Source of the DNA: a virus | Strand: one strand, 5' to 3' | Virus record (IMG/VR): IMGVR_UViG_3300044998_000364 | Span: 1-39,537 of that record | DNA: 39,537 nucleotides | Shown: positions 1 through 39,537 of the stretch, one piece after another | Numbering within the stretch: the first letter of the stretch is position 1 | How the letters are laid out: the number at the start of each line of letters is the position of its first letter | The notes under the pieces: generated by a model | The model's database searches: none | Seen by the model: only the letters and a program-made list of their open reading frames with translations | What the model was told of the DNA's origin: nothing | Made by a program: the position numbers and the translations under genes

Positions 1-44
1 GACAGCCGGAGATCTTCGACGCTTCCCGAGACGGAACCGCCTAG
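1..44 (+). CDS. 3' end of decoration-like head protein (repeat copy)
   Basis: This is the last 13 codons and the TAG stop of the gene that is complete at 38972-39454. It is present only because the window overlaps itself by 127 bases, so it should be counted once with the full copy. Confidence 0.85.
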   Translation, partial: QPEIFDASRDGTA

Positions 45-67
45 TACATCTAGGACACCGACCAAGG

Positions 68-100
68 GCCTCCTGCTACCTCCCTGGCAGGGGGCTTTTT
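68..100 (+). terminator. Intrinsic terminator after the capsid/decoration genes
   Basis: A 9-bp stem (one G-U pair) at 68-76 and 87-95 with a 10-nt loop is followed by TTTTT at 96-100. It closes the capsid plus decoration unit. The CGTAGCTGG element of the next gene starts at base 101, directly after the last T, so a transcript of that gene starting downstream of this terminator could have almost no leader. A second copy lies at 39478-39510. Confidence 0.8.
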
Positions 101-109
101 CGTAGCTGG
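101..109 (+). promoter_or_regulatory. CGTAGCTGG start-associated element (connector gene)
   Basis: Exact CGTAGCTGG, 4 nt before the ATG at 114. It abuts the terminator T-run ending at base 100. No purine-rich Shine-Dalgarno is present between the terminator and the ATG. Confidence 0.7.
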
Positions 110-113
110 CGAC

Positions 114-743
114 ATGCCGGCAAATTTCCCAGCTGGGTCCGACCTGGTCACGTACTTCGCCTCGTGTGGCTACCCCACGATCACCACGGATGAGGCCAAC
201 GGTTTGATCGCGAGCGCGGTCGCCGAGTTCGAGGCGATGAGCGGTCACCGCCCCTTCCTGGCCACGGTTGAGACCAACACCTTCGACACGGTGCTCGGCG
301 CATCGAACGACGGGTACCGCCTGGAGATAGAGGATCATCCGTTCATGAAAACGGGCGCGACGATCGTCCATCGCGACACGCTCGGCAACCTGACGACGCT
401 CACTGCTGGCGAGGATTACGACCTGCTTCCGCTCAACGCTGGCGTTCACCTTAACCCGCACTGGATCGTCCGCTTCCGCTCCAACCTCTACGGAGGAAAG
501 GTCGAGATCGAGGCACCGTTCGGCTTTGCGACCTCAGTCCCTCAGGACGTGTACGACGCGATCCTTGAGTACGCCACGGCGATGAAGCTCAACCGCCTCT
601 CCAATGGCGCGAGCTTCGCAGCGAACGGCATGACCTTCTCGAAGATCAAGCAGGGTCCGGTCGAGCTGACAAGCGGCTCGGCGACGATCCTCTCCGACGC
701 CAAGGTTCGCCTGGGCGAGGTCGCAGCGAGGTACCAGCTCTAA
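114..743 (+). CDS. Putative head-tail connector (adaptor) protein
   Basis: This 209-aa protein is the first gene after the capsid and decoration genes, the slot held in HK97-like phages by the gp6/gp15-type adaptor ring that binds the portal. The N-terminal half is predicted helical and acidic (residues about 25-45), as in such adaptors, followed by a beta-rich middle and a helical C-terminus. No catalytic motif is visible. The start is ATG preceded by the CGTAGCTGG element at spacing 4. The stop overlaps the next gene by one base (TAATG), implying translational coupling with the neck genes that follow. Assignment rests mainly on gene order; another neck component cannot be excluded. Confidence 0.55.
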   Translation: MPANFPAGSDLVTYFASCGYPTITTDEANGLIASAVAEFEAMSGHRPFLATVETNTFDTVLGASNDGYRLEIEDHPFMKTGATIVHRDTLGNLTTLTAGEDYDLLPLNAGVHLNPHWIVRFRSNLYGGKVEIEAPFGFATSVPQDVYDAILEYATAMKLNRLSNGASFAANGMTFSKIKQGPVELTSGSATILSDAKVRLGEVAARYQL

Positions 744-1078
744 TGGGACTCGTCTTCAAGCCTCACACGGCTTCGGTGGAGACCGCAACTCAGAAGGTGG
801 CAGGTGGTGACGTGGGAGGTGCGAACTTCGCAGCAGCGGTGAACGTCGGCTGCCAGATCACTCCTGGCAAGGCGAGCGTGGCGTACGACACCTTCGGCAT
901 CGAGGTCAACCGTCCTTACCTGCTCATGGCAGATGCCGAGGATGCGCCAAAGTTCACGGTCGGCACCAAGGTGACCTGGTCGGGCAAGGTGCTCAAGGTC
1001 CTCGCAGCTGAGACGTACGGAGCGCTCACGATCGGCTCCCACGTGTCGGTGCTTCTCAAGGAGAACGAGCTCTCGTGA
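743..1078 (+). CDS. Putative head closure (stopper) protein
   Basis: This 111-aa, mostly beta-strand protein lies directly after the connector, where SPP1 gp16-like or lambda gpFII-like head-closure proteins are encoded. Its ATG overlaps the upstream TAA (TAATG), so it lacks its own CGTAGCTGG element and is probably read by coupled ribosomes; GAGG lies about 12 nt upstream. The C-terminal part contains short hydrophobic strands and a polar tail. The role is inferred from position and size; the sequence alone is not diagnostic. Confidence 0.45.
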   Translation: MGLVFKPHTASVETATQKVAGGDVGGANFAAAVNVGCQITPGKASVAYDTFGIEVNRPYLLMADAEDAPKFTVGTKVTWSGKVLKVLAAETYGALTIGSHVSVLLKENELS

Positions 1079-1509
1079 ACCAGTACAACCTGATCACGAA
1101 CGAGATTCGTACGCGGATCCGCACCGCCTGGGGCACGAACTTTCAAGTTTCCAAGGGCAGACCGAAAGTGCCGTTCGAGTCCCTGCCCTATGCGGTGATC
1201 AACTGCGACAACGTGAGCGTGGTCGAGACCGGCCGTACCTTGCGCAGGCGCTGGCGCTTCGAGATCGTGGGCGCGTTTGCTTACGATGAGTCGAGCGACT
1301 CTGAGCCTCTGGCGTTCGCCAAGATCGACCTACTCCACCAGGCTCTCCAACCGTACAGCGAGGTCTCGGTTCCGAGCGTGCCTAGTCCGTTCGCAGGCAT
1401 CTGCGACGTCTGGCAGGTCGAAGAGTTCGGACCCGTCGAGGAAGAGGTGCAGGACGCTTGGTACGGCTGCCGCCTCGTCTTCACGTGTGAGACCGAGGTC
1501 TTCAGCTAA
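1075..1509 (+). CDS. Putative tail terminator / tail completion protein
   Basis: A 144-aa protein starting with GTG in a GTGA overlap with the preceding stop; AAGGAG at 1058-1063 supports this start. Its plan is a short N-terminal helix (ITNEIRTRIRTAW), a compact LPYAVINCDN strand, then repeated beta strands with conserved-looking aromatic residues. This resembles gpU/gp17-like tail terminators, which cap the tail tube and join it to the neck. It overlaps the next gene by one base (TAATG). Gene order supports a neck or tail-completion role; the exact family is not certain. Confidence 0.45.
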   Translation: MNQYNLITNEIRTRIRTAWGTNFQVSKGRPKVPFESLPYAVINCDNVSVVETGRTLRRRWRFEIVGAFAYDESSDSEPLAFAKIDLLHQALQPYSEVSVPSVPSPFAGICDVWQVEEFGPVEEEVQDAWYGCRLVFTCETEVFS

Positions 1510-2057
1510 TGGCGAAAAAGCACAAGGCAGACAGCGACCTGTTCAAGGCTCAGCTCGCCAGGTTCCGGCGCGTGGGCGGTGGCGCGCGCATCGCCATCAG
1601 GGTCCTCAGACGTGATGCTCTCGAAGAGCTGAAGGAGCTGAGCGACGGTTCCAAGGGTCCGAAGGGGAAGGCTCGGCTTAAGGCGCTTCGCGCAGCGGGT
1701 CACCCGTACGGTCGAAGGGTCAGCGGTGATGCCAACACGGGCAAGCGTGGCATCGTCAAGAAGAAGATGAGGAGCGGGCGCAGACCGAGCGTCGGGCAGT
1801 TCCCGCAGCTCCCGATCGGCATGATCAGCGGATCGCTAGACAAGTCACGCTTCGCCACGCTCGACGAGTTCAAGCTGACCATCGGCTTCAACCGTAAAGC
1901 GGGACCCTCGATCAACGTCGTGCTTCCTGCCGGCACCAAGAACATGGTCGGTCGTGGACTCATGCTCCCTAACGAGCGGGGCGAATTCGGCGCGAGGATG
2001 AAGCGGACCAGGCGCGCGTTCTCTGAAGCGTTCTTCAAACCCCTCACGCAGCCCTAG
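1509..2057 (+). CDS. Putative neck / minor tail protein (HK97 gp10-like)
   Basis: A 182-aa, very basic protein with a Lys/Arg-rich N-terminal half (residues 1-85) and a beta-rich C-terminal half containing the segment QLPIGMISGSLDKSRF. HK97-gp10-like proteins with a similar IGxxxGSL segment sit between the connector and the major tail protein in many siphoviruses and help complete the neck. The ATG overlaps the previous TAA, so the four neck genes from 114 onward form one coupled unit. In many related phages the gp10-like gene precedes the tail terminator, so the order here would be swapped if both calls hold. Confidence 0.45.
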   Translation: MAKKHKADSDLFKAQLARFRRVGGGARIAIRVLRRDALEELKELSDGSKGPKGKARLKALRAAGHPYGRRVSGDANTGKRGIVKKKMRSGRRPSVGQFPQLPIGMISGSLDKSRFATLDEFKLTIGFNRKAGPSINVVLPAGTKNMVGRGLMLPNERGEFGARMKRTRRAFSEAFFKPLTQP

Positions 2058-2074
2058 TCTCGCCTGTGGCAGTT

Positions 2075-2083
2075 CGTAGCTGG
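2075..2083 (+). promoter_or_regulatory. CGTAGCTGG start-associated element (major tail gene)
   Basis: Exact CGTAGCTGG followed by CGGC and the ATG at 2088. It occupies most of the 30-bp gap after the neck genes, and no GGAGG-type site is present. Confidence 0.7.
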
Positions 2084-2087
2084 CGGC

Positions 2088-2855
2088 ATGGCCAGAGCCA
2101 CTAACGCTGATATCGTTGTCTTTGGGATCGGTGCGACCGATTACCTGCCGTGGCTGGTTTCTGCCGACTTCAACTGGGACGTCACCCTTGAGTCCTGTGA
2201 GGGCATCAACGAGCGCTATCAGAGGGTAGCCGTCGAGACCAAGCGCACGCTGACCTTCTCGGCGAACATGAAGCGGCGCGTCAACGCTGCAGGAGCGTGC
2301 CAGACCAACAAGACGGTCACCACGCTCACCATCGGGGGCGTCTCGTTCCTTAGTGACTGGGAGTCGATCCGGATCGGGTACCAGAACGCCAACAGCCGAA
2401 GCGACGGAGGCGGTGCGTACCTTGCCCAGGTGCAGCTGCATAAACCGACCACGGTCTCGGTGACGATCAACCTCATGGCGAACCAGACCACTGCCACGTG
2501 GCTGGAGACCCTGGCTGACTCGGCGACGGCAACGCAGGCAACGGTCTCGGTGATCGACGGCGTGGGCACGTTGACCGTGTCGAGCTACATCAGGACGGTC
2601 CGCAAGTCCTGGCCGGAAGGCGGCATCTGCATGGTCGAGATCACCCTTGAGATGGGCGAGATCACCAGCGGTGGTGGTGGACTCTTTGCGACGGGTGCGA
2701 CGGGTACGGGCGCGATCACCTTCACTGCGAGCGATGGCGGCGACGCGATCGAGGGAACGGCGGTCATCCTCTCCGGCGATCTGCAGATCACCCGTGACCA
2801 GCGATCAAGCGAGAGCTACCAGTTCCACGTGAACACGGTCGCGGCGAGCGCGTAG
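2088..2855 (+). CDS. Putative major tail tube protein
   Basis: A 255-aa protein rich in Thr, Ser and Val with alternating beta strands, placed after the neck genes and before the chaperone and tape measure genes. This is the standard position of the tail tube subunit, which forms hexameric rings stacked along the tape measure. Residues about 165-200 look like the strand-rich part of a tube fold. A Gly-rich linker (about residues 195-205) leads to a short C-terminal domain, as seen in tail proteins with an added surface domain. A CGTAGCTGG element at spacing 4 marks the start. Identification is by position, size and composition. Confidence 0.6.
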   Translation: MARATNADIVVFGIGATDYLPWLVSADFNWDVTLESCEGINERYQRVAVETKRTLTFSANMKRRVNAAGACQTNKTVTTLTIGGVSFLSDWESIRIGYQNANSRSDGGGAYLAQVQLHKPTTVSVTINLMANQTTATWLETLADSATATQATVSVIDGVGTLTVSSYIRTVRKSWPEGGICMVEITLEMGEITSGGGGLFATGATGTGAITFTASDGGDAIEGTAVILSGDLQITRDQRSSESYQFHVNTVAASA

Positions 2856-2859
2856 GTAG
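2851..2859 (+). promoter_or_regulatory. Diverged start-associated element (CGTAGGTAG)
   Basis: CGTAGGTAG differs from CGTAGCTGG at two positions and sits 4 nt before the ATG at 2864. The stop codon of the major tail gene lies inside it. Confidence 0.4.
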
Positions 2860-2863
2860 CAGC

Positions 2864-3010
2864 ATGGCCAAGGACCCAACAGTAGACAAGCGCACGATGC
2901 AGACCAGAGTGGAGGGCGGCTTCCCTCCGAGCGCCTGCAACGAGCCGGACAATCTGCCAGAGAACGTCCCTGCGAAGGACGAGCCGAAAGAAGAGCCGAA
3001 GGGCGAGTGA
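2864..3010 (+). CDS. Small hypothetical protein, 48 aa
   Basis: A short reading frame (MAKDPTVDKRTMQTRVEGGF at the N-terminus) ending in an acidic/basic Lys-Glu-Pro-rich tail. It follows the major tail gene by 8 bases and precedes an intrinsic terminator at 3017, so it fits as the last gene of that transcription unit. A diverged CGTAGGTAG element lies 4 nt before its ATG. It has no recognisable domain and is predicted soluble and largely disordered. It might be a tail-tube accessory peptide, but this is only positional. Confidence 0.5.
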   Translation: MAKDPTVDKRTMQTRVEGGFPPSACNEPDNLPENVPAKDEPKEEPKGE

Positions 3011-3016
3011 TAACGC

Positions 3017-3048
3017 GGGAGTCGAGCATCCGGCTCCCTTCTTCATTT
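3017..3048 (+). terminator. Intrinsic terminator after the major tail unit
   Basis: A 7-bp stem (3017-3023 with 3032-3038, one G-U pair) and an 8-nt loop are followed by TTCTTCATTT. It separates the major tail unit from the convergent minus-strand gene ending at 3047. There is no T-run in the opposite direction. Confidence 0.6.
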
Positions 3049-3709
3049 ACAGGCTAGTGATGCCGGTGAACCGGGCGCTCGATGCATCAGATTCGAAGAA
3101 CACGGCCTTATATCTCCAGGTCTCCCAGGGACCGATCGAGGGGATCATATCCCATGCTTCCCCGACCTTGTTGCCCTGCCTATCGAAGAGGTCAAAGGTG
3201 ACTCTGACGCCTCGGATCCTCATGCCGGAATAGTTCTTTATTCGACCGACGCACGCATTGTTGAGCATCTCCCACTTTGGGTCGTAGACCAGTGGGAAGA
3301 AAGGGTAGCTCAGCTTTGGATCCAGCCCTATGGACTTCAAGTAGTCACGAACGAGAATCTCCTCGTTCTGCTCCGGAACGGCGGTTGGTACCTCTGACTT
3401 CTTCGCTGGTGCGGGTGGCAGCCCTTTCCTGATCTTCGCCATGCGCCTAGCCTGGTCGAACTCGTCCTTATGCAGCTGTTTGGTGATGGACTGAACGATG
3501 ATGAACCCCAAAAACGCTAGACCGAGGACCATGCTGACGATGCACCCGACCTTATTCGCTTTGCTCTGCTTTGGAGGTACACCGATCACCCTAGCGACTT
3601 GGACTGGAGAAAGACCCACCTGGTATTGATTCAAGAGCCAAGCTGGATCCACGTGGACTAAATCCACGCCTAAAGCCCTCACCCTGTCACACCAAACCTG
3701 GAAACTCAC
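3047..3709 (-). CDS. Moron membrane protein with FxLYD-like domain
   Basis: A 220-aa protein on the strand opposite the surrounding tail genes. Residues 1-45 (containing DPAWLLNQYQVGLSP) match the N-terminus of the other minus-strand gene at 4411-4845. A hydrophobic segment (about residues 53-72) is probably a membrane anchor, then a charged Lys/Pro-rich linker, then a C-terminal domain of about 75 aa with GRIKNYSG, VRVTFDLFDRQGN and a Trp/aromatic pattern typical of FxLYD domains, which act outside the membrane. The frame stays open upstream, but GTG at 3709 is chosen because it aligns with the start of its paralog and lies 6 nt after TACAAT in both. Probably lysogenic-conversion or superinfection-exclusion cargo; function not proven. 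Confidence 0.65.
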   Translation of the reverse strand: MSFQVWCDRVRALGVDLVHVDPAWLLNQYQVGLSPVQVARVIGVPPKQSKANKVGCIVSMVLGLAFLGFIIVQSITKQLHKDEFDQARRMAKIRKGLPPAPAKKSEVPTAVPEQNEEILVRDYLKSIGLDPKLSYPFFPLVYDPKWEMLNNACVGRIKNYSGMRIRGVRVTFDLFDRQGNKVGEAWDMIPSIGPWETWRYKAVFFESDASSARFTGITSL

Positions 3710-3715
3710 GACCAC

Positions 3716-3721
3716 ATTGTA
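3716..3721 (-). promoter_or_regulatory. TACAAT -10 box, leaderless start (moron 1)
   Basis: TACAAT on the minus strand lies exactly 6 nt before the GTG at 3709, the same arrangement as at 4852-4857. Transcription starting 6-7 nt after this box would begin at the GTG itself. The box lies only 17 bp from the divergent CGTAGCTGG element at 3739. Confidence 0.55.
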
Positions 3722-3738
3722 CGGCTTTGGCGTACGGT

Positions 3739-3747
3739 CGTAGCTGG
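3739..3747 (+). promoter_or_regulatory. CGTAGCTGG start-associated element (chaperone gene)
   Basis: Exact CGTAGCTGG, 5 nt before the ATG at 3753. It sits in the short divergent interval shared with the minus-strand moron. Confidence 0.7.
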
Positions 3748-3752
3748 CGAAG

Positions 3753-4247
3753 ATGGATGAATCCACTTTGCAGGAAAACCCTAACAGTCCTGGCTCTCGC
3801 CTAACCAAGCTCATCACTGGGGCATTGTTGGAGATGTACTCGCCGACAAGTAGCACTGTCGAGATTGAGCTCCCCGTCATGCGAGATGGGCAAGTCGTTC
3901 GCGAGAAGGTCCCATTTGCGATCCTGAGTGACGCGGTCGAGTACAACCGATTGATCGAAGACTCAAAGGTCTGGGTTGGGGAGACAATCGAGCTCGGAAA
4001 CAAAGGACTTCTGCCTCCAGGCATGAAGGAACTCTTTGCTCCGGACGGCAAGATGCTTGCGGAAGTCTTCGTGCTCTCTCGACTCGCTGTGGATCAAGAG
4101 TGGAAAGACAAGGTGGCGTGGCTGACACTGGCACGAAAAGCGAACCCCGTCTTTAGGACGATCTACCGACTCGTCACCACTGCGGCGGTTAGGACCGACT
4201 TTGATATCGAGAACAAGGTGATCGAAGACGAAAAAAAAGACTCCTGA
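3753..4247 (+). CDS. Tail assembly chaperone (gpG-like, frame 0)
   Basis: A 164-aa acidic protein encoded between the major tail protein and the tape measure, the standard slot of the tail assembly chaperone that coats the tape measure during tail assembly. The body is predicted helical (residues about 60-150). The 3' end holds a run of eight A's (4231-4238) three codons before the TGA, followed by an open -1 frame. This is the arrangement of lambda G/GT-type programmed frameshifting. The start is the ATG 5 nt after a CGTAGCTGG element. Sequence similarity to a known chaperone is not obvious; the frameshift architecture and location carry the call. Confidence 0.75.
   Translation: MDESTLQENPNSPGSRLTKLITGALLEMYSPTSSTVEIELPVMRDGQVVREKVPFAILSDAVEYNRLIEDSKVWVGETIELGNKGLLPPGMKELFAPDGKMLAEVFVLSRLAVDQEWKDKVAWLTLARKANPVFRTIYRLVTTAAVRTDFDIENKVIEDEKKDS
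4231..4239 (+). promoter_or_regulatory. Programmed -1 frameshift slippery site (A8G)
   Basis: Frame-0 codons GAA AAA AAA GAC run across eight consecutive A's, so both tRNAs can re-pair after slipping back one base (A AAA AAG type heptamer). The zero-frame stop is at 4245-4247. A GC-rich stretch with inverted GCCCGTC/CACGGGT-like segments follows within 20-30 nt and could act as the stimulatory hairpin. Confidence 0.75.
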
Positions 4248-4414
4248 GCCCGTCACATAGGGCACGGGTGAAGCTCTCGATCAAGTTCTTTAACAAACAT
4301 CCCGACGACCTGAATTTTCGAGAGAGGATATCTCTCATGAAGCTTGCGGCTTACGAGGTGACTCGTGATCCAGAAGCGCAGGCAGTCTTCCTAGTGGACC
4401 CTACCAAGCTCTAG
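4238..4414 (+). CDS. -1 frame extension of tail chaperone (gpGT-like T part)
   Basis: Reading in the -1 frame from the A-run gives 58 codons with no stop until TAG at 4412-4414. The fusion would be about 220 aa: 162 from frame 0 plus 58. The extension contains VKLSIKFFNKHPDD, MKLAAYEVTRDPEAQAVFL and a short polar end, a plausible folded helical domain. In siphoviruses the frameshifted chaperone binds both tape measure and tail tube. No independent start with a ribosome site was seen for this segment. Its stop codon overlaps the convergent stop of the minus-strand moron at the shared CTAG. Confidence 0.7.
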   Translation, partial: RLLSPSHRARVKLSIKFFNKHPDDLNFRERISLMKLAAYEVTRDPEAQAVFLVDPTKL

Positions 4415-4845
4415 AACGCTTGGCGGGGTCTCGCCTCGTCCCCTTGCTCTATGTAGTTGCAGCGCCTGCACTGGCGCTTCTGGTCGTGCGAGACCGGGTG
4501 GTGGTTTGCAGCTGAAGTGATCCAGGCGATGCATAAGCACACCGTCACAATCAGGCTAAAAAAGCCCGTGCATGGGGAAAGGAAGATACTCAACAGGATC
4601 GCAGGCACGTAGAAATTCGCCAAGCCGGGAGCGCGGTAGACGGAGGCAGCCCACTGCCACTCGGTGCTCCTGCAAGAAGGACAGAGGTATTCCGGCATCT
4701 TTGGAGCCTGGCCTGTGCGGATCAGCTGTGCGGCAAGCGGAGGACTCATACCAGCGTTAAATTGACCCATGAGCCACCCTGGGTCTGTTTGCCAAGCCAT
4801 ACGTTCAATTCGACGTAAGTCCTTAATCCAAGAATCAAAATCCAC
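4411..4845 (-). CDS. Moron membrane protein with split zinc ribbon
   Basis: A 144-aa protein on the opposite strand inside the tail genes. Residues 1-45 (DPGWLMGQFNAGMSPPLAA) match the N-terminal module of the 3047-3709 protein. A CPSC knuckle at about residues 55-58 and a CRRC knuckle at about 126-129 could form one zinc ribbon, with two adjacent hydrophobic segments (about residues 75-112) forming a membrane hairpin between the two halves. The start is GTG at 4845, 6 nt after TACAAT. The stop overlaps the -1 frame stop of the chaperone. Probably a lysogeny-expressed accessory gene; no function can be assigned. Confidence 0.6.
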   Translation of the reverse strand: MDFDSWIKDLRRIERMAWQTDPGWLMGQFNAGMSPPLAAQLIRTGQAPKMPEYLCPSCRSTEWQWAASVYRAPGLANFYVPAILLSIFLSPCTGFFSLIVTVCLCIAWITSAANHHPVSHDQKRQCRRCNYIEQGDEARPRQAF

Positions 4846-4851
4846 GGTTCT

Positions 4852-4857
4852 ATTGTA
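4852..4857 (-). promoter_or_regulatory. TACAAT -10 box, leaderless start (moron 2)
   Basis: TACAAT lies 6 nt before the GTG at 4845, identical in sequence and spacing to the box serving the paralogous gene at 3709. The divergent CGTAGCTGG element begins 13 bp away at 4871. Confidence 0.55.
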
Positions 4858-4870
4858 AACCTCAGCCCTT

Positions 4871-4879
4871 CGTAGCTGG
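4871..4879 (+). promoter_or_regulatory. CGTAGCTGG start-associated element (tape measure)
   Basis: Exact CGTAGCTGG, 4 nt before the ATG at 4884. No Shine-Dalgarno is present nearby. Confidence 0.7.
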
Positions 4880-4883
4880 GTGC

Positions 4884-6425
4884 ATGCCCAGACTCGTCGT
4901 CGATGAAATCGTAACGATTTACGACATGGACCCGAAAGGGTACGTGAAAGGTGTAAAGGCGGTTTCAGCAGCGAACAGGGAGCTCCAAGAAAGCAAAAAG
5001 CAAGCTGGTCTGGACGGGTCTTCTGGGAGCAACGTCTTCAAGTTCTCCGGCATGACCACGGCAGACATCGACCCTGTGCAGTCAGCTCTTCGCGGGTTTT
5101 CGGCAGTCGGGGTTGCAGCGTTCGCAGCCGTTGGTGCTGCCGCCTATGGCGCCAAGAAGTCCTTTGAGAACTTCGCCGAGTTCGAAGCGATGGAGCTCGC
5201 GCTGGCGGGAGTCGAAGGGAGCGCAACCGAAGCGGAGCGCGCAATCAAGCGCCTTCGCGATGCTGCTAAAGCGCCTGGGCTAGAGTTCGGCGAGGCAGTG
5301 TCTGGGTACCTCCAGATCCGTCGATCAGGAGCCGAGCAAGGTTTTGCCGAGGAGCTTGTGAAGCAGATCGGCAATGCAAACGCTCTCGGCGGAGGAGGTA
5401 AGGAGACCTTCTCGAGGGCGCTCTTGGCCATCTCTCAGATGCTAATGAAGCCCTTTCTCCAGGGCGAAGAACTCCTGCAGCTCATGGAGGCAGGGATCCC
5501 TGCTGCACGGATCGTCAAGGATCGTTTTGGCACTGCCGACACAGAGCTTCTCAAGAAGCAAGGGATCAGCTCGGAGCAAGTACTGAGGGGGATCCTCGCA
5601 GAACTTGAAGCTCTCCCACGAGTCGCAGGAGGAGCAAAGAACACCCTTGAAAACTTCAACAGCGCGTTGCACTTCATGTCTGTGAGCATTGGTGGAGCCA
5701 TTGCTCAGATAGCGACCGGGCCTCTTGATAGCCTTGCCGAAGCGATTGAGAAGTTCTCGGATGCAGAGATCTGGTCGACGGCAGTGTCGTCGCTGGCCGA
5801 TTCCCTTGGTCTCGCCTCGGTCGAAGGGGACAACCTCGACGGCATCCTTCTCGATATCACAGCAGGATTCATGACCCTCGGAGACCAGATGGAGATTTTC
5901 AAGGGCAATATCCAGGGAATGCAAGAAATGTTCAAGGACGTTTCCAAGAGAGTAAGCGGGATCCCAGCGGTTAAGTGGATCCGGTGGATTAACAAGCAGG
6001 TGACTGGTTTCGATGCCGATGCTTGGATCAACAACAAGCCGCAAGAAGTAGGTCCTTCCCAGTCGTTCGATGCCAACAGGCGAGAACTAGAGTTGCAGCT
6101 TGAGCTGGCACGGAAGCGACGCGAGACTGAAAAGAAAGACGCTGCTACAGCTCCTCCCAAGAAAGACCCTCTCGCCGATCCAGGACCAAAACCCCCAAGC
6201 GCTCTACCTGTTCTTCGCCAGATCGCCGAGAACACCGACCCACTCAAGTCCATCGCGACTCAGATCCTGGGCGGTGGTTCGCTCGCCAAGAGCGCGATCA
6301 ACCGGCAGGACATCAGCGACCTTCGCGGGCGCTCTGGAGACTGGCGTCAGGACATCCTTCGCGCCCTCGACGACGGCATCGCTCGTGCCATCGCGGAGCG
6401 CGGCATGAGTCGGCGAGAGGTGTGA
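4884..6425 (+). CDS. Tail tape measure protein
   Basis: A 513-aa protein with the tape-measure domain at about residues 80-290: an Ala/Gly-rich hydrophobic patch (GFSAVGVAAFAAVGAAAYGA), then segments such as GSATEAERAIKRLRDAAKAP and LQGEELLQLMEAGIPAARI that are hallmarks of phage tape-measure proteins. A charged, low-complexity C-terminal third (about 400-455) precedes a helical end. Tape measures set tail length; this one is short for the family, so the tail should be fairly short. It follows the frameshifted chaperone gene as expected. The ATG is preceded by CGTAGCTGG at spacing 4. Confidence 0.85.
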   Translation: MPRLVVDEIVTIYDMDPKGYVKGVKAVSAANRELQESKKQAGLDGSSGSNVFKFSGMTTADIDPVQSALRGFSAVGVAAFAAVGAAAYGAKKSFENFAEFEAMELALAGVEGSATEAERAIKRLRDAAKAPGLEFGEAVSGYLQIRRSGAEQGFAEELVKQIGNANALGGGGKETFSRALLAISQMLMKPFLQGEELLQLMEAGIPAARIVKDRFGTADTELLKKQGISSEQVLRGILAELEALPRVAGGAKNTLENFNSALHFMSVSIGGAIAQIATGPLDSLAEAIEKFSDAEIWSTAVSSLADSLGLASVEGDNLDGILLDITAGFMTLGDQMEIFKGNIQGMQEMFKDVSKRVSGIPAVKWIRWINKQVTGFDADAWINNKPQEVGPSQSFDANRRELELQLELARKRRETEKKDAATAPPKKDPLADPGPKPPSALPVLRQIAENTDPLKSIATQILGGGSLAKSAINRQDISDLRGRSGDWRQDILRALDDGIARAIAERGMSRREV

Positions 6426-6439
6426 GGATCGGTTTGTGT

Positions 6440-6445
6440 TATCTT
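6440..6445 (+). promoter_or_regulatory. Extended -10 box TGTTATCTT before moron 3
   Basis: TATCTT preceded by TGT (extended -10 form) lies 7 nt before the ATG at 6453. With no Shine-Dalgarno and only 7 nt between box and ATG, this looks like a leaderless host-type promoter for an independently expressed moron. Confidence 0.45.
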
Positions 6446-6452
6446 GTTACCG

Positions 6453-6797
6453 ATGAGTCGGAAAAACAAGCACGATCTCGACGATCCAGAAATAGAGAAA
6501 AACTCTAGACTGGTTTCTTGGTTGTCGATGCTGACCTGGCTCGGGACTTGCGCCTGTGTCTATGCAGTCTCAAAAGAGATCCGCCTCGGTTGGGAATTGG
6601 TATGCATTGATATCTTCCTTATGTGGGCAGGGAATACCGCTTCAGGTCGAATATCGTCTCACGATTCCGTTCGGTTGGTAAGAGAACTCGTCCGTCCCGC
6701 ATCAATTTTGGCGGCGAGAGTGAAAGCCCAGAACCTGTTCAGTGATCTTTCCGACGATGACCGCGCAGCGCTTGATGGCGGAAGATCGAATGAATAA
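6453..6797 (+). CDS. Small membrane protein, probable moron
   Basis: A 114-aa protein with a charged N-terminus (residues 1-20), two hydrophobic segments (about residues 25-42 and 50-64, WELVCIDIFLMWAG) and an acidic cytoplasmic-type C-terminus. It sits between the tape measure and tail-tip genes, which are normally adjacent. Its DNA is visibly more A/T-rich than the flanking tail genes. ATG at 6453 is preferred over the upstream in-frame TTG because of the TATCTT box 7 nt before it. No known domain. A role in lysogenic conversion is an inference from the location. Confidence 0.55.
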   Translation: MSRKNKHDLDDPEIEKNSRLVSWLSMLTWLGTCACVYAVSKEIRLGWELVCIDIFLMWAGNTASGRISSHDSVRLVRELVRPASILAARVKAQNLFSDLSDDDRAALDGGRSNE

Positions 6798-6855
6798 TTC
6801 TGCCTTTTCGAGCGTAATTAACGGTAGCGTTTTTGGGAATCAAGCCACAATACTA

Positions 6856-6864
6856 CGTAGGAGG
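6856..6864 (+). promoter_or_regulatory. CGTAGGAGG: element variant that is also a Shine-Dalgarno
   Basis: CGTAGGAGG has the same frame and spacing (4 nt before the ATG at 6869) as the CGTAGCTGG elements, but the CT is replaced so that a perfect AGGAGG results. It decides the start at 6869 rather than the upstream in-frame start at 6833. Confidence 0.55.
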
Positions 6865-6868
6865 ATCA

Positions 6869-7486
6869 ATGGAGCAAATTATCGACTTCGTCAATGATTG
6901 GGTTATTCCAGTCTTTCTGTTGATGATCTGCACGGCTGCCGTCTGGGTGCCAATGTTTTTCCGACCCAAAGTCTCCGCATGGGTTTATCGCCGTTCGGAA
7001 GAAGTGCTCGAAATGCTAGCAAAGGATATCGAGAACGCCCCGGTTGACGATCAAAGAGGGTCTTCGCCGCGAAGTGACGAGGACCTGATGATCCTTGTTG
7101 CAACGCTGAGAGTTGTTTCGATGACCTCCTGTTTCGGACCCGACTTGAAACAGAACAAGCAACATGCCCCCGAGAAGCGAGCTTTGACTGAAGATGTGAT
7201 GGCCAGTTACAAGCGCGCCCTTGAGAAGTACGACTTTGCATCAACAGCAACGTTCTCGATCATGCTTCTCTCTTCAATTGGGACGTGGGTATCCAAGCCT
7301 GTCTTCTACATCGAAGATGGACGCGGTCGCTTTTTTGGGCAGGACTGGTGGACGTCGATAAAGTCGTACCTTGTCTACAAGACGCTCACTGACGAGCGAT
7401 CACCAGAGACGATTACTGCACCCGGTCCAGAGAACCTGACGTCTCGACTTGAGAAGCTTCCCGAAGGGTTTGCCCTAGCTCAGTAG
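6869..7486 (+). CDS. Membrane protein, probable moron
   Basis: A 205-aa protein with one strong N-terminal membrane helix (residues about 11-33, VIPVFLLMICTAAVWVPMFF), a long polar domain, and a weaker hydrophobic segment near residues 130-145 (FSIMLLSSIGTW). Like its upstream neighbour it lies between the tape measure and tail-tip genes and is more A/T-rich than the structural genes. AGGAGG at 6859-6864 fixes the ATG. The two genes may form an independently transcribed pair acquired as a unit. No recognisable family; no function assigned. Confidence 0.55.
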   Translation: MEQIIDFVNDWVIPVFLLMICTAAVWVPMFFRPKVSAWVYRRSEEVLEMLAKDIENAPVDDQRGSSPRSDEDLMILVATLRVVSMTSCFGPDLKQNKQHAPEKRALTEDVMASYKRALEKYDFASTATFSIMLLSSIGTWVSKPVFYIEDGRGRFFGQDWWTSIKSYLVYKTLTDERSPETITAPGPENLTSRLEKLPEGFALAQ

Positions 7487-7494
7487 CTCTAGGT

Positions 7495-7518
7495 GCCCAG
7501 CTTTACCGGCTACTGGGC
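7495..7518 (+). other. Hairpin downstream of moron pair
   Basis: GCCCAG at 7495-7500 and CTGGGC at 7513-7518 form a perfect 6-bp stem with a 12-nt loop. There is no T-run after it, so it is not a standard intrinsic terminator, but it marks the end of the moron pair. Confidence 0.4.
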
Positions 7519-7569
7519 GGGCGGAAGGTTAACGAGGGAAATCCATAAACCCCGGCGACGGAACCCAAC

Positions 7570-7578
7570 CGTAGCTAC
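7570..7578 (+). promoter_or_regulatory. Start-associated element variant CGTAGCTAC
   Basis: CGTAGCTAC differs from the consensus at the last two bases and lies 5 nt before the ATG at 7584. It marks the return to structural genes after the moron insertion. Confidence 0.55.
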
Positions 7579-7583
7579 GGGCG

Positions 7584-9908
7584 ATGCCCTTCACTTTCAA
7601 GATCGATCACGCGCAGCGTCGCTTCGCTCGTCTGCGGATCGGCATTGCGCTTGCCGGCAAGGACCTCGCCTCGGCTGGATCGAGCGGGATCTACGTCGTT
7701 CCGGTCGACGACTCCATCATCCTGCGCCCAGTCTGCACAGGTCCTAGCTGGCAGATCAGCTCCACGGCACCGTACGACAAGCTGACCCTGGCGAACTTCG
7801 GCTCTCCCTCAGGCATCAAGGAGTTCGACCAGAGCGGTCTCGGCGCGAAGAAGTTCCTTGTGGGCGCGAAGAACATCACGCTGCAGACCACGACGACGTG
7901 GGCGAAGAACACGGGCTTCGTCGTGGAGTTCCTGGGCTTCTCCAACGGTGGGCAGAACGCCATCGTCCTGGAGTGTGGCTGGTCCTCTGGCACCTCCGTC
8001 TCGTCTGACACTGCCTTCCGGCTCTACAGCGACGGGTTCGCCGAGGTGTGGCGTGGTGGGGCAAAGATCGCCACGGGCAAGATCAGCGGCGGTGGATCCA
8101 CGTCGAACCCACAGAACCAGACGGTCCAGATCATCTTCCTTCCCTGCAAGCGGCGAGAGCTGCTCATCTGGTCGAGCGCAGGCGACGGCTTCCGGGCGAT
8201 CATGCCCGACATCAACGAGGACACTGCGGATCCAGCGATCGTTCCTAGCGCGAAGTTCTGGGTCCGGCAGCCGGACATCTCGACCAACGTCCTGGTCGCT
8301 CCCTTGAAGTTCGCCACGAGCGGGTACGCACTCAGCGAACCGTACGTGCTTGCAGAGGCACCAGTAGGCGGCACTCCTCCACCAGACCCTGACGTACTCG
8401 AGACATACGACAACGCGAGCTGGGCAGGCGGCACGGCTCAGCCCTACCGGATCTATGGGGACGAGTCGTTCCGAACGGGCAACACCGATGCGGCCAGTGC
8501 GTACCTGACCGACTGGTCCGGCGCGACGTTCACGCCCAACGGGACGGACAAGAACGTGCGGATCCGTGTCGACCTGTCTGGCGATGGCAACAGCACTCCT
8601 TCGATCTATGGCGCGGAGCTGGGTTACCTTGGACTCGAGGCGATCACGGACGATTCCGAGGAGTTCGACCTCACCGACTATGTGACCTCGTTCTCGCTCT
8701 CTGTGCCCGAGGGCGGCGGCCCTACGGCGAGGGTGAGCGTGAACGCGCATCCCGACGTTGTCGCGGGTGTGGCGGGATTCAGGACGCAGTGCAACCGTCC
8801 TCTTGAGATCAAGCTCGGAAGCGTGCCTCTGCTCAACGGCCGGGCGAGTCCTCCGCAGTACTCGAGGCGCATGAACCCAGATGCTGAGAAGATCACGTTC
8901 GAAGTGCAGAGCACCATCAAGGCGCTGCAGCGCTACAGGTTCAGAGAGCGCAAGCCGTTCGATGGGATGTATGTCTGCAGATCCTCGGACGAGGACAGCC
9001 TGGTGCGCTGGGTGCTTCGCCAGTGCGGAGTTCCCGACAGCGCGATGGAGTTAGAAGACTCGAGCGTCCGCATCGGCGACATCGCTCCAGAGCGGTGCGG
9101 AGAGTGGGCAGAGTATGCCGACGTGGGCGCTAGCGCCTGGGAGGTCATCACCCGCTTCATGGAGGACTATCTCGGCGGGTGGTTCTACGACGTCGTGCCG
9201 ACCTCTGGCGGTCTGAAGTTCGTCGTGAAGTCTCCTGCGACCATCGAGGCGAGCGCCCCGGTGATCGATCTGTACTGGTCGAACGAGGACGCACTCGCAG
9301 CTCTCGTTCCGGAAGCAGACGTGTGGAAGTACGTGGTCCGTCAGATGGACTATCAGGTGGTCGAGCCGGAGTCTAACGAGATCGTCATCACCGGGCGGGA
9401 TCCACGCACGGCTCTCAGCCTTGGAGCGGTCAAGCGGGATTACAACGCTCAGGATCCGACCCTTGCCCCTAGCGCAAGACCGGACAACTGGCTCGGCGAG
9501 CCTGCCATCGTTGGCATCATCAACGCTGGGATCAGCACCCAGGACGTGGCGAACTCTGCAGCGGCGCTCGCTGCGGCCAGGCTCTTCAATCGCAGGGAAA
9601 TAGTCGGGATCGAGTGCGAGTTCCTGGAAGTCGCTGGAGTCCCCGTCTGGCGTGGCGACCGGGTGAACATCGACGGCGATCCGTGGGTGGTCACGGCGCT
9701 CGAGCTGGAGGCGGTCTCAGACGTGGACGACTTTCGCTGGAGACCCTGCAAGTACACCCTCGCTTCCGACATCGGAGGGACGGGAGGTAAGACCGCTTAC
9801 GAGATCGCATCGATCGAGCGTATGAAGAGGCGCGAGGCGGTCGTCCAGCGTCGCAACTCGATCGGTTTGGCAGCGGTCAGGCGGCAGAGCGCGGTGGTGG
9901 TCCCTTAA
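7584..9908 (+). CDS. Putative tail-tip/baseplate hub protein
   Basis: A 774-aa protein after the tape measure and moron insertion, where distal tail and hub proteins are encoded. The N-terminal about 280 residues are beta-rich and look like a distal-tail or carbohydrate-interaction region. A Pro-rich linker lies near residue 265. The section from about 355 to 690 (from EFDLTDYVTSFSLSVPEGG) has the alternating pattern of gp27/Tal-like hub domains (strand-rich with a VxxWxxRxCG-like helix segment). The C-terminus is basic and helical. No peptidase or lysozyme motif was recognised. The start is ATG after CGTAGCTAC; the stop overlaps the next ATG (TAATG), coupling the two tail-tip genes. Confidence 0.55.
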   Translation: MPFTFKIDHAQRRFARLRIGIALAGKDLASAGSSGIYVVPVDDSIILRPVCTGPSWQISSTAPYDKLTLANFGSPSGIKEFDQSGLGAKKFLVGAKNITLQTTTTWAKNTGFVVEFLGFSNGGQNAIVLECGWSSGTSVSSDTAFRLYSDGFAEVWRGGAKIATGKISGGGSTSNPQNQTVQIIFLPCKRRELLIWSSAGDGFRAIMPDINEDTADPAIVPSAKFWVRQPDISTNVLVAPLKFATSGYALSEPYVLAEAPVGGTPPPDPDVLETYDNASWAGGTAQPYRIYGDESFRTGNTDAASAYLTDWSGATFTPNGTDKNVRIRVDLSGDGNSTPSIYGAELGYLGLEAITDDSEEFDLTDYVTSFSLSVPEGGGPTARVSVNAHPDVVAGVAGFRTQCNRPLEIKLGSVPLLNGRASPPQYSRRMNPDAEKITFEVQSTIKALQRYRFRERKPFDGMYVCRSSDEDSLVRWVLRQCGVPDSAMELEDSSVRIGDIAPERCGEWAEYADVGASAWEVITRFMEDYLGGWFYDVVPTSGGLKFVVKSPATIEASAPVIDLYWSNEDALAALVPEADVWKYVVRQMDYQVVEPESNEIVITGRDPRTALSLGAVKRDYNAQDPTLAPSARPDNWLGEPAIVGIINAGISTQDVANSAAALAAARLFNRREIVGIECEFLEVAGVPVWRGDRVNIDGDPWVVTALELEAVSDVDDFRWRPCKYTLASDIGGTGGKTAYEIASIERMKRREAVVQRRNSIGLAAVRRQSAVVVP

Positions 9909-12900
9909 TGCTTGCCGGCAAGTACTGGGAGTGCCAGCGCCTGGAGTTCAAGGTCGCGGGCACAGGCTCTGGGACCGACAACGGCACGGGCTACGCCTAC
10001 TCTGGAGAGATCAGCTCGTTCTTCTGCGCGAACGCACTCGCGACGGCGCTCGGTCTTCGGATCACGATCACCTCGAGAACTTCGACCTTCCCCGGTGGAG
10101 CGCCTTCGGGTAACTGGTCGGTCGTTCACCAGGGCATCATCAGCGCGAGTACCACGGGAACCGGATTTAACGGTTCGCTCAGCGGCTCGATCGAGGTCGA
10201 CGACTATGTGATCTACAACGAGCCAGGTACCTGGACTATGAAGTGGTCTGCCGTCCGTGCCTATGCCAACGGCAGCCTGGTCGCCTCGAGCGGAGCAGGT
10301 TCGTACACCTCGGCACGCTTCGCAGCAGACGCGATCTTCCCCCACGGCATCCCTCCCTTCCTAGAAGGCGGCGCGGGTGTCGGCGCTACTCCCCCGATCA
10401 ACAACAACTGTCCTCCGGGAACCTGGGGCGGCGCTCCGATCCTCGGCGATGCGTCGGCAACGATCACTGGTGGCTGGCGATTCATGGACATGGACGGAAA
10501 CTGGCAGACTCCGACCGTCACGATGCCTCCGGCATGGGCGCCTCCCTTCACCTGCGGTGCCACGACCACGTGGGACGGGGAGATCGAGTGCTTCGCCGAG
10601 GTTCCTGGCAACGGTGACTACCTGACGGAGTCGGGCTGGCTGTGGCTGATCCCGAACCTTCCACGCGAAGTCGTGCGGATGAACGATGATTACGAGGCGC
10701 AGATTATTCGACTCGAGTCGCCTTCAAGAACGTTCTTCACGATCGACGAGACGATGGTCTACTGCCCTGACCCGACCGAACCTGTTGTGACGAACAACGG
10801 ATCGAGCACGACGCTCACGCCTTCAAGGGCACAGCTTCTGGCAAGGGTCACGAATAGCGCGAACGCCATTGAGGACAACCTAAACGATGAGTGCTACGCG
10901 GGCGGCTCCTGGACTCGCTACTTCCAGGACTGGTCCTTGCCGGGCGTGGTGGTGACCGGGCAGGCGCTCGGCGGTGCAAACGCCAGCGTAGGCGCTCTCA
11001 CGCACGTGGACGAGTACGCACGCGCTGCGAACTTTCACGGCGCTCCGCACTGGCTGTATGCGCCCTGGTTCCCTCCTAACTCGGCATCGCCCACGGTTCG
11101 GTGGCCGATCAACGGAACTCCTGCGGACCTTGAGGACTACTGGTATCCAGCTCGCCAACAGTGGATTTATCACCCTTCGGTGGGCGACTCGACGAACAGA
11201 CGAACGGACGTCATCGCCGAAGGCATTGATCAGTCCGGCATAACCAATGTTTCGACGATCGTTACCGGACTGCCTAACTTCTGGGGTCTCAGCTCATTCA
11301 TCGCAGACGACACGGTCTGGCTTACTGCGGTCGAGCTGAACGCCCTGTCCAATTCTAGGTGGACGTTCGACGGATCCGGCACGCGCCAGGTGACGTCTTC
11401 CAGGATCGAGTTCTCAGCCGACTCGGTCGAGGCAGAGTTCGACCTCAGCTCTTACACGGTCTGGCCGTACATGGTGCCCACGCTCGCGCGCAACGTGGCG
11501 CTCTCCGGCGCGAACTGGTCGAACATCGCATCGGTGAGGATCGAGATCGAGGACGCCACAGGCAAGGTGATCGAGCTGGTGGCAGCGGCAACCGTGGCGG
11601 GCAACTGGGATATTCCTGCGGTGCTCTCCACAAAGTGGCACTCATCCCTCGCCCAGAACCTTGGTGACTCCGGATTCCTCGCCGACACGTACGACGACGT
11701 CGCCGACTCAGCAGCGGACTATTCGCCGACCATCACCGCAGACGAGGAGCTCGCGCCTACCCAGCACGGGAGCCTGGCGCGCTCATACGGGAAGCTGCGG
11801 ATCACGATCACTAAGAGCAACCCTGCAAACCCAGCCACTCTCGGTCTGATCACCTTGAACCTCGCTCCGAGGGCAGAGTGGTACGTGCGCTATGAGAGCG
11901 GGCACGGTGCCACGGTGCTCAGCAAGAACGGTCCGCTGTTCCGGACGCAGACACTCGGCTTCCGAGACTCGCTCCTGGACGAGCTACTCTCTACTCCGAT
12001 CGTCAAACCGGAGCTGGTCGACGCGCCCACCATCGGTGACTGGCTCAGCTTCCGGCGTGCCTTCTTGGAAGGCAGGGATGCTCAGGACGCCATTCTCACC
12101 GAGGGACTCACCTACTTCGTGAACAACGAAGAGATGACGATCGCCAAGCACCTCTGGCGTGATCCTTCGCAGATCCTGAACACGCACTCTTTCCTTGTCC
12201 AGGGTGAGGGCGGTCCAGTCCCCTGCCTCGTTAACGGGTATCGCCAGATCCCACCGACCGCGATCACTCCGGGACTGAAGCGAACGAAGGCAGACGACTG
12301 GCAGGAGACGGGGGCTCTGGGTCAGTACACCTACTCCCTCATCGCGAACAAGCGGAACATCATCACGACTGAGGACGTGGCGCTCGAGCTGCGCTGGCCC
12401 TCGAACGTGCTCACATTCGAGACCTCGCCACCGGACGGGTGGGTGATCGGCTTCCACACACTCGCTGTCGAGAACGATGAAGGGTACGACGCAGAACTTG
12501 TCTATGCGGGTGACGTGTGGCTGAAGATGCGGCCCTGGCGCGGGGCGCTCCTCTTCCCTGCTTTCTTTCCAGTTGCCGGCACCAACGTCTCCTACGACGT
12601 CGACTATGCGTCGATGCTCCACGTGTTCGCCTCGATCGACGAGGACGGGAAAGTGCGCATCGGCACGAGCGGAAACGACTTCGCCATCACTTGGCAGACG
12701 ACGAGCATCGACGCACAGTGGATCTGCATCAAGATCGATCGCGACTCACAGGACCAGAGACTTCTACTGGTGGTTGAAGACGCTGGGTCTGTTAAGCTGT
12801 ACGAGTCGGTAGATAGAGGCGAGGCGTTCACTTTGGCAGACACGATCGGAACCGGAACGAAACCCTTTATATTCATCGGCAAGGACGGAGTGCGCCACAT

Positions 12901-13117
12901 CTACTGGCACGACTCTGGCGCTATCAAGGGTCAGCTCCGAGACCGCTTCAATGCGGTGATCGAGTCGACCTTCACAGCCCGCTCAGGCGTGGACGATGCA
13001 GGGTGCGCAGCGGACGAGGATGTAACAGCCCAGGGCGAGAAGCGCGTCCACCTGGTGGTGGTCGAGGGCGGCTCGGTCGTCCACTACGACTCGGAAGACG
13101 GTAAGACCTTTACGTAG
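9908..13117 (+). CDS. Large tail-tip protein with BNR/Asp-box-like C-terminus
   Basis: At 1069 aa this is the largest protein of the phage and a likely host-recognition or tail-tip protein. It is beta-rich throughout. The C-terminal about 300 residues carry repeated motifs of the form IDEDGKVRIG, YESVDRGEAFTLA and YDSEDGKTFT. The last two match the Asp-box pattern (SxDxGxTF) of BNR-repeat beta-propellers found in sialidases and phage tail proteins. No catalytic residues can be proposed. It is coupled to the upstream hub gene by a TAATG overlap and followed by a gene with its own CGTAGCTGG element. Confidence 0.6.
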   Translation: MLAGKYWECQRLEFKVAGTGSGTDNGTGYAYSGEISSFFCANALATALGLRITITSRTSTFPGGAPSGNWSVVHQGIISASTTGTGFNGSLSGSIEVDDYVIYNEPGTWTMKWSAVRAYANGSLVASSGAGSYTSARFAADAIFPHGIPPFLEGGAGVGATPPINNNCPPGTWGGAPILGDASATITGGWRFMDMDGNWQTPTVTMPPAWAPPFTCGATTTWDGEIECFAEVPGNGDYLTESGWLWLIPNLPREVVRMNDDYEAQIIRLESPSRTFFTIDETMVYCPDPTEPVVTNNGSSTTLTPSRAQLLARVTNSANAIEDNLNDECYAGGSWTRYFQDWSLPGVVVTGQALGGANASVGALTHVDEYARAANFHGAPHWLYAPWFPPNSASPTVRWPINGTPADLEDYWYPARQQWIYHPSVGDSTNRRTDVIAEGIDQSGITNVSTIVTGLPNFWGLSSFIADDTVWLTAVELNALSNSRWTFDGSGTRQVTSSRIEFSADSVEAEFDLSSYTVWPYMVPTLARNVALSGANWSNIASVRIEIEDATGKVIELVAAATVAGNWDIPAVLSTKWHSSLAQNLGDSGFLADTYDDVADSAADYSPTITADEELAPTQHGSLARSYGKLRITITKSNPANPATLGLITLNLAPRAEWYVRYESGHGATVLSKNGPLFRTQTLGFRDSLLDELLSTPIVKPELVDAPTIGDWLSFRRAFLEGRDAQDAILTEGLTYFVNNEEMTIAKHLWRDPSQILNTHSFLVQGEGGPVPCLVNGYRQIPPTAITPGLKRTKADDWQETGALGQYTYSLIANKRNIITTEDVALELRWPSNVLTFETSPPDGWVIGFHTLAVENDEGYDAELVYAGDVWLKMRPWRGALLFPAFFPVAGTNVSYDVDYASMLHVFASIDEDGKVRIGTSGNDFAITWQTTSIDAQWICIKIDRDSQDQRLLLVVEDAGSVKLYESVDRGEAFTLADTIGTGTKPFIFIGKDGVRHIYWHDSGAIKGQLRDRFNAVIESTFTARSGVDDAGCAADEDVTAQGEKRVHLVVVEGGSVVHYDSEDGKTFT

Positions 13118-13127
13118 AGCAGGCGTT

Positions 13128-13136
13128 CGTAGCTGG
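13128..13136 (+). promoter_or_regulatory. CGTAGCTGG start-associated element
   Basis: Exact CGTAGCTGG, 7 nt before the ATG at 13144. This is one of the two longest spacings seen. Confidence 0.65.
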
Positions 13137-13143
13137 GGGCGAG

Positions 13144-13464
13144 ATGTCCAGCTTTAACGTCAACAACGATGCAGAGGCCGATGCAGTCACCGCCTCCGGC
13201 GCTACGTGCGCAGAGATCCCCATCGACTCGGCTGCGCGCGACGGTCTTCTGATCGAGAACCGAGACGCGTCGATCGACATTCACGTCACGCTGCTTCCCG
13301 ATCGGGACGAAGCGGTTTACACGACCGCCCAGGCTTACGCGAAGCGGATCTTCAGAGTCGCTGCAGGCACCACCGAAATGATCGGCATCAAGGGTCTAAC
13401 GCGTGTTCTCGTCAGCGCGGCGTCTGGAACTCCGGCCTTTGCCTACCAGGAGTACAAGTCTTGA
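13144..13464 (+). CDS. Small tail-associated protein, function unknown
   Basis: A 106-aa protein predicted to be an all-beta single domain (FRVAAGTTEMIGIKGLTRVLV near the C-terminus). It sits between the large tail-tip gene and an SGNH-hydrolase-like tail gene and is coupled to the latter by a TTGA overlap. Small beta proteins in this position often act as adaptors or trimerising collars for fibre or enzyme proteins, but nothing in the sequence proves this here. Confidence 0.6.
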   Translation: MSSFNVNNDAEADAVTASGATCAEIPIDSAARDGLLIENRDASIDIHVTLLPDRDEAVYTTAQAYAKRIFRVAAGTTEMIGIKGLTRVLVSAASGTPAFAYQEYKS

Positions 13465-14909
13465 GGACCATTCCGAAGGGAGGAGCAGTTACCCTCCCTG
13501 TTCCTTCGTGGGTCTCTGGAGATGGGCTGAGCATGGTCCGCTCGATCGTCAAGGGTGGTGGATCGTTCGCGGTCGCCTGTATCGGAGACAGCAAAACCGA
13601 AACAGTGAATCCCGCTGCCGGCAGAGCTACCACTAACCCCGTCCGAGAGGCATGGTCGGCTCAACTCCAGGAGCTCTTCAACGAGAACGGGATCAGCGTC
13701 CTCGACGTGCCCTGCACCTACCACGACGGCACGGGCAACGGCCTTATGCCTGGTTACGTGGCAAGTGGGACGGTCACTCACGTTCAGCCAAAACTCGCGG
13801 TTCTTACAACTGCCACGACGGGTGCCGCAGCCTACTACTTTCCCCAAGGACTTAACCATTGTGCGGTAGTTCTTGCGGTTGGTCCGAACAACTTCTCCGG
13901 TTGCCGAGTCAGCGTTTACACTGGCAATGTTACTGGGTCTATCCCGGCAGCTGGGAAAGTCACCAACCGGGTTGCCGACTGGCAGACCGATGCCAATGCA
14001 GGGATAAACGGTTCGGATTCTTCTTGGTTCCTGGCCTCGCTTCGGGTCAACTCCTGGGCTGACAACATCGTTCAAAAGAACGCGGAGGGCGTGGAGTTCG
14101 AATCGATCAACAACGTGATCATCAAGGTCGCCGAAAATGTCGATATGGGGGTGACCTCTGGCACCGGGTGTACGGTTGTGGTCTATAACACGGGCGCGGT
14201 GCAGACGGGTCTGCACCGGATTATTGGGAAGCGTGGCGGTGCGACCTTCCAAGAAGGGTACCGGGCGGTCTTAAACATCGGAGCGTTTGGAATGCTAGCG
14301 ACCGTTTATCTAAACAGTACAGCGGCGGCAGCAGATCGAGACTTCTACGGTGCAACAACGGGGCTTAACAACTTTGCCGAACAATCGGTACGGTTCCTCA
14401 AGACCCAACAGCCAACCCTCTTCGGCACCGATAATAAGACGGGCGACCTTGGGGGGCAGGTGGCAGGCTTCGATAACGTGATCACCACGTTCGGGCTCTA
14501 CACTAACCGTGGTGCGCTCCCTGCGTTCTCTGCCATTACATCAGGTGAGATTGACGCTGAGGTTGCTCTTGCGGTCGCATTGTGCCAGAAGGCGGCGGAG
14601 TACGGCGTCCCATTTGTCTACTTCGAGCTCATGGCGATTAACTCGGATGCCGGGTATCGAAACTACATGGAGGCCATGAAGGCGGCAATCTCGGCCCAAC
14701 CGAACGGCGTGTTCCTCTCGGTGCCAGAGTACATCTCTGCCAAGTTCGGGCTCACCGTCGCGCAGGCTCGTAACCGCGCAACGGTAGAGACAGCTCTCGG
14801 GTCCGTAGCTATAGACGCGCAGGACGGGTCCAATTTTCACACTGGACGTTATGGCCAGCACCTCGAGGCGGAGACAATTAAGGGTCTCTTCCAGTGGGCC
14901 CTCGCCTAA
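13461..14909 (+). CDS. SGNH/GDSL-like hydrolase tail protein (putative depolymerase)
   Basis: A 482-aa protein. Near residues 40-46 it has CIGDSKT, matching block I of SGNH/GDSL hydrolases with Ser44 as candidate nucleophile. Near the C-terminus DGSNFHTGRYG supplies a candidate Asp455/His460 pair resembling block V. Between them lies a long beta-rich insert (about residues 110-290). Tail-borne SGNH enzymes usually deacylate or deacetylate surface polysaccharide during adsorption. The start is taken as TTG at 13461, overlapping the upstream stop (TTGA) with CAGGAG 7 nt before it. The frame is open upstream but there overlaps the smaller, better-supported gene. It is the last late gene before a terminator. 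Confidence 0.65.
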   Translation: MRTIPKGGAVTLPVPSWVSGDGLSMVRSIVKGGGSFAVACIGDSKTETVNPAAGRATTNPVREAWSAQLQELFNENGISVLDVPCTYHDGTGNGLMPGYVASGTVTHVQPKLAVLTTATTGAAAYYFPQGLNHCAVVLAVGPNNFSGCRVSVYTGNVTGSIPAAGKVTNRVADWQTDANAGINGSDSSWFLASLRVNSWADNIVQKNAEGVEFESINNVIIKVAENVDMGVTSGTGCTVVVYNTGAVQTGLHRIIGKRGGATFQEGYRAVLNIGAFGMLATVYLNSTAAAADRDFYGATTGLNNFAEQSVRFLKTQQPTLFGTDNKTGDLGGQVAGFDNVITTFGLYTNRGALPAFSAITSGEIDAEVALAVALCQKAAEYGVPFVYFELMAINSDAGYRNYMEAMKAAISAQPNGVFLSVPEYISAKFGLTVAQARNRATVETALGSVAIDAQDGSNFHTGRYGQHLEAETIKGLFQWALA

Positions 14910-14936
14910 CCGAGAAAAGTCTGAAAAGTTAACCGT

Positions 14937-14966
14937 GCCCTCGCCTTAGTCGGCGGGGGCTTCGTT
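14937..14966 (+). terminator. Terminator at the end of the late region
   Basis: A 9-bp stem (14937-14945 with 14952-14960, one G-U pair), a loop of TTAGTC, then TTCGTT. It lies between the convergent ends of the late and early transcripts. The loop contains the stop codon of the minus-strand gene. Confidence 0.6.
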
Positions 14967-15221
14967 CCATCGCTCGATCAAGTACTCCGCTGCACGAGTG
15001 GCGAACCGCTCGAGGTCGTTCGACTCGTAGCCTGATGGATCGCCGAGCCATTTCACCACGCCAAAGAGTTGTCCCTTCTCGATCTCGACGACGGTTTGTG
15101 GGCATGGCAATCCCTCGACTTCACCATCGGTGAGTGGGCGCAATTCGAACGAGGGTTCAGTTATCCGGATCACCGACATTCCGTCCATGGTGAGCACGAA
15201 GTCTGGAAGCCTCATCGCCAT
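14946..15221 (-). CDS. Hypothetical protein, 91 aa
   Basis: A small acidic protein at the distal end of the leftward operon, starting 7 bases after the methyltransferase stop. Two ATG codons (15221 and 15215) are possible. Residues 1-50 form predicted beta strands (MRLPDFVLTMDGMSVIRI) and the C-terminal 30 residues a helix (ERFATRAAEYLIERWNE). No known domain was recognised. Frame continuation upstream into the methyltransferase gene is a shadow and was removed. Confidence 0.55.
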   Translation of the reverse strand: MAMRLPDFVLTMDGMSVIRITEPSFELRPLTDGEVEGLPCPQTVVEIEKGQLFGVVKWLGDPSGYESNDLERFATRAAEYLIERWNEAPAD

Positions 15222-15228
15222 AAGACTA

Positions 15229-15840
15229 TCAGAGGCCGAGCCGAGTTTTAACCATCTCGACGTACTCCAGATCCAGATCACTTCCCGTGGCATCGATGCC
15301 CAGGCGCTCGGCTGCGACGAGCACGCTTCCCGTTCCCATGAACGGATCCAGGATAGACCTCGGCTGAATCGGGCACTGACCAATACACCACTCCATGAGC
15401 TCCGATGGCTTCTGAGTCGGATGCGCCAGGCGCTCGTCACGAGTCTGCTTGGAGAATCCACGCCAGATGCGCGTGTGGATCCTCGCTGGACCTTTCCAAG
15501 AGCACCACGCGAGCTCGCAGTCGGCGAATGACGTCTTTCCTCTTTGGTGAGGCGCCTTGTCCCAGATCAGCCACTTTCCAGAAGGCGGCAGCCGATCGGC
15601 GAAGTACTGAGCGCCCCAGATGATCGACCAGCGCGAGACGCGCAGAATCTCGCGAAAGACCTCAGGACCTGGTGGACGCGCGTCCCAATTCTTTTTCGTG
15701 AAACCTTTCTTCCCGTTGCCGACGTGACCCGTCTTTGCGATCCCGATTCCATACGGTGGATCGGTTAGAACCAGGTCGACCGACTTATCAGGGAGAGAAC
15801 GGAGTAACTCGAGGGCATCTCGGCAAAGAATAAAAACCAT
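15229..15840 (-). CDS. DNA methyltransferase, beta class (N6-adenine/N4-cytosine)
   Basis: A 203-aa protein with catalytic motif IV TDPPYGI at residues 26-32 and the AdoMet-binding motif I DPFMGTGS at 165-172. Motif IV comes before motif I, the permuted order of beta-class amino-methyltransferases such as CcrM-type enzymes. HPTQKP (140-145) is the conserved loop before motif I. It is compact and lacks a large target-recognition domain, as is common in phage orphan methylases. No restriction enzyme gene is adjacent. It probably modifies phage or host DNA to evade restriction or tune gene expression. It follows attP and the integrase on the leftward strand. The target sequence cannot be read from the gene. 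Confidence 0.88.
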   Translation of the reverse strand: MVFILCRDALELLRSLPDKSVDLVLTDPPYGIGIAKTGHVGNGKKGFTKKNWDARPPGPEVFREILRVSRWSIIWGAQYFADRLPPSGKWLIWDKAPHQRGKTSFADCELAWCSWKGPARIHTRIWRGFSKQTRDERLAHPTQKPSELMEWCIGQCPIQPRSILDPFMGTGSVLVAAERLGIDATGSDLDLEYVEMVKTRLGL

Positions 15841-15894
15841 AAATAAGTAGACGAGTGTCTATCATTTTTGATCACTGCCCAGCAAGCGCTCTCC

Positions 15895-16054
15895 GACTAC
15901 CAGCTGGTAGTCAACCTGGTAGTCAGCCAGATCCTTGGGAGTGCTCTCAGACTCGCCACAGGTTGTCTCAGCACGATCCCGTTGAACCTACAGGTGTGCC
16001 GGGTGGAATCTCATTATCTCCACCATTGAACCTAAAAAGGCTGTTTTGACTACC
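15895..16054. other. attP: Putative attP with arm-type sites
   Basis: This gene-poor stretch lies immediately 3' of the integrase. GACTACCAG (15895-15903) abuts its inverse CTGGTAGTC as an 18-bp palindrome, another CTGGTAGTCA follows at 15916-15925, and one more inverted GACTACC lies at 16048-16054. These repeats look like arm-type integrase sites flanking the tRNA-like core at 16006-16025. The arrangement (three sites on one side, one on the other) is typical of tyrosine-integrase attP regions. The rest of 15841-16049 shows only a short TAGAC-loop-GTCTA hairpin (15848-15861). Confidence 0.6.
16006..16025 (+). other. Putative att core: 3' end of a tRNA or tmRNA
   Basis: CTCATTATCTCCACCA preceded by GAAT fits the last 20 bases of a tRNA-like molecule: the end of the T-loop (GAAT), T-stem 3' strand CTCAT, acceptor strand TATCTCC, discriminator A, then CCA. 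Phages often integrate into such 3' ends and restore them. The implied host gene would start with GGAGATA, as in a tRNA-Ser or a tmRNA. No full tRNA can be folded here, as expected for an attP copy. Confidence 0.55.
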
Positions 16055-17099
16055 GCAAAATGGGAGTCAAACTTTCTAACGCTTCTTCGATCCGGGCGGC
16101 ACCCGTCCCGATATAGACGGTAGTCATGTCCGGCTTAGCGTGCCCAAGCACCGCCTGAGAACTCAGAACGTTTCCACCCGTAGCAGCCTCAATCAGCCCC
16201 GCTGCGCCATGCCTAAGGTCGTGAAAGGTCCATCCTTTCAGCTCTTCGCATTCATCGGCGAACCTCGCGAAGTGGAACGTGATCATCCGAGGCGAGACCG
16301 GACAGATCGCTTGCCCGTCAAGATCGCCCCAGGTGTCGATGAAGTCGATGAACTTCTGCGGAAGGATGAGAGTGCGCTTGCTCGAGCTGGTCTTTAGGTT
16401 CGTGACCTTCCCGGCGTTGTCGAGCTGCCTCCTTACCTGGAGCGTTCGCTTCTTTCGATCTAGATCGTCCCAAGTGAGGCCAGCGATTTCACCGCGGCGA
16501 AGACCCATAAGGAGCGCCATGAAGACAGGCAGCTTCATGAAGTCCGGACACTTCTCTAAAACGGTCGCGGCCTCCTCGACACCGAGCACGCGCTCCCGCT
16601 TCTCTGGCGGCTTCGGAATGTTCACGAGCTTCCCGCAAGGGTTGCGATTGATGAGCTCGTGCGCCTCGGCCATGTCGAGGATCTGGTGAAGTACTCCATA
16701 GACGAAGCGGACTCCGTTCGCCTCCATCGTCTTCGTTGACGCTCCCTTCCCTGACCTGCTCACCTGCTTCTTTGCGAGAGTGTTCACGAACGTCTGGACC
16801 ACGCTGGGCGTGATATCGCTCACGGCTTTGCGACCGAGTGCCGGGCGAATGTGCTGTACGAAGGCGGCTTCGTACCTGCGCCTGGTCGTGTCCTTTAGAC
16901 CTTCGATCCGTGGGTACCAGAGCCAGATCGCGACTTCAAGCAGCGTCGATGTCGACGAGCAGCGGGTGGACCTTAGGGAGTCGAGCTTTTCTTGAAGGAG
17001 TGCGTTCGCCTCCTCCTGGCTCTCCTTGCTGTAGGCAAAGATCTTCTTCCCTTCCACTCTCGCTGTGGCTTGGAACCGTCCATCTTTGCGCTTGCTCAT
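16050..17099 (-). CDS. int: Tyrosine-type integrase
   Basis: Site-specific recombinase of the lambda-integrase family, 349 aa from the chosen ATG. The N-terminal arm-binding domain (residues 1-45, DGRFQATARVEGKKIFAYSK) is followed by a SAM-like core-binding domain (about 45-165) and the catalytic domain. Catalytic residues are visible as GLRRGE (Arg201), HDLRHG (His293, Arg296), LGHAKPD (His320) and the nucleophile Tyr329 in TTVYIG. Another in-frame ATG at 17141 would add 14 residues. ATG 17099 is preferred because TACAAT lies 9 nt upstream and the protein then begins at the usual domain boundary. It overlaps the putative xis gene and is followed directly by attP. Confidence 0.92.
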   Translation of the reverse strand: MSKRKDGRFQATARVEGKKIFAYSKESQEEANALLQEKLDSLRSTRCSSTSTLLEVAIWLWYPRIEGLKDTTRRRYEAAFVQHIRPALGRKAVSDITPSVVQTFVNTLAKKQVSRSGKGASTKTMEANGVRFVYGVLHQILDMAEAHELINRNPCGKLVNIPKPPEKRERVLGVEEAATVLEKCPDFMKLPVFMALLMGLRRGEIAGLTWDDLDRKKRTLQVRRQLDNAGKVTNLKTSSSKRTLILPQKFIDFIDTWGDLDGQAICPVSPRMITFHFARFADECEELKGWTFHDLRHGAAGLIEAATGGNVLSSQAVLGHAKPDMTTVYIGTGAARIEEALESLTPILR

Positions 17100-17259
17100 C
17101 GATGAGGAATTGTAGCCAGCGATCGAGTTGGGATTTTTCATATTTGTTGATGACCGGTAAAGGTACGAGGCCTTCCGACTTCAGCGCGAGCAGCTTCGCC
17201 ACCCCGATTCCGAGATAGCGAGCCGCCTCTGCTTGGGTCAGGAAGACAGGTGATTCCAT
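16936..17259 (-). CDS. xis: Putative excisionase (MerR-like HTH)
   Basis: The N-terminal 55 residues (LTQAEAARYLGIGVAKLLAL then INKYEKSQLDRWLQFLI) form a winged-helix HTH of the MerR/excisionase kind (HTH_17), which bends attachment-site DNA and directs the integrase toward excision. The gene lies immediately upstream of int, as in many temperate phages. The frame continues to 107 aa and overlaps int by about 160 nt; the C-terminal half is low-complexity and Arg/Gly-rich, so it may be a true extension or merely a frame without a stop. GGGAG 8 nt before the ATG supports the start. It could instead be a small transcriptional regulator. Confidence 0.65.
   Translation of the reverse strand: MESPVFLTQAEAARYLGIGVAKLLALKSEGLVPLPVINKYEKSQLDRWLQFLIDEQAQRWTVPSHSESGREEDLCLQQGEPGGGERTPSRKARLPKVHPLLVDIDAA
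17109..17114 (-). promoter_or_regulatory. TACAAT -10 box near the integrase start
   Basis: TACAAT on the minus strand, 9 nt before the integrase ATG at 17099. It is the same hexamer as at the two minus-strand morons and could drive integrase from a nearly leaderless transcript, independent of the leftward operon promoter. Confidence 0.35.
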
Positions 17260-17262
17260 GGA

Positions 17263-17475
17263 TCAGGCTCCCAATCTCCCAACGAGGACGTGAGCTGCCA
17301 TCCAGCTGAACGCAGCCAGGAAGATCGAGGCACCCATGCCAATGGTCAGCAGCCCAACGAGGAAGCTGGTCTTATCGCCCTTGTCTTGCTGGTGCCAGAT
17401 GATGTCGTACATGCTCAGCCCGCACCCGGTCCAGGTGACGAAGGCGAGCAGGGCGAGAAGTTGAGGGAGGCTCAC
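17263..17475 (-). CDS. Small two-TM membrane protein
   Basis: A 70-aa protein with two hydrophobic helices (residues about 3-23 and 37-62) joined by a short polar loop (HQQDKGDK). It begins at GTG 17475, overlapping the previous stop as GTGA, with GGAGGG 4 nt upstream. It belongs to a run of three tiny genes just upstream of xis/int in the leftward operon. Its size and topology recall holins or superinfection-exclusion proteins, but a separate holin lies by the endolysin, so exclusion or membrane signalling is more likely. Function not assigned. Confidence 0.6.
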   Translation of the reverse strand: MSLPQLLALLAFVTWTGCGLSMYDIIWHQQDKGDKTSFLVGLLTIGMGASIFLAAFSWMAAHVLVGRLGA

Positions 17476-17558
17476 TTGCCCTCCCTGCGCGATGCGGTCT
17501 TCGTGTAGTAGGCGATGATCGCCACTATGACGAGCACGTCCCAAAAGGTGAGCGTCAC
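17472..17558 (-). CDS. 28-aa single-TM microprotein
   Basis: A very short frame encoding one membrane helix (FWDVLVIVAIIAYYT) followed by a basic tail (KTASRREGK). GTG at 17558 overlaps the preceding stop as GTGA and AAGGAG lies 8 nt before it. Its own stop overlaps the next GTG in the same way. Conservation of coupling on both sides argues that it is translated. The basic tail predicts an N-out/C-in orientation. Function unknown. Confidence 0.5.
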   Translation of the reverse strand: MTLTFWDVLVIVAIIAYYTKTASRREGK

Positions 17559-17698
17559 TTGGGCAACTCCTTGCCCTGCTCGATGATGGAAAAGCTGGAG
17601 CGGGATCTGTTCAGCCTGTCCATCATCGAGCGCACGGATGCGCGATAGGGGTCCTTCTCCCTGAACAACCAAAACCAAACGCTACGAGGGGCTGCCAT
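17555..17698 (-). CDS. Small basic protein, 47 aa
   Basis: A short Arg/Ser-rich protein with an aromatic patch (SVWFWLFREKDPYR, residues 6-19) and a C-terminal helix. ATG 17698 overlaps the 3' end of the upstream gene by 17 bases. GGAGGAGG lies upstream, a strong Shine-Dalgarno at slightly long spacing. It may associate with membranes or with its two membrane-protein neighbours, but no family is recognised. Confidence 0.5.
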   Translation of the reverse strand: MAAPRSVWFWLFREKDPYRASVRSMMDRLNRSRSSFSIIEQGKELPK

Positions 17699-18017
17699 CG
17701 CTACCCTCCTCCTCGTTTTCGGCGTCTTCCCTGTCCCATCCAAACGCCTTGCCCATCTCCATCATTAGGTCCGTGGTCTCCTTGGCGTACTTGAGAAGAA
17801 CAATGTTGGAGCGATCCTCGTCGGTCATAGGCGGTCTGTGAGGGTAGATCGCCATGATCTTCCCAGAGGTGTCATCGTCACCTTCTAGGATGGCAATGAC
17901 GTCGAACACGAAGTCGTCTTCGAACTTGTCGAACATCTTTCGGAGATTGCCAACGGTTATCCCTCGGTGCTCCCACTTGCCGGGCGTTGGACAGAACTCG
18001 AACGGATCGTCCGTCAC
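17682..18017 (-). CDS. Hypothetical acidic protein, 111 aa
   Basis: An acidic protein (FEDDFVFDVIAILEGDDD in the middle; Glu/Asp/Ser-rich C-terminus from residue 97). It starts with GTG in a GTGA overlap with the upstream gene. The strand pattern around residues 38-60 suggests a small alpha/beta domain. It lies in the early leftward operon among genes of unknown role. Highly acidic small phage early proteins sometimes mimic DNA to block host nucleases; here that is only a possibility. Confidence 0.6.
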   Translation of the reverse strand: MTDDPFEFCPTPGKWEHRGITVGNLRKMFDKFEDDFVFDVIAILEGDDDTSGKIMAIYPHRPPMTDEDRSNIVLLKYAKETTDLMMEMGKAFGWDREDAENEEEGSDGSPS

Positions 18018-18361
18018 GATTGCGCCTCCTCGTCCATGTCACTGTCGTCAAGCATCGCGCGAACCAGTGCTTGCTTTTCCTCCATAGACATCGCGTTGAA
18101 GGAGTACTTCGCCCTAACCTCTGGGCTCATCTCCTCATAGTCGAGCAGGTGGACCTTGCCGATAACAATCAGAGCACTGGTTAAGAGCGACTTTTCGTCG
18201 TTGGATTCGATGGCGGTCTGCGCCTTGTCCATCGCCTTTTTGTGTCCCTCAGCTCGAATGAGCAGTTCTCGCAAAATCCGAGGTCGAAGTACTTTGAATT
18301 CCTTCGCCATCTTTTCGAGAACGTCAAGCGGCAAGTTTGCGTAGCCGCGAACTCCGTTCAC
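18014..18361 (-). CDS. Hypothetical helical protein, 115 aa
   Basis: A predominantly helical, charged protein (PRILRELLIRAEGHKKAMDK; MEEKQALVRAMLDD). GTG 18361 forms a GTGA overlap with the upstream stop; GTG at 18373 would add four residues and is equally open. The downstream neighbour starts in the same overlapping way. No known domain was recognised. It belongs to the leftward early operon and is probably co-translated with the gene before it. Confidence 0.55.
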   Translation of the reverse strand: MNGVRGYANLPLDVLEKMAKEFKVLRPRILRELLIRAEGHKKAMDKAQTAIESNDEKSLLTSALIVIGKVHLLDYEEMSPEVRAKYSFNAMSMEEKQALVRAMLDDSDMDEEAQS

Positions 18362-18732
18362 GATCTCACCCACAGGACTTCAATGATCCTGTCGCCCACC
18401 ATCAGCAGCACCGCCTTGATCTCTGGATCCACGGTCTGGCCCTTGAGCTCGACGATGCGTCTGCACTCGTAGAGGCTCTTCTCGACGGCGACCCCACCGT
18501 ACGCGGCGGCATGGTTCCGGGCGTCCTCAATGTCCGCCCAGGCGTACAGCCCGCGCGAGTACACAGGATCCGGTTCCATCCCTCTGGTGTCGAAGTTGCC
18601 GAACAGGAATTGACCCTCGCCAAGGGCAACGATAAAGAGTTCTTCAGGGAAGCCCCGACCGTTGTCCAGACCGAGGCTCGGTTCGTCGATGATCGGTCCG
18701 TTGTCGATCACAGGTCCAAGAGTTAAGTTCAT
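18358..18732 (-). CDS. Hypothetical protein, 124 aa
   Basis: An alpha/beta protein with strand-forming segments (EELFIVALGEGQFLFGNFD) and a central AWADIEDARNHAAAYGG segment, reminiscent of small phage proteins that summarise field-like data. No catalytic motif is seen. The start is ATG with GGAGGAGAGC directly upstream, a strong Shine-Dalgarno, which shows that ordinary ribosome sites are used in this operon. The gap to the Gam-like gene upstream is 9 bases. Confidence 0.6.
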   Translation of the reverse strand: MNLTLGPVIDNGPIIDEPSLGLDNGRGFPEELFIVALGEGQFLFGNFDTRGMEPDPVYSRGLYAWADIEDARNHAAAYGGVAVEKSLYECRRIVELKGQTVDPEIKAVLLMVGDRIIEVLWVRS

Positions 18733-18741
18733 GCTCTCCTC

Positions 18742-19611
18742 CTAGCCGTGCTTCACGTAGAACGTGCCGAGCGGATCCTCCGGCTTCTTGCGCTCGACGC
18801 CCTTCACCGTCTCCGGGATCTCGTCGGGTACCTTGCCGGCAGTGATCGAGACCGATACACCGTCGATTAGATCCACGCTCTGGAGCTCACCATCATCTGT
18901 CACGTTCAGATTGAAGGCGTCTGTGATGGCTTCAAGAAGGATGCTTTGGACCCCTCGGGAGGATTCGCCATCATTCTCATCTGCTTTGATCGCGGCAGCG
19001 AGTGCTCCCAGAGAAACCGTCACCTGAATCGGTTCAAGAAGGTCATGTATAAGAAGCGTAAATGCCGCCCTCGGCGCGTCGGTGACCTCGACTGCACCCT
19101 TCGATGCACGGTAGCCGAGCGTAGCCCACGGCAGCTTCACAGACTTCTGCTTGCTTCCCTCGAGCTGGCTCTTGGCAAACTCCCTCATTGCTGGGCCATA
19201 GGAGGCATCGATCCAGGCGATCCTGCGCTTCTGCTCGTTGATCTGACCTTCGAACCGCTCGTTAATCCCGGCGATCAGCGTGTCGCGCTCATAGATCTTC
19301 GCCTTGAGTGCGGCCTCGGCACGGGCTCTGCGCTCGGTCGCCCAGAGCGTGGCCTGTCTCAGCTGCTCTTCTCGCTCGGCAAGGCGCGCGAGGTTCTCTT
19401 CGCTGGTCAGGTCGGTACCGACTGCGTCGATCGGAGGAGGCGTGAACGGAGCTCCTCTAAAGCCGAGGACCTCGCCGGTCAGCTCATTAACAAGAGCGCC
19501 ATCGTGTTCTTCGATGACGATCGGGTCGGTCGTGGTTTCAGGGGTAGAGGTTTCGATAAGTTCTGGCATGGTTTCGTTGAAAAAGGTCGAAGAAGAGGGA
19601 GCGGTATTCAT
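18742..19611 (-). CDS. gam: Gam-like host-nuclease inhibitor
   Basis: A 289-aa protein. The central part (about residues 85-190) has the long helical hairpin and following beta pair of Mu Gam-like proteins: helices around RQATLWATERRARAEAALKA and RFEGQINEQKRRIAWI, then KSVKLPWATLGYRAS and AVEVTD. Gam-type proteins bind DNA ends and shield them from RecBCD-class exonucleases. The N-terminal 80 residues are acidic and Thr/Pro-rich, and a C-terminal domain (about 200-289) is extra compared with Mu Gam. The start is ATG at 19611, overlapping the helicase stop (ATGA). Its neighbours, a helicase and an SSB-like protein, support a recombination or replication-fork role. Confidence 0.65.
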   Translation of the reverse strand: MNTAPSSSTFFNETMPELIETSTPETTTDPIVIEEHDGALVNELTGEVLGFRGAPFTPPPIDAVGTDLTSEENLARLAEREEQLRQATLWATERRARAEAALKAKIYERDTLIAGINERFEGQINEQKRRIAWIDASYGPAMREFAKSQLEGSKQKSVKLPWATLGYRASKGAVEVTDAPRAAFTLLIHDLLEPIQVTVSLGALAAAIKADENDGESSRGVQSILLEAITDAFNLNVTDDGELQSVDLIDGVSVSITAGKVPDEIPETVKGVERKKPEDPLGTFYVKHG

Positions 19612-20879
19612 GCCGCCCTCTTCAGGTTGTTGTTCACCCATTGGGCGACTCGTCGATTCACGACTAGGTCCTCGGGTGCAAGTTTTCGGCTGATGCTTAG
19701 CCCGTCGATCGACTTGCAGCGCGAGAGGGCAACGTATGTCTGGCCGTGGCAGAAGCTCTGCCCACGCGCTGCGATGTGGCAGGAGTCGAACGTTTGTCCT
19801 TGGCTCTTGTGGACGCTCACGGCCCAGGCAAGCTTGAGCGGGATCTGAGTCGCCTCAGCCACCGCCACCGAGTCGAGCTCGTCCTCGTTGTCGGGAGAAG
19901 CCTGGTGCTCCATCTTCTCAAAGGTCTGGCGCTCGACCCAGAGCAGGTTGCCCCGATCGAACGCGACTCGCACCGCGCTATCCGTGATCTCGGCAACCCA
20001 GCCAAGGTCACCGTTCACGTAGCCGGCAACAGAATCGTTGGCGACTGCCATCACGCGTGCATGTGGCTTGAGCTTCAGCTCCATCGGAGCGGAGATATCC
20101 TCCTTGCTGATCTCGCCCTTGGTCTCAGCCTCGAAGAGAACCTCGTCGCCATCTAGACGGCTTAGGAAGTAGTCGTTTAACTCGTCAGCCTTCTTGTTCG
20201 TGTAACTCACGATCACCGAGTCAGGACTTGAGGGACGGTTCGGAGCTTGGTTCACGAAGTCGAGCCCTTTCGGGTTGCCTTCGCGAATGAGGTTCAGTGC
20301 GTCGCGGAACTCTGGGTTCGCCTGGCGAAAGACAGTCTCCAGCTCGATGGCGAGCGGGTTGGCTTCCTCCCAGGCATAAGAGTCGAAGAAGAAGGGGCTC
20401 ACGTACCGCGTCCTAATGAAGTCCAGCTCTTTGCCTGGTTTTACGACAGGTTCGAGCTGCCAAGGGTCTCCTACGAACACCACCGGCTTGCCACCAAACG
20501 GGCGCTCGCGCTTGGTGGTCATGCGCAGCATGATGTCGATCTGGTCGACTAGGTCGGCGCGCATCATCGAAACCTCGTCGATCAGGATGAGGTCGGAGTA
20601 CTCGATCACGCCCTTCTTCTCATCGCCGAGCGGGCGCTTGCGCGAGAAGCCAGGCTTGAGACCAAAGAATCGGTGGATCGTCTCACCACCGATGTTCACG
20701 GCAGCCAGCCCCGTGGGGGCCAGCTTCACCGTGCGATAGCGCCTGATGATCTCGCGACTGACGGTGGACTTTCCAGTCCCGGCTTTCCCGGTAAGGAAGA
20801 GGCAGCCACCATAGCGGACGATGTGGTCGACCAGGTCGAGCGCCTTCTCCTGGTCTGGCGAGAAGGTTACGTCCGACAT
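19608..20879 (-). CDS. Pif1/RecD-like SF1B DNA helicase
   Basis: A 423-aa ATPase. Walker A TGKAGTGKST lies at residues 30-39, motif Ia follows as APTGLAAVNIGGETIH (54-69), and Walker B is LILIDEVSMM (97-106). The C-terminal UvrD_C_2-like motifs AVSVHKSQGQTFD and YVALSRCKS are present. This is the 5'-3' Pif1/RecD2/Dda family, which unwinds forks and displaces proteins during phage replication and recombination. The length is compact and typical of phage Dda-like members. ATG 20879 is preferred over an upstream in-frame start because GGGAGGG lies about 10 nt before it and the domain begins there. It overlaps both neighbours by a few bases. Confidence 0.9.
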   Translation of the reverse strand: MSDVTFSPDQEKALDLVDHIVRYGGCLFLTGKAGTGKSTVSREIIRRYRTVKLAPTGLAAVNIGGETIHRFFGLKPGFSRKRPLGDEKKGVIEYSDLILIDEVSMMRADLVDQIDIMLRMTTKRERPFGGKPVVFVGDPWQLEPVVKPGKELDFIRTRYVSPFFFDSYAWEEANPLAIELETVFRQANPEFRDALNLIREGNPKGLDFVNQAPNRPSSPDSVIVSYTNKKADELNDYFLSRLDGDEVLFEAETKGEISKEDISAPMELKLKPHARVMAVANDSVAGYVNGDLGWVAEITDSAVRVAFDRGNLLWVERQTFEKMEHQASPDNEDELDSVAVAEATQIPLKLAWAVSVHKSQGQTFDSCHIAARGQSFCHGQTYVALSRCKSIDGLSISRKLAPEDLVVNRRVAQWVNNNLKRAA

Positions 20880-21292
20880 GGCTCGTTCGCCCTCCCGAAC
20901 TTCTCGGCCACCCACGCCTCGGTCTCAAGGTAGGCGGTTGCCTGAGCTGTTTGCACATCACCCTCGGCGATGGTGAGCAGGTCCTCCGGCTGACGGATCA
21001 TGTCGAAGTAGGTCGAGCCACGCGGGATCCCGTGATCTTGTTCGTCGGCCACTCCGGTAAGGTCGCCACCATTCCACTTCCAGCCGTGATCGGCGACCAG
21101 GCGCGGAAGCTTCATCTTCTCCATCGGAGTGATCCGGCAGTTGAACATGAACACACGGCACGTAGCGCGCTCCCCTGCCATAGAGAGCGCCACGTGGAAA
21201 TCCGGTGTCTTGGCGCTGGTCTCCCCTGCTTTGAATGCCTCAGAGGCGACGAGCACCGCGATGGCGATCATCCTGAGTCGATCGCTATTCAC
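20867..21292 (-). CDS. Hypothetical early protein, 141 aa
   Basis: An alpha/beta protein with MIAIAVLVASEAFKAGE near the N-terminus, a beta stretch FHVALSMAGERATCRVFMF, and a Gly/Trp-rich HGWKWNGGDLTG segment. GTG 21292 has AAGGAGGT six nt upstream, the best Shine-Dalgarno of the operon, and overlaps the upstream gene by 8 bases. It lies between a 60-aa coiled-coil-like protein and the helicase. No family is recognised; a replication or recombination accessory role is suggested only by context. Confidence 0.6.
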   Translation of the reverse strand: MNSDRLRMIAIAVLVASEAFKAGETSAKTPDFHVALSMAGERATCRVFMFNCRITPMEKMKLPRLVADHGWKWNGGDLTGVADEQDHGIPRGSTYFDMIRQPEDLLTIAEGDVQTAQATAYLETEAWVAEKFGRANEPCRT

Positions 21293-21467
21293 CCTCGACC
21301 TCCTTGATGAAATCGCTAAGGCTGGCAAGCTGGCGCTCTGCTTCGCGCCTGTCCTCCTTTTCGGGGAGTTTGTCCATCAAACGCTCGAGCTCGTTGACGG
21401 ACTCCTTGGCCTTGTAGAACAAACGCTGGAGCAGGCGCTGCTCTCGGGTGGGAGAGGGACCGTTCAC
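21285..21467 (-). CDS. Small helical protein, 60 aa
   Basis: A fully helical, charged 60-aa protein (AKESVNELERLMDKLPEKED) that could form a short coiled coil or helical hairpin. It starts with GTG in a GTGA overlap with the SSB-like gene. Possibly a partner of the neighbouring DNA-metabolism proteins. No known family. Confidence 0.55.
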   Translation of the reverse strand: MNGPSPTREQRLLQRLFYKAKESVNELERLMDKLPEKEDRREAERQLASLSDFIKEVEGE

Positions 21468-21991
21468 TTCGCGCGCTCCTTGACCTTGTCCATGGCGGCG
21501 AAGTACTTCTCCAGCCCGAGGTCGATAAGAGTCCCTGCCCCTTTCGTCTCGCCCGTCGCAGCAGCGGCATCGATCGCGGACTTGATGATCCCGCAGACAG
21601 CGGAGCTGTGGATCTCCTCAGGACCACGTGGGGTGTAGCTCTTGCCACCACCGCCACCTTTATTGCCACCGGCTTCGTAGGGAGGCTTCGTGACGCCACC
21701 CCAGCTCGAGAGAACGTTGAAGTGATCACCGCCTTCTTTGGTCACCTTCTCAACCGTGATCTCGCCTTCGGCTTCTTCCTCGGCCTGCTTCGTGATAGTT
21801 GCCACGTCCCAGACCTTCGGGTCCATGAGAACTTTGATGATGCCCTTGCCATAGCCCGAGCCTTCCGGCGCGTCGCCCACGATCTTTATTCCGAGGGTGT
21901 AGTTCTTGGCGTTGTTTCGCGGCTCGTCCAAGCTGATGAGCTTGGCGGTGAAGGTGTACGAAGAAGTCTGGTTTTGTTGTTGGTTTGCCAT
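21464..21991 (-). CDS. Putative ssDNA-binding-like protein
   Basis: A 175-aa protein with a beta-rich N-terminal domain (SSYTFTAKLISLDEPRNNAK, then TLGIKIVGDAPEG and KGIIKVLM) that could be an OB-fold. A Gly/Lys-rich linker (AGGNKGGGGGKSYT, about residues 107-121) and a helical C-terminal segment follow. This layout and the position next to helicase and Gam-like genes fit a phage single-strand-binding or recombination mediator, but the usual acidic SSB tail is missing (it ends VKERAK). The start is ATG. This is a structural guess, not a family match. Confidence 0.4.
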   Translation of the reverse strand: MANQQQNQTSSYTFTAKLISLDEPRNNAKNYTLGIKIVGDAPEGSGYGKGIIKVLMDPKVWDVATITKQAEEEAEGEITVEKVTKEGGDHFNVLSSWGGVTKPPYEAGGNKGGGGGKSYTPRGPEEIHSSAVCGIIKSAIDAAAATGETKGAGTLIDLGLEKYFAAMDKVKERAK

Positions 21992-21993
21992 GG

Positions 21994-22404
21994 TTAGCGG
22001 GCCTCCGAGGAGGTTTGGTAGGTGTAGGTGTAGGTGGGAGTAGGGGTGACGGATAGGTCACCGAGTTGGATCCGGCGATTCGTCTGCGCCTGACCCCAGG
22101 CGAGTCCCAGGACTAGCCCGACGATGAAGGCGACAAACAGTCCGCAGGCGATGCGCTGGCCGAGCTCGTTCTGGTAGCGAAGCTTTTGAACCTCGACTCG
22201 CGACTCAACGAGAGCGTCTATCTCATCCTTTAACAGGAGTTCGTCGTCGGTCTCAGGTACAGGCCTCGGCTCTTCAGCCGGAACCTCGGCCAAGGCACGA
22301 AGGAGCGAGGATTCCCCCAGCTCTCGCTGGAGGGATCGCTGCTGCTCGGGGGTGAGCTCCATCGCCATGCGACGGGTGCGCTGGTAGAAGTCGGTGGACG
22401 TCAC
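21994..22404 (-). CDS. Single-TM protein with helical cytoplasmic domain
   Basis: A 136-aa protein. Residues 1-80 are helical and charged (LTPEQQRSLQRELGESSLLR, then an acidic Pro-rich linker). A membrane helix at about 88-105 (CGLFVAFIVGLVLGLAWG) is followed by a Thr/Pro/Tyr-rich tail (TPTPTYTYTYQTSS) outside. GTG 22404 overlaps the upstream stop as GTGA. Membrane proteins made early after infection may mediate superinfection exclusion; this is inference. Confidence 0.55.
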   Translation of the reverse strand: MTSTDFYQRTRRMAMELTPEQQRSLQRELGESSLLRALAEVPAEEPRPVPETDDELLLKDEIDALVESRVEVQKLRYQNELGQRIACGLFVAFIVGLVLGLAWGQAQTNRRIQLGDLSVTPTPTYTYTYQTSSEAR

Positions 22405-22613
22405 CGCTCGACCACTCCCGTGTCCGTCGACTCGATCGAGAGCCGTGCGATGGTTCGCGGCGATTCCAAGACGATCACCGTCCCACACCGCTCGACGATC
22501 ACCCGGGTGAACTTCTCGCCCTCAGCTCCACCAGCTTGCATCGTGATGATGTGCTCGGGGTTAACGAAGATCTCTTGACCATCCTCGTCGGTAAGGCAGA
22601 TGAACTTAGGCAT
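22401..22613 (-). CDS. Hypothetical beta-rich protein, 70 aa
   Basis: A small protein with alternating strands (PKFICLTDEDGQEIFVNPEH, RVIVERCGTVIVLESP), resembling the many small phage proteins that carry a two-sheet barrel-like fold. The ATG overlaps the previous TAA (TAATG). It is second in the leftward early operon. No family was recognised. Confidence 0.55.
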   Translation of the reverse strand: MPKFICLTDEDGQEIFVNPEHIITMQAGGAEGEKFTRVIVERCGTVIVLESPRTIARLSIESTDTGVVER

Positions 22614-22864
22614 TACGCCCGTCCTCCCAGCGCGACGTGCAGGTCAGGCGACTTTACGGCCAGGTCGATCTTCCCGTCGACGTAGCAGGCGAGGACGGTG
22701 TACGCCTCTTTGATGGTGAGGTTCTCACCCAGGCTGTCGCCGAGAGGATCAACGATCCGGTAGAAGCCAGGGCGGTTAGGCTGAGCGATGATGCTCGCCG
22801 AGCGGCGAGTGAGCGCAGGGCGTACCTGCGGCTTGTCGTTTGTGATTAGAGCCAGTCTAGGCAT
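22613..22864 (-). CDS. First gene of leftward operon, 83 aa
   Basis: A small alpha/beta protein (MPRLALITNDKPQV, then a basic segment LTRRSASII and a C-terminal helix/strand). ATG 22864 has GGAG six nt upstream; an upstream in-frame start would run through the leader hairpin. It is the first product of the leftward promoter and so is expressed earliest or under direct repressor control. No family is recognised. Confidence 0.55.
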   Translation of the reverse strand: MPRLALITNDKPQVRPALTRRSASIIAQPNRPGFYRIVDPLGDSLGENLTIKEAYTVLACYVDGKIDLAVKSPDLHVALGGRA

Positions 22865-22872
22865 CTTGTTCT

Positions 22873-22899
22873 CCAGTCGGAGGTGGTGGCCTCCGCTGG
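22873..22899 (-). other. 5' leader hairpin of the leftward transcript
   Basis: CCAG plus CGGAGG on one arm pair with CCTCCG plus CTGG on the other (one bulged base, 6-nt loop). The predicted start of the leftward transcript is about 22897, so the RNA would begin with this hairpin and have only a short single-stranded ribosome site after it. It may stabilise the 5' end or limit translation. Confidence 0.45.
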
Positions 22900-22904
22900 T
22901 GAAC

Positions 22905-22933
22905 ATGTTACACCAACTTAGATTTTTTGTCTA
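22905..22933 (-). promoter_or_regulatory. Leftward early promoter (PL)
   Basis: On the minus strand TAGACA (22933-22928), a 17-bp spacer and TAACAT (22910-22905) give a sigma-70-type promoter for the operon starting at 22864. The repressor operator at 22930-22945 covers the -35 box, which explains shut-off in the lysogen. Confidence 0.6.
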
Positions 22934-22945
22934 CAACTTTGTAGA
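22930..22945. promoter_or_regulatory. Repressor operator OL
   Basis: A perfect 16-bp palindrome, TCTACAA-CT-TTGTAGA. The same sequence with one change occurs at 23630-23645 on the other side of the repressor gene, so both are probable binding sites of the S24 repressor. Confidence 0.75.
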
Positions 22946-22963
22946 TTTATTTTCTTTGACGAT

Positions 22964-23605
22964 TTACGGCCGGATGCCTGTTGGGTCGTGGTCAGTGATC
23001 CTTCTGAGACCAATCATGCGGATGTAGCCAATCAGGAAGCCTACGACCGAACCCGTTGCCGGCTGGATCTCGTAGCCTCTGTTCTCGGGCTGTAGATAAA
23101 ACTCTGTGCCGTTGTGCTTGAGCGTCTTAACCGTGCACTTGTCGTCATGGCTTCGGAACAGGATCACGCAGCCGAGTCGCGGGACCTCAGACTTCTTAAA
23201 GACACACAGGTCTTCTGGGTGAAGTAGCGGATACATCGAGTCGCCAAGGATGCGGCAGCAAAACAGGCCTTTGTCGTCACCCATGTGACTCGGCACGTAC
23301 TCAAACTCATCAGATTCAAGAGGATCGCTGTAGTGCATTGGACTCGAAGCAGAGATGTGGCCGATGTACGGGATCGGTATATCGAGAGTCGGTGCTGGAA
23401 TCTTGAAAGGAGATATCTCAGGCGTCTTCCTCTCCAGATCGTCGACCTGGCGGAGGATATCGCTAGGCGGTTCATGCCCGTACTCCCAGTTCTTATAAGC
23501 GTTCAGAGCGACGCCAAGCTTTTGAGCCATCTCCCGCTGGGTTAGGTCCAAAAGCTTGCGAAGCGAACGCAAACGGTCGCTTGTGTTGGTGGCCACAAGA
23601 AGCAT
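22964..23605 (-). CDS. CI/LexA-type phage repressor (HTH + S24 peptidase)
   Basis: A 213-aa lysogeny repressor. Residues 9-55 form an HTH_3 domain (LTQREMAQKLGVALNAYKNWE), and after a Pro-rich linker residues 80-205 form an S24 autopeptidase. ILGDSMYPLLHP supplies Ser123, and TVKTLKHNG supplies the general-base Lys160. Such repressors are cleaved in a RecA-dependent way during the SOS response, so DNA damage should induce the prophage. It is transcribed leftward between two identical-type operators, controlling the leftward operon and the divergent rightward operon. No Ala-Gly or Cys-Gly cleavage dipeptide is obvious in the linker; the site may be unusual. Confidence 0.9.
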   Translation of the reverse strand: MLLVATNTSDRLRSLRKLLDLTQREMAQKLGVALNAYKNWEYGHEPPSDILRQVDDLERKTPEISPFKIPAPTLDIPIPYIGHISASSPMHYSDPLESDEFEYVPSHMGDDKGLFCCRILGDSMYPLLHPEDLCVFKKSEVPRLGCVILFRSHDDKCTVKTLKHNGTEFYLQPENRGYEIQPATGSVVGFLIGYIRMIGLRRITDHDPTGIRP

Positions 23606-23620
23606 TTTTTAAAACTTGGA

Positions 23621-23626
23621 AATCTA
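23621..23626 (-). promoter_or_regulatory. Candidate -10 of the repressor promoter
   Basis: TAGATT on the minus strand (revcomp of AATCTA), 15 nt before the repressor ATG at 23605, with the OR operator just upstream. No Shine-Dalgarno precedes the ATG, so the leader would be very short. This is the weakest of the promoter calls in the immunity region. Confidence 0.3.
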
Positions 23627-23629
23627 ACC

Positions 23630-23645
23630 TCTACACTTTTGTAGA
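23630..23645. promoter_or_regulatory. Repressor operator OR
   Basis: TCTACAC-TT-TTGTAGA, matching the perfect palindrome at 22930 except for one base of the left arm and the central pair. It sits in the divergent region between repressor and rightward genes. A further half-like TGTAGA lies at 23682-23687 inside the first rightward gene. Confidence 0.7.
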
Positions 23646-23654
23646 ACTTTAGCG

Positions 23655-23660
23655 TACACT
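23655..23660 (+). promoter_or_regulatory. Rightward early promoter (PR) -10, leaderless
   Basis: TACACT ends 7 nt before the ATG at 23668, so a transcript starting 7 nt after the box would begin at the start codon. The operator at 23630-23645 overlaps the expected spacer/-35 region. Confidence 0.5.
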
Positions 23661-23667
23661 CCGTGCG

Positions 23668-23976
23668 ATGGCGATAGCCTCTGTAGACAAAACCAGTGAC
23701 CTTACTAGGCAGGAGGTGTGGGATGAGGTCCAAAGACTCATCGACGAAGGCGTGCCTGTGAGTAGGGCTACAGCCAGATTCGGTCTCCACCGGACCGCTT
23801 ACTACAAGCGCATTCAAAGAAATGGGGCCTCGTCCACCAACGAGAACCCCGCACCGCAATCCACTTCGGAGAACTTTCGTGGACGCGACGTTAACGCTAA
23901 CTACGATACCGCTTCTCCGCTCGACGAGGTGAGGACCTCGGCAAGCAAAGAAGATGACATCAGAGCAACTGCATAG
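23668..23976 (+). CDS. Small HTH protein, first gene of rightward operon
   Basis: A 102-aa protein. Residues 12-52 (LTRQEVWDEVQRLIDEG, VSRATARFGLHRTAYYKRI) form a helix-turn-helix of the transposase/Hin type. The C-terminal half is polar and disordered. As the first rightward gene opposite the repressor it occupies the position of Cro or CII, and may be an antirepressor-type switch or an activator. The ATG lies 7 nt after TACACT with no ribosome site, consistent with leaderless translation. Family membership beyond the HTH is unclear. Confidence 0.6.
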   Translation: MAIASVDKTSDLTRQEVWDEVQRLIDEGVPVSRATARFGLHRTAYYKRIQRNGASSTNENPAPQSTSENFRGRDVNANYDTASPLDEVRTSASKEDDIRATA

Positions 23977-24154
23977 CCTGAAGCCTGGGCAGAGAATCAA
24001 GGCGACCCACTCGAAGGATGTATTCGAGGTGACTGGAAAGACGACCGACAAGCACGGCACCCACGTGTTCGTCCGGAACGTGACCATAAGGCCCGAGTTC
24101 GAGCTGATCGTTCCGCAGAACTATGACCTGATCGAGGAGGGCACCAATGTCTGA
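23954..24154 (+). CDS. Hypothetical protein, 66 aa
   Basis: A small, mostly beta protein (LKPGQRIKATHSKDVFEVTG, HVFVRNVTIRPEFELIV) with an SH3- or KOW-like strand pattern. It overlaps the preceding gene by 23 bases and the following one by 8 bases; AAAGAAG precedes its ATG. Part of the rightward early operon. No family recognised. Confidence 0.55.
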   Translation: MTSEQLHSLKPGQRIKATHSKDVFEVTGKTTDKHGTHVFVRNVTIRPEFELIVPQNYDLIEEGTNV

Positions 24155-25157
24155 GAACGGTACGTTCCTGTCCCCTCGCACTCAGTTCAAGGGTGAGACC
24201 CCGCTGCAGGCGACTGCGCTCTCCGTCCTGCGGGCTGAGTGCAAGTACCCCCAATTCTTCGATGCCGCCATCAACGAGCTGTGCCTTACCCTGCTCAATG
24301 AAGAGAAGCGACTTCAAAGCCAGTTCGTCGGCAAGCTCTCCGCTGAGCTGCAACTGGAAGCGCCATCCAAAGACGGGATCCTGCACGAGGTTAAGAAGCT
24401 CGTCGCCGACCTAAACAAGCTGGTTGCCGATGAGGAGCAAGCCCTCCAGAGGGCAGAACGGGACCTGTGCGCCCGCTTCTTGGCGTTAATCGCGATTCGT
24501 TCTCACGAGCCGGAGGACTTCACCCCGGAGCGGGTTGAGGAGGATATCAGGACTCTTAAGGCTCGCTACTTCATGAAGAACACCGAGATTGAAAGACTCG
24601 AGTGTGAGATCAGCAATCAGAAAGCCTGCTTAATCCGCATCCTTGGCGATGCTCTCGCCAAGAAGCTCCCGGACGGCAGCGAGGAGCTAACCGTTCTCGA
24701 CGTCAAGAAGCCCTGGACCGACTTCGCCGATGCTCTCCTCGCCCAGGTCGCGGTGATCAAGGCCGAGCGGGACGCACTCCGAGAAGAGAACGAGAAGCTG
24801 ATCGAGGCCGAGCGTGAAGCGCAATGCGTCTTCGTGAAGTTGCTTGGTGAGGCTGCACCCATAGGGCTTCCCGTACCCGATGCTATCGAAGGGATTGTCA
24901 AGGCCCTGATCGACGAGAACGAGTCTCTGAAGGAAGACCTCGCCGAGGCGACGAAGCGACGCACCAAGCGGAACGACGAGCTGCTTAAGGAGCGTGACGA
25001 GCTGAAGGCTGAGGTTGATCGGTTGCGAACACGCCTATCGTTAAAGCCTGCGCCACCTAGACCTAAGGGCTGGAGGGACGTAGTCGCCGAGGACCTCGAC
25101 AAGGGCATTGAGCAGGCGGTCGTGGAGAAGAAGCGGAGGGCACGACGTGCCGGTTAG
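24147..25157 (+). CDS. Long coiled-coil early protein
   Basis: A 336-aa protein dominated by heptad-rich helices: residues about 75-115, 150-165, 205-240 and 265-310 (KERDELKAEVDRLRTRLS), ending in a basic tail (KKRRARRAG). Globular patches between coils are rich in Ala/Leu. GAGGAGG lies upstream of the ATG. Such proteins may act as scaffolds, as SMC-like or RecN-like partners, or as inhibitors of host processes; nothing in this one defines an enzyme. It is the largest gene before the ASCH/nuclease/replication genes. Confidence 0.6.
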   Translation: MSENGTFLSPRTQFKGETPLQATALSVLRAECKYPQFFDAAINELCLTLLNEEKRLQSQFVGKLSAELQLEAPSKDGILHEVKKLVADLNKLVADEEQALQRAERDLCARFLALIAIRSHEPEDFTPERVEEDIRTLKARYFMKNTEIERLECEISNQKACLIRILGDALAKKLPDGSEELTVLDVKKPWTDFADALLAQVAVIKAERDALREENEKLIEAEREAQCVFVKLLGEAAPIGLPVPDAIEGIVKALIDENESLKEDLAEATKRRTKRNDELLKERDELKAEVDRLRTRLSLKPAPPRPKGWRDVVAEDLDKGIEQAVVEKKRRARRAG

Positions 25158-25359
25158 CACGATCACCTGGAAAGAGACCAAGATGGGCGGCCTTGCCGCC
25201 TATCAAGGCTCGGAGTTCGTGGCGACGGTTCGCGAGACCTTCGATGGGCAGGTGGCTGCACGCTATGTGAAGGGCCAGAACAACAAGCGCCAGATCCACG
25301 GCACGATGGACGAGGCGAAGGAGTGGGTCGAGCAGCTCGCCGAGGGGAGGCTGTTGTGA
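25147..25359 (+). CDS. Hypothetical protein, 70 aa
   Basis: A small alpha/beta protein (STITWKETKMGGLAAYQGSE, then ARYVKGQNNKRQIHGTMDEA and a C-terminal helix). GTG 25147 overlaps the upstream gene by 11 bases with GGAGGG 6 nt before it. The next gene begins at its stop (GTGA). No known family. Confidence 0.55.
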   Translation: MPVSTITWKETKMGGLAAYQGSEFVATVRETFDGQVAARYVKGQNNKRQIHGTMDEAKEWVEQLAEGRLL

Positions 25360-25577
25360 GTCCGTTCAAAAGGCTATCGCAGGGCGAGGCTCACCCTTCG
25401 GATCAGATCAGCGCTGCCAGAGTGATCCAAGCGGTGAAGCACATGCGCGAACGCCAGAAGGCGTACTTCGCGTGCCCTGAGCGCCCGAACCTGATGGAAG
25501 CCAAGGATGCGGAGCGAGAAGTCGACCGACTCGTGCGAGAGATCGACCAGGACGACTCCCAGGGGGAGCTACTGTGA
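25356..25577 (+). CDS. Hypothetical helical protein, 73 aa
   Basis: A helical, charged protein (SAARVIQAVKHMRERQKAYF, AEREVDRLVREIDQDD). It starts with GTG in a GTGA overlap, with GGGAGG upstream, and ends in another GTGA overlap. The helices could form a two-helix hairpin. Function unknown. Confidence 0.55.
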   Translation: MSPFKRLSQGEAHPSDQISAARVIQAVKHMRERQKAYFACPERPNLMEAKDAEREVDRLVREIDQDDSQGELL

Positions 25578-26320
25578 AGTACACGCCGATCCCCTTCAGC
25601 GGCGAGATGGTCCGCGCCATTCTTGCTGGGGGGAAGACTCAGACGCGGCGAGTAGTAAAGCCTCAGCCGCCTCGCGAAGAGCACTTCGTGGGAAGCTCTT
25701 TCGGTCTCAGCCGATGCGTCGCTGACGGGATCAAGATGTACTCCCAGAACGATTGGGAGCGCCTCCCCAAGCACCCCACGGACTGGGAGCTCATCGGAAG
25801 CGTCGGCGTGGCGCGCGACGCCGGATACCCGAAGCGATACCGATGTCCCTACGGTCAGCCCGGCGACCGCCTTTGGGTCAAGGAGTCTTACTTCTGGTTC
25901 AGGATTGTTAACCCAGAAGAGAAACTGCCAGATGGGGCGGTGTTCTTAGGGCCGGTCACCGATTGGTGCACGGAGGACTTTCAGCCCTATCAGGTGGCCT
26001 GCTTCTACGAAGCGGACGGGCCAATGCCCGACATCATGAAGCGCGCCAAGTGCAAGTGGAAGCGGGCGACGTACATGTTCCGTTGGGCGTCTCGGATCAC
26101 CCTTGAGATTGTCTCGGTTCGCGTTGAGCGGTTGAACGATATCAGCGAAGACGATGCTGGGGCAGAAGGTGTTGATCCGTGGAAGGTTCTTGATTGCACG
26201 GGGGTTAGCCTTAGTTGCCGCGTAGCGTTTGCAAACCTTTGGGAATCCATTCACGGATCCGGTTCTTGGGAAGCCAACCCGTGGGTCTGGGTGGTCGAGT
26301 TCAAGGTGGTGGAGTCGTGA
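25574..26320 (+). CDS. ASCH/PUA-like phage protein
   Basis: A 248-aa protein whose N-terminus (PIPFSGEMVRAILAGGKTQT then RRVVKPQP) is the signature of a widespread phage/prophage family with an ASCH (PUA-like) RNA-binding fold. GDRLWVKESYF at residues about 98-108 and the C-terminal NPWVWVVEFKVVE are also typical. The biochemical role of this family is not settled; RNA or modified-base binding is proposed from the fold. It starts with GTG in a GTGA overlap and ends in another, so it is tightly coupled within the rightward operon. Confidence 0.75.
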   Translation: MKYTPIPFSGEMVRAILAGGKTQTRRVVKPQPPREEHFVGSSFGLSRCVADGIKMYSQNDWERLPKHPTDWELIGSVGVARDAGYPKRYRCPYGQPGDRLWVKESYFWFRIVNPEEKLPDGAVFLGPVTDWCTEDFQPYQVACFYEADGPMPDIMKRAKCKWKRATYMFRWASRITLEIVSVRVERLNDISEDDAGAEGVDPWKVLDCTGVSLSCRVAFANLWESIHGSGSWEANPWVWVVEFKVVES

Positions 26321-26523
26321 GGGGCGTCCGGATCGAGTACTACACGGCTCTGGCGTTCGACGCGCAGGGTCACCCGTGCTTCACGGTGCGTAAGAGGACC
26401 TTCACCCCGATCGGCATCGACACCGAGCGTGTGACCCACCAGACGTGGGAGACGAAGGAAGAGGCCGAGTCCTTCATCTGTGACCTTTACTGCGGCCACC
26501 TTCCGGAGGCGAACTATGCCTAG
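26317..26523 (+). CDS. Hypothetical protein, 68 aa
   Basis: A small alpha/beta protein (VRIEYYTALAFDAQGHPCF, then TWETKEEAESFICDLY). GTG 26317 overlaps the ASCH-like gene (GTGA) and the 3' end overlaps the nuclease gene by 8 bases. It may be a small partner of one of these. No family recognised. Confidence 0.5.
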   Translation: MRGVRIEYYTALAFDAQGHPCFTVRKRTFTPIGIDTERVTHQTWETKEEAESFICDLYCGHLPEANYA

Positions 26524-26891
26524 AAAGACTCTCAAGGACGGGAGACAAAGTGAATACGCGATCCAGCTCGACATCTGCAAGGCCTTAAGGCTTGCCGGCT
26601 GCACGGTGCTTCACACGAGCGTGATGAACACCAAAGGCGGCTATGGCTCGGCGAAGGGCGTGCCCGATCTGCTGGTCCACGTCCCCGGTGAGAAGACCCT
26701 TATCGGGCTCGAAGTGAAGCGACCAGGCGGGGAGGTCAGGCCCGATCAGAAGGCGCTCGCCGAGGCGGGTGCCTATGCCATCGTGCGAAGCGTGGAGGAT
26801 GCACTCTTCGACGTCTTCGAACGATCGAAGGCGGCAAGGGAGAACGCCAAGTTTGTGAACATATTCGACCAGTACTGGGAGAAGGTGAACC

Positions 26892-26899
<8 letters not shown>
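26516..26899 (+). CDS. VRR-NUC domain nuclease
   Basis: A 127-aa single-domain nuclease of the PD-(D/E)XK superfamily. The core GVPDLLVH and TLIGLEVKRPGG gives the metal-binding Asp, Glu and Lys, and RPDQKALAEAG supplies the downstream Gln-containing helix. Stand-alone phage VRR-NUC proteins are structure-selective nucleases acting on branched DNA (Holliday or flap structures) during replication and recombination. ATG 26516 is chosen at the domain start; it precedes the initiator gene, with which it overlaps by 8 bases. It probably resolves replication intermediates before packaging. Confidence 0.88.
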
Positions 26900-27919
<1,020 letters not shown>

Positions 27920-27923
<4 letters not shown>

Positions 27924-29269
27924 GCGACTTCCTGGAAGGGGTTCCCCTAACCTCGTCGATCGAAGCCGAGATGTCGGTCCTCGGTTCGATGATCCTTTCG
28001 CGGAAAGCCGCCAGCGGCATGGCGACGTACCTGAAGACTTGGGACTTCTACCGTCCAGCCCACCGCTGGATTTTCGAGACCATGAAGCAAATGGTGGTGG
28101 CCGGGCAAGAGATCGACCTGGTCACCCTGCGCGCCAAGCTGATCGAGAAGGGGAAGCTTGCCGACTGTGGTGGTGTCGACTTCCTAGTTGAACTCGCGGA
28201 ATACGTCCCGAGTGCAGCCAACGCGATTGATTACGCCAAGCTGATCCGAGATCGAGCCATCCGGCGAAAGATGCACAAGCTCTCCCGCTCGGTGGTCGAC
28301 CTTGCCACGAACGGTGAGAAGCCGACCGACCAGATCCTCCTGGAAGTCAAAGGGCTTCTCCGGGAGATCGAGGAAGAAGAGGCGCTCGGCAAGTCGAGGC
28401 TTATCAGCATCGGCGAGGTCGTTCGCGAGATCGTCGACGGGTACCAGGACGAGGATTCACCGTCTGCGCTGCTCAGCCAGGTCATGGTTCCCACAGGTAT
28501 CGCCTCTCTCGATCGCTACAATGTGCTCAAGCGAGGCGGCATGATGATCGTCGCAGGTCGTCCAGGCATGGGCAAGTCGAGTCTAGGCATGACCGTGGCT
28601 TCCAACATCGCCGAGCAGGGCAAGAACGTGGTGATCGTCTCGTACGAGATGCCCCCGGTTCAGCTCGTGAGAAGGCTCCTCGCGGCGAACGCAGGGTTAT
28701 CGGTGAAGGCGCTCAGCAGCAAGGAGGCGTTCCTCAAAATTGCCGACCTCGACACCCACCTAAAGCTTCAGGACGGGGCAGAGGCGATCTTCCACCGCAC
28801 GGTGTACTTCGTGGACAAGCCTTCCAAAAAGTGGTCAGAGCTGGAGGTGCAGCTCCTCCAAGCACAGGCTCAGCTCGGGCGAATCGACTGCCTGGTGATC
28901 GACTATCTCCAGCTCATGGCGCAGGGCACCCAGTACCAAGCGGCAGAGATATCGCACGCGGCCAACTGGATGAAGGGGTTCTGCATGGAGCACGACATTG
29001 CAGGCATCGGGCTTGCCCAGCTCAAGCGAGATGCGGCAGGGACGTCTAAGAAACCAACGATCGAAGACCTGAAAGGGAGCAGCGGACTCGAAGAAGCAGC
29101 AGACTCGGTAGTTCTTATTTACAGAGACTCATACCAGGGCGAAAAAAGGGTAGACCCAAGCCAGCCACAAGAGGTCGATCTTATCATCGGCAAGAACCGT
29201 GACGGTGAGTCAGGAGTCACCGCGAGGGCCTACTTCATCCCTGAGCAGACCGCGTTCCGGTCGGCATGA
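27920..29269 (+). CDS. dnaB-like: DnaB-type replicative helicase
   Basis: A 449-aa protein. Residues 10-110 form the DnaB N-terminal helical domain (SSIEAEMSVLGSMILSRKAA). The RecA-like ATPase has Walker A GRPGMGKSS at 213-221, Walker B CLVIDYLQLM near 330-340, and the DnaB-specific LKGSSGLEEAADSVVLIYRD region, ending with the IIGKNRDGESG motif. It is the hexameric 5'-3' helicase of the phage replisome, loaded at the origin by the upstream initiator. The length equals that of bacterial DnaB. GTG start in a GTGA overlap with the initiator gene. No DnaA, primase or polymerase is seen, so host enzymes must be used. Confidence 0.93.
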
Positions 29270-29300
29270 CACGACGGACACCTTCCGTGAACTTCCGTAA

Positions 29301-29729
29301 ATGAGCAGCGAGATTCAAGAGTTCATGCCAGGTCGCAACGGAGGCAAACTCCGGCGCGGTGGTGGTCGCCCGAAGAAGGCGAACTCCAAGTGGTCTCAGA
29401 TGCTCGACGCTGTTCGAAAAGAGCTACGAGAGAAAACCGGCATCGTCGAAGACGGAGAAGAACTGACCAACGAGCAGGTGCTCGCGAAGATCATCGTTAG
29501 GGCCTCCCTCGAGGGCAACATGGAGCTGCTTCAGTTCGTTCTCAAGCTCGCCGACAAGGACGACACGTACGTCCGTGACCGCAAGGACACGCTGGAAGAT
29601 CGAGCTGCCAAAGCACGCGAGCTGGCTGAGCTGGAAGCGAAGAAGGCGTACGTCGACATGGATCCGCTCTTTAACGGTTGGAGCGATGAGGAACTGGAAC
29701 AAGAGGCAAGGAGGCTGCTAGGAGCATGA
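29301..29729 (+). CDS. Possible small terminase subunit
   Basis: A 142-aa basic-then-acidic protein. The N-terminus GRNGGKLRRGGGRPKKA is an AT-hook-like Gly/Arg/Lys segment often present at the start of phage small terminase or DUF5681-type proteins. The remainder is helical (ELREKTGIVEDGEELTNEQV, DRAAKARELAELEAKK). It starts about 30 bases after the helicase and overlaps the sigma-like gene by 4 bases (ATGA). No other small-terminase candidate is visible, but the large subunit lies 3.7 kb away, so the call is tentative; a DNA-binding regulator is equally possible. Confidence 0.35.
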   Translation: MSSEIQEFMPGRNGGKLRRGGGRPKKANSKWSQMLDAVRKELREKTGIVEDGEELTNEQVLAKIIVRASLEGNMELLQFVLKLADKDDTYVRDRKDTLEDRAAKARELAELEAKKAYVDMDPLFNGWSDEELEQEARRLLGA

Positions 29730-30529
29730 CCGAAGAACTAAGGCAGTACGAGCACTCGCTCGTTGAGAAGATCCGCAGAGGGCGGCTGGAGGCGTGGGGT
29801 CCGCTGCTGGACCTGCACGAGCCACGCATCGCAGACCTTGCGGCTCGGTGGAAGATCGACGAGGCCGAGGTCGCCTCTGTCGTGATCGACAAGCTCCGGT
29901 ACGCGGTCGAGAACTATCGCGAAGGGTCGGCGTCCATCTGGGGTTTCACGAAGCAGCTCGTCGACCGTGCCCTCATCGACCGCACGCGCAAGGTCGAGCA
30001 CACGCGCAAGATCCACCTGAGCCACATCGAGGAGCGGTGCGGTGAGCACGTGCCCAGCGCATTCGTCGTGCGTGAGCAAGAAGCGAGCGTGGACACTTCC
30101 TTGGCGTGGCTCCTGATCCACAAGGAGCTGTGCCGGCAGATCATCTACAAGAACGCTCCTGAGGCAGTGACTGCGGTCTTCCGGCTGTATCTCAACCAGC
30201 GAAGGGCAGAGCGGTGCATCGGGCGCAAGGCGCTTTACGACGTCCTGGGCGAGTTCGGGATTCCCGACCCGCAAGGCAAGCCGATCGCGCAGGTGCCCTT
30301 GTTCGTGGACGGACTGGGCGCGAGCCTGGTCGACGATTACTGCCTGCTCGGTGAGCGGATCATGAAGGCAGTGACCGCAGGGACGCAGATCAGAGCCGTG
30401 GGCGCGAAGATCGGTGAGAACGGCAAGCTCGTGATGGCGTACCGGAAGCACCTTCAGGTCGTGGCTTCACTCGTAGCTGAGAGCGATGAGCAAGGCATAT
30501 ACGAGGCTGGTTCCAAAGCCGTCTCCTAG
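29726..30529 (+). CDS. Sigma-70-like (ECF-type region 2) late regulator candidate
   Basis: A 267-aa protein. Residues 12-92 follow the layout of sigma region 2: a helix after RGRLEAWGPLLDLHEPRI, then EAEVASVVIDKLRYAVENY and SIWGFTKQLVDRALIDRTRK. The last closely parallels the ECF pattern of a FxxWL-like helix ending in aDxxRkxxR that recognises -10 DNA. The C-terminal part (about 150-260) is helical; a region-4 HTH may lie around residues 230-262 but is not certain. The position, between replication and late genes, is that of late activators such as RinA/ArpU. The endolysin gene starts inside its 3' end, behind a near-exact copy of the late CGTAGCTGG element. Sigma identity is inferred, not proven. 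Confidence 0.55.
   Translation: MTEELRQYEHSLVEKIRRGRLEAWGPLLDLHEPRIADLAARWKIDEAEVASVVIDKLRYAVENYREGSASIWGFTKQLVDRALIDRTRKVEHTRKIHLSHIEERCGEHVPSAFVVREQEASVDTSLAWLLIHKELCRQIIYKNAPEAVTAVFRLYLNQRRAERCIGRKALYDVLGEFGIPDPQGKPIAQVPLFVDGLGASLVDDYCLLGERIMKAVTAGTQIRAVGAKIGENGKLVMAYRKHLQVVASLVAESDEQGIYEAGSKAVS
30472..30480 (+). promoter_or_regulatory. Start-associated element variant CGTAGCTGA (endolysin)
   Basis: One mismatch to CGTAGCTGG, 5 nt before the ATG at 30486. It is embedded in the coding 3' end of the sigma-like gene and is the first element met in the late direction. Confidence 0.6.
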
Positions 30530-31046
30530 TTCGATCAACTCGGGGCTGTCCAACCTGAAAGCCTCCACGTGCGCCAGGGTGCTAGGCGTGCCCTCGAAAG
30601 AGAAGGCGGGCACGTCCTGCATCGCGGTCTCCAAGCTGAACCCGAAGCTTCGCGAGAAGATCGTCACCGAGGACGTTGGGCCGTTCAGGGTCACTGGTCA
30701 CCGGGCAGCGGTCGCCTCGCTTCGGCGGGTCTTCCTCCACGTCAAGGCGTCGGACCCAGAGCTGTACGAATCGCTTGGCAGCGCGGGCATGCTCTGTGCT
30801 CGCCTTGTCCGTGGATCCACGAGCACGTGGTCGAACCACTCGTGGGGAATGGCGGTCGATCTCATTATCGACGGCAAGCTCGACCGTCGAGGCGACGACC
30901 TGGTCCAGCACGGGCTGCTCACCCTGTACAAGCACTTCCACCGGGAAGGGTGGTTCTGGGGTGCCGAGTTCAACACCGAGGACGCGATGCACTTCGAGGT
31001 CGCCGAGGAGACGTTCCTCGCCTGGGAACGACAGGGGCTACTGTGA
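30486..31046 (+). CDS. Endolysin, M15-family peptidase
   Basis: A 186-aa VanY/CwlK-type L,D/D-Ala peptidase that cleaves the peptide part of peptidoglycan. The zinc ligands are visible: SNHSWGMAVD gives His118 and Asp125, and DAMHFEV gives His169. There is no signal peptide or separate binding domain, so release needs the holin encoded directly downstream. The start overlaps the end of the sigma-like gene by 44 bases, and the stop overlaps the holin start (GTGA). The N-terminal 40 residues are Ser/Lys-rich and probably flexible. Confidence 0.85.
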   Translation: MSKAYTRLVPKPSPSSINSGLSNLKASTCARVLGVPSKEKAGTSCIAVSKLNPKLREKIVTEDVGPFRVTGHRAAVASLRRVFLHVKASDPELYESLGSAGMLCARLVRGSTSTWSNHSWGMAVDLIIDGKLDRRGDDLVQHGLLTLYKHFHREGWFWGAEFNTEDAMHFEVAEETFLAWERQGLL

Positions 31047-31525
31047 AGCTCGCGACGACCGTCGCGCTGCACAAGTGGCTTAACGCGTCGACGTTACTTG
31101 TCGGGGCCACTTCGTTCTGGTCCGGCTTCGTCTTCCGCACGGAGGCTGAGAAGATCCTCTTCACCGCCATGTTCGCGGCGATCGTGCTGGATATCATCAC
31201 CGGCATTGCCGCCAGCTACAAAGAGGGTAAGGCGATCAGCTCGAGTCGCATGCGGGACGCCATCCCGAAGCTGATCGGGTACATGGCGTTCATCCTCATG
31301 TCGATCCTCGTCGGCCAGGTCATGAAGACGCTCGGCGCACCGATCCCTCCGGAGGCTGTAGTGACGGGTGCCACGGGCCTCGTGTTCTCGATCGAGGCGC
31401 ACAGCGTGCTTGAGAACGTCCACCGCCTAACCGGCATGAAGACTCAGTGGCTCATGCGGTGGCTAAAGGGTCGGCTCGACGAGCAGACGCGAGATGAGGC
31501 GGATGAACCGAGAATCCGAACTTGA
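31043..31525 (+). CDS. Holin (phi29/Cph1-like family)
   Basis: A 160-aa membrane protein with three to four hydrophobic helices at about residues 15-30, 38-58, 75-95 and 102-122. The segment FAAIVLDIITGIAASYKEGK followed by SSSRMRDAI is the signature of phage_holin_4-type holins (LDxxTG...SS). The C-terminus is charged and cytoplasmic. It forms the membrane lesion that lets the adjacent M15 endolysin reach the wall. GTG start, coupled to the endolysin gene by GTGA. Confidence 0.85.
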   Translation: MKLATTVALHKWLNASTLLVGATSFWSGFVFRTEAEKILFTAMFAAIVLDIITGIAASYKEGKAISSSRMRDAIPKLIGYMAFILMSILVGQVMKTLGAPIPPEAVVTGATGLVFSIEAHSVLENVHRLTGMKTQWLMRWLKGRLDEQTRDEADEPRIRT

Positions 31526-31703
31526 GGAGGCATTAAAGCTAATCCTCACCCTGCTTGATTGGGGGTCATTAGACGGTGCGCAGTACCAGGCGTATTGGCA
31601 CTGCAAGTCTCTCGTTGGGTCACCTCAAGAGAAAGAGTGGGCGAAGCGTAAGTTAGGCGCACTCTGGCGGTGTGAAGACCACTCACCAAGAGTCGCCTTC
31701 TGA
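31494..31703 (+). CDS. Hypothetical protein, 69 aa
   Basis: A small helical protein (ESELEEALKLILTLLDWGSL, QEKEWAKRKLGALWR) overlapping the holin 3' end by 32 bases. ATG 31503 is an alternative start. No signal peptide or lipobox is seen, so it is unlikely to be a spanin despite the location after the lysis genes. Two hairpins follow its stop. Confidence 0.5.
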   Translation: MRRMNRESELEEALKLILTLLDWGSLDGAQYQAYWHCKSLVGSPQEKEWAKRKLGALWRCEDHSPRVAF

Positions 31704-31736
31704 ATAAAATCCCGCAGGTTTGGTCGGTTTTTATTC
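31702..31736 (+). other. Inverted repeat after the lysis genes (1)
   Basis: GAATAAAA at 31702-31709 pairs perfectly with TTTTATTC at 31729-31736 (19-nt loop). It spans the stop of the 69-aa gene and is A/T-rich, so it may be a weak transcription end. Confidence 0.4.
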
Positions 31737-31743
31737 ACAGAGT

Positions 31744-31779
31744 CGAGTGCCTAAAAAACGCGCAGAATTTAGGCACTCG
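31744..31779. other. Perfect 12-bp inverted repeat next to a late element
   Basis: CGAGTGCCTAAA (31744-31755) and TTTAGGCACTCG (31768-31779) form a perfect 12-bp stem with a 12-nt loop. It ends 2 nt before the CGTAGCTGG at 31782. It lacks a T-run on either strand, so it may be a protein-binding site, a transcript-end stabiliser or an atypical terminator. Confidence 0.55.
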
Positions 31780-31781
31780 GG

Positions 31782-31790
31782 CGTAGCTGG
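31782..31790 (+). promoter_or_regulatory. CGTAGCTGG start-associated element
   Basis: Exact CGTAGCTGG, 5 nt before the ATG at 31796, directly after a perfect inverted repeat. Confidence 0.7.
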
Positions 31791-31795
31791 GATCG

Positions 31796-32191
31796 ATGAT
31801 CCAAGAACCAAAACCCGACATCTTTTCCTCGATCACAGGCAAAGGTGAATGGCGTCCTTGCCCGTTCGAGAGTGCTACCGCGTTCCAGCTTGGTGGCAAG
31901 GTCTATACCGCCCCACACGCTCAGAACGTTGACAACTATGTTGTGTTCACTGTTGGGGCAGCTAACACCCGCATTCACAAGAGAGATCTCGCCATCTTCG
32001 GAATTCAGCCTGTGGAGTGGGTTGAAGAGCCGCTAGTGGACACGGTTCTTGAATGGACGTCGATTGAGCGCAATGGCATGGTCTACTTAGCTTTTCCGGT
32101 GGGCGACGTGTACCACGAGGGGCAGGCATTCATAAGCACCATCAAGGGCGACCGGTTTCGAATCACCGAGATACTCGGGGCTGATTCGTAG
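31796..32191 (+). CDS. Hypothetical beta-rich protein, 131 aa
   Basis: A 131-aa protein with regular beta strands (KVYTAPHAQNVDNYVVFTV, MVYLAFPVGDVYHEGQAFI, RFRITEILG) and few helices, probably a small barrel or sandwich. It starts a late transcription unit of short unknown genes between the lysis cassette and the large terminase. No family recognised. Confidence 0.6.
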   Translation: MIQEPKPDIFSSITGKGEWRPCPFESATAFQLGGKVYTAPHAQNVDNYVVFTVGAANTRIHKRDLAIFGIQPVEWVEEPLVDTVLEWTSIERNGMVYLAFPVGDVYHEGQAFISTIKGDRFRITEILGADS

Positions 32192-32195
32192 GTGG
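32187..32195 (+). promoter_or_regulatory. Start-associated element variant CGTAGGTGG
   Basis: One mismatch to CGTAGCTGG. It contains the stop codon of the upstream gene and lies 5 nt before the ATG at 32201 (2 nt before the alternative ATG 32198). The spacing rule of the other elements favours 32201. Confidence 0.5.
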
Positions 32196-32200
32196 GGATG

Positions 32201-32332
32201 ATGAACATTCTCTTTATCGCAGTCGCCTTGCTCCTCGTCCCCTACCTGAGCCTGCGCACAGCGCACGTTCCGTCGTTCGTAGCACCGTTCCGTTCCTGCC
32301 CGACGAAGCGATGGGGCTGGAGTCGTCGCTGA
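32201..32332 (+). CDS. 43-aa membrane-anchored microprotein
   Basis: MNILFIAVALLLVPYLSLRT forms a single N-terminal membrane helix, followed by a short basic, aromatic tail ending WGWSRR. The element variant at 32187 and the overlap of its stop with an in-frame ATG of the next gene (TGATG at 32330-32334) support translation. It might be a lysis or exclusion accessory; no lipobox is present. Function unknown. Confidence 0.5.
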   Translation: MNILFIAVALLLVPYLSLRTAHVPSFVAPFRSCPTKRWGWSRR

Positions 32333-32643
32333 TGGGTGCCGCTGGTTACCCTAAGGACGGGACCCGGCAGGAGCAGATCGACTATGTCCTAAGCGTCGCG
32401 CCAAACGCACTGGGCCAGCTCGCGATCGAACTTGACTGCAACATCGCGCTCGTCCCAGAGGGTGAGCCTATCTGGGGCGTCTTCGTCACAAAAGACCCTG
32501 CCCTGATCAAGGTCGCGAAAGCGCTCTTCGACGGAAACCACGAAAACCTCGCCGAAGCGTGTGAGGCAATGGTTGAGGTTTTGTGGAAGAAGGACCCACC
32601 GGTCGAGCGGGTCGAGGCGGTCGGTCTGCCGGAGACACCGTGA
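32311..32643 (+). CDS. Hypothetical protein, 110 aa
   Basis: An alpha/beta protein (GYPKDGTRQEQIDYVLSVAP, LDCNIALVPEGEPIWGVFV, then two helices). ATG 32311 or ATG 32332 (which overlaps the preceding stop) can start it. The C-terminus overlaps the next gene as GTGA. No family recognised. Confidence 0.5.
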   Translation: MGLESSLMGAAGYPKDGTRQEQIDYVLSVAPNALGQLAIELDCNIALVPEGEPIWGVFVTKDPALIKVAKALFDGNHENLAEACEAMVEVLWKKDPPVERVEAVGLPETP

Positions 32644-32942
32644 GCCCCAGTACTTGGGCAGATAAGCCCGACCTCAAGCCAGGCGACTCTTTCACGTGGT
32701 TCTCTCCAGGGTACGGCAGGATCGAAACGCGCGTCGTAGCTTCACGCCAAGTCTCTCGGGGGTTCTGGCGTTGGCGTCAGACGTGGACCGAGCACTACGT
32801 GATCTCGACCTACGCTGGGAACCGTGCGCATTATTTCAACCCGCTTTCGCACCTGTGGGTGGACTTCCAGAAAGAGTGGTACCCGCTTTTCTATGGCGCG
32901 ATCCAAACCATCAGCAGAGATGGTGAAGCACTCTGGCCATAA
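32640..32942 (+). CDS. Hypothetical Trp-rich protein, 100 aa
   Basis: A small beta-rich protein with many aromatic residues (SFTWFSPGYGRIETRVV, RGFWRWRQTWTEHYVIS). GTG 32640 overlaps the previous stop (GTGA). The frame is open further upstream but only as a shadow of the previous gene. No family recognised; it shares the unit of short late genes before the terminase. Confidence 0.5.
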   Translation: MSPSTWADKPDLKPGDSFTWFSPGYGRIETRVVASRQVSRGFWRWRQTWTEHYVISTYAGNRAHYFNPLSHLWVDFQKEWYPLFYGAIQTISRDGEALWP

Positions 32943-33001
32943 GCGCTTTGCGCCTATCGCGCGCGACCGGAGCTCACGTCGAGAGACGGCGGCAGGTAGG
33001 T

Positions 33002-33010
33002 CGTAGCTGG
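33002..33010 (+). promoter_or_regulatory. CGTAGCTGG start-associated element
   Basis: Exact CGTAGCTGG, 7 nt before the ATG at 33018. Confidence 0.65.
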
Positions 33011-33017
33011 CGGTGAT

Positions 33018-33323
33018 ATGGCCAAACTCCAGATCGAAATTCAAGGTGACGTAACAGGCGACGGAAAGCCGGAATTCAAGGTCACACCCATCGACATCGA
33101 GCTTCCCGACGAAGCCGCAGACCAGATCGAGAAAGCGCTGAAGCTCGCCGATGCGTTCGATGCAGAGCCTGGCGACGGCGAGTTTGATCAGAAGTTCAAA
33201 GCGAAGATCCCGGTGAAGGTGAACCTCTTCATCGCGAAAATCGACACCTTGATCCCTGTTCAAGGAAAGGCAACGGTTCGCATCAAGCGCGACCCCGTAG
33301 ATGGTCCTGACAAGGCCGCTTAG
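33018..33323 (+). CDS. Hypothetical protein, 101 aa
   Basis: A small alpha/beta protein with an N-terminal strand pair (KLQIEIQGDVTGDGKPEFKV), an acidic helix, and C-terminal strands (KIPVKVNLFIAKIDTLIPV). It stands alone between a CGTAGCTGG element and an intrinsic terminator, so it is probably a single-gene transcript just before the packaging genes. The DGD/GKPE turn could bind a metal, but there is no clear EF-hand. No family recognised. Confidence 0.55.
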   Translation: MAKLQIEIQGDVTGDGKPEFKVTPIDIELPDEAADQIEKALKLADAFDAEPGDGEFDQKFKAKIPVKVNLFIAKIDTLIPVQGKATVRIKRDPVDGPDKAA

Positions 33324-33347
33324 AGCCTTGCACTAGCAGAGCCGATT

Positions 33348-33381
33348 GGCCGTCCCTGGCTCCCCTGGGGCGGTCTTTTTT
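33348..33381 (+). terminator. Intrinsic terminator before the large terminase
   Basis: A 9-bp stem (33348-33356 with 33367-33375, two G-U pairs), a 10-nt loop and TTTTTT at 33376-33381. It ends only 3 nt before the terminase ATG (TTTTTT-CGT-ATG). The large terminase therefore must be read through the terminator or from a start inside it. Confidence 0.8.
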
Positions 33382-33384
33382 CGT

Positions 33385-34860
33385 ATGAGTCCCAGCAAAG
33401 CAGGAATCACCAGAGAGCTGATCCGAAGGCACTACCAGCGGCACCCTGAGGTCTACATCGAGCGTGTGCTTGGCGTGAAGCTCACCGCTGAGCAGCTGGC
33501 GATCTGCCGGGCGCTCGTCGAGCATGGCAGGGTGATCGTCCTTGCCTCCCACGGTGTGGGCAAGTCGTTCCTCATGGCGGCGCTCATCAACTGGTCGTTC
33601 GACTGCTTCCCAGGGTCGATCACGATCTCCACCGCTCCAACCGCTTCGCAGGTCAAGGACGTCGTTTGGAAGGACGTCAGGCTTCAGCGCAAGGGGCGTC
33701 CCGGTCTCCTTCCAAAAGCGCCACGGATGGAGACGACTGCCGACCACTTCGCAGTGGGCATGACGGCAGCCAAGGGTGAAGCGTTCCAGGGCCGCCACAC
33801 GCCTGGTGGTGTCTTCATAAACTTCGACGAGGCGGTTGGTATAAACCGTGCGTTCTTCGAAGCGGCTGAAGGCATGATGATCGACTCGTCTTGTCGCTGG
33901 CTGATGATCTGTAACCCGACCGACCCGGGCTCGTACGTGCGCACCCTTGCCGAGTCTGGCGAGTTCAAGGTGATCACGATCAGCGCGATCGAGCATCCGA
34001 ACATCAAGGCAGAGCTAAGGGGCGAGCTGCCGCCCTACAAGGGCGCTGTGAACCTATCGTATGTTCAGAAGGCACTGCGCGCCTGGGCGACAAAGATCGA
34101 CCCGGAGATGAAGAACAGCCTTGATATCGAGTTTCCTCCAGGATCGGGGCAGTGGTACAGGCCTGGTCCTCTGTTCGAAGGGAAGGTGCTTGGTCGCTGG
34201 CCGACAGGTACAACGGACAACGTGTGGTCGGACGGCCACTGGCAGGCGATCCTGATCGAGCAGCCGATCGAGGAAGAGAAGCCTCTTGAGCTGGGTGTGG
34301 ACGTCGCGCGCTTTGGCGACGACTTCACGACCATCATCGTCAGGCGAGGTCGCACAGTCCTCTATCACGAGACCTTCAACGGTAACCCGACGACGTACAC
34401 GGTCGGACGAATCCAAGCGATCATCCGGCAGTTTATGAACATGACCGAATCGATCGTCGGAGTGAAGATCAAGATCGACGATGACGGTGTAGGTGGTGGT
34501 GTTTCCGACATGCTTGCTGCAGACGGGTACAACGTCTCGCGCGTTCAATCCGGGTCCAAGGCGATCGAAGACGAGCTCTATCCGAACCGAAGATCCGAAT
34601 TGTGGTTCACCACCCGCGACCTGGCCGAGCGGTTCGCCCTCGACATCAGCCGACTGAGCGACGAGGCGAAAGACCTCCTGCGCTCGCAACTGCTTCCGGT
34701 GAAGTTCAAGTACGACAAGCACGGACGGAAGGTGGTCGAGAGCAAGGACGACCTCAAGTCGGCAAAGCGCCTGAAGCGCTCACCGGACGATGCGGACGCG
34801 CTGAACCTGGCGTTCACTCCGGACGTCTCTGGCTGGACTCCGGACATCGACGCTTGGTAG
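33385..34860 (+). CDS. terL: Terminase large subunit
   Basis: A 491-aa packaging motor with ATPase and nuclease. Walker A-like ASHGVGKS lies at residues 54-61 and Walker B VFINFDEA at 143-150. The RNase H-like nuclease residues are Asp306 in LGVDVARFGDD, the acidic cluster IDDDGVGGG at about 364-372, and Asp in SPDDADALNLAF near the C-terminus. It cuts concatemers and pumps DNA into the prohead through the portal encoded next. The start is ATG 33385, just 3 nt after the terminator T-run; only CGT separates them, without the full element. It is 22 bases from the portal gene. Confidence 0.93.
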   Translation: MSPSKAGITRELIRRHYQRHPEVYIERVLGVKLTAEQLAICRALVEHGRVIVLASHGVGKSFLMAALINWSFDCFPGSITISTAPTASQVKDVVWKDVRLQRKGRPGLLPKAPRMETTADHFAVGMTAAKGEAFQGRHTPGGVFINFDEAVGINRAFFEAAEGMMIDSSCRWLMICNPTDPGSYVRTLAESGEFKVITISAIEHPNIKAELRGELPPYKGAVNLSYVQKALRAWATKIDPEMKNSLDIEFPPGSGQWYRPGPLFEGKVLGRWPTGTTDNVWSDGHWQAILIEQPIEEEKPLELGVDVARFGDDFTTIIVRRGRTVLYHETFNGNPTTYTVGRIQAIIRQFMNMTESIVGVKIKIDDDGVGGGVSDMLAADGYNVSRVQSGSKAIEDELYPNRRSELWFTTRDLAERFALDISRLSDEAKDLLRSQLLPVKFKYDKHGRKVVESKDDLKSAKRLKRSPDDADALNLAFTPDVSGWTPDIDAW

Positions 34861-34869
34861 CGGGTCAAT

Positions 34870-34878
34870 CGTAGCTGG
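34870..34878 (+). promoter_or_regulatory. CGTAGCTGG start-associated element (portal)
   Basis: Exact CGTAGCTGG, 4 nt before the ATG at 34883. Confidence 0.7.
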
Positions 34879-34882
34879 TCGC

Positions 34883-36169
34883 ATGAGCTTTCTCAAGCGA
34901 CTCGTTGGTCGCGAACCTTCCCAGCGCAGCCTGGTCGAGCACAACTCCACCAAGTCGTATCTGAGACTCGGCTCTACGGGTAGGGACTGGGGCAAAGAGC
35001 AACGGGACGCATGGGCGAACGGCGTGGTTGCCTCGGTTCTTTCGACCATCCTCGACAAGATCGCTCAGAGCGGACCTATCGGGGTAAGGCCGGACGCCAA
35101 GGGCAACCTGGTCGAAGAGGAAGCAACGACCAAGGCGATTTATGACGCGCTCGAGCTGAGCCCGGTAGGTGCCGATTCGTTCTTCGACATTCTTGCATTC
35201 TCACTGAAGGTGTTCGGCATGGCGTATATCATCCGGCACAGCGAGACGGGCGTGATCGCTCCGTTCATGAGCAACCAAGTGGAGCGAGACGTGGTCGCCG
35301 GCAAGCTCAGGTACAAGGTTCGACCTCACGGGGGCGGCACGACAGACAAGTACTTCGACCCCGAAGACGTCTGGCCCGTGAAGTACGGCATGCCGGACCC
35401 TCGCAACCCGCTGGTCTACATCTCTCCGCTGATCGCCTGTGTGCGTGAGATCGTCGGCGAGAATGAGACGACGAACTTCATGGCGTCGGTCCTCTACAAC
35501 ATGGGAATGCCTGGGCTGATCGTCTCGCCTGAGCAGCCGATCAAAGACGAGGGCGCTGCCAAGAAGTGGGCAAACAAGGTTCGCGAGACGCTGACGCGCT
35601 ACACCCGCGACGCTAGGGGTGAACCTTACGTTGCACCTGATCCAGTCAAGATTCAGACAGTCAGCTTTGCCCCCAACCAGATGAATCTCGACGCGCTCGA
35701 TCGTTTGTTCATCACGAAGATCTGTAGCGCCCTTGGCGTGGATCCGATGGCGGTCGGCTTGCCTAGCGACAACCGAACGTACAATAACTATGCCGAGTCC
35801 CGCAAGGCGCTGATCGAGGACTGCATCCTCCCCTTGTGGGACGTCATGCTTCCTCCGCTCGAAAGGGCACTCAGAGAGTCGGGTTACCTTCGGGCCACGC
35901 TCAGAAGCGTCCATATAAGCGTGAACCGGAAGGCGTACCGAGAACTCGAAGACGATCGATTCAAGGTGTCCTCCGACGTCCAAGCGATTTTTAAGGCAGG
36001 CGTCTCGACCAGGGGTGAAGCACGCCAGGCACTCGGCTTCAAGACGGACACCACCGACTCGCGCACATTCTTCGACATGATGGCCGAGAGCCGAGGCGGC
36101 GCGGTTCGGACCCGGTTCACTGCCGAAGAGCGCAGGAAGATCGAGAAGCTTCATGAGACGACTCCTTAG
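34883..36169 (+). CDS. Portal protein, HK97 family
   Basis: A 428-aa portal subunit. The N-terminus (STKSYLRLGSTGRDWGKEQR) and the later segments NQMNLDALDRLFITKICSAL, GVDPMAVGLPSDNRTYNNYA and ILPLWDVMLPPLERAL are strong signatures of the phage_portal (HK97 gp3) family. Twelve subunits form the DNA-entry ring at one capsid vertex and dock the terminase. It lies between terminase and minor head/protease genes as usual. The start follows a CGTAGCTGG element at spacing 4. Confidence 0.93.
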   Translation: MSFLKRLVGREPSQRSLVEHNSTKSYLRLGSTGRDWGKEQRDAWANGVVASVLSTILDKIAQSGPIGVRPDAKGNLVEEEATTKAIYDALELSPVGADSFFDILAFSLKVFGMAYIIRHSETGVIAPFMSNQVERDVVAGKLRYKVRPHGGGTTDKYFDPEDVWPVKYGMPDPRNPLVYISPLIACVREIVGENETTNFMASVLYNMGMPGLIVSPEQPIKDEGAAKKWANKVRETLTRYTRDARGEPYVAPDPVKIQTVSFAPNQMNLDALDRLFITKICSALGVDPMAVGLPSDNRTYNNYAESRKALIEDCILPLWDVMLPPLERALRESGYLRATLRSVHISVNRKAYRELEDDRFKVSSDVQAIFKAGVSTRGEARQALGFKTDTTDSRTFFDMMAESRGGAVRTRFTAEERRKIEKLHETTP

Positions 36170-36175
36170 CGTTGG
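36166..36175 (+). promoter_or_regulatory. Diverged start-associated element (TTAGCGTTGG)
   Basis: TTAGCGTTGGCGGCATGG resembles the TAGCTGGCGGCATGG of the major tail gene but carries two extra bases. It overlaps the portal stop and lies 4 nt before the ATG at 36180, supporting that start over the in-frame ATG at 36153. Confidence 0.35.
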
Positions 36176-36179
36176 CGGC

Positions 36180-36872
36180 ATGGAAGTGCGCGTGATCGTC
36201 CAGCCGGACGACTTGAGCGACAACGCAGCGCTGCAGGCGTGGAATGCGGACCATCTGCGGTACCGCTGGAAAGAGGCGCAGCGCCTCCTCAAGGCGTTCG
36301 CCGAGGGGCGGCTCGGTGCCGAGGACTGGTACGACGCCATGGACGGTCTGCTCCTGGAGGGGCACACCAACGCTTCGTGGATTGGAAGAGCGTTCGGTCT
36401 CGACCTGAGTGACTCGCCCACCGAGGACGACATTCTTCTGGGTCGCGCCATGCGAGACGCTGATGGCGACTATCTGCTGAACTTCCTGGATGACCTAGAG
36501 GCAGGGCGATACGTCGACAAGGCGGGCGACTTCATGCTCAAGAGCGCCCAGGCCCGGGCGCGGCTCTACGTCGGCAAGATGCGAGGCACGACCGGGCAGG
36601 CGATGGTCGACGCGCTCGGCGACGAGGCCCTGCACACGTGGCGGCTCAGCGCCATCGAGGAGCACTGCACCGAGTGCCCTGAGCTGGCCCAGATATTCGT
36701 GAAGGTCCCGCGTTCCGAGCTGTGGACCACGCCAGGCGGTGGGCGAACGCCGTGCCTTGGAAACTGCCTGTGCTTCCTAGAGAGTGAATCCGTAGCTGGG
36801 GACGTGATCACTGGACCCACGAGCGTGTCTCTGTCCTACGAGAACGAGGAATTCAATGAGCAAGCAGCCTAA
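36180..36872 (+). CDS. Minor head / head morphogenesis protein (Mu F-like)
   Basis: A 230-aa protein. The C-terminal part has the cysteine pattern HCTECPELAQI and GGGRTPCLGNCLCFL, characteristic of the phage_Mu_F / SPP1 gp7-like minor head family, where Cys/His residues probably bind a metal. The N-terminal two-thirds are helical (WKEAQRLLKAFAEGRLGAED). These proteins bind the portal and assist early head assembly or DNA ejection. It lies between the portal and the protease. It is shorter than many relatives. An internal CGTAGCTGG lies near its 3' end. Confidence 0.75.
   Translation: MEVRVIVQPDDLSDNAALQAWNADHLRYRWKEAQRLLKAFAEGRLGAEDWYDAMDGLLLEGHTNASWIGRAFGLDLSDSPTEDDILLGRAMRDADGDYLLNFLDDLEAGRYVDKAGDFMLKSAQARARLYVGKMRGTTGQAMVDALGDEALHTWRLSAIEEHCTECPELAQIFVKVPRSELWTTPGGGRTPCLGNCLCFLESESVAGDVITGPTSVSLSYENEEFNEQAA
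36791..36799 (+). promoter_or_regulatory. CGTAGCTGG element inside a coding region
   Basis: Exact CGTAGCTGG within the minor head gene, 57 nt before the protease ATG at 36856, which has its own GAGGA ribosome site. A GTG in the same frame as the minor head gene follows at spacing 4 (36804), which would give only 22 residues. The location fits a promoter for the protease and distal gene better than a ribosome site. Confidence 0.55.
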
Positions 36873-37665
36873 GGCACCTATCGTTCGCTCTCAAGGCGAC
36901 AACGTTTTGACCACTCGTTCGCAGGACTTCGAGCTGCGCGAGAACGGTTCGCTCTCCGGCATCGGCAACATGATCGGTGAGCTCGACTCTTACTGGACCG
37001 TCTCTCACCCACGCTCGAAGGCCTTTACTCGCGAGGGCATCGAGAAGTTCGTCAAAGAGGGCTGCATGCTTGCAGGGCACAAGTCCTCGGAGGCACCGAT
37101 CGGCTACATCAAAAGCGCAAAGGTTGAGGGCCGCGAGTTCAAGATCGAAGCCGAGTATCACTCGGACGCAGAGTCTCAGCGGTATCGCACCATCGCCAAA
37201 GAGCGTAACGACGCGGGCAAGACGGTCGGTCTATCGATCGGGTTCTGGGTGTCGCGATACGAGTACTTCGAAAGCGGTGAAGAGATGGTGAGGGCGCTTA
37301 CAGAGCGTTCGGAAGACCTCAGCCTGTTCAACGTCCAGCAGCTCATGGAGCACGAGGACGACTGCTGGCTCATGTACGTCGAGTATGTCGGCGAGGTGTC
37401 GCAGGTGAACTTCCAATCGAACAAACCATCAGTCGCCACGGATGTGCGCAGCGAGGGCGAAGCGCCTACGCTCGAGCGAACGTTTGCGCGGATGAAGGAG
37501 CGGGGCATCACTCTGACCGCTCACGACCTACTCGCCCAGGCAAGGGGAGCTGGTGTGATCGAGGACGAGGATCCAGGCGACCAGCAGCCAGTAGAAGAAC
37601 CCGTTGAGGACACGCGCGACCTGCTCGCCGAGATGGAAGCCCTCAGGCATCGGCGTCGGCGGTAA
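36856..37665 (+). CDS. Prohead protease, HK97 family (U35)
   Basis: A 269-aa maturation protease. The herpesvirus-assemblin-like core gives His75 in LAGHKSSEAPIGY and Ser127 in VGLSIGFWV, and the intervening EGREFKIEAEYHSD strand is typical. It cleaves the delta domain from capsid subunits and itself after prohead assembly. The C-terminal 55 residues are acidic and Pro-rich, perhaps a scaffold-like tail. It sits directly before the capsid gene; GAGGA precedes the ATG. A terminator follows. Confidence 0.9.
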   Translation: MSKQPKAPIVRSQGDNVLTTRSQDFELRENGSLSGIGNMIGELDSYWTVSHPRSKAFTREGIEKFVKEGCMLAGHKSSEAPIGYIKSAKVEGREFKIEAEYHSDAESQRYRTIAKERNDAGKTVGLSIGFWVSRYEYFESGEEMVRALTERSEDLSLFNVQQLMEHEDDCWLMYVEYVGEVSQVNFQSNKPSVATDVRSEGEAPTLERTFARMKERGITLTAHDLLAQARGAGVIEDEDPGDQQPVEEPVEDTRDLLAEMEALRHRRRR

Positions 37666-37688
37666 TCGCCCTTGACCATCACCAGAAG

Positions 37689-37712
37689 GCCCGGATCACT
37701 CCGGGCTTTTTT
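37689..37712 (+). terminator. Intrinsic terminator before the capsid gene
   Basis: GCCCGG-ATCACT-CCGGGC, a perfect 6-bp stem followed by TTTTTT (37707-37712). Capsid expression therefore needs read-through or a fresh start in the 30 bp before its ATG, where the CGTAGCTGG element lies. Confidence 0.85.
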
Positions 37713-37728
37713 GTTGTTAAAACGAGTT

Positions 37729-37737
37729 CGTAGCTGG
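37729..37737 (+). promoter_or_regulatory. CGTAGCTGG start-associated element (capsid)
   Basis: Exact CGTAGCTGG, 5 nt before the ATG at 37743 and 17 nt after a strong terminator. Confidence 0.7.
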
Positions 37738-37742
37738 TGCCG

Positions 37743-38972
37743 ATGAGCACTGTGCTTACCAGTCGTCGCCAAGAGCGAGACGCCAAACTCAAAAACTATG
37801 ACGAGCTCCGCTCGAAGTACGGCGATAAGCCGCTCGGCGAGTGGGAAACGGCAGACCGAAACCGTCTGAACGAGCTCCACGACCAAATCACCACGCTGGA
37901 CACGGAGATCTTCTTCGAAGAGCAGCGCGAGTCCGTCAAGCGACGTGCCGAGGGCGCGTTCGTGGACCACGGCAAGGGCGGCAAGCCCGATAACCGTGGC
38001 GAGGACCTGCGCCTCTGGAAGGCTCTGGGTGCTAAGACTCAAGAGCAGTTCAACATGGCAATGGCTGAGATTCGAGCTCACCAGGTGGACATTCTCACCG
38101 ATGGCGGGTTCTTGGCTCTGCCGGCTGTTATCCAAGAGGGCATCATCGAAGACGCCAAGCGCGAATTCGTTGTTCGACGTCTCGCCAAGAACTTCGGCGT
38201 GGTTCCTCGAGCTGGCTCCATCCAGAACGAGCTGACCGCTCGTCCGGCTTGGAACTGGGGCACCGAGCTCTCCGCTCCTTCGGAGACCAACCTCCGGTTC
38301 GGTCAGCGAGCACTCAAGCCGAACGACATGGTGGGTCTCGTCAAGATCTCGAAGTCTCTGCTTCGGGAGAACGGCCAGACCGAGGCTGTCGTCCGAGGCG
38401 AGATCGCCTACGGCAAGGCGTACCTCGAAGAGGCCAGCTTCTTCGTTGGAAACGGAATCAACCAGTCGCTCGGTCTTCTGACCCCTAGCGATCTTGGTAT
38501 CCCGACCTCGCAGGACAAGGAGACGGCGACGTCCCTCGTCATCGGCGCAGACGATCTGATCGACCTCGCCCTGGCTGAGGTTCGACCGCCCTACTACAAC
38601 TCGCCACAGGCTGCGTTTGTCATGAGCGCAGACGCGTTCGCGGACTGCCGGAAGCTGAAGGACGGCAACGGGCAGTACATCTTCACCCCGACTGCAGGGA
38701 TTGGAGACTCGCTCTCCGCAGGTGCGGCTTACACCCTCCTCGGAAAGCCCGTGTACGTCTCGGAGTTCATGCCTGAGGTGGCCGCTGGAAACTACCCCGT
38801 CGTGTTCGGAGACTTCCGACACTACGGCATCGTGGACGGCGAAGACTTCGGCGTGCAGGTCCTCGTTGAGAAGTACGCAGAGAACAACATGAACGGCTAC
38901 CTCTGCCGGGCTGCCGTCGATGGCGCTCCGCTCAAGGGTGAGGCGTTCGCACGACTGAAGGTGAAAGCGTAA
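37743..38972 (+). CDS. Major capsid protein, HK97 fold
   Basis: A 409-aa capsid subunit. Residues 1-100 are charged and coiled-coil-like (ADRNRLNELHDQITTLDTEI), the delta/scaffold domain removed by the protease. The mature part begins near the TDGGFLALPAVI segment. Later signatures are the E-loop/strand region KISKSLLREN, YLEEASFFVGNGINQSLG and the C-terminal LLGKPVYVSEFMPEV motif typical of phage_capsid proteins. ATG 37743 is chosen over the in-frame GTG 37737 because the element and spacing point to it. It overlaps the next gene by one base (TAATG). Confidence 0.95.
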   Translation: MSTVLTSRRQERDAKLKNYDELRSKYGDKPLGEWETADRNRLNELHDQITTLDTEIFFEEQRESVKRRAEGAFVDHGKGGKPDNRGEDLRLWKALGAKTQEQFNMAMAEIRAHQVDILTDGGFLALPAVIQEGIIEDAKREFVVRRLAKNFGVVPRAGSIQNELTARPAWNWGTELSAPSETNLRFGQRALKPNDMVGLVKISKSLLRENGQTEAVVRGEIAYGKAYLEEASFFVGNGINQSLGLLTPSDLGIPTSQDKETATSLVIGADDLIDLALAEVRPPYYNSPQAAFVMSADAFADCRKLKDGNGQYIFTPTAGIGDSLSAGAAYTLLGKPVYVSEFMPEVAAGNYPVVFGDFRHYGIVDGEDFGVQVLVEKYAENNMNGYLCRAAVDGAPLKGEAFARLKVKA

Positions 38973-39454
38973 TGAAAGGCTTCTTCGAACGAAACAAAAT
39001 TCTGCACGTCATCCCGGACTCCGGTTCGGCTGGTGTGTACACCCTCGGTGCGGGCACCACCGATGTAAACACGGGTGTTGTCGATGCCCAGCTTCACCAG
39101 TGCGCGGGTCTGGCGTGGGTTGTCATTCTTGGCACCTTGGCGGCATCGTCCTCGGTGACCATCAAGGCGCAGCACTCAGACGACGGAACCAACTGGTCCG
39201 ATGTCGAGGGCACCAGCCAGGCTACAGTCGACGCAAACGACGACGACAAGATTCTTGGCGTTCAAGTTGGACGGCTCACGAAGCGGTACAACCGCCTGAA
39301 CATCGTCCGAGGCGACGGTGGCAACTCTGCGATCAACGCAGTCCTTGCCAATCTGTACGAACCGCGAGTACTTCCCGTGGCTCAGCTGACCTCGGCTGGA
39401 CAGTTCGTTCGACAGCCGGAGATCTTCGACGCTTCCCGAGACGGAACCGCCTAG
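38972..39454 (+). CDS. Putative head decoration/auxiliary protein
   Basis: A 160-aa beta-rich protein right after the capsid gene, coupled by TAATG. Segments such as WVVILGTLAASSSVTIKAQH followed by SDDGTNWSDV and KRYNRLNIV have the pattern of small beta-sandwich domains found on phage capsids and tails. The position suggests a decoration or cement protein made in near-equal amounts with the capsid. The last 13 codons and terminator fall in the terminal repeat. No firm family match. Confidence 0.55.
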   Translation: MKGFFERNKILHVIPDSGSAGVYTLGAGTTDVNTGVVDAQLHQCAGLAWVVILGTLAASSSVTIKAQHSDDGTNWSDVEGTSQATVDANDDDKILGVQVGRLTKRYNRLNIVRGDGGNSAINAVLANLYEPRVLPVAQLTSAGQFVRQPEIFDASRDGTA

Positions 39455-39537
39455 TACATCTAGGACACCGACCAAGGGCCTCCTGCTACCTCCCTGGCAG
39501 GGGGCTTTTTCGTAGCTGGCGACATGCCGGCAAATTT
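39411..39537. repeat. Terminal direct repeat, copy 2 (circle overlap)
   Basis: Identical to bases 1-127. It contains the second copy of the terminator (39478-39510), the element at 39511-39519 and the first codons of the connector gene from 39524. Confidence 0.9.

Follow-up and report, generated by a model that had tools for sequence, protein, structure and literature searches.

A nine-letter element, CGTAGCTGG, recurs just upstream of the start codons of late genes in a temperate tailed phage, and its copies are probably single-box late promoters for a phage-encoded sigma factor, predicted from sequence to give near-leaderless mRNAs from units insulated by terminators. On balance, the evidence also favors a broader scheme, in which a phage ECF-type sigma factor would direct almost all late expression (connector, capsid, portal, tape measure and lysis genes) from one-box promoters joined directly to the start codon, the mRNAs would be leaderless, sigma factor and box would have diverged together, and terminators abutting the box would reset transcription. 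From the sequences and positions of these features, the sigma-like domain and the parallels in other phages, we infer that the sigma factor recognizes the box and transcription begins at it, that the terminators work and that translation is leaderless.

The phage genome and its relatives

The stretch of DNA analyzed (the window) is the 39,537-nt IMG/VR virus record IMGVR_UViG_3300044998_000364, which is circular with a 127-bp end overlap. Bases 1-127 are repeated at 39411-39537, and the element seen at 39511 is the same site as that at 101-109. The window encodes an integrase, an S24 repressor, a DnaB-type helicase, a holin, TerL, a portal, an HK97-type capsid, a head-tail adaptor and a tape measure, and is the genome of a temperate tailed phage. 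Among named phages, Synechococcus phage Sc-Yong805-2 is the closest to it (portal 30%, tail 32%, integrase 37%); a prophage in an Armatimonadota MAG also matches (repressor 48%, helicase 41%, integrase 38%). No close relatives by TerL and portal were found in the viral contigs searched, and a capsid search returned distant loci only, all lacking the element. Scanning the collection for TTCGTAGCTGGNNNCATG gave 34 contigs with a single match each, which is about chance, and in none were there several start-adjacent copies.

An element locked to the starts of late genes

There are ten unique exact copies of CGTAGCTGG in the window, all on the plus (late) strand, and nine of them sit 4-7 nt upstream of the ATG of a plausible late gene (Table 1). 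Allowing up to one mismatch, 23 matches are found against 7.8 expected, a count reached by 0 of 100 shuffles; together with the strand and start association, this rules out a chance origin of the element as a set. Two further sites, at genes 7584 and 30486, carry one- or two-letter variants, and within the window the conserved box was found before late genes only. With gene starts picked by hand, the element is present at 11 of 15 uncoupled late genes and at none of the eight coupled ones (p 0.0013); genes without it include TerL, 6869 and 32311. The preference of element genes for ATG (11/11, versus 20/28 for the rest) is not significant (p 0.08). Neither standard sigma-70 promoters near the elements nor conservation of a -35 upstream of them was found. 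The tenth exact copy lies inside a gene; it may have arisen by chance, or it could be the promoter of the protease-like gene 36856, whose leader would then measure ~52 nt. Directly upstream of the first late element, at 31782, is an 11-bp inverted repeat, GAGTGCCTAAA...TTTAGGCACTC (31745-31778), a possible operator.

Table 1. Positions of terminators, elements and associated genes in the window, and of the start-adjacent boxes in phage G1
Feature	Position	Strand	Detail
Intrinsic terminator ending the capsid unit	68..100	+	Stem 68-76/87-95, T-run 96-100, -19.1 kcal/mol
Element CGTAGCTGG of connector gene, proposed single-box promoter	101..109	+	Exact copy; predicted +1 at 114
Head-tail adaptor (connector) gene, ATG 114-116	114..743	+	PHROG_442 E 3.6e-5; predicted 0-nt leader
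Element of gene 2088	2075..2083	+	Exact copy; predicted 0-nt leader
Element of gene 3753	3739..3747	+	Exact copy; predicted 1-nt leader
Element of tape-measure gene 4884	4871..4879	+	Exact copy; predicted 0-nt leader
Variant element CGTAGCTAC of gene 7584	7570..7578	+	Predicted 1-nt leader
Element of gene 13144	13128..13136	+	Exact copy; predicted 3-nt leader
Sigma-70 region-2 (ECF-like) protein, proposed late sigma factor	29726..30529	+	NCBIfam, ECF profile, AF2 model, structure comparison
Variant element CGTAGCTGA of endolysin-like gene 30486 (Peptidase_M15_4)	30472..30480	+	Within end of sigma gene; predicted 1-nt leader
Element of gene 31796	31782..31790	+	Exact copy; predicted 1-nt leader
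Element of gene 33018	33002..33010	+	Exact copy; predicted 3-nt leader
Terminator-like hairpin and T-run just before TerL ATG 33385, no element	33350..33381	+	-14.3 kcal/mol
Element of portal gene 34883	34870..34878	+	Exact copy; predicted 0-nt leader
Element within gene 36153-36872	36791..36799	+	Tenth exact copy
Intrinsic terminator before the capsid unit	37689..37712	+	Hairpin 37689-37706, T's 37707-37712, -12.8 kcal/mol
Element of major capsid gene 37743	37729..37737	+	Exact copy; predicted 1-nt leader
Second copy of the 68-109 terminator and element	39478..39519	+	From 127-bp end overlap of circular contig
TGTATAAT boxes of phage G1 (L157-L159)	796, 1424, 2263, 4664, 8728, 14318		

A ribosome signal should be conserved relative to the ATG, whereas a promoter should show a pyrimidine-purine start at a fixed distance from the box. 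When columns are numbered from the first C of the element, the A of the ATG occupies column 13 at sites with a spacer of 4 nt. Seven sites have their ATG further downstream; all seven carry a G in column 13, and six of the seven a pyrimidine in column 12. In a sister phage, G003, a pyrimidine-purine step falls at columns 13/14 in all six copies of that phage's own element, whatever the distance to the ATG. Within-spacer permutation gives p 7e-4 for the step at columns 12/13 in the window, and the sister phage gives p 9e-4 on its five informative sites, for tests of n=7 and n=5 sites with columns picked after the spacer-4 sites had been seen. Since the step is fixed relative to the element and not to the ATG in both phages, leaders of 0-4 nt are predicted.

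Anti-Shine-Dalgarno (anti-SD) pairing at the element genes is at background (mean -3.7 versus -3.1 kcal/mol), with weak to moderate SD-like pairing at genes 13144 and 33018; many early genes carry strong, ordinary SDs. No exact complement of the element was found in the 16S of a candidate host. The window element has the layout of a leaderless ORF-adjacent box, in which the box ends ~6-8 nt from the ATG and there is no SD: at spacer-4 sites, its hexamer GTAGCT ends 6 nt upstream of the ATG.

Strong terminators before head genes

The initial annotation placed the last T of the first terminator at 100, the start of the element at 101 and the ATG at 114, and all of these coordinates are correct. 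The hairpin, GCCTCCTGC-TACCTCCCTG-GCAGGGGGC at 68-95, has 9 bp and a 10-nt loop and is the strongest compact plus-strand terminator of the window. The same order of terminator, element and ATG had been proposed for the capsid gene and is found there, but with the T-run 16 nt from the element; that there is no room for a leader is thus true of the connector gene and not of the capsid gene, where 30 nt separate T-run and ATG. The T-runs at 96, 33374 and 37707 belong to three of the four strongest compact plus-strand terminators, and each is followed after 11-36 nt by a head-gene ATG. Because counts in a simple terminator scan of the window are not enriched overall relative to shuffles, the claim of adjacency rests on these individual strong sites. 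They have the GC-rich hairpin followed by a T-run of intrinsic terminators, and termination itself is predicted. Pairing around the terminator hairpin that would sequester the element was seen by eye but is absent from minimum-energy folds. The TerL gene probably starts at ATG 33385, right after the hairpin and T-run and 11 nt past the start of the latter, rather than at TTG 33346.

That a terminator so placed must force a new transcript start, as the initial annotation argued, does not hold. In T7 (NC_001604), a terminator at 24210 precedes gene 11 at 24228, and genes 11 and 12 are expressed by read-through only (PMC5592923). The T7 terminator Tphi shares with the window a position between capsid and connector genes, 18 nt before the ATG, but T7 has no promoter there. 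Because T7 keeps this order of capsid, terminator and connector gene with read-through, the argument is unsound on its own. Moreover, of the 76 strong terminators in capsid-related loci and other relatives, 19 are followed by an ATG at a distance of 5-40 nt, often with an ordinary GGAGG in the gap; the corresponding connector gene of Sc-Yong805-2 comes 13 nt after a strong terminator and has no repeated element; and TerL of the window also follows a terminator without one. The conclusion drawn from that argument, that the element is a core promoter of a near-leaderless mRNA, is instead favored by the sigma-like protein, the fixed initiator and the parallels in two phages.

A candidate sigma factor ahead of the late genes

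ORF 29726-30529 closes the early operon, ahead of the lysis and late genes. It has its own GGAGG and resembles a sigma-70 region-2 (ECF-like) protein, although the sequence signal in the window is weak. It has no match in Pfam or PHROGs. All six of its NCBIfam matches are sigma factors (best 9e-4), evidence that is insufficient alone given a spurious match of similar strength on an unrelated protein. With a profile based on the sigma factors that an Armatimonadota MAG of 3.4 Mb encodes, it is the only ORF of the window above threshold (E 0.0019; next 0.17). In a single-sequence AlphaFold2 model, residues 1-90 reach a pLDDT of ~80, and nearly all top Foldseek matches of the model are sigma factors or complexes containing them. 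The structure-comparison matches include 7d7c, which we take to be T4 gp55. VIA-align gave Z 10.4 against E. coli sigmaE (2.8 Å over 91 residues) and 9.8 against SigW, and because a Z of ~10 can be reached by chance for helical bundles and is not decisive, the assignment leans on several concordant tests. The signals for sigma region 2 are therefore several and concordant, if individually weak, and are stronger in the ORF of the sister phage. The C-terminal part, searched for sigma region 4, is modelled with a pLDDT of only 39.5; absence of region 4 would fit the unconserved -35. CGTA, contained in the element, is a -10 core found in ECF promoters, those of SigW among them. As a candidate, the ORF shows that a phage sigma factor can escape Pfam and PHROGs.

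Parallels in other phages

The sister phage G003 (IMGVR_UViG_3300005688_000003) matches the window at 25-40% in portal, protease, tape measure and tail proteins. A single ORF in it, of 262 aa (17732-18520 of the flipped contig), is sigma-like (TIGR02937 sigma70-ECF E 3.6e-7; PF04542 E 0.0022) and lies just ahead of the late genes. The G003 element, CGTCTTCAAnGG, has six copies, all on the plus strand and each upstream of an ATG, the portal and protease genes included, with predicted leaders of 0, 3 or 4 nt. The layout of the connector site, with the terminator against the element, also recurs: after the capsid gene and the gene next to it, a terminator of -17.8 kcal/mol runs straight into the element (CCCGGGCGGTTTCTTCGTCTTCAACGG, L161 4634-4701), downstream of which come a 124-aa gene and, next, the adaptor homologue. 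Comparison of the two genomes suggests that the sigma-like gene and the element diverged together.

In an unbiased count of start-adjacent 9-mers in seven phage genomes, repeats were found in three: the window, G003 and G1 (IMGVR_UViG_3300044998_000297). The G1 repeat, TGTATAAT, is a textbook extended -10 box (TG-TATAAT) exactly 6 nt before the ATG of six ORFs, the same distance as that of GTAGCT at the spacer-4 sites of the window; such spacing is a hallmark of leaderless promoters, which these boxes apparently are. In Sc-Yong805-2 and the Armatimonadota prophage, we found neither a convincing sigma-like gene nor a start-adjacent repeat nor an element like that of the sister phage. A 1069-aa tail protein of the window (9908-13117) is 71% identical to one in G1, a phage with a GC content of 41%, compared with ~59% for the window; no other protein of the G1 contig matched the window, and the sequences indicate that the shared gene is a recent exchange.

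Alternative explanations

The main rival to the promoter reading, which we consider rather unlikely, is that the element is a start-associated translation signal, an SD substitute recognized by ribosomes or by some phage factor, and that the late mRNAs are long and polycistronic, running through leaky terminators. The element always lies at an SD-like distance from the start, a position that fits a ribosome-binding role as well; it takes the place that GGAGG holds after terminators in related contigs (for example TTATTTTGGAGGTTGATTATG in L013); intergenic gaps go down to 22 nt; and the box is GC-rich, which is unusual for melting. There is also a precedent in the start-associated repeats (SAS) of cluster K mycobacteriophages, whose role is unproven (PMC3203893) and which, like the window element, are short, asymmetric and phage-specific, in one orientation 3-7 bp before the ATG. 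The SAS is a 13-bp sequence, GGGATAGGAGCCC, with an SD core and is found at non-structural genes, whereas CGTAGCTGG matches neither that consensus nor its SD core and shows background anti-SD pairing at most sites, so that it is not a cluster K SAS. A translation signal, moreover, fits poorly with an element that has no complement in the anti-SD and no exact one in the 16S of a candidate host, with a pyrimidine-purine step that follows the element rather than the ATG in two phages, and with a candidate phage sigma factor whose element has co-diverged in the sister phage.

A second reading is that transcription comes from one upstream late promoter, with partial terminators setting gene dosage like T7 Tphi and the element serving as a site for a regulator. 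The T7 arrangement, the Sc-Yong805-2 terminator and the TerL gene all agree with it, but the locking of element to ATG, the absence of SDs and the initiator pattern are left unexplained, and we regard it as distinctly improbable. Coincidence, or a by-product of coding, could account for the copy at 36791 inside a gene and for simple terminator counts that equal those of shuffles; as an explanation of the element or of its adjacency to terminators it is hardly credible, given the shuffled counts of the element, its association with strand and start, and a layout repeated in the sister phage.

Proposed course of late expression

If the promoter reading is right, early genes would be transcribed from host promoters, many of them translated from ordinary SD sites, and the product of ORF 29726-30529 would then redirect host RNA polymerase to the CGTAGCTGG boxes, each a lone -10-type box lacking a conserved -35. 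CGTA would lie at -13 to -10, with transcription beginning at a purine whose place is fixed 13 nt beyond the first C. Since this purine either coincides with the A of the ATG or precedes it by 1-3 nt, late mRNAs would have leaders of 0-3 nt (Table 1) and no SD. Genes inside late units would be made by translational coupling (TAATG, overlaps). The capsid gene and its downstream neighbor are flanked by the terminators at 37689-37712 and 68-100, an arrangement that would insulate the abundant capsid unit and let transcription of the connector unit begin anew immediately.

Phage sigma factors with short boxes, leaderless phage mRNAs, ORF-adjacent -10 boxes and start-associated repeats are each already known; in the part of the literature that our search covered, no report combining a phage sigma factor, an ORF-adjacent box and leaderless late mRNAs was found. 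T4 gp55 is a phage-encoded sigma factor with short late promoters. Phages phiEco32 and 7-11 also encode sigma factors and have short late promoters (PMC4331800). Common to these systems and, as proposed, to the window are an early-made phage sigma factor and a short, conserved, phage-specific box before late genes; their boxes are AT-rich (tAATGTATA in phiEco32) with no described locking to start codons, whereas CGTAGCTGG lies 4-7 nt from the ATG with predicted leaders of 0-3 nt. The review PMC3594737, citing Sevostyanova 2007, describes leaderless middle and late mRNAs in Thermus phage phiYS40, which would share with the window late genes without leaders; phiYS40 is a large lytic phage, whereas the phage of the window is temperate and siphophage-like and encodes a candidate sigma factor. 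In Deinococcus, a -10 motif adjacent to ORFs gives leaderless mRNAs (PMC12340547). A promoter box at the expected place of the ribosome-binding site, a leaderless mRNA and strict spacing would be common to both, but the Deinococcus box is TANNNT and read by a host sigma factor, while that of the window is CGTAGCTGG with a candidate phage sigma factor; lacking TANNNT, the element falls outside the Deinococcus class, though its mode of action may be similar.

If correct, the proposal means that most late genes of a virus are expressed from mRNAs that lack a normal ribosome-binding leader, and it joins phage sigma factors and leaderless mRNAs in one late-gene strategy. Short start-associated repeats in other phages would then be testable as promoters, beyond their consideration as translation signals, and the divergence of sigma factor and box between the sister phages would provide a natural specificity-swap system.

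Other features of the window

About 900 bp of the late region (2855-3753) has no obvious plus-strand gene; a 334-aa ORF lies on the opposite strand at 3047-4051. A replication-initiator-like gene contains a tandem GCCAGA repeat (27353-27400). The S24 repressor gene and gene 22906 (minus strand) are preceded by the dyad CTACAAA(n)TTGTAG / CTACAAAAGTGTAG, at 22925-22944 and 23630-23644, and these sites are likely repressor operators.

Follow-up and report, generated by a model that had tools for sequence, protein, structure and literature searches.

A temperate tailed phage encodes, between its replication and late genes, a protein (P0001) that is probably a phage sigma factor, driving late promoters built from a -10 element only and thereby giving rise to leaderless or near-leaderless mRNAs. 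A sigma region-2 domain is found in the protein, and a recurring sequence element with a fixed, start-like step and no detectable -35 sequence is restricted to the late arm of the genome.

The window comprises the whole of IMG/VR record IMGVR_UViG_3300044998_000364, that is 39,537 bases with a G+C content of 59%, and a 127-base direct repeat at its ends leaves 39,410 unique bases. Replication genes are oriented rightward up to the DnaB-type helicase gene, and the late arm leads from an endolysin-like gene to terminase, portal, capsid, head-tail adaptor and tape measure, crossing the record's end (Table 1). As the initial annotation had stated, the P0001 gene lies between these two groups, with the helicase gene and a 142-aa gene upstream and the endolysin-like and packaging genes downstream. 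The 142-aa gene, which was absent from that annotation, separates helicase and sigma-like gene; speculatively, its position as operon partner makes its product a candidate cofactor or co-activator, or else a packaging protein. On the early side, the interval 23605-23670, leading from the CI-like gene to the rightward ORF at 23668, holds the palindrome CTACACTTTTGTAG and a TACACT 7 nt ahead of the ATG, likely an operator and early promoter, where a leaderless RNA is also possible. The replisome-organiser gene contains GCCAGA hexamers in tandem (27353-27400).

Table 1. Genes, protein domains and late-element copies in the window
Feature	Position	Strand	Remarks
Late element	101-109	+	Abuts terminator U-run (stem 80-94); head-tail adaptor gene start 114
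Late element	2075-2083	+	Gene start 2088
Weak variant element CGTAGGTAG	2851-2859	+	48-aa ORF start 2864
Late element	3739-3747	+	Gene start 3753
Late element	4871-4879	+	Tape-measure gene start 4884
Variant element CGTAGCTAC	7570-7578	+	774-aa late ORF start 7584
Late element	13128-13136	+	Gene start 13144
Integrase	16050-17141		
CI-like repressor	22964-23605	-	
Replisome organiser	26892-27923		Upstream of ORF 29726-30529
DnaB-type helicase	27920-29269		Upstream of ORF 29726-30529
142-aa gene	29301-29729	+	Function unassigned; weak match to PHROG 2412 (family of unknown function)
Phage sigma-like gene, P0001	29726-30529	+	ATG ORF, 267 aa; last gene of replication operon
Sigma region-2 domain, residues 1-97	29726-30016	+	Profiles, alignment, predicted fold
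C-terminal part, residues 98-267	30017-30526	+	Without recognisable sigma region 4
Late element CGTAGCTGA	30472-30480	+	Within 3' end of sigma-like gene; 5 nt on, endolysin-like gene start 30486
Endolysin-like gene	30486-31046		Downstream of ORF 29726-30529; packaging genes come after
Late element	31782-31790	+	Gene start 31796
Variant late element CGTAGGTGG	32187-32195	+	43-aa ORF start 32201
Late element	33002-33010	+	Gene start 33018, ahead of TerL 33346
Late element	34870-34878	+	Portal gene start 34883
Late element	36791-36799	+	22-codon GTG ORF at 36804; next sizeable gene 36856
Late element	37729-37737	+	17 nt past terminator 37684-37711; major capsid gene start 37743

The sigma-like protein

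The P0001 gene is preceded by a strong Shine-Dalgarno sequence (AAGGAGGCTGCTAGGAGC-ATG, -11.3 kcal) and overlaps the stop of the preceding gene by 4 nt. Its product had been described as containing a region-2-like stretch, a description with which the NCBIfam sigma models, an alignment to E. coli RpoE and the AlphaFold fold all agree; SIWGFTKQLVDRALIDRTRK corresponds to residues 70-89. Searching NCBIfam with P0001 returned six sigma-factor models and no other family, all matching the N-terminal part only and all far below their cut-offs (best E 9e-4; best match 18.9 bits against a cut-off of 208). Pfam and PHROG family searches gave no match, nor did PF04542 (Sigma70_r2) and TIGR02937. As P0001 stays under the curated cut-off of every sigma family tried (Sigma70_r2, TIGR02937, NCBIfam equivalogs), it cannot be assigned to any of them, and that it works like a sigma factor is better supported than that it is a member of such a family. 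Profile models of RinA and ArpU (TIGR01636, TIGR01637), families to which a relationship had also been considered, did not match at E<=10.

Pairwise alignment of whole P0001 with RpoE of E. coli MG1655 scored 67, compared with a mean of 31.7 in 1000 shuffles (s.d. 4.9, maximum 59), and residues 1-100 against RpoE 1-95 scored 64 (2000 shuffles: 24.3±4.3, maximum 50). The conserved DVVQE stretch is partly kept in this alignment, as SVVID; judged by sequence, the usual motif contacting the beta' clamp of core polymerase thus appears to be retained only in part.

AlphaFold (AF2, no alignment input) predicted four helices over residues 3-105, with a mean pLDDT of 74-90 in the blocks covering residues 1-80. 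Foldseek searches with this model yielded a PDB list consisting almost entirely of sigma factors, albeit with weak E-values (best 0.04) because two thirds of the model are unreliable. The sigma-2 fold that the initial annotation had proposed to look for is present in the predicted model: in VIA-align, sigmaE ranked first (Z 10.4, 2.8 Å, 91 residues), followed by sigmaE region 2 on -10 DNA (Z 9.9) and SigW (Z 9.8), 49 of 50 rows being sigma factors and T4 gp55 appearing at Z 6.5 over 112 residues, all in a range (Z below about 13) where helical bundles may share merely a common arrangement. Such a mere resemblance is unlikely here, given the uniform list and the independent sequence evidence. 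Together, family profiles, pairwise alignment and predicted fold make the assignment of the N-terminal ~97 residues to a sigma region-2 domain well supported. Residues 98-267, in turn, showed no similarity to RpoE region 4 when aligned, and folded alone they reached a pLDDT of 37.

The late element and its register to gene starts

The late element, TCGTAGCTGG-nnn-C-R, is present in 14 plus-strand copies, 11 of them near-identical and three variant, all within the late arm from 30472 through the record's end to 13128; 13 of the 14 sit 4-7 nt before a gene start. Chance does not account for the word: there are 11 plus-strand and no minus-strand occurrences of CGTAGCTG, against a mean of 0.34 and a maximum of 3 in first-order Markov controls. 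A weight matrix added the variants at 2851, 7570 and 32187, each 4-5 nt before a start codon, with scores of 5.9, 8.0 and 14.6, respectively; the first two are included for their position alone, since they score below the chance maxima of the Markov controls, which average 11.4. The copy at 101 recurs at 39511, in the terminal repeat. When the same scan was applied to ~300 other phage stretches, no 8-mer came near this word's association with start codons, except for Shine-Dalgarno words and for low-count or internally repeated words.

Two late-arm intervals without a clear rightward gene, 3011-3738 (~730 bases) and 4248-4870 (~620 bases), each end in an element copy. On the minus strand, TGTAGCTGG at 31206-31220 is followed 5 nt later by the ATG of a 78-codon frame that runs antisense to gene 31043-31525. 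This near-copy at 31220 has a matrix score of 17, a value that the best shuffles also reach, and was discounted as probably a chance match, although it could mark an antisense start.

Past the word come three free bases and then, 12 nt from its first C, another C (11/14; a pyrimidine in 13/14), followed at 13 nt by a purine in all 14 copies. In six copies the ATG or GTG begins with this purine, and in eight the purine lies 1-3 nt before the start codon. In these eight it is always G, and in six of them it directly precedes the ATG, a place where only one of 15 other genes has a G (p about 1.3e-4). The pyrimidine-purine step thus keeps a constant distance from the word but not from the start codon, as expected of a transcription start. 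We infer that the purine is the RNA start (+1), so that the word spans -13 to -5 and late RNAs are predicted to have their 5' ends about 13 nt past the C of CGTAGCTGG.

The statement that no conserved -35 sequence precedes the copies also held: comparing positions -32 to -12 of all 14 by fixed columns and shared 5-7-mers, with both fixed and variable spacing allowed, revealed nothing beyond random late-arm positions. Consensus sigma-70 promoters were no more frequent in the late arm than in shuffles. The word itself is G+C-rich for a -10 element, which counts against reading it as a promoter.

Terminators point to new transcription starts. The copy at 101 begins directly past a terminator U-run and that at 37729 lies 17 nt past a 12-pair terminator stem, so the genes behind both need to be transcribed anew; terminator-like sites overall were no more frequent than in shuffles, and the argument is therefore confined to these two copies. 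Gene arrangement follows the element as well. With gene starts chosen by the analyst, none of the ten late genes that overlap their predecessors has an adjacent element, compared with 13 of the 16 other late genes; TerL (33346) and the TTG-started frames at 6444 and 6833 are exceptions that follow gaps without an element. Shine-Dalgarno pairing as strong as in early genes such as 24147, 27920 and 29726 (-11 to -12.5 kcal) does not occur at genes behind an element, a few of which pair moderately (13144 at -8.4, 32201 at -7.1). Gene 36856, which starts 52 nt past the predicted RNA start of copy 36791, has its own modest Shine-Dalgarno-like GAGGAA (-5.9 kcal). A 22-codon GTG ORF (36804-36872) begins exactly at that predicted RNA start and overlaps the start of gene 36856; it is possibly a leader peptide.

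Taken together, the fixed pyrimidine-purine step, the lack of a -35, the lack of strong Shine-Dalgarno pairing, the two upstream terminators and the 52-nt distance behind copy 36791 support the initial proposal of a -10-only word with transcription beginning at or next to the start codon. The first late gene does begin within the 3' end of the sigma-like gene, as that proposal had it.

Searches for relatives covered phages and plasmids (tblastn), IMG/VR and GTDB genomes, from which near relatives may be absent, and returned none for P0001. Nor was one present in 50 records sharing a PHROG 874 protein; a single 26-residue match inside an 802-aa frame of one such record was judged a chance hit. 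Terminase and portal queries against IMG/VR gave no kin, helicase kin were remote only, and major-capsid kin (28-41% identical) had neither the element nor a P0001-like protein. Scanning IMG/VR for TCGTAGCTGGnnnCATG yielded 113 stretches, none with a comparable set of start-adjacent copies. No relative with both protein and element, in which co-variation of the two might show, came out of these searches.

A proposed late switch and its alternatives

In the mechanism we favor, host polymerase would transcribe the replication operon, whose last product is the sigma-type factor. Through its region-2 domain this factor would engage the core RNA polymerase of the host and read TCGTAGCTGG as a -10 element without a -35. 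RNA synthesis would then begin on the purine 13 nt past the initial C of the word, in most copies behind a pyrimidine. As this base would either open the start codon or precede it by 1-3 nt, most late mRNAs would be leaderless or have almost no leader. The lysis, packaging, head and tail transcription units each carry their own element copy; genes within a unit overlap their predecessors and would be translated by coupling, and copy 30472, inside the 3' end of the sigma-like gene, would provide a separate late start for the lysis genes. Mycobacteria translate RNAs beginning with ATG or GTG (PMC4633059), so a host with this ability could use leaderless late RNAs; copies at which 1-3 bases remain ahead of the start codon would require some tolerance in translation.

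The earlier suggestion that the sigma-like protein reads the late element thus stands as far as the sigma-2 domain and the -10-only word are concerned, and recognition of the word by P0001 is what we infer from gene position, regulon and analogy. The word's resemblance to the CGTA of SigW is suggestive only.

The element could instead be a translation-initiation or RNA-level sequence associated with gene starts, the sigma-like protein serving some other role. This is unlikely, even though the single orientation and the spacing of 13 of the 14 copies fit it, and start-associated sequences (SAS) of cluster K mycobacteriophages are likewise short asymmetric repeats few bases before start codons, typically 3-7 bp (PMC3203893). 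SAS, however, have an AGGAG core and occur among non-structural genes, whereas the present element has no Shine-Dalgarno core and is confined to the late arm. Its C-R step keeps its distance to the element rather than to the start codon, two copies stand directly behind terminators, and behind copy 36791 there are 52 nt from the predicted RNA start to the next sizeable gene, although the 22-codon ORF begins at that RNA start.

Alternatively, the late promoter might be read by another factor, such as an alternative sigma of the host or a phage activator that escaped recognition, with the sigma-2 protein acting as a mimic or regulator, for instance a PhyR-like anti-sigma decoy. The lack of a detectable region 4, the incomplete polymerase-contact motif and the putative status of word recognition would suit this scenario. 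We nevertheless consider it improbable, as sigma-70-like promoters in the late arm do not exceed shuffles, the sigma-2 gene lies directly ahead of the first element copy, and the scan of late-side genes recognised no further transcription factor. Finally, it is very improbable that the copies are asymmetric repressor sites silencing late genes in the lysogen like L5 stoperators: the phage is temperate with a CI-like repressor, and the sites share one orientation relative to transcription, but L5-type stoperators also occur at the repressor-controlled early promoter, whereas the element has no copy in or near the repressor or early-promoter region, nor anywhere outside the late arm, and it keeps a fixed start-like step and a register to the start codon.

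A sigma factor acting on -10-only late promoters therefore remains our preferred reading. A more specific version is possible, though we hold it only tentatively: P0001 would be a minimal temperate-phage sigma in which region 2 is joined to a novel C-terminal domain instead of region 4, serving G+C-rich -10-only promoters placed on start codons, such that much of the late regulon yields leaderless or near-leaderless mRNAs and one word sets both the timing and the manner of translation. The system is small and directly testable, both for sigma action without -35 contacts and for late timing tied to leaderless translation; if the reading is true, the 10-bp word, by turning on late genes, would also make a compact, orthogonal part for gene expression.

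Comparison with known systems

The closest parallel is T4 gp55, likewise a sigma-2-type phage protein serving late genes through one short, highly conserved box without a -35; the T4 late promoter TATAAATA covers -13 to -6 (PMC1524935), the same register to the RNA start as predicted here. Unlike the present system, virulent myovirus T4 additionally employs gp33 and the gp45 clamp and has an A+T-rich box, and the P0001 fold matches ECF region 2 better than gp55. The sigma factors of phiEco32 (gp36) and phage 7-11 use tAATGTAtA-type promoters, a single extended -10-like motif of ~9 bp with few, well-conserved copies before late genes (PMC4331800). P0001 resembles gp36 in being a phage-encoded sigma-type protein associated with one such motif at late genes. 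These podovirus-type phages differ in the word and in their divergent gene clusters, and their promoters are not described as fused to start codons. Aligning P0001 with gp36 gave a score of 29, against 31±5 for shuffles, and the similarity of gp36 to RpoE was equally undetectable by this method. ECF sigmas (E. coli RpoE, B. subtilis SigW) share the region-2 domain by sequence and predicted fold; in contrast to them, P0001 has no recognisable region 4, stays below family cut-offs and, assuming that the element is its promoter, would operate without a -35. In two other phage contigs, L212 (1535, 6218, 9082, 10496, 13180) and L221 (12410, 13922, 14157, 20051), start-like codons have TATAATAA and TAAATATA words a few nt upstream, reminiscent of T4-type late promoters.

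RinA and ArpU, the late activators of temperate phages of Gram-positive bacteria, are encoded at the end of the replication module, before lysis and packaging genes. The P0001 gene occupies the same position, although the protein matches neither family model. Single-box promoters for phage-encoded sigmas are already established for T4 gp55 and phiEco32 gp36 and predicted for 7-11 (PMC1524935, PMC4331800); the present case differs from them in its temperate phage, in a register next to the start codon, in a G+C-rich word and in the lack of a recognisable region 4. Those single-box late promoters of phage sigmas that could be documented belong to virulent phages (T4, phiEco32, 7-11), whereas the present candidate is found in a temperate phage, at a RinA/ArpU-type position and with its box fused to the start codon.
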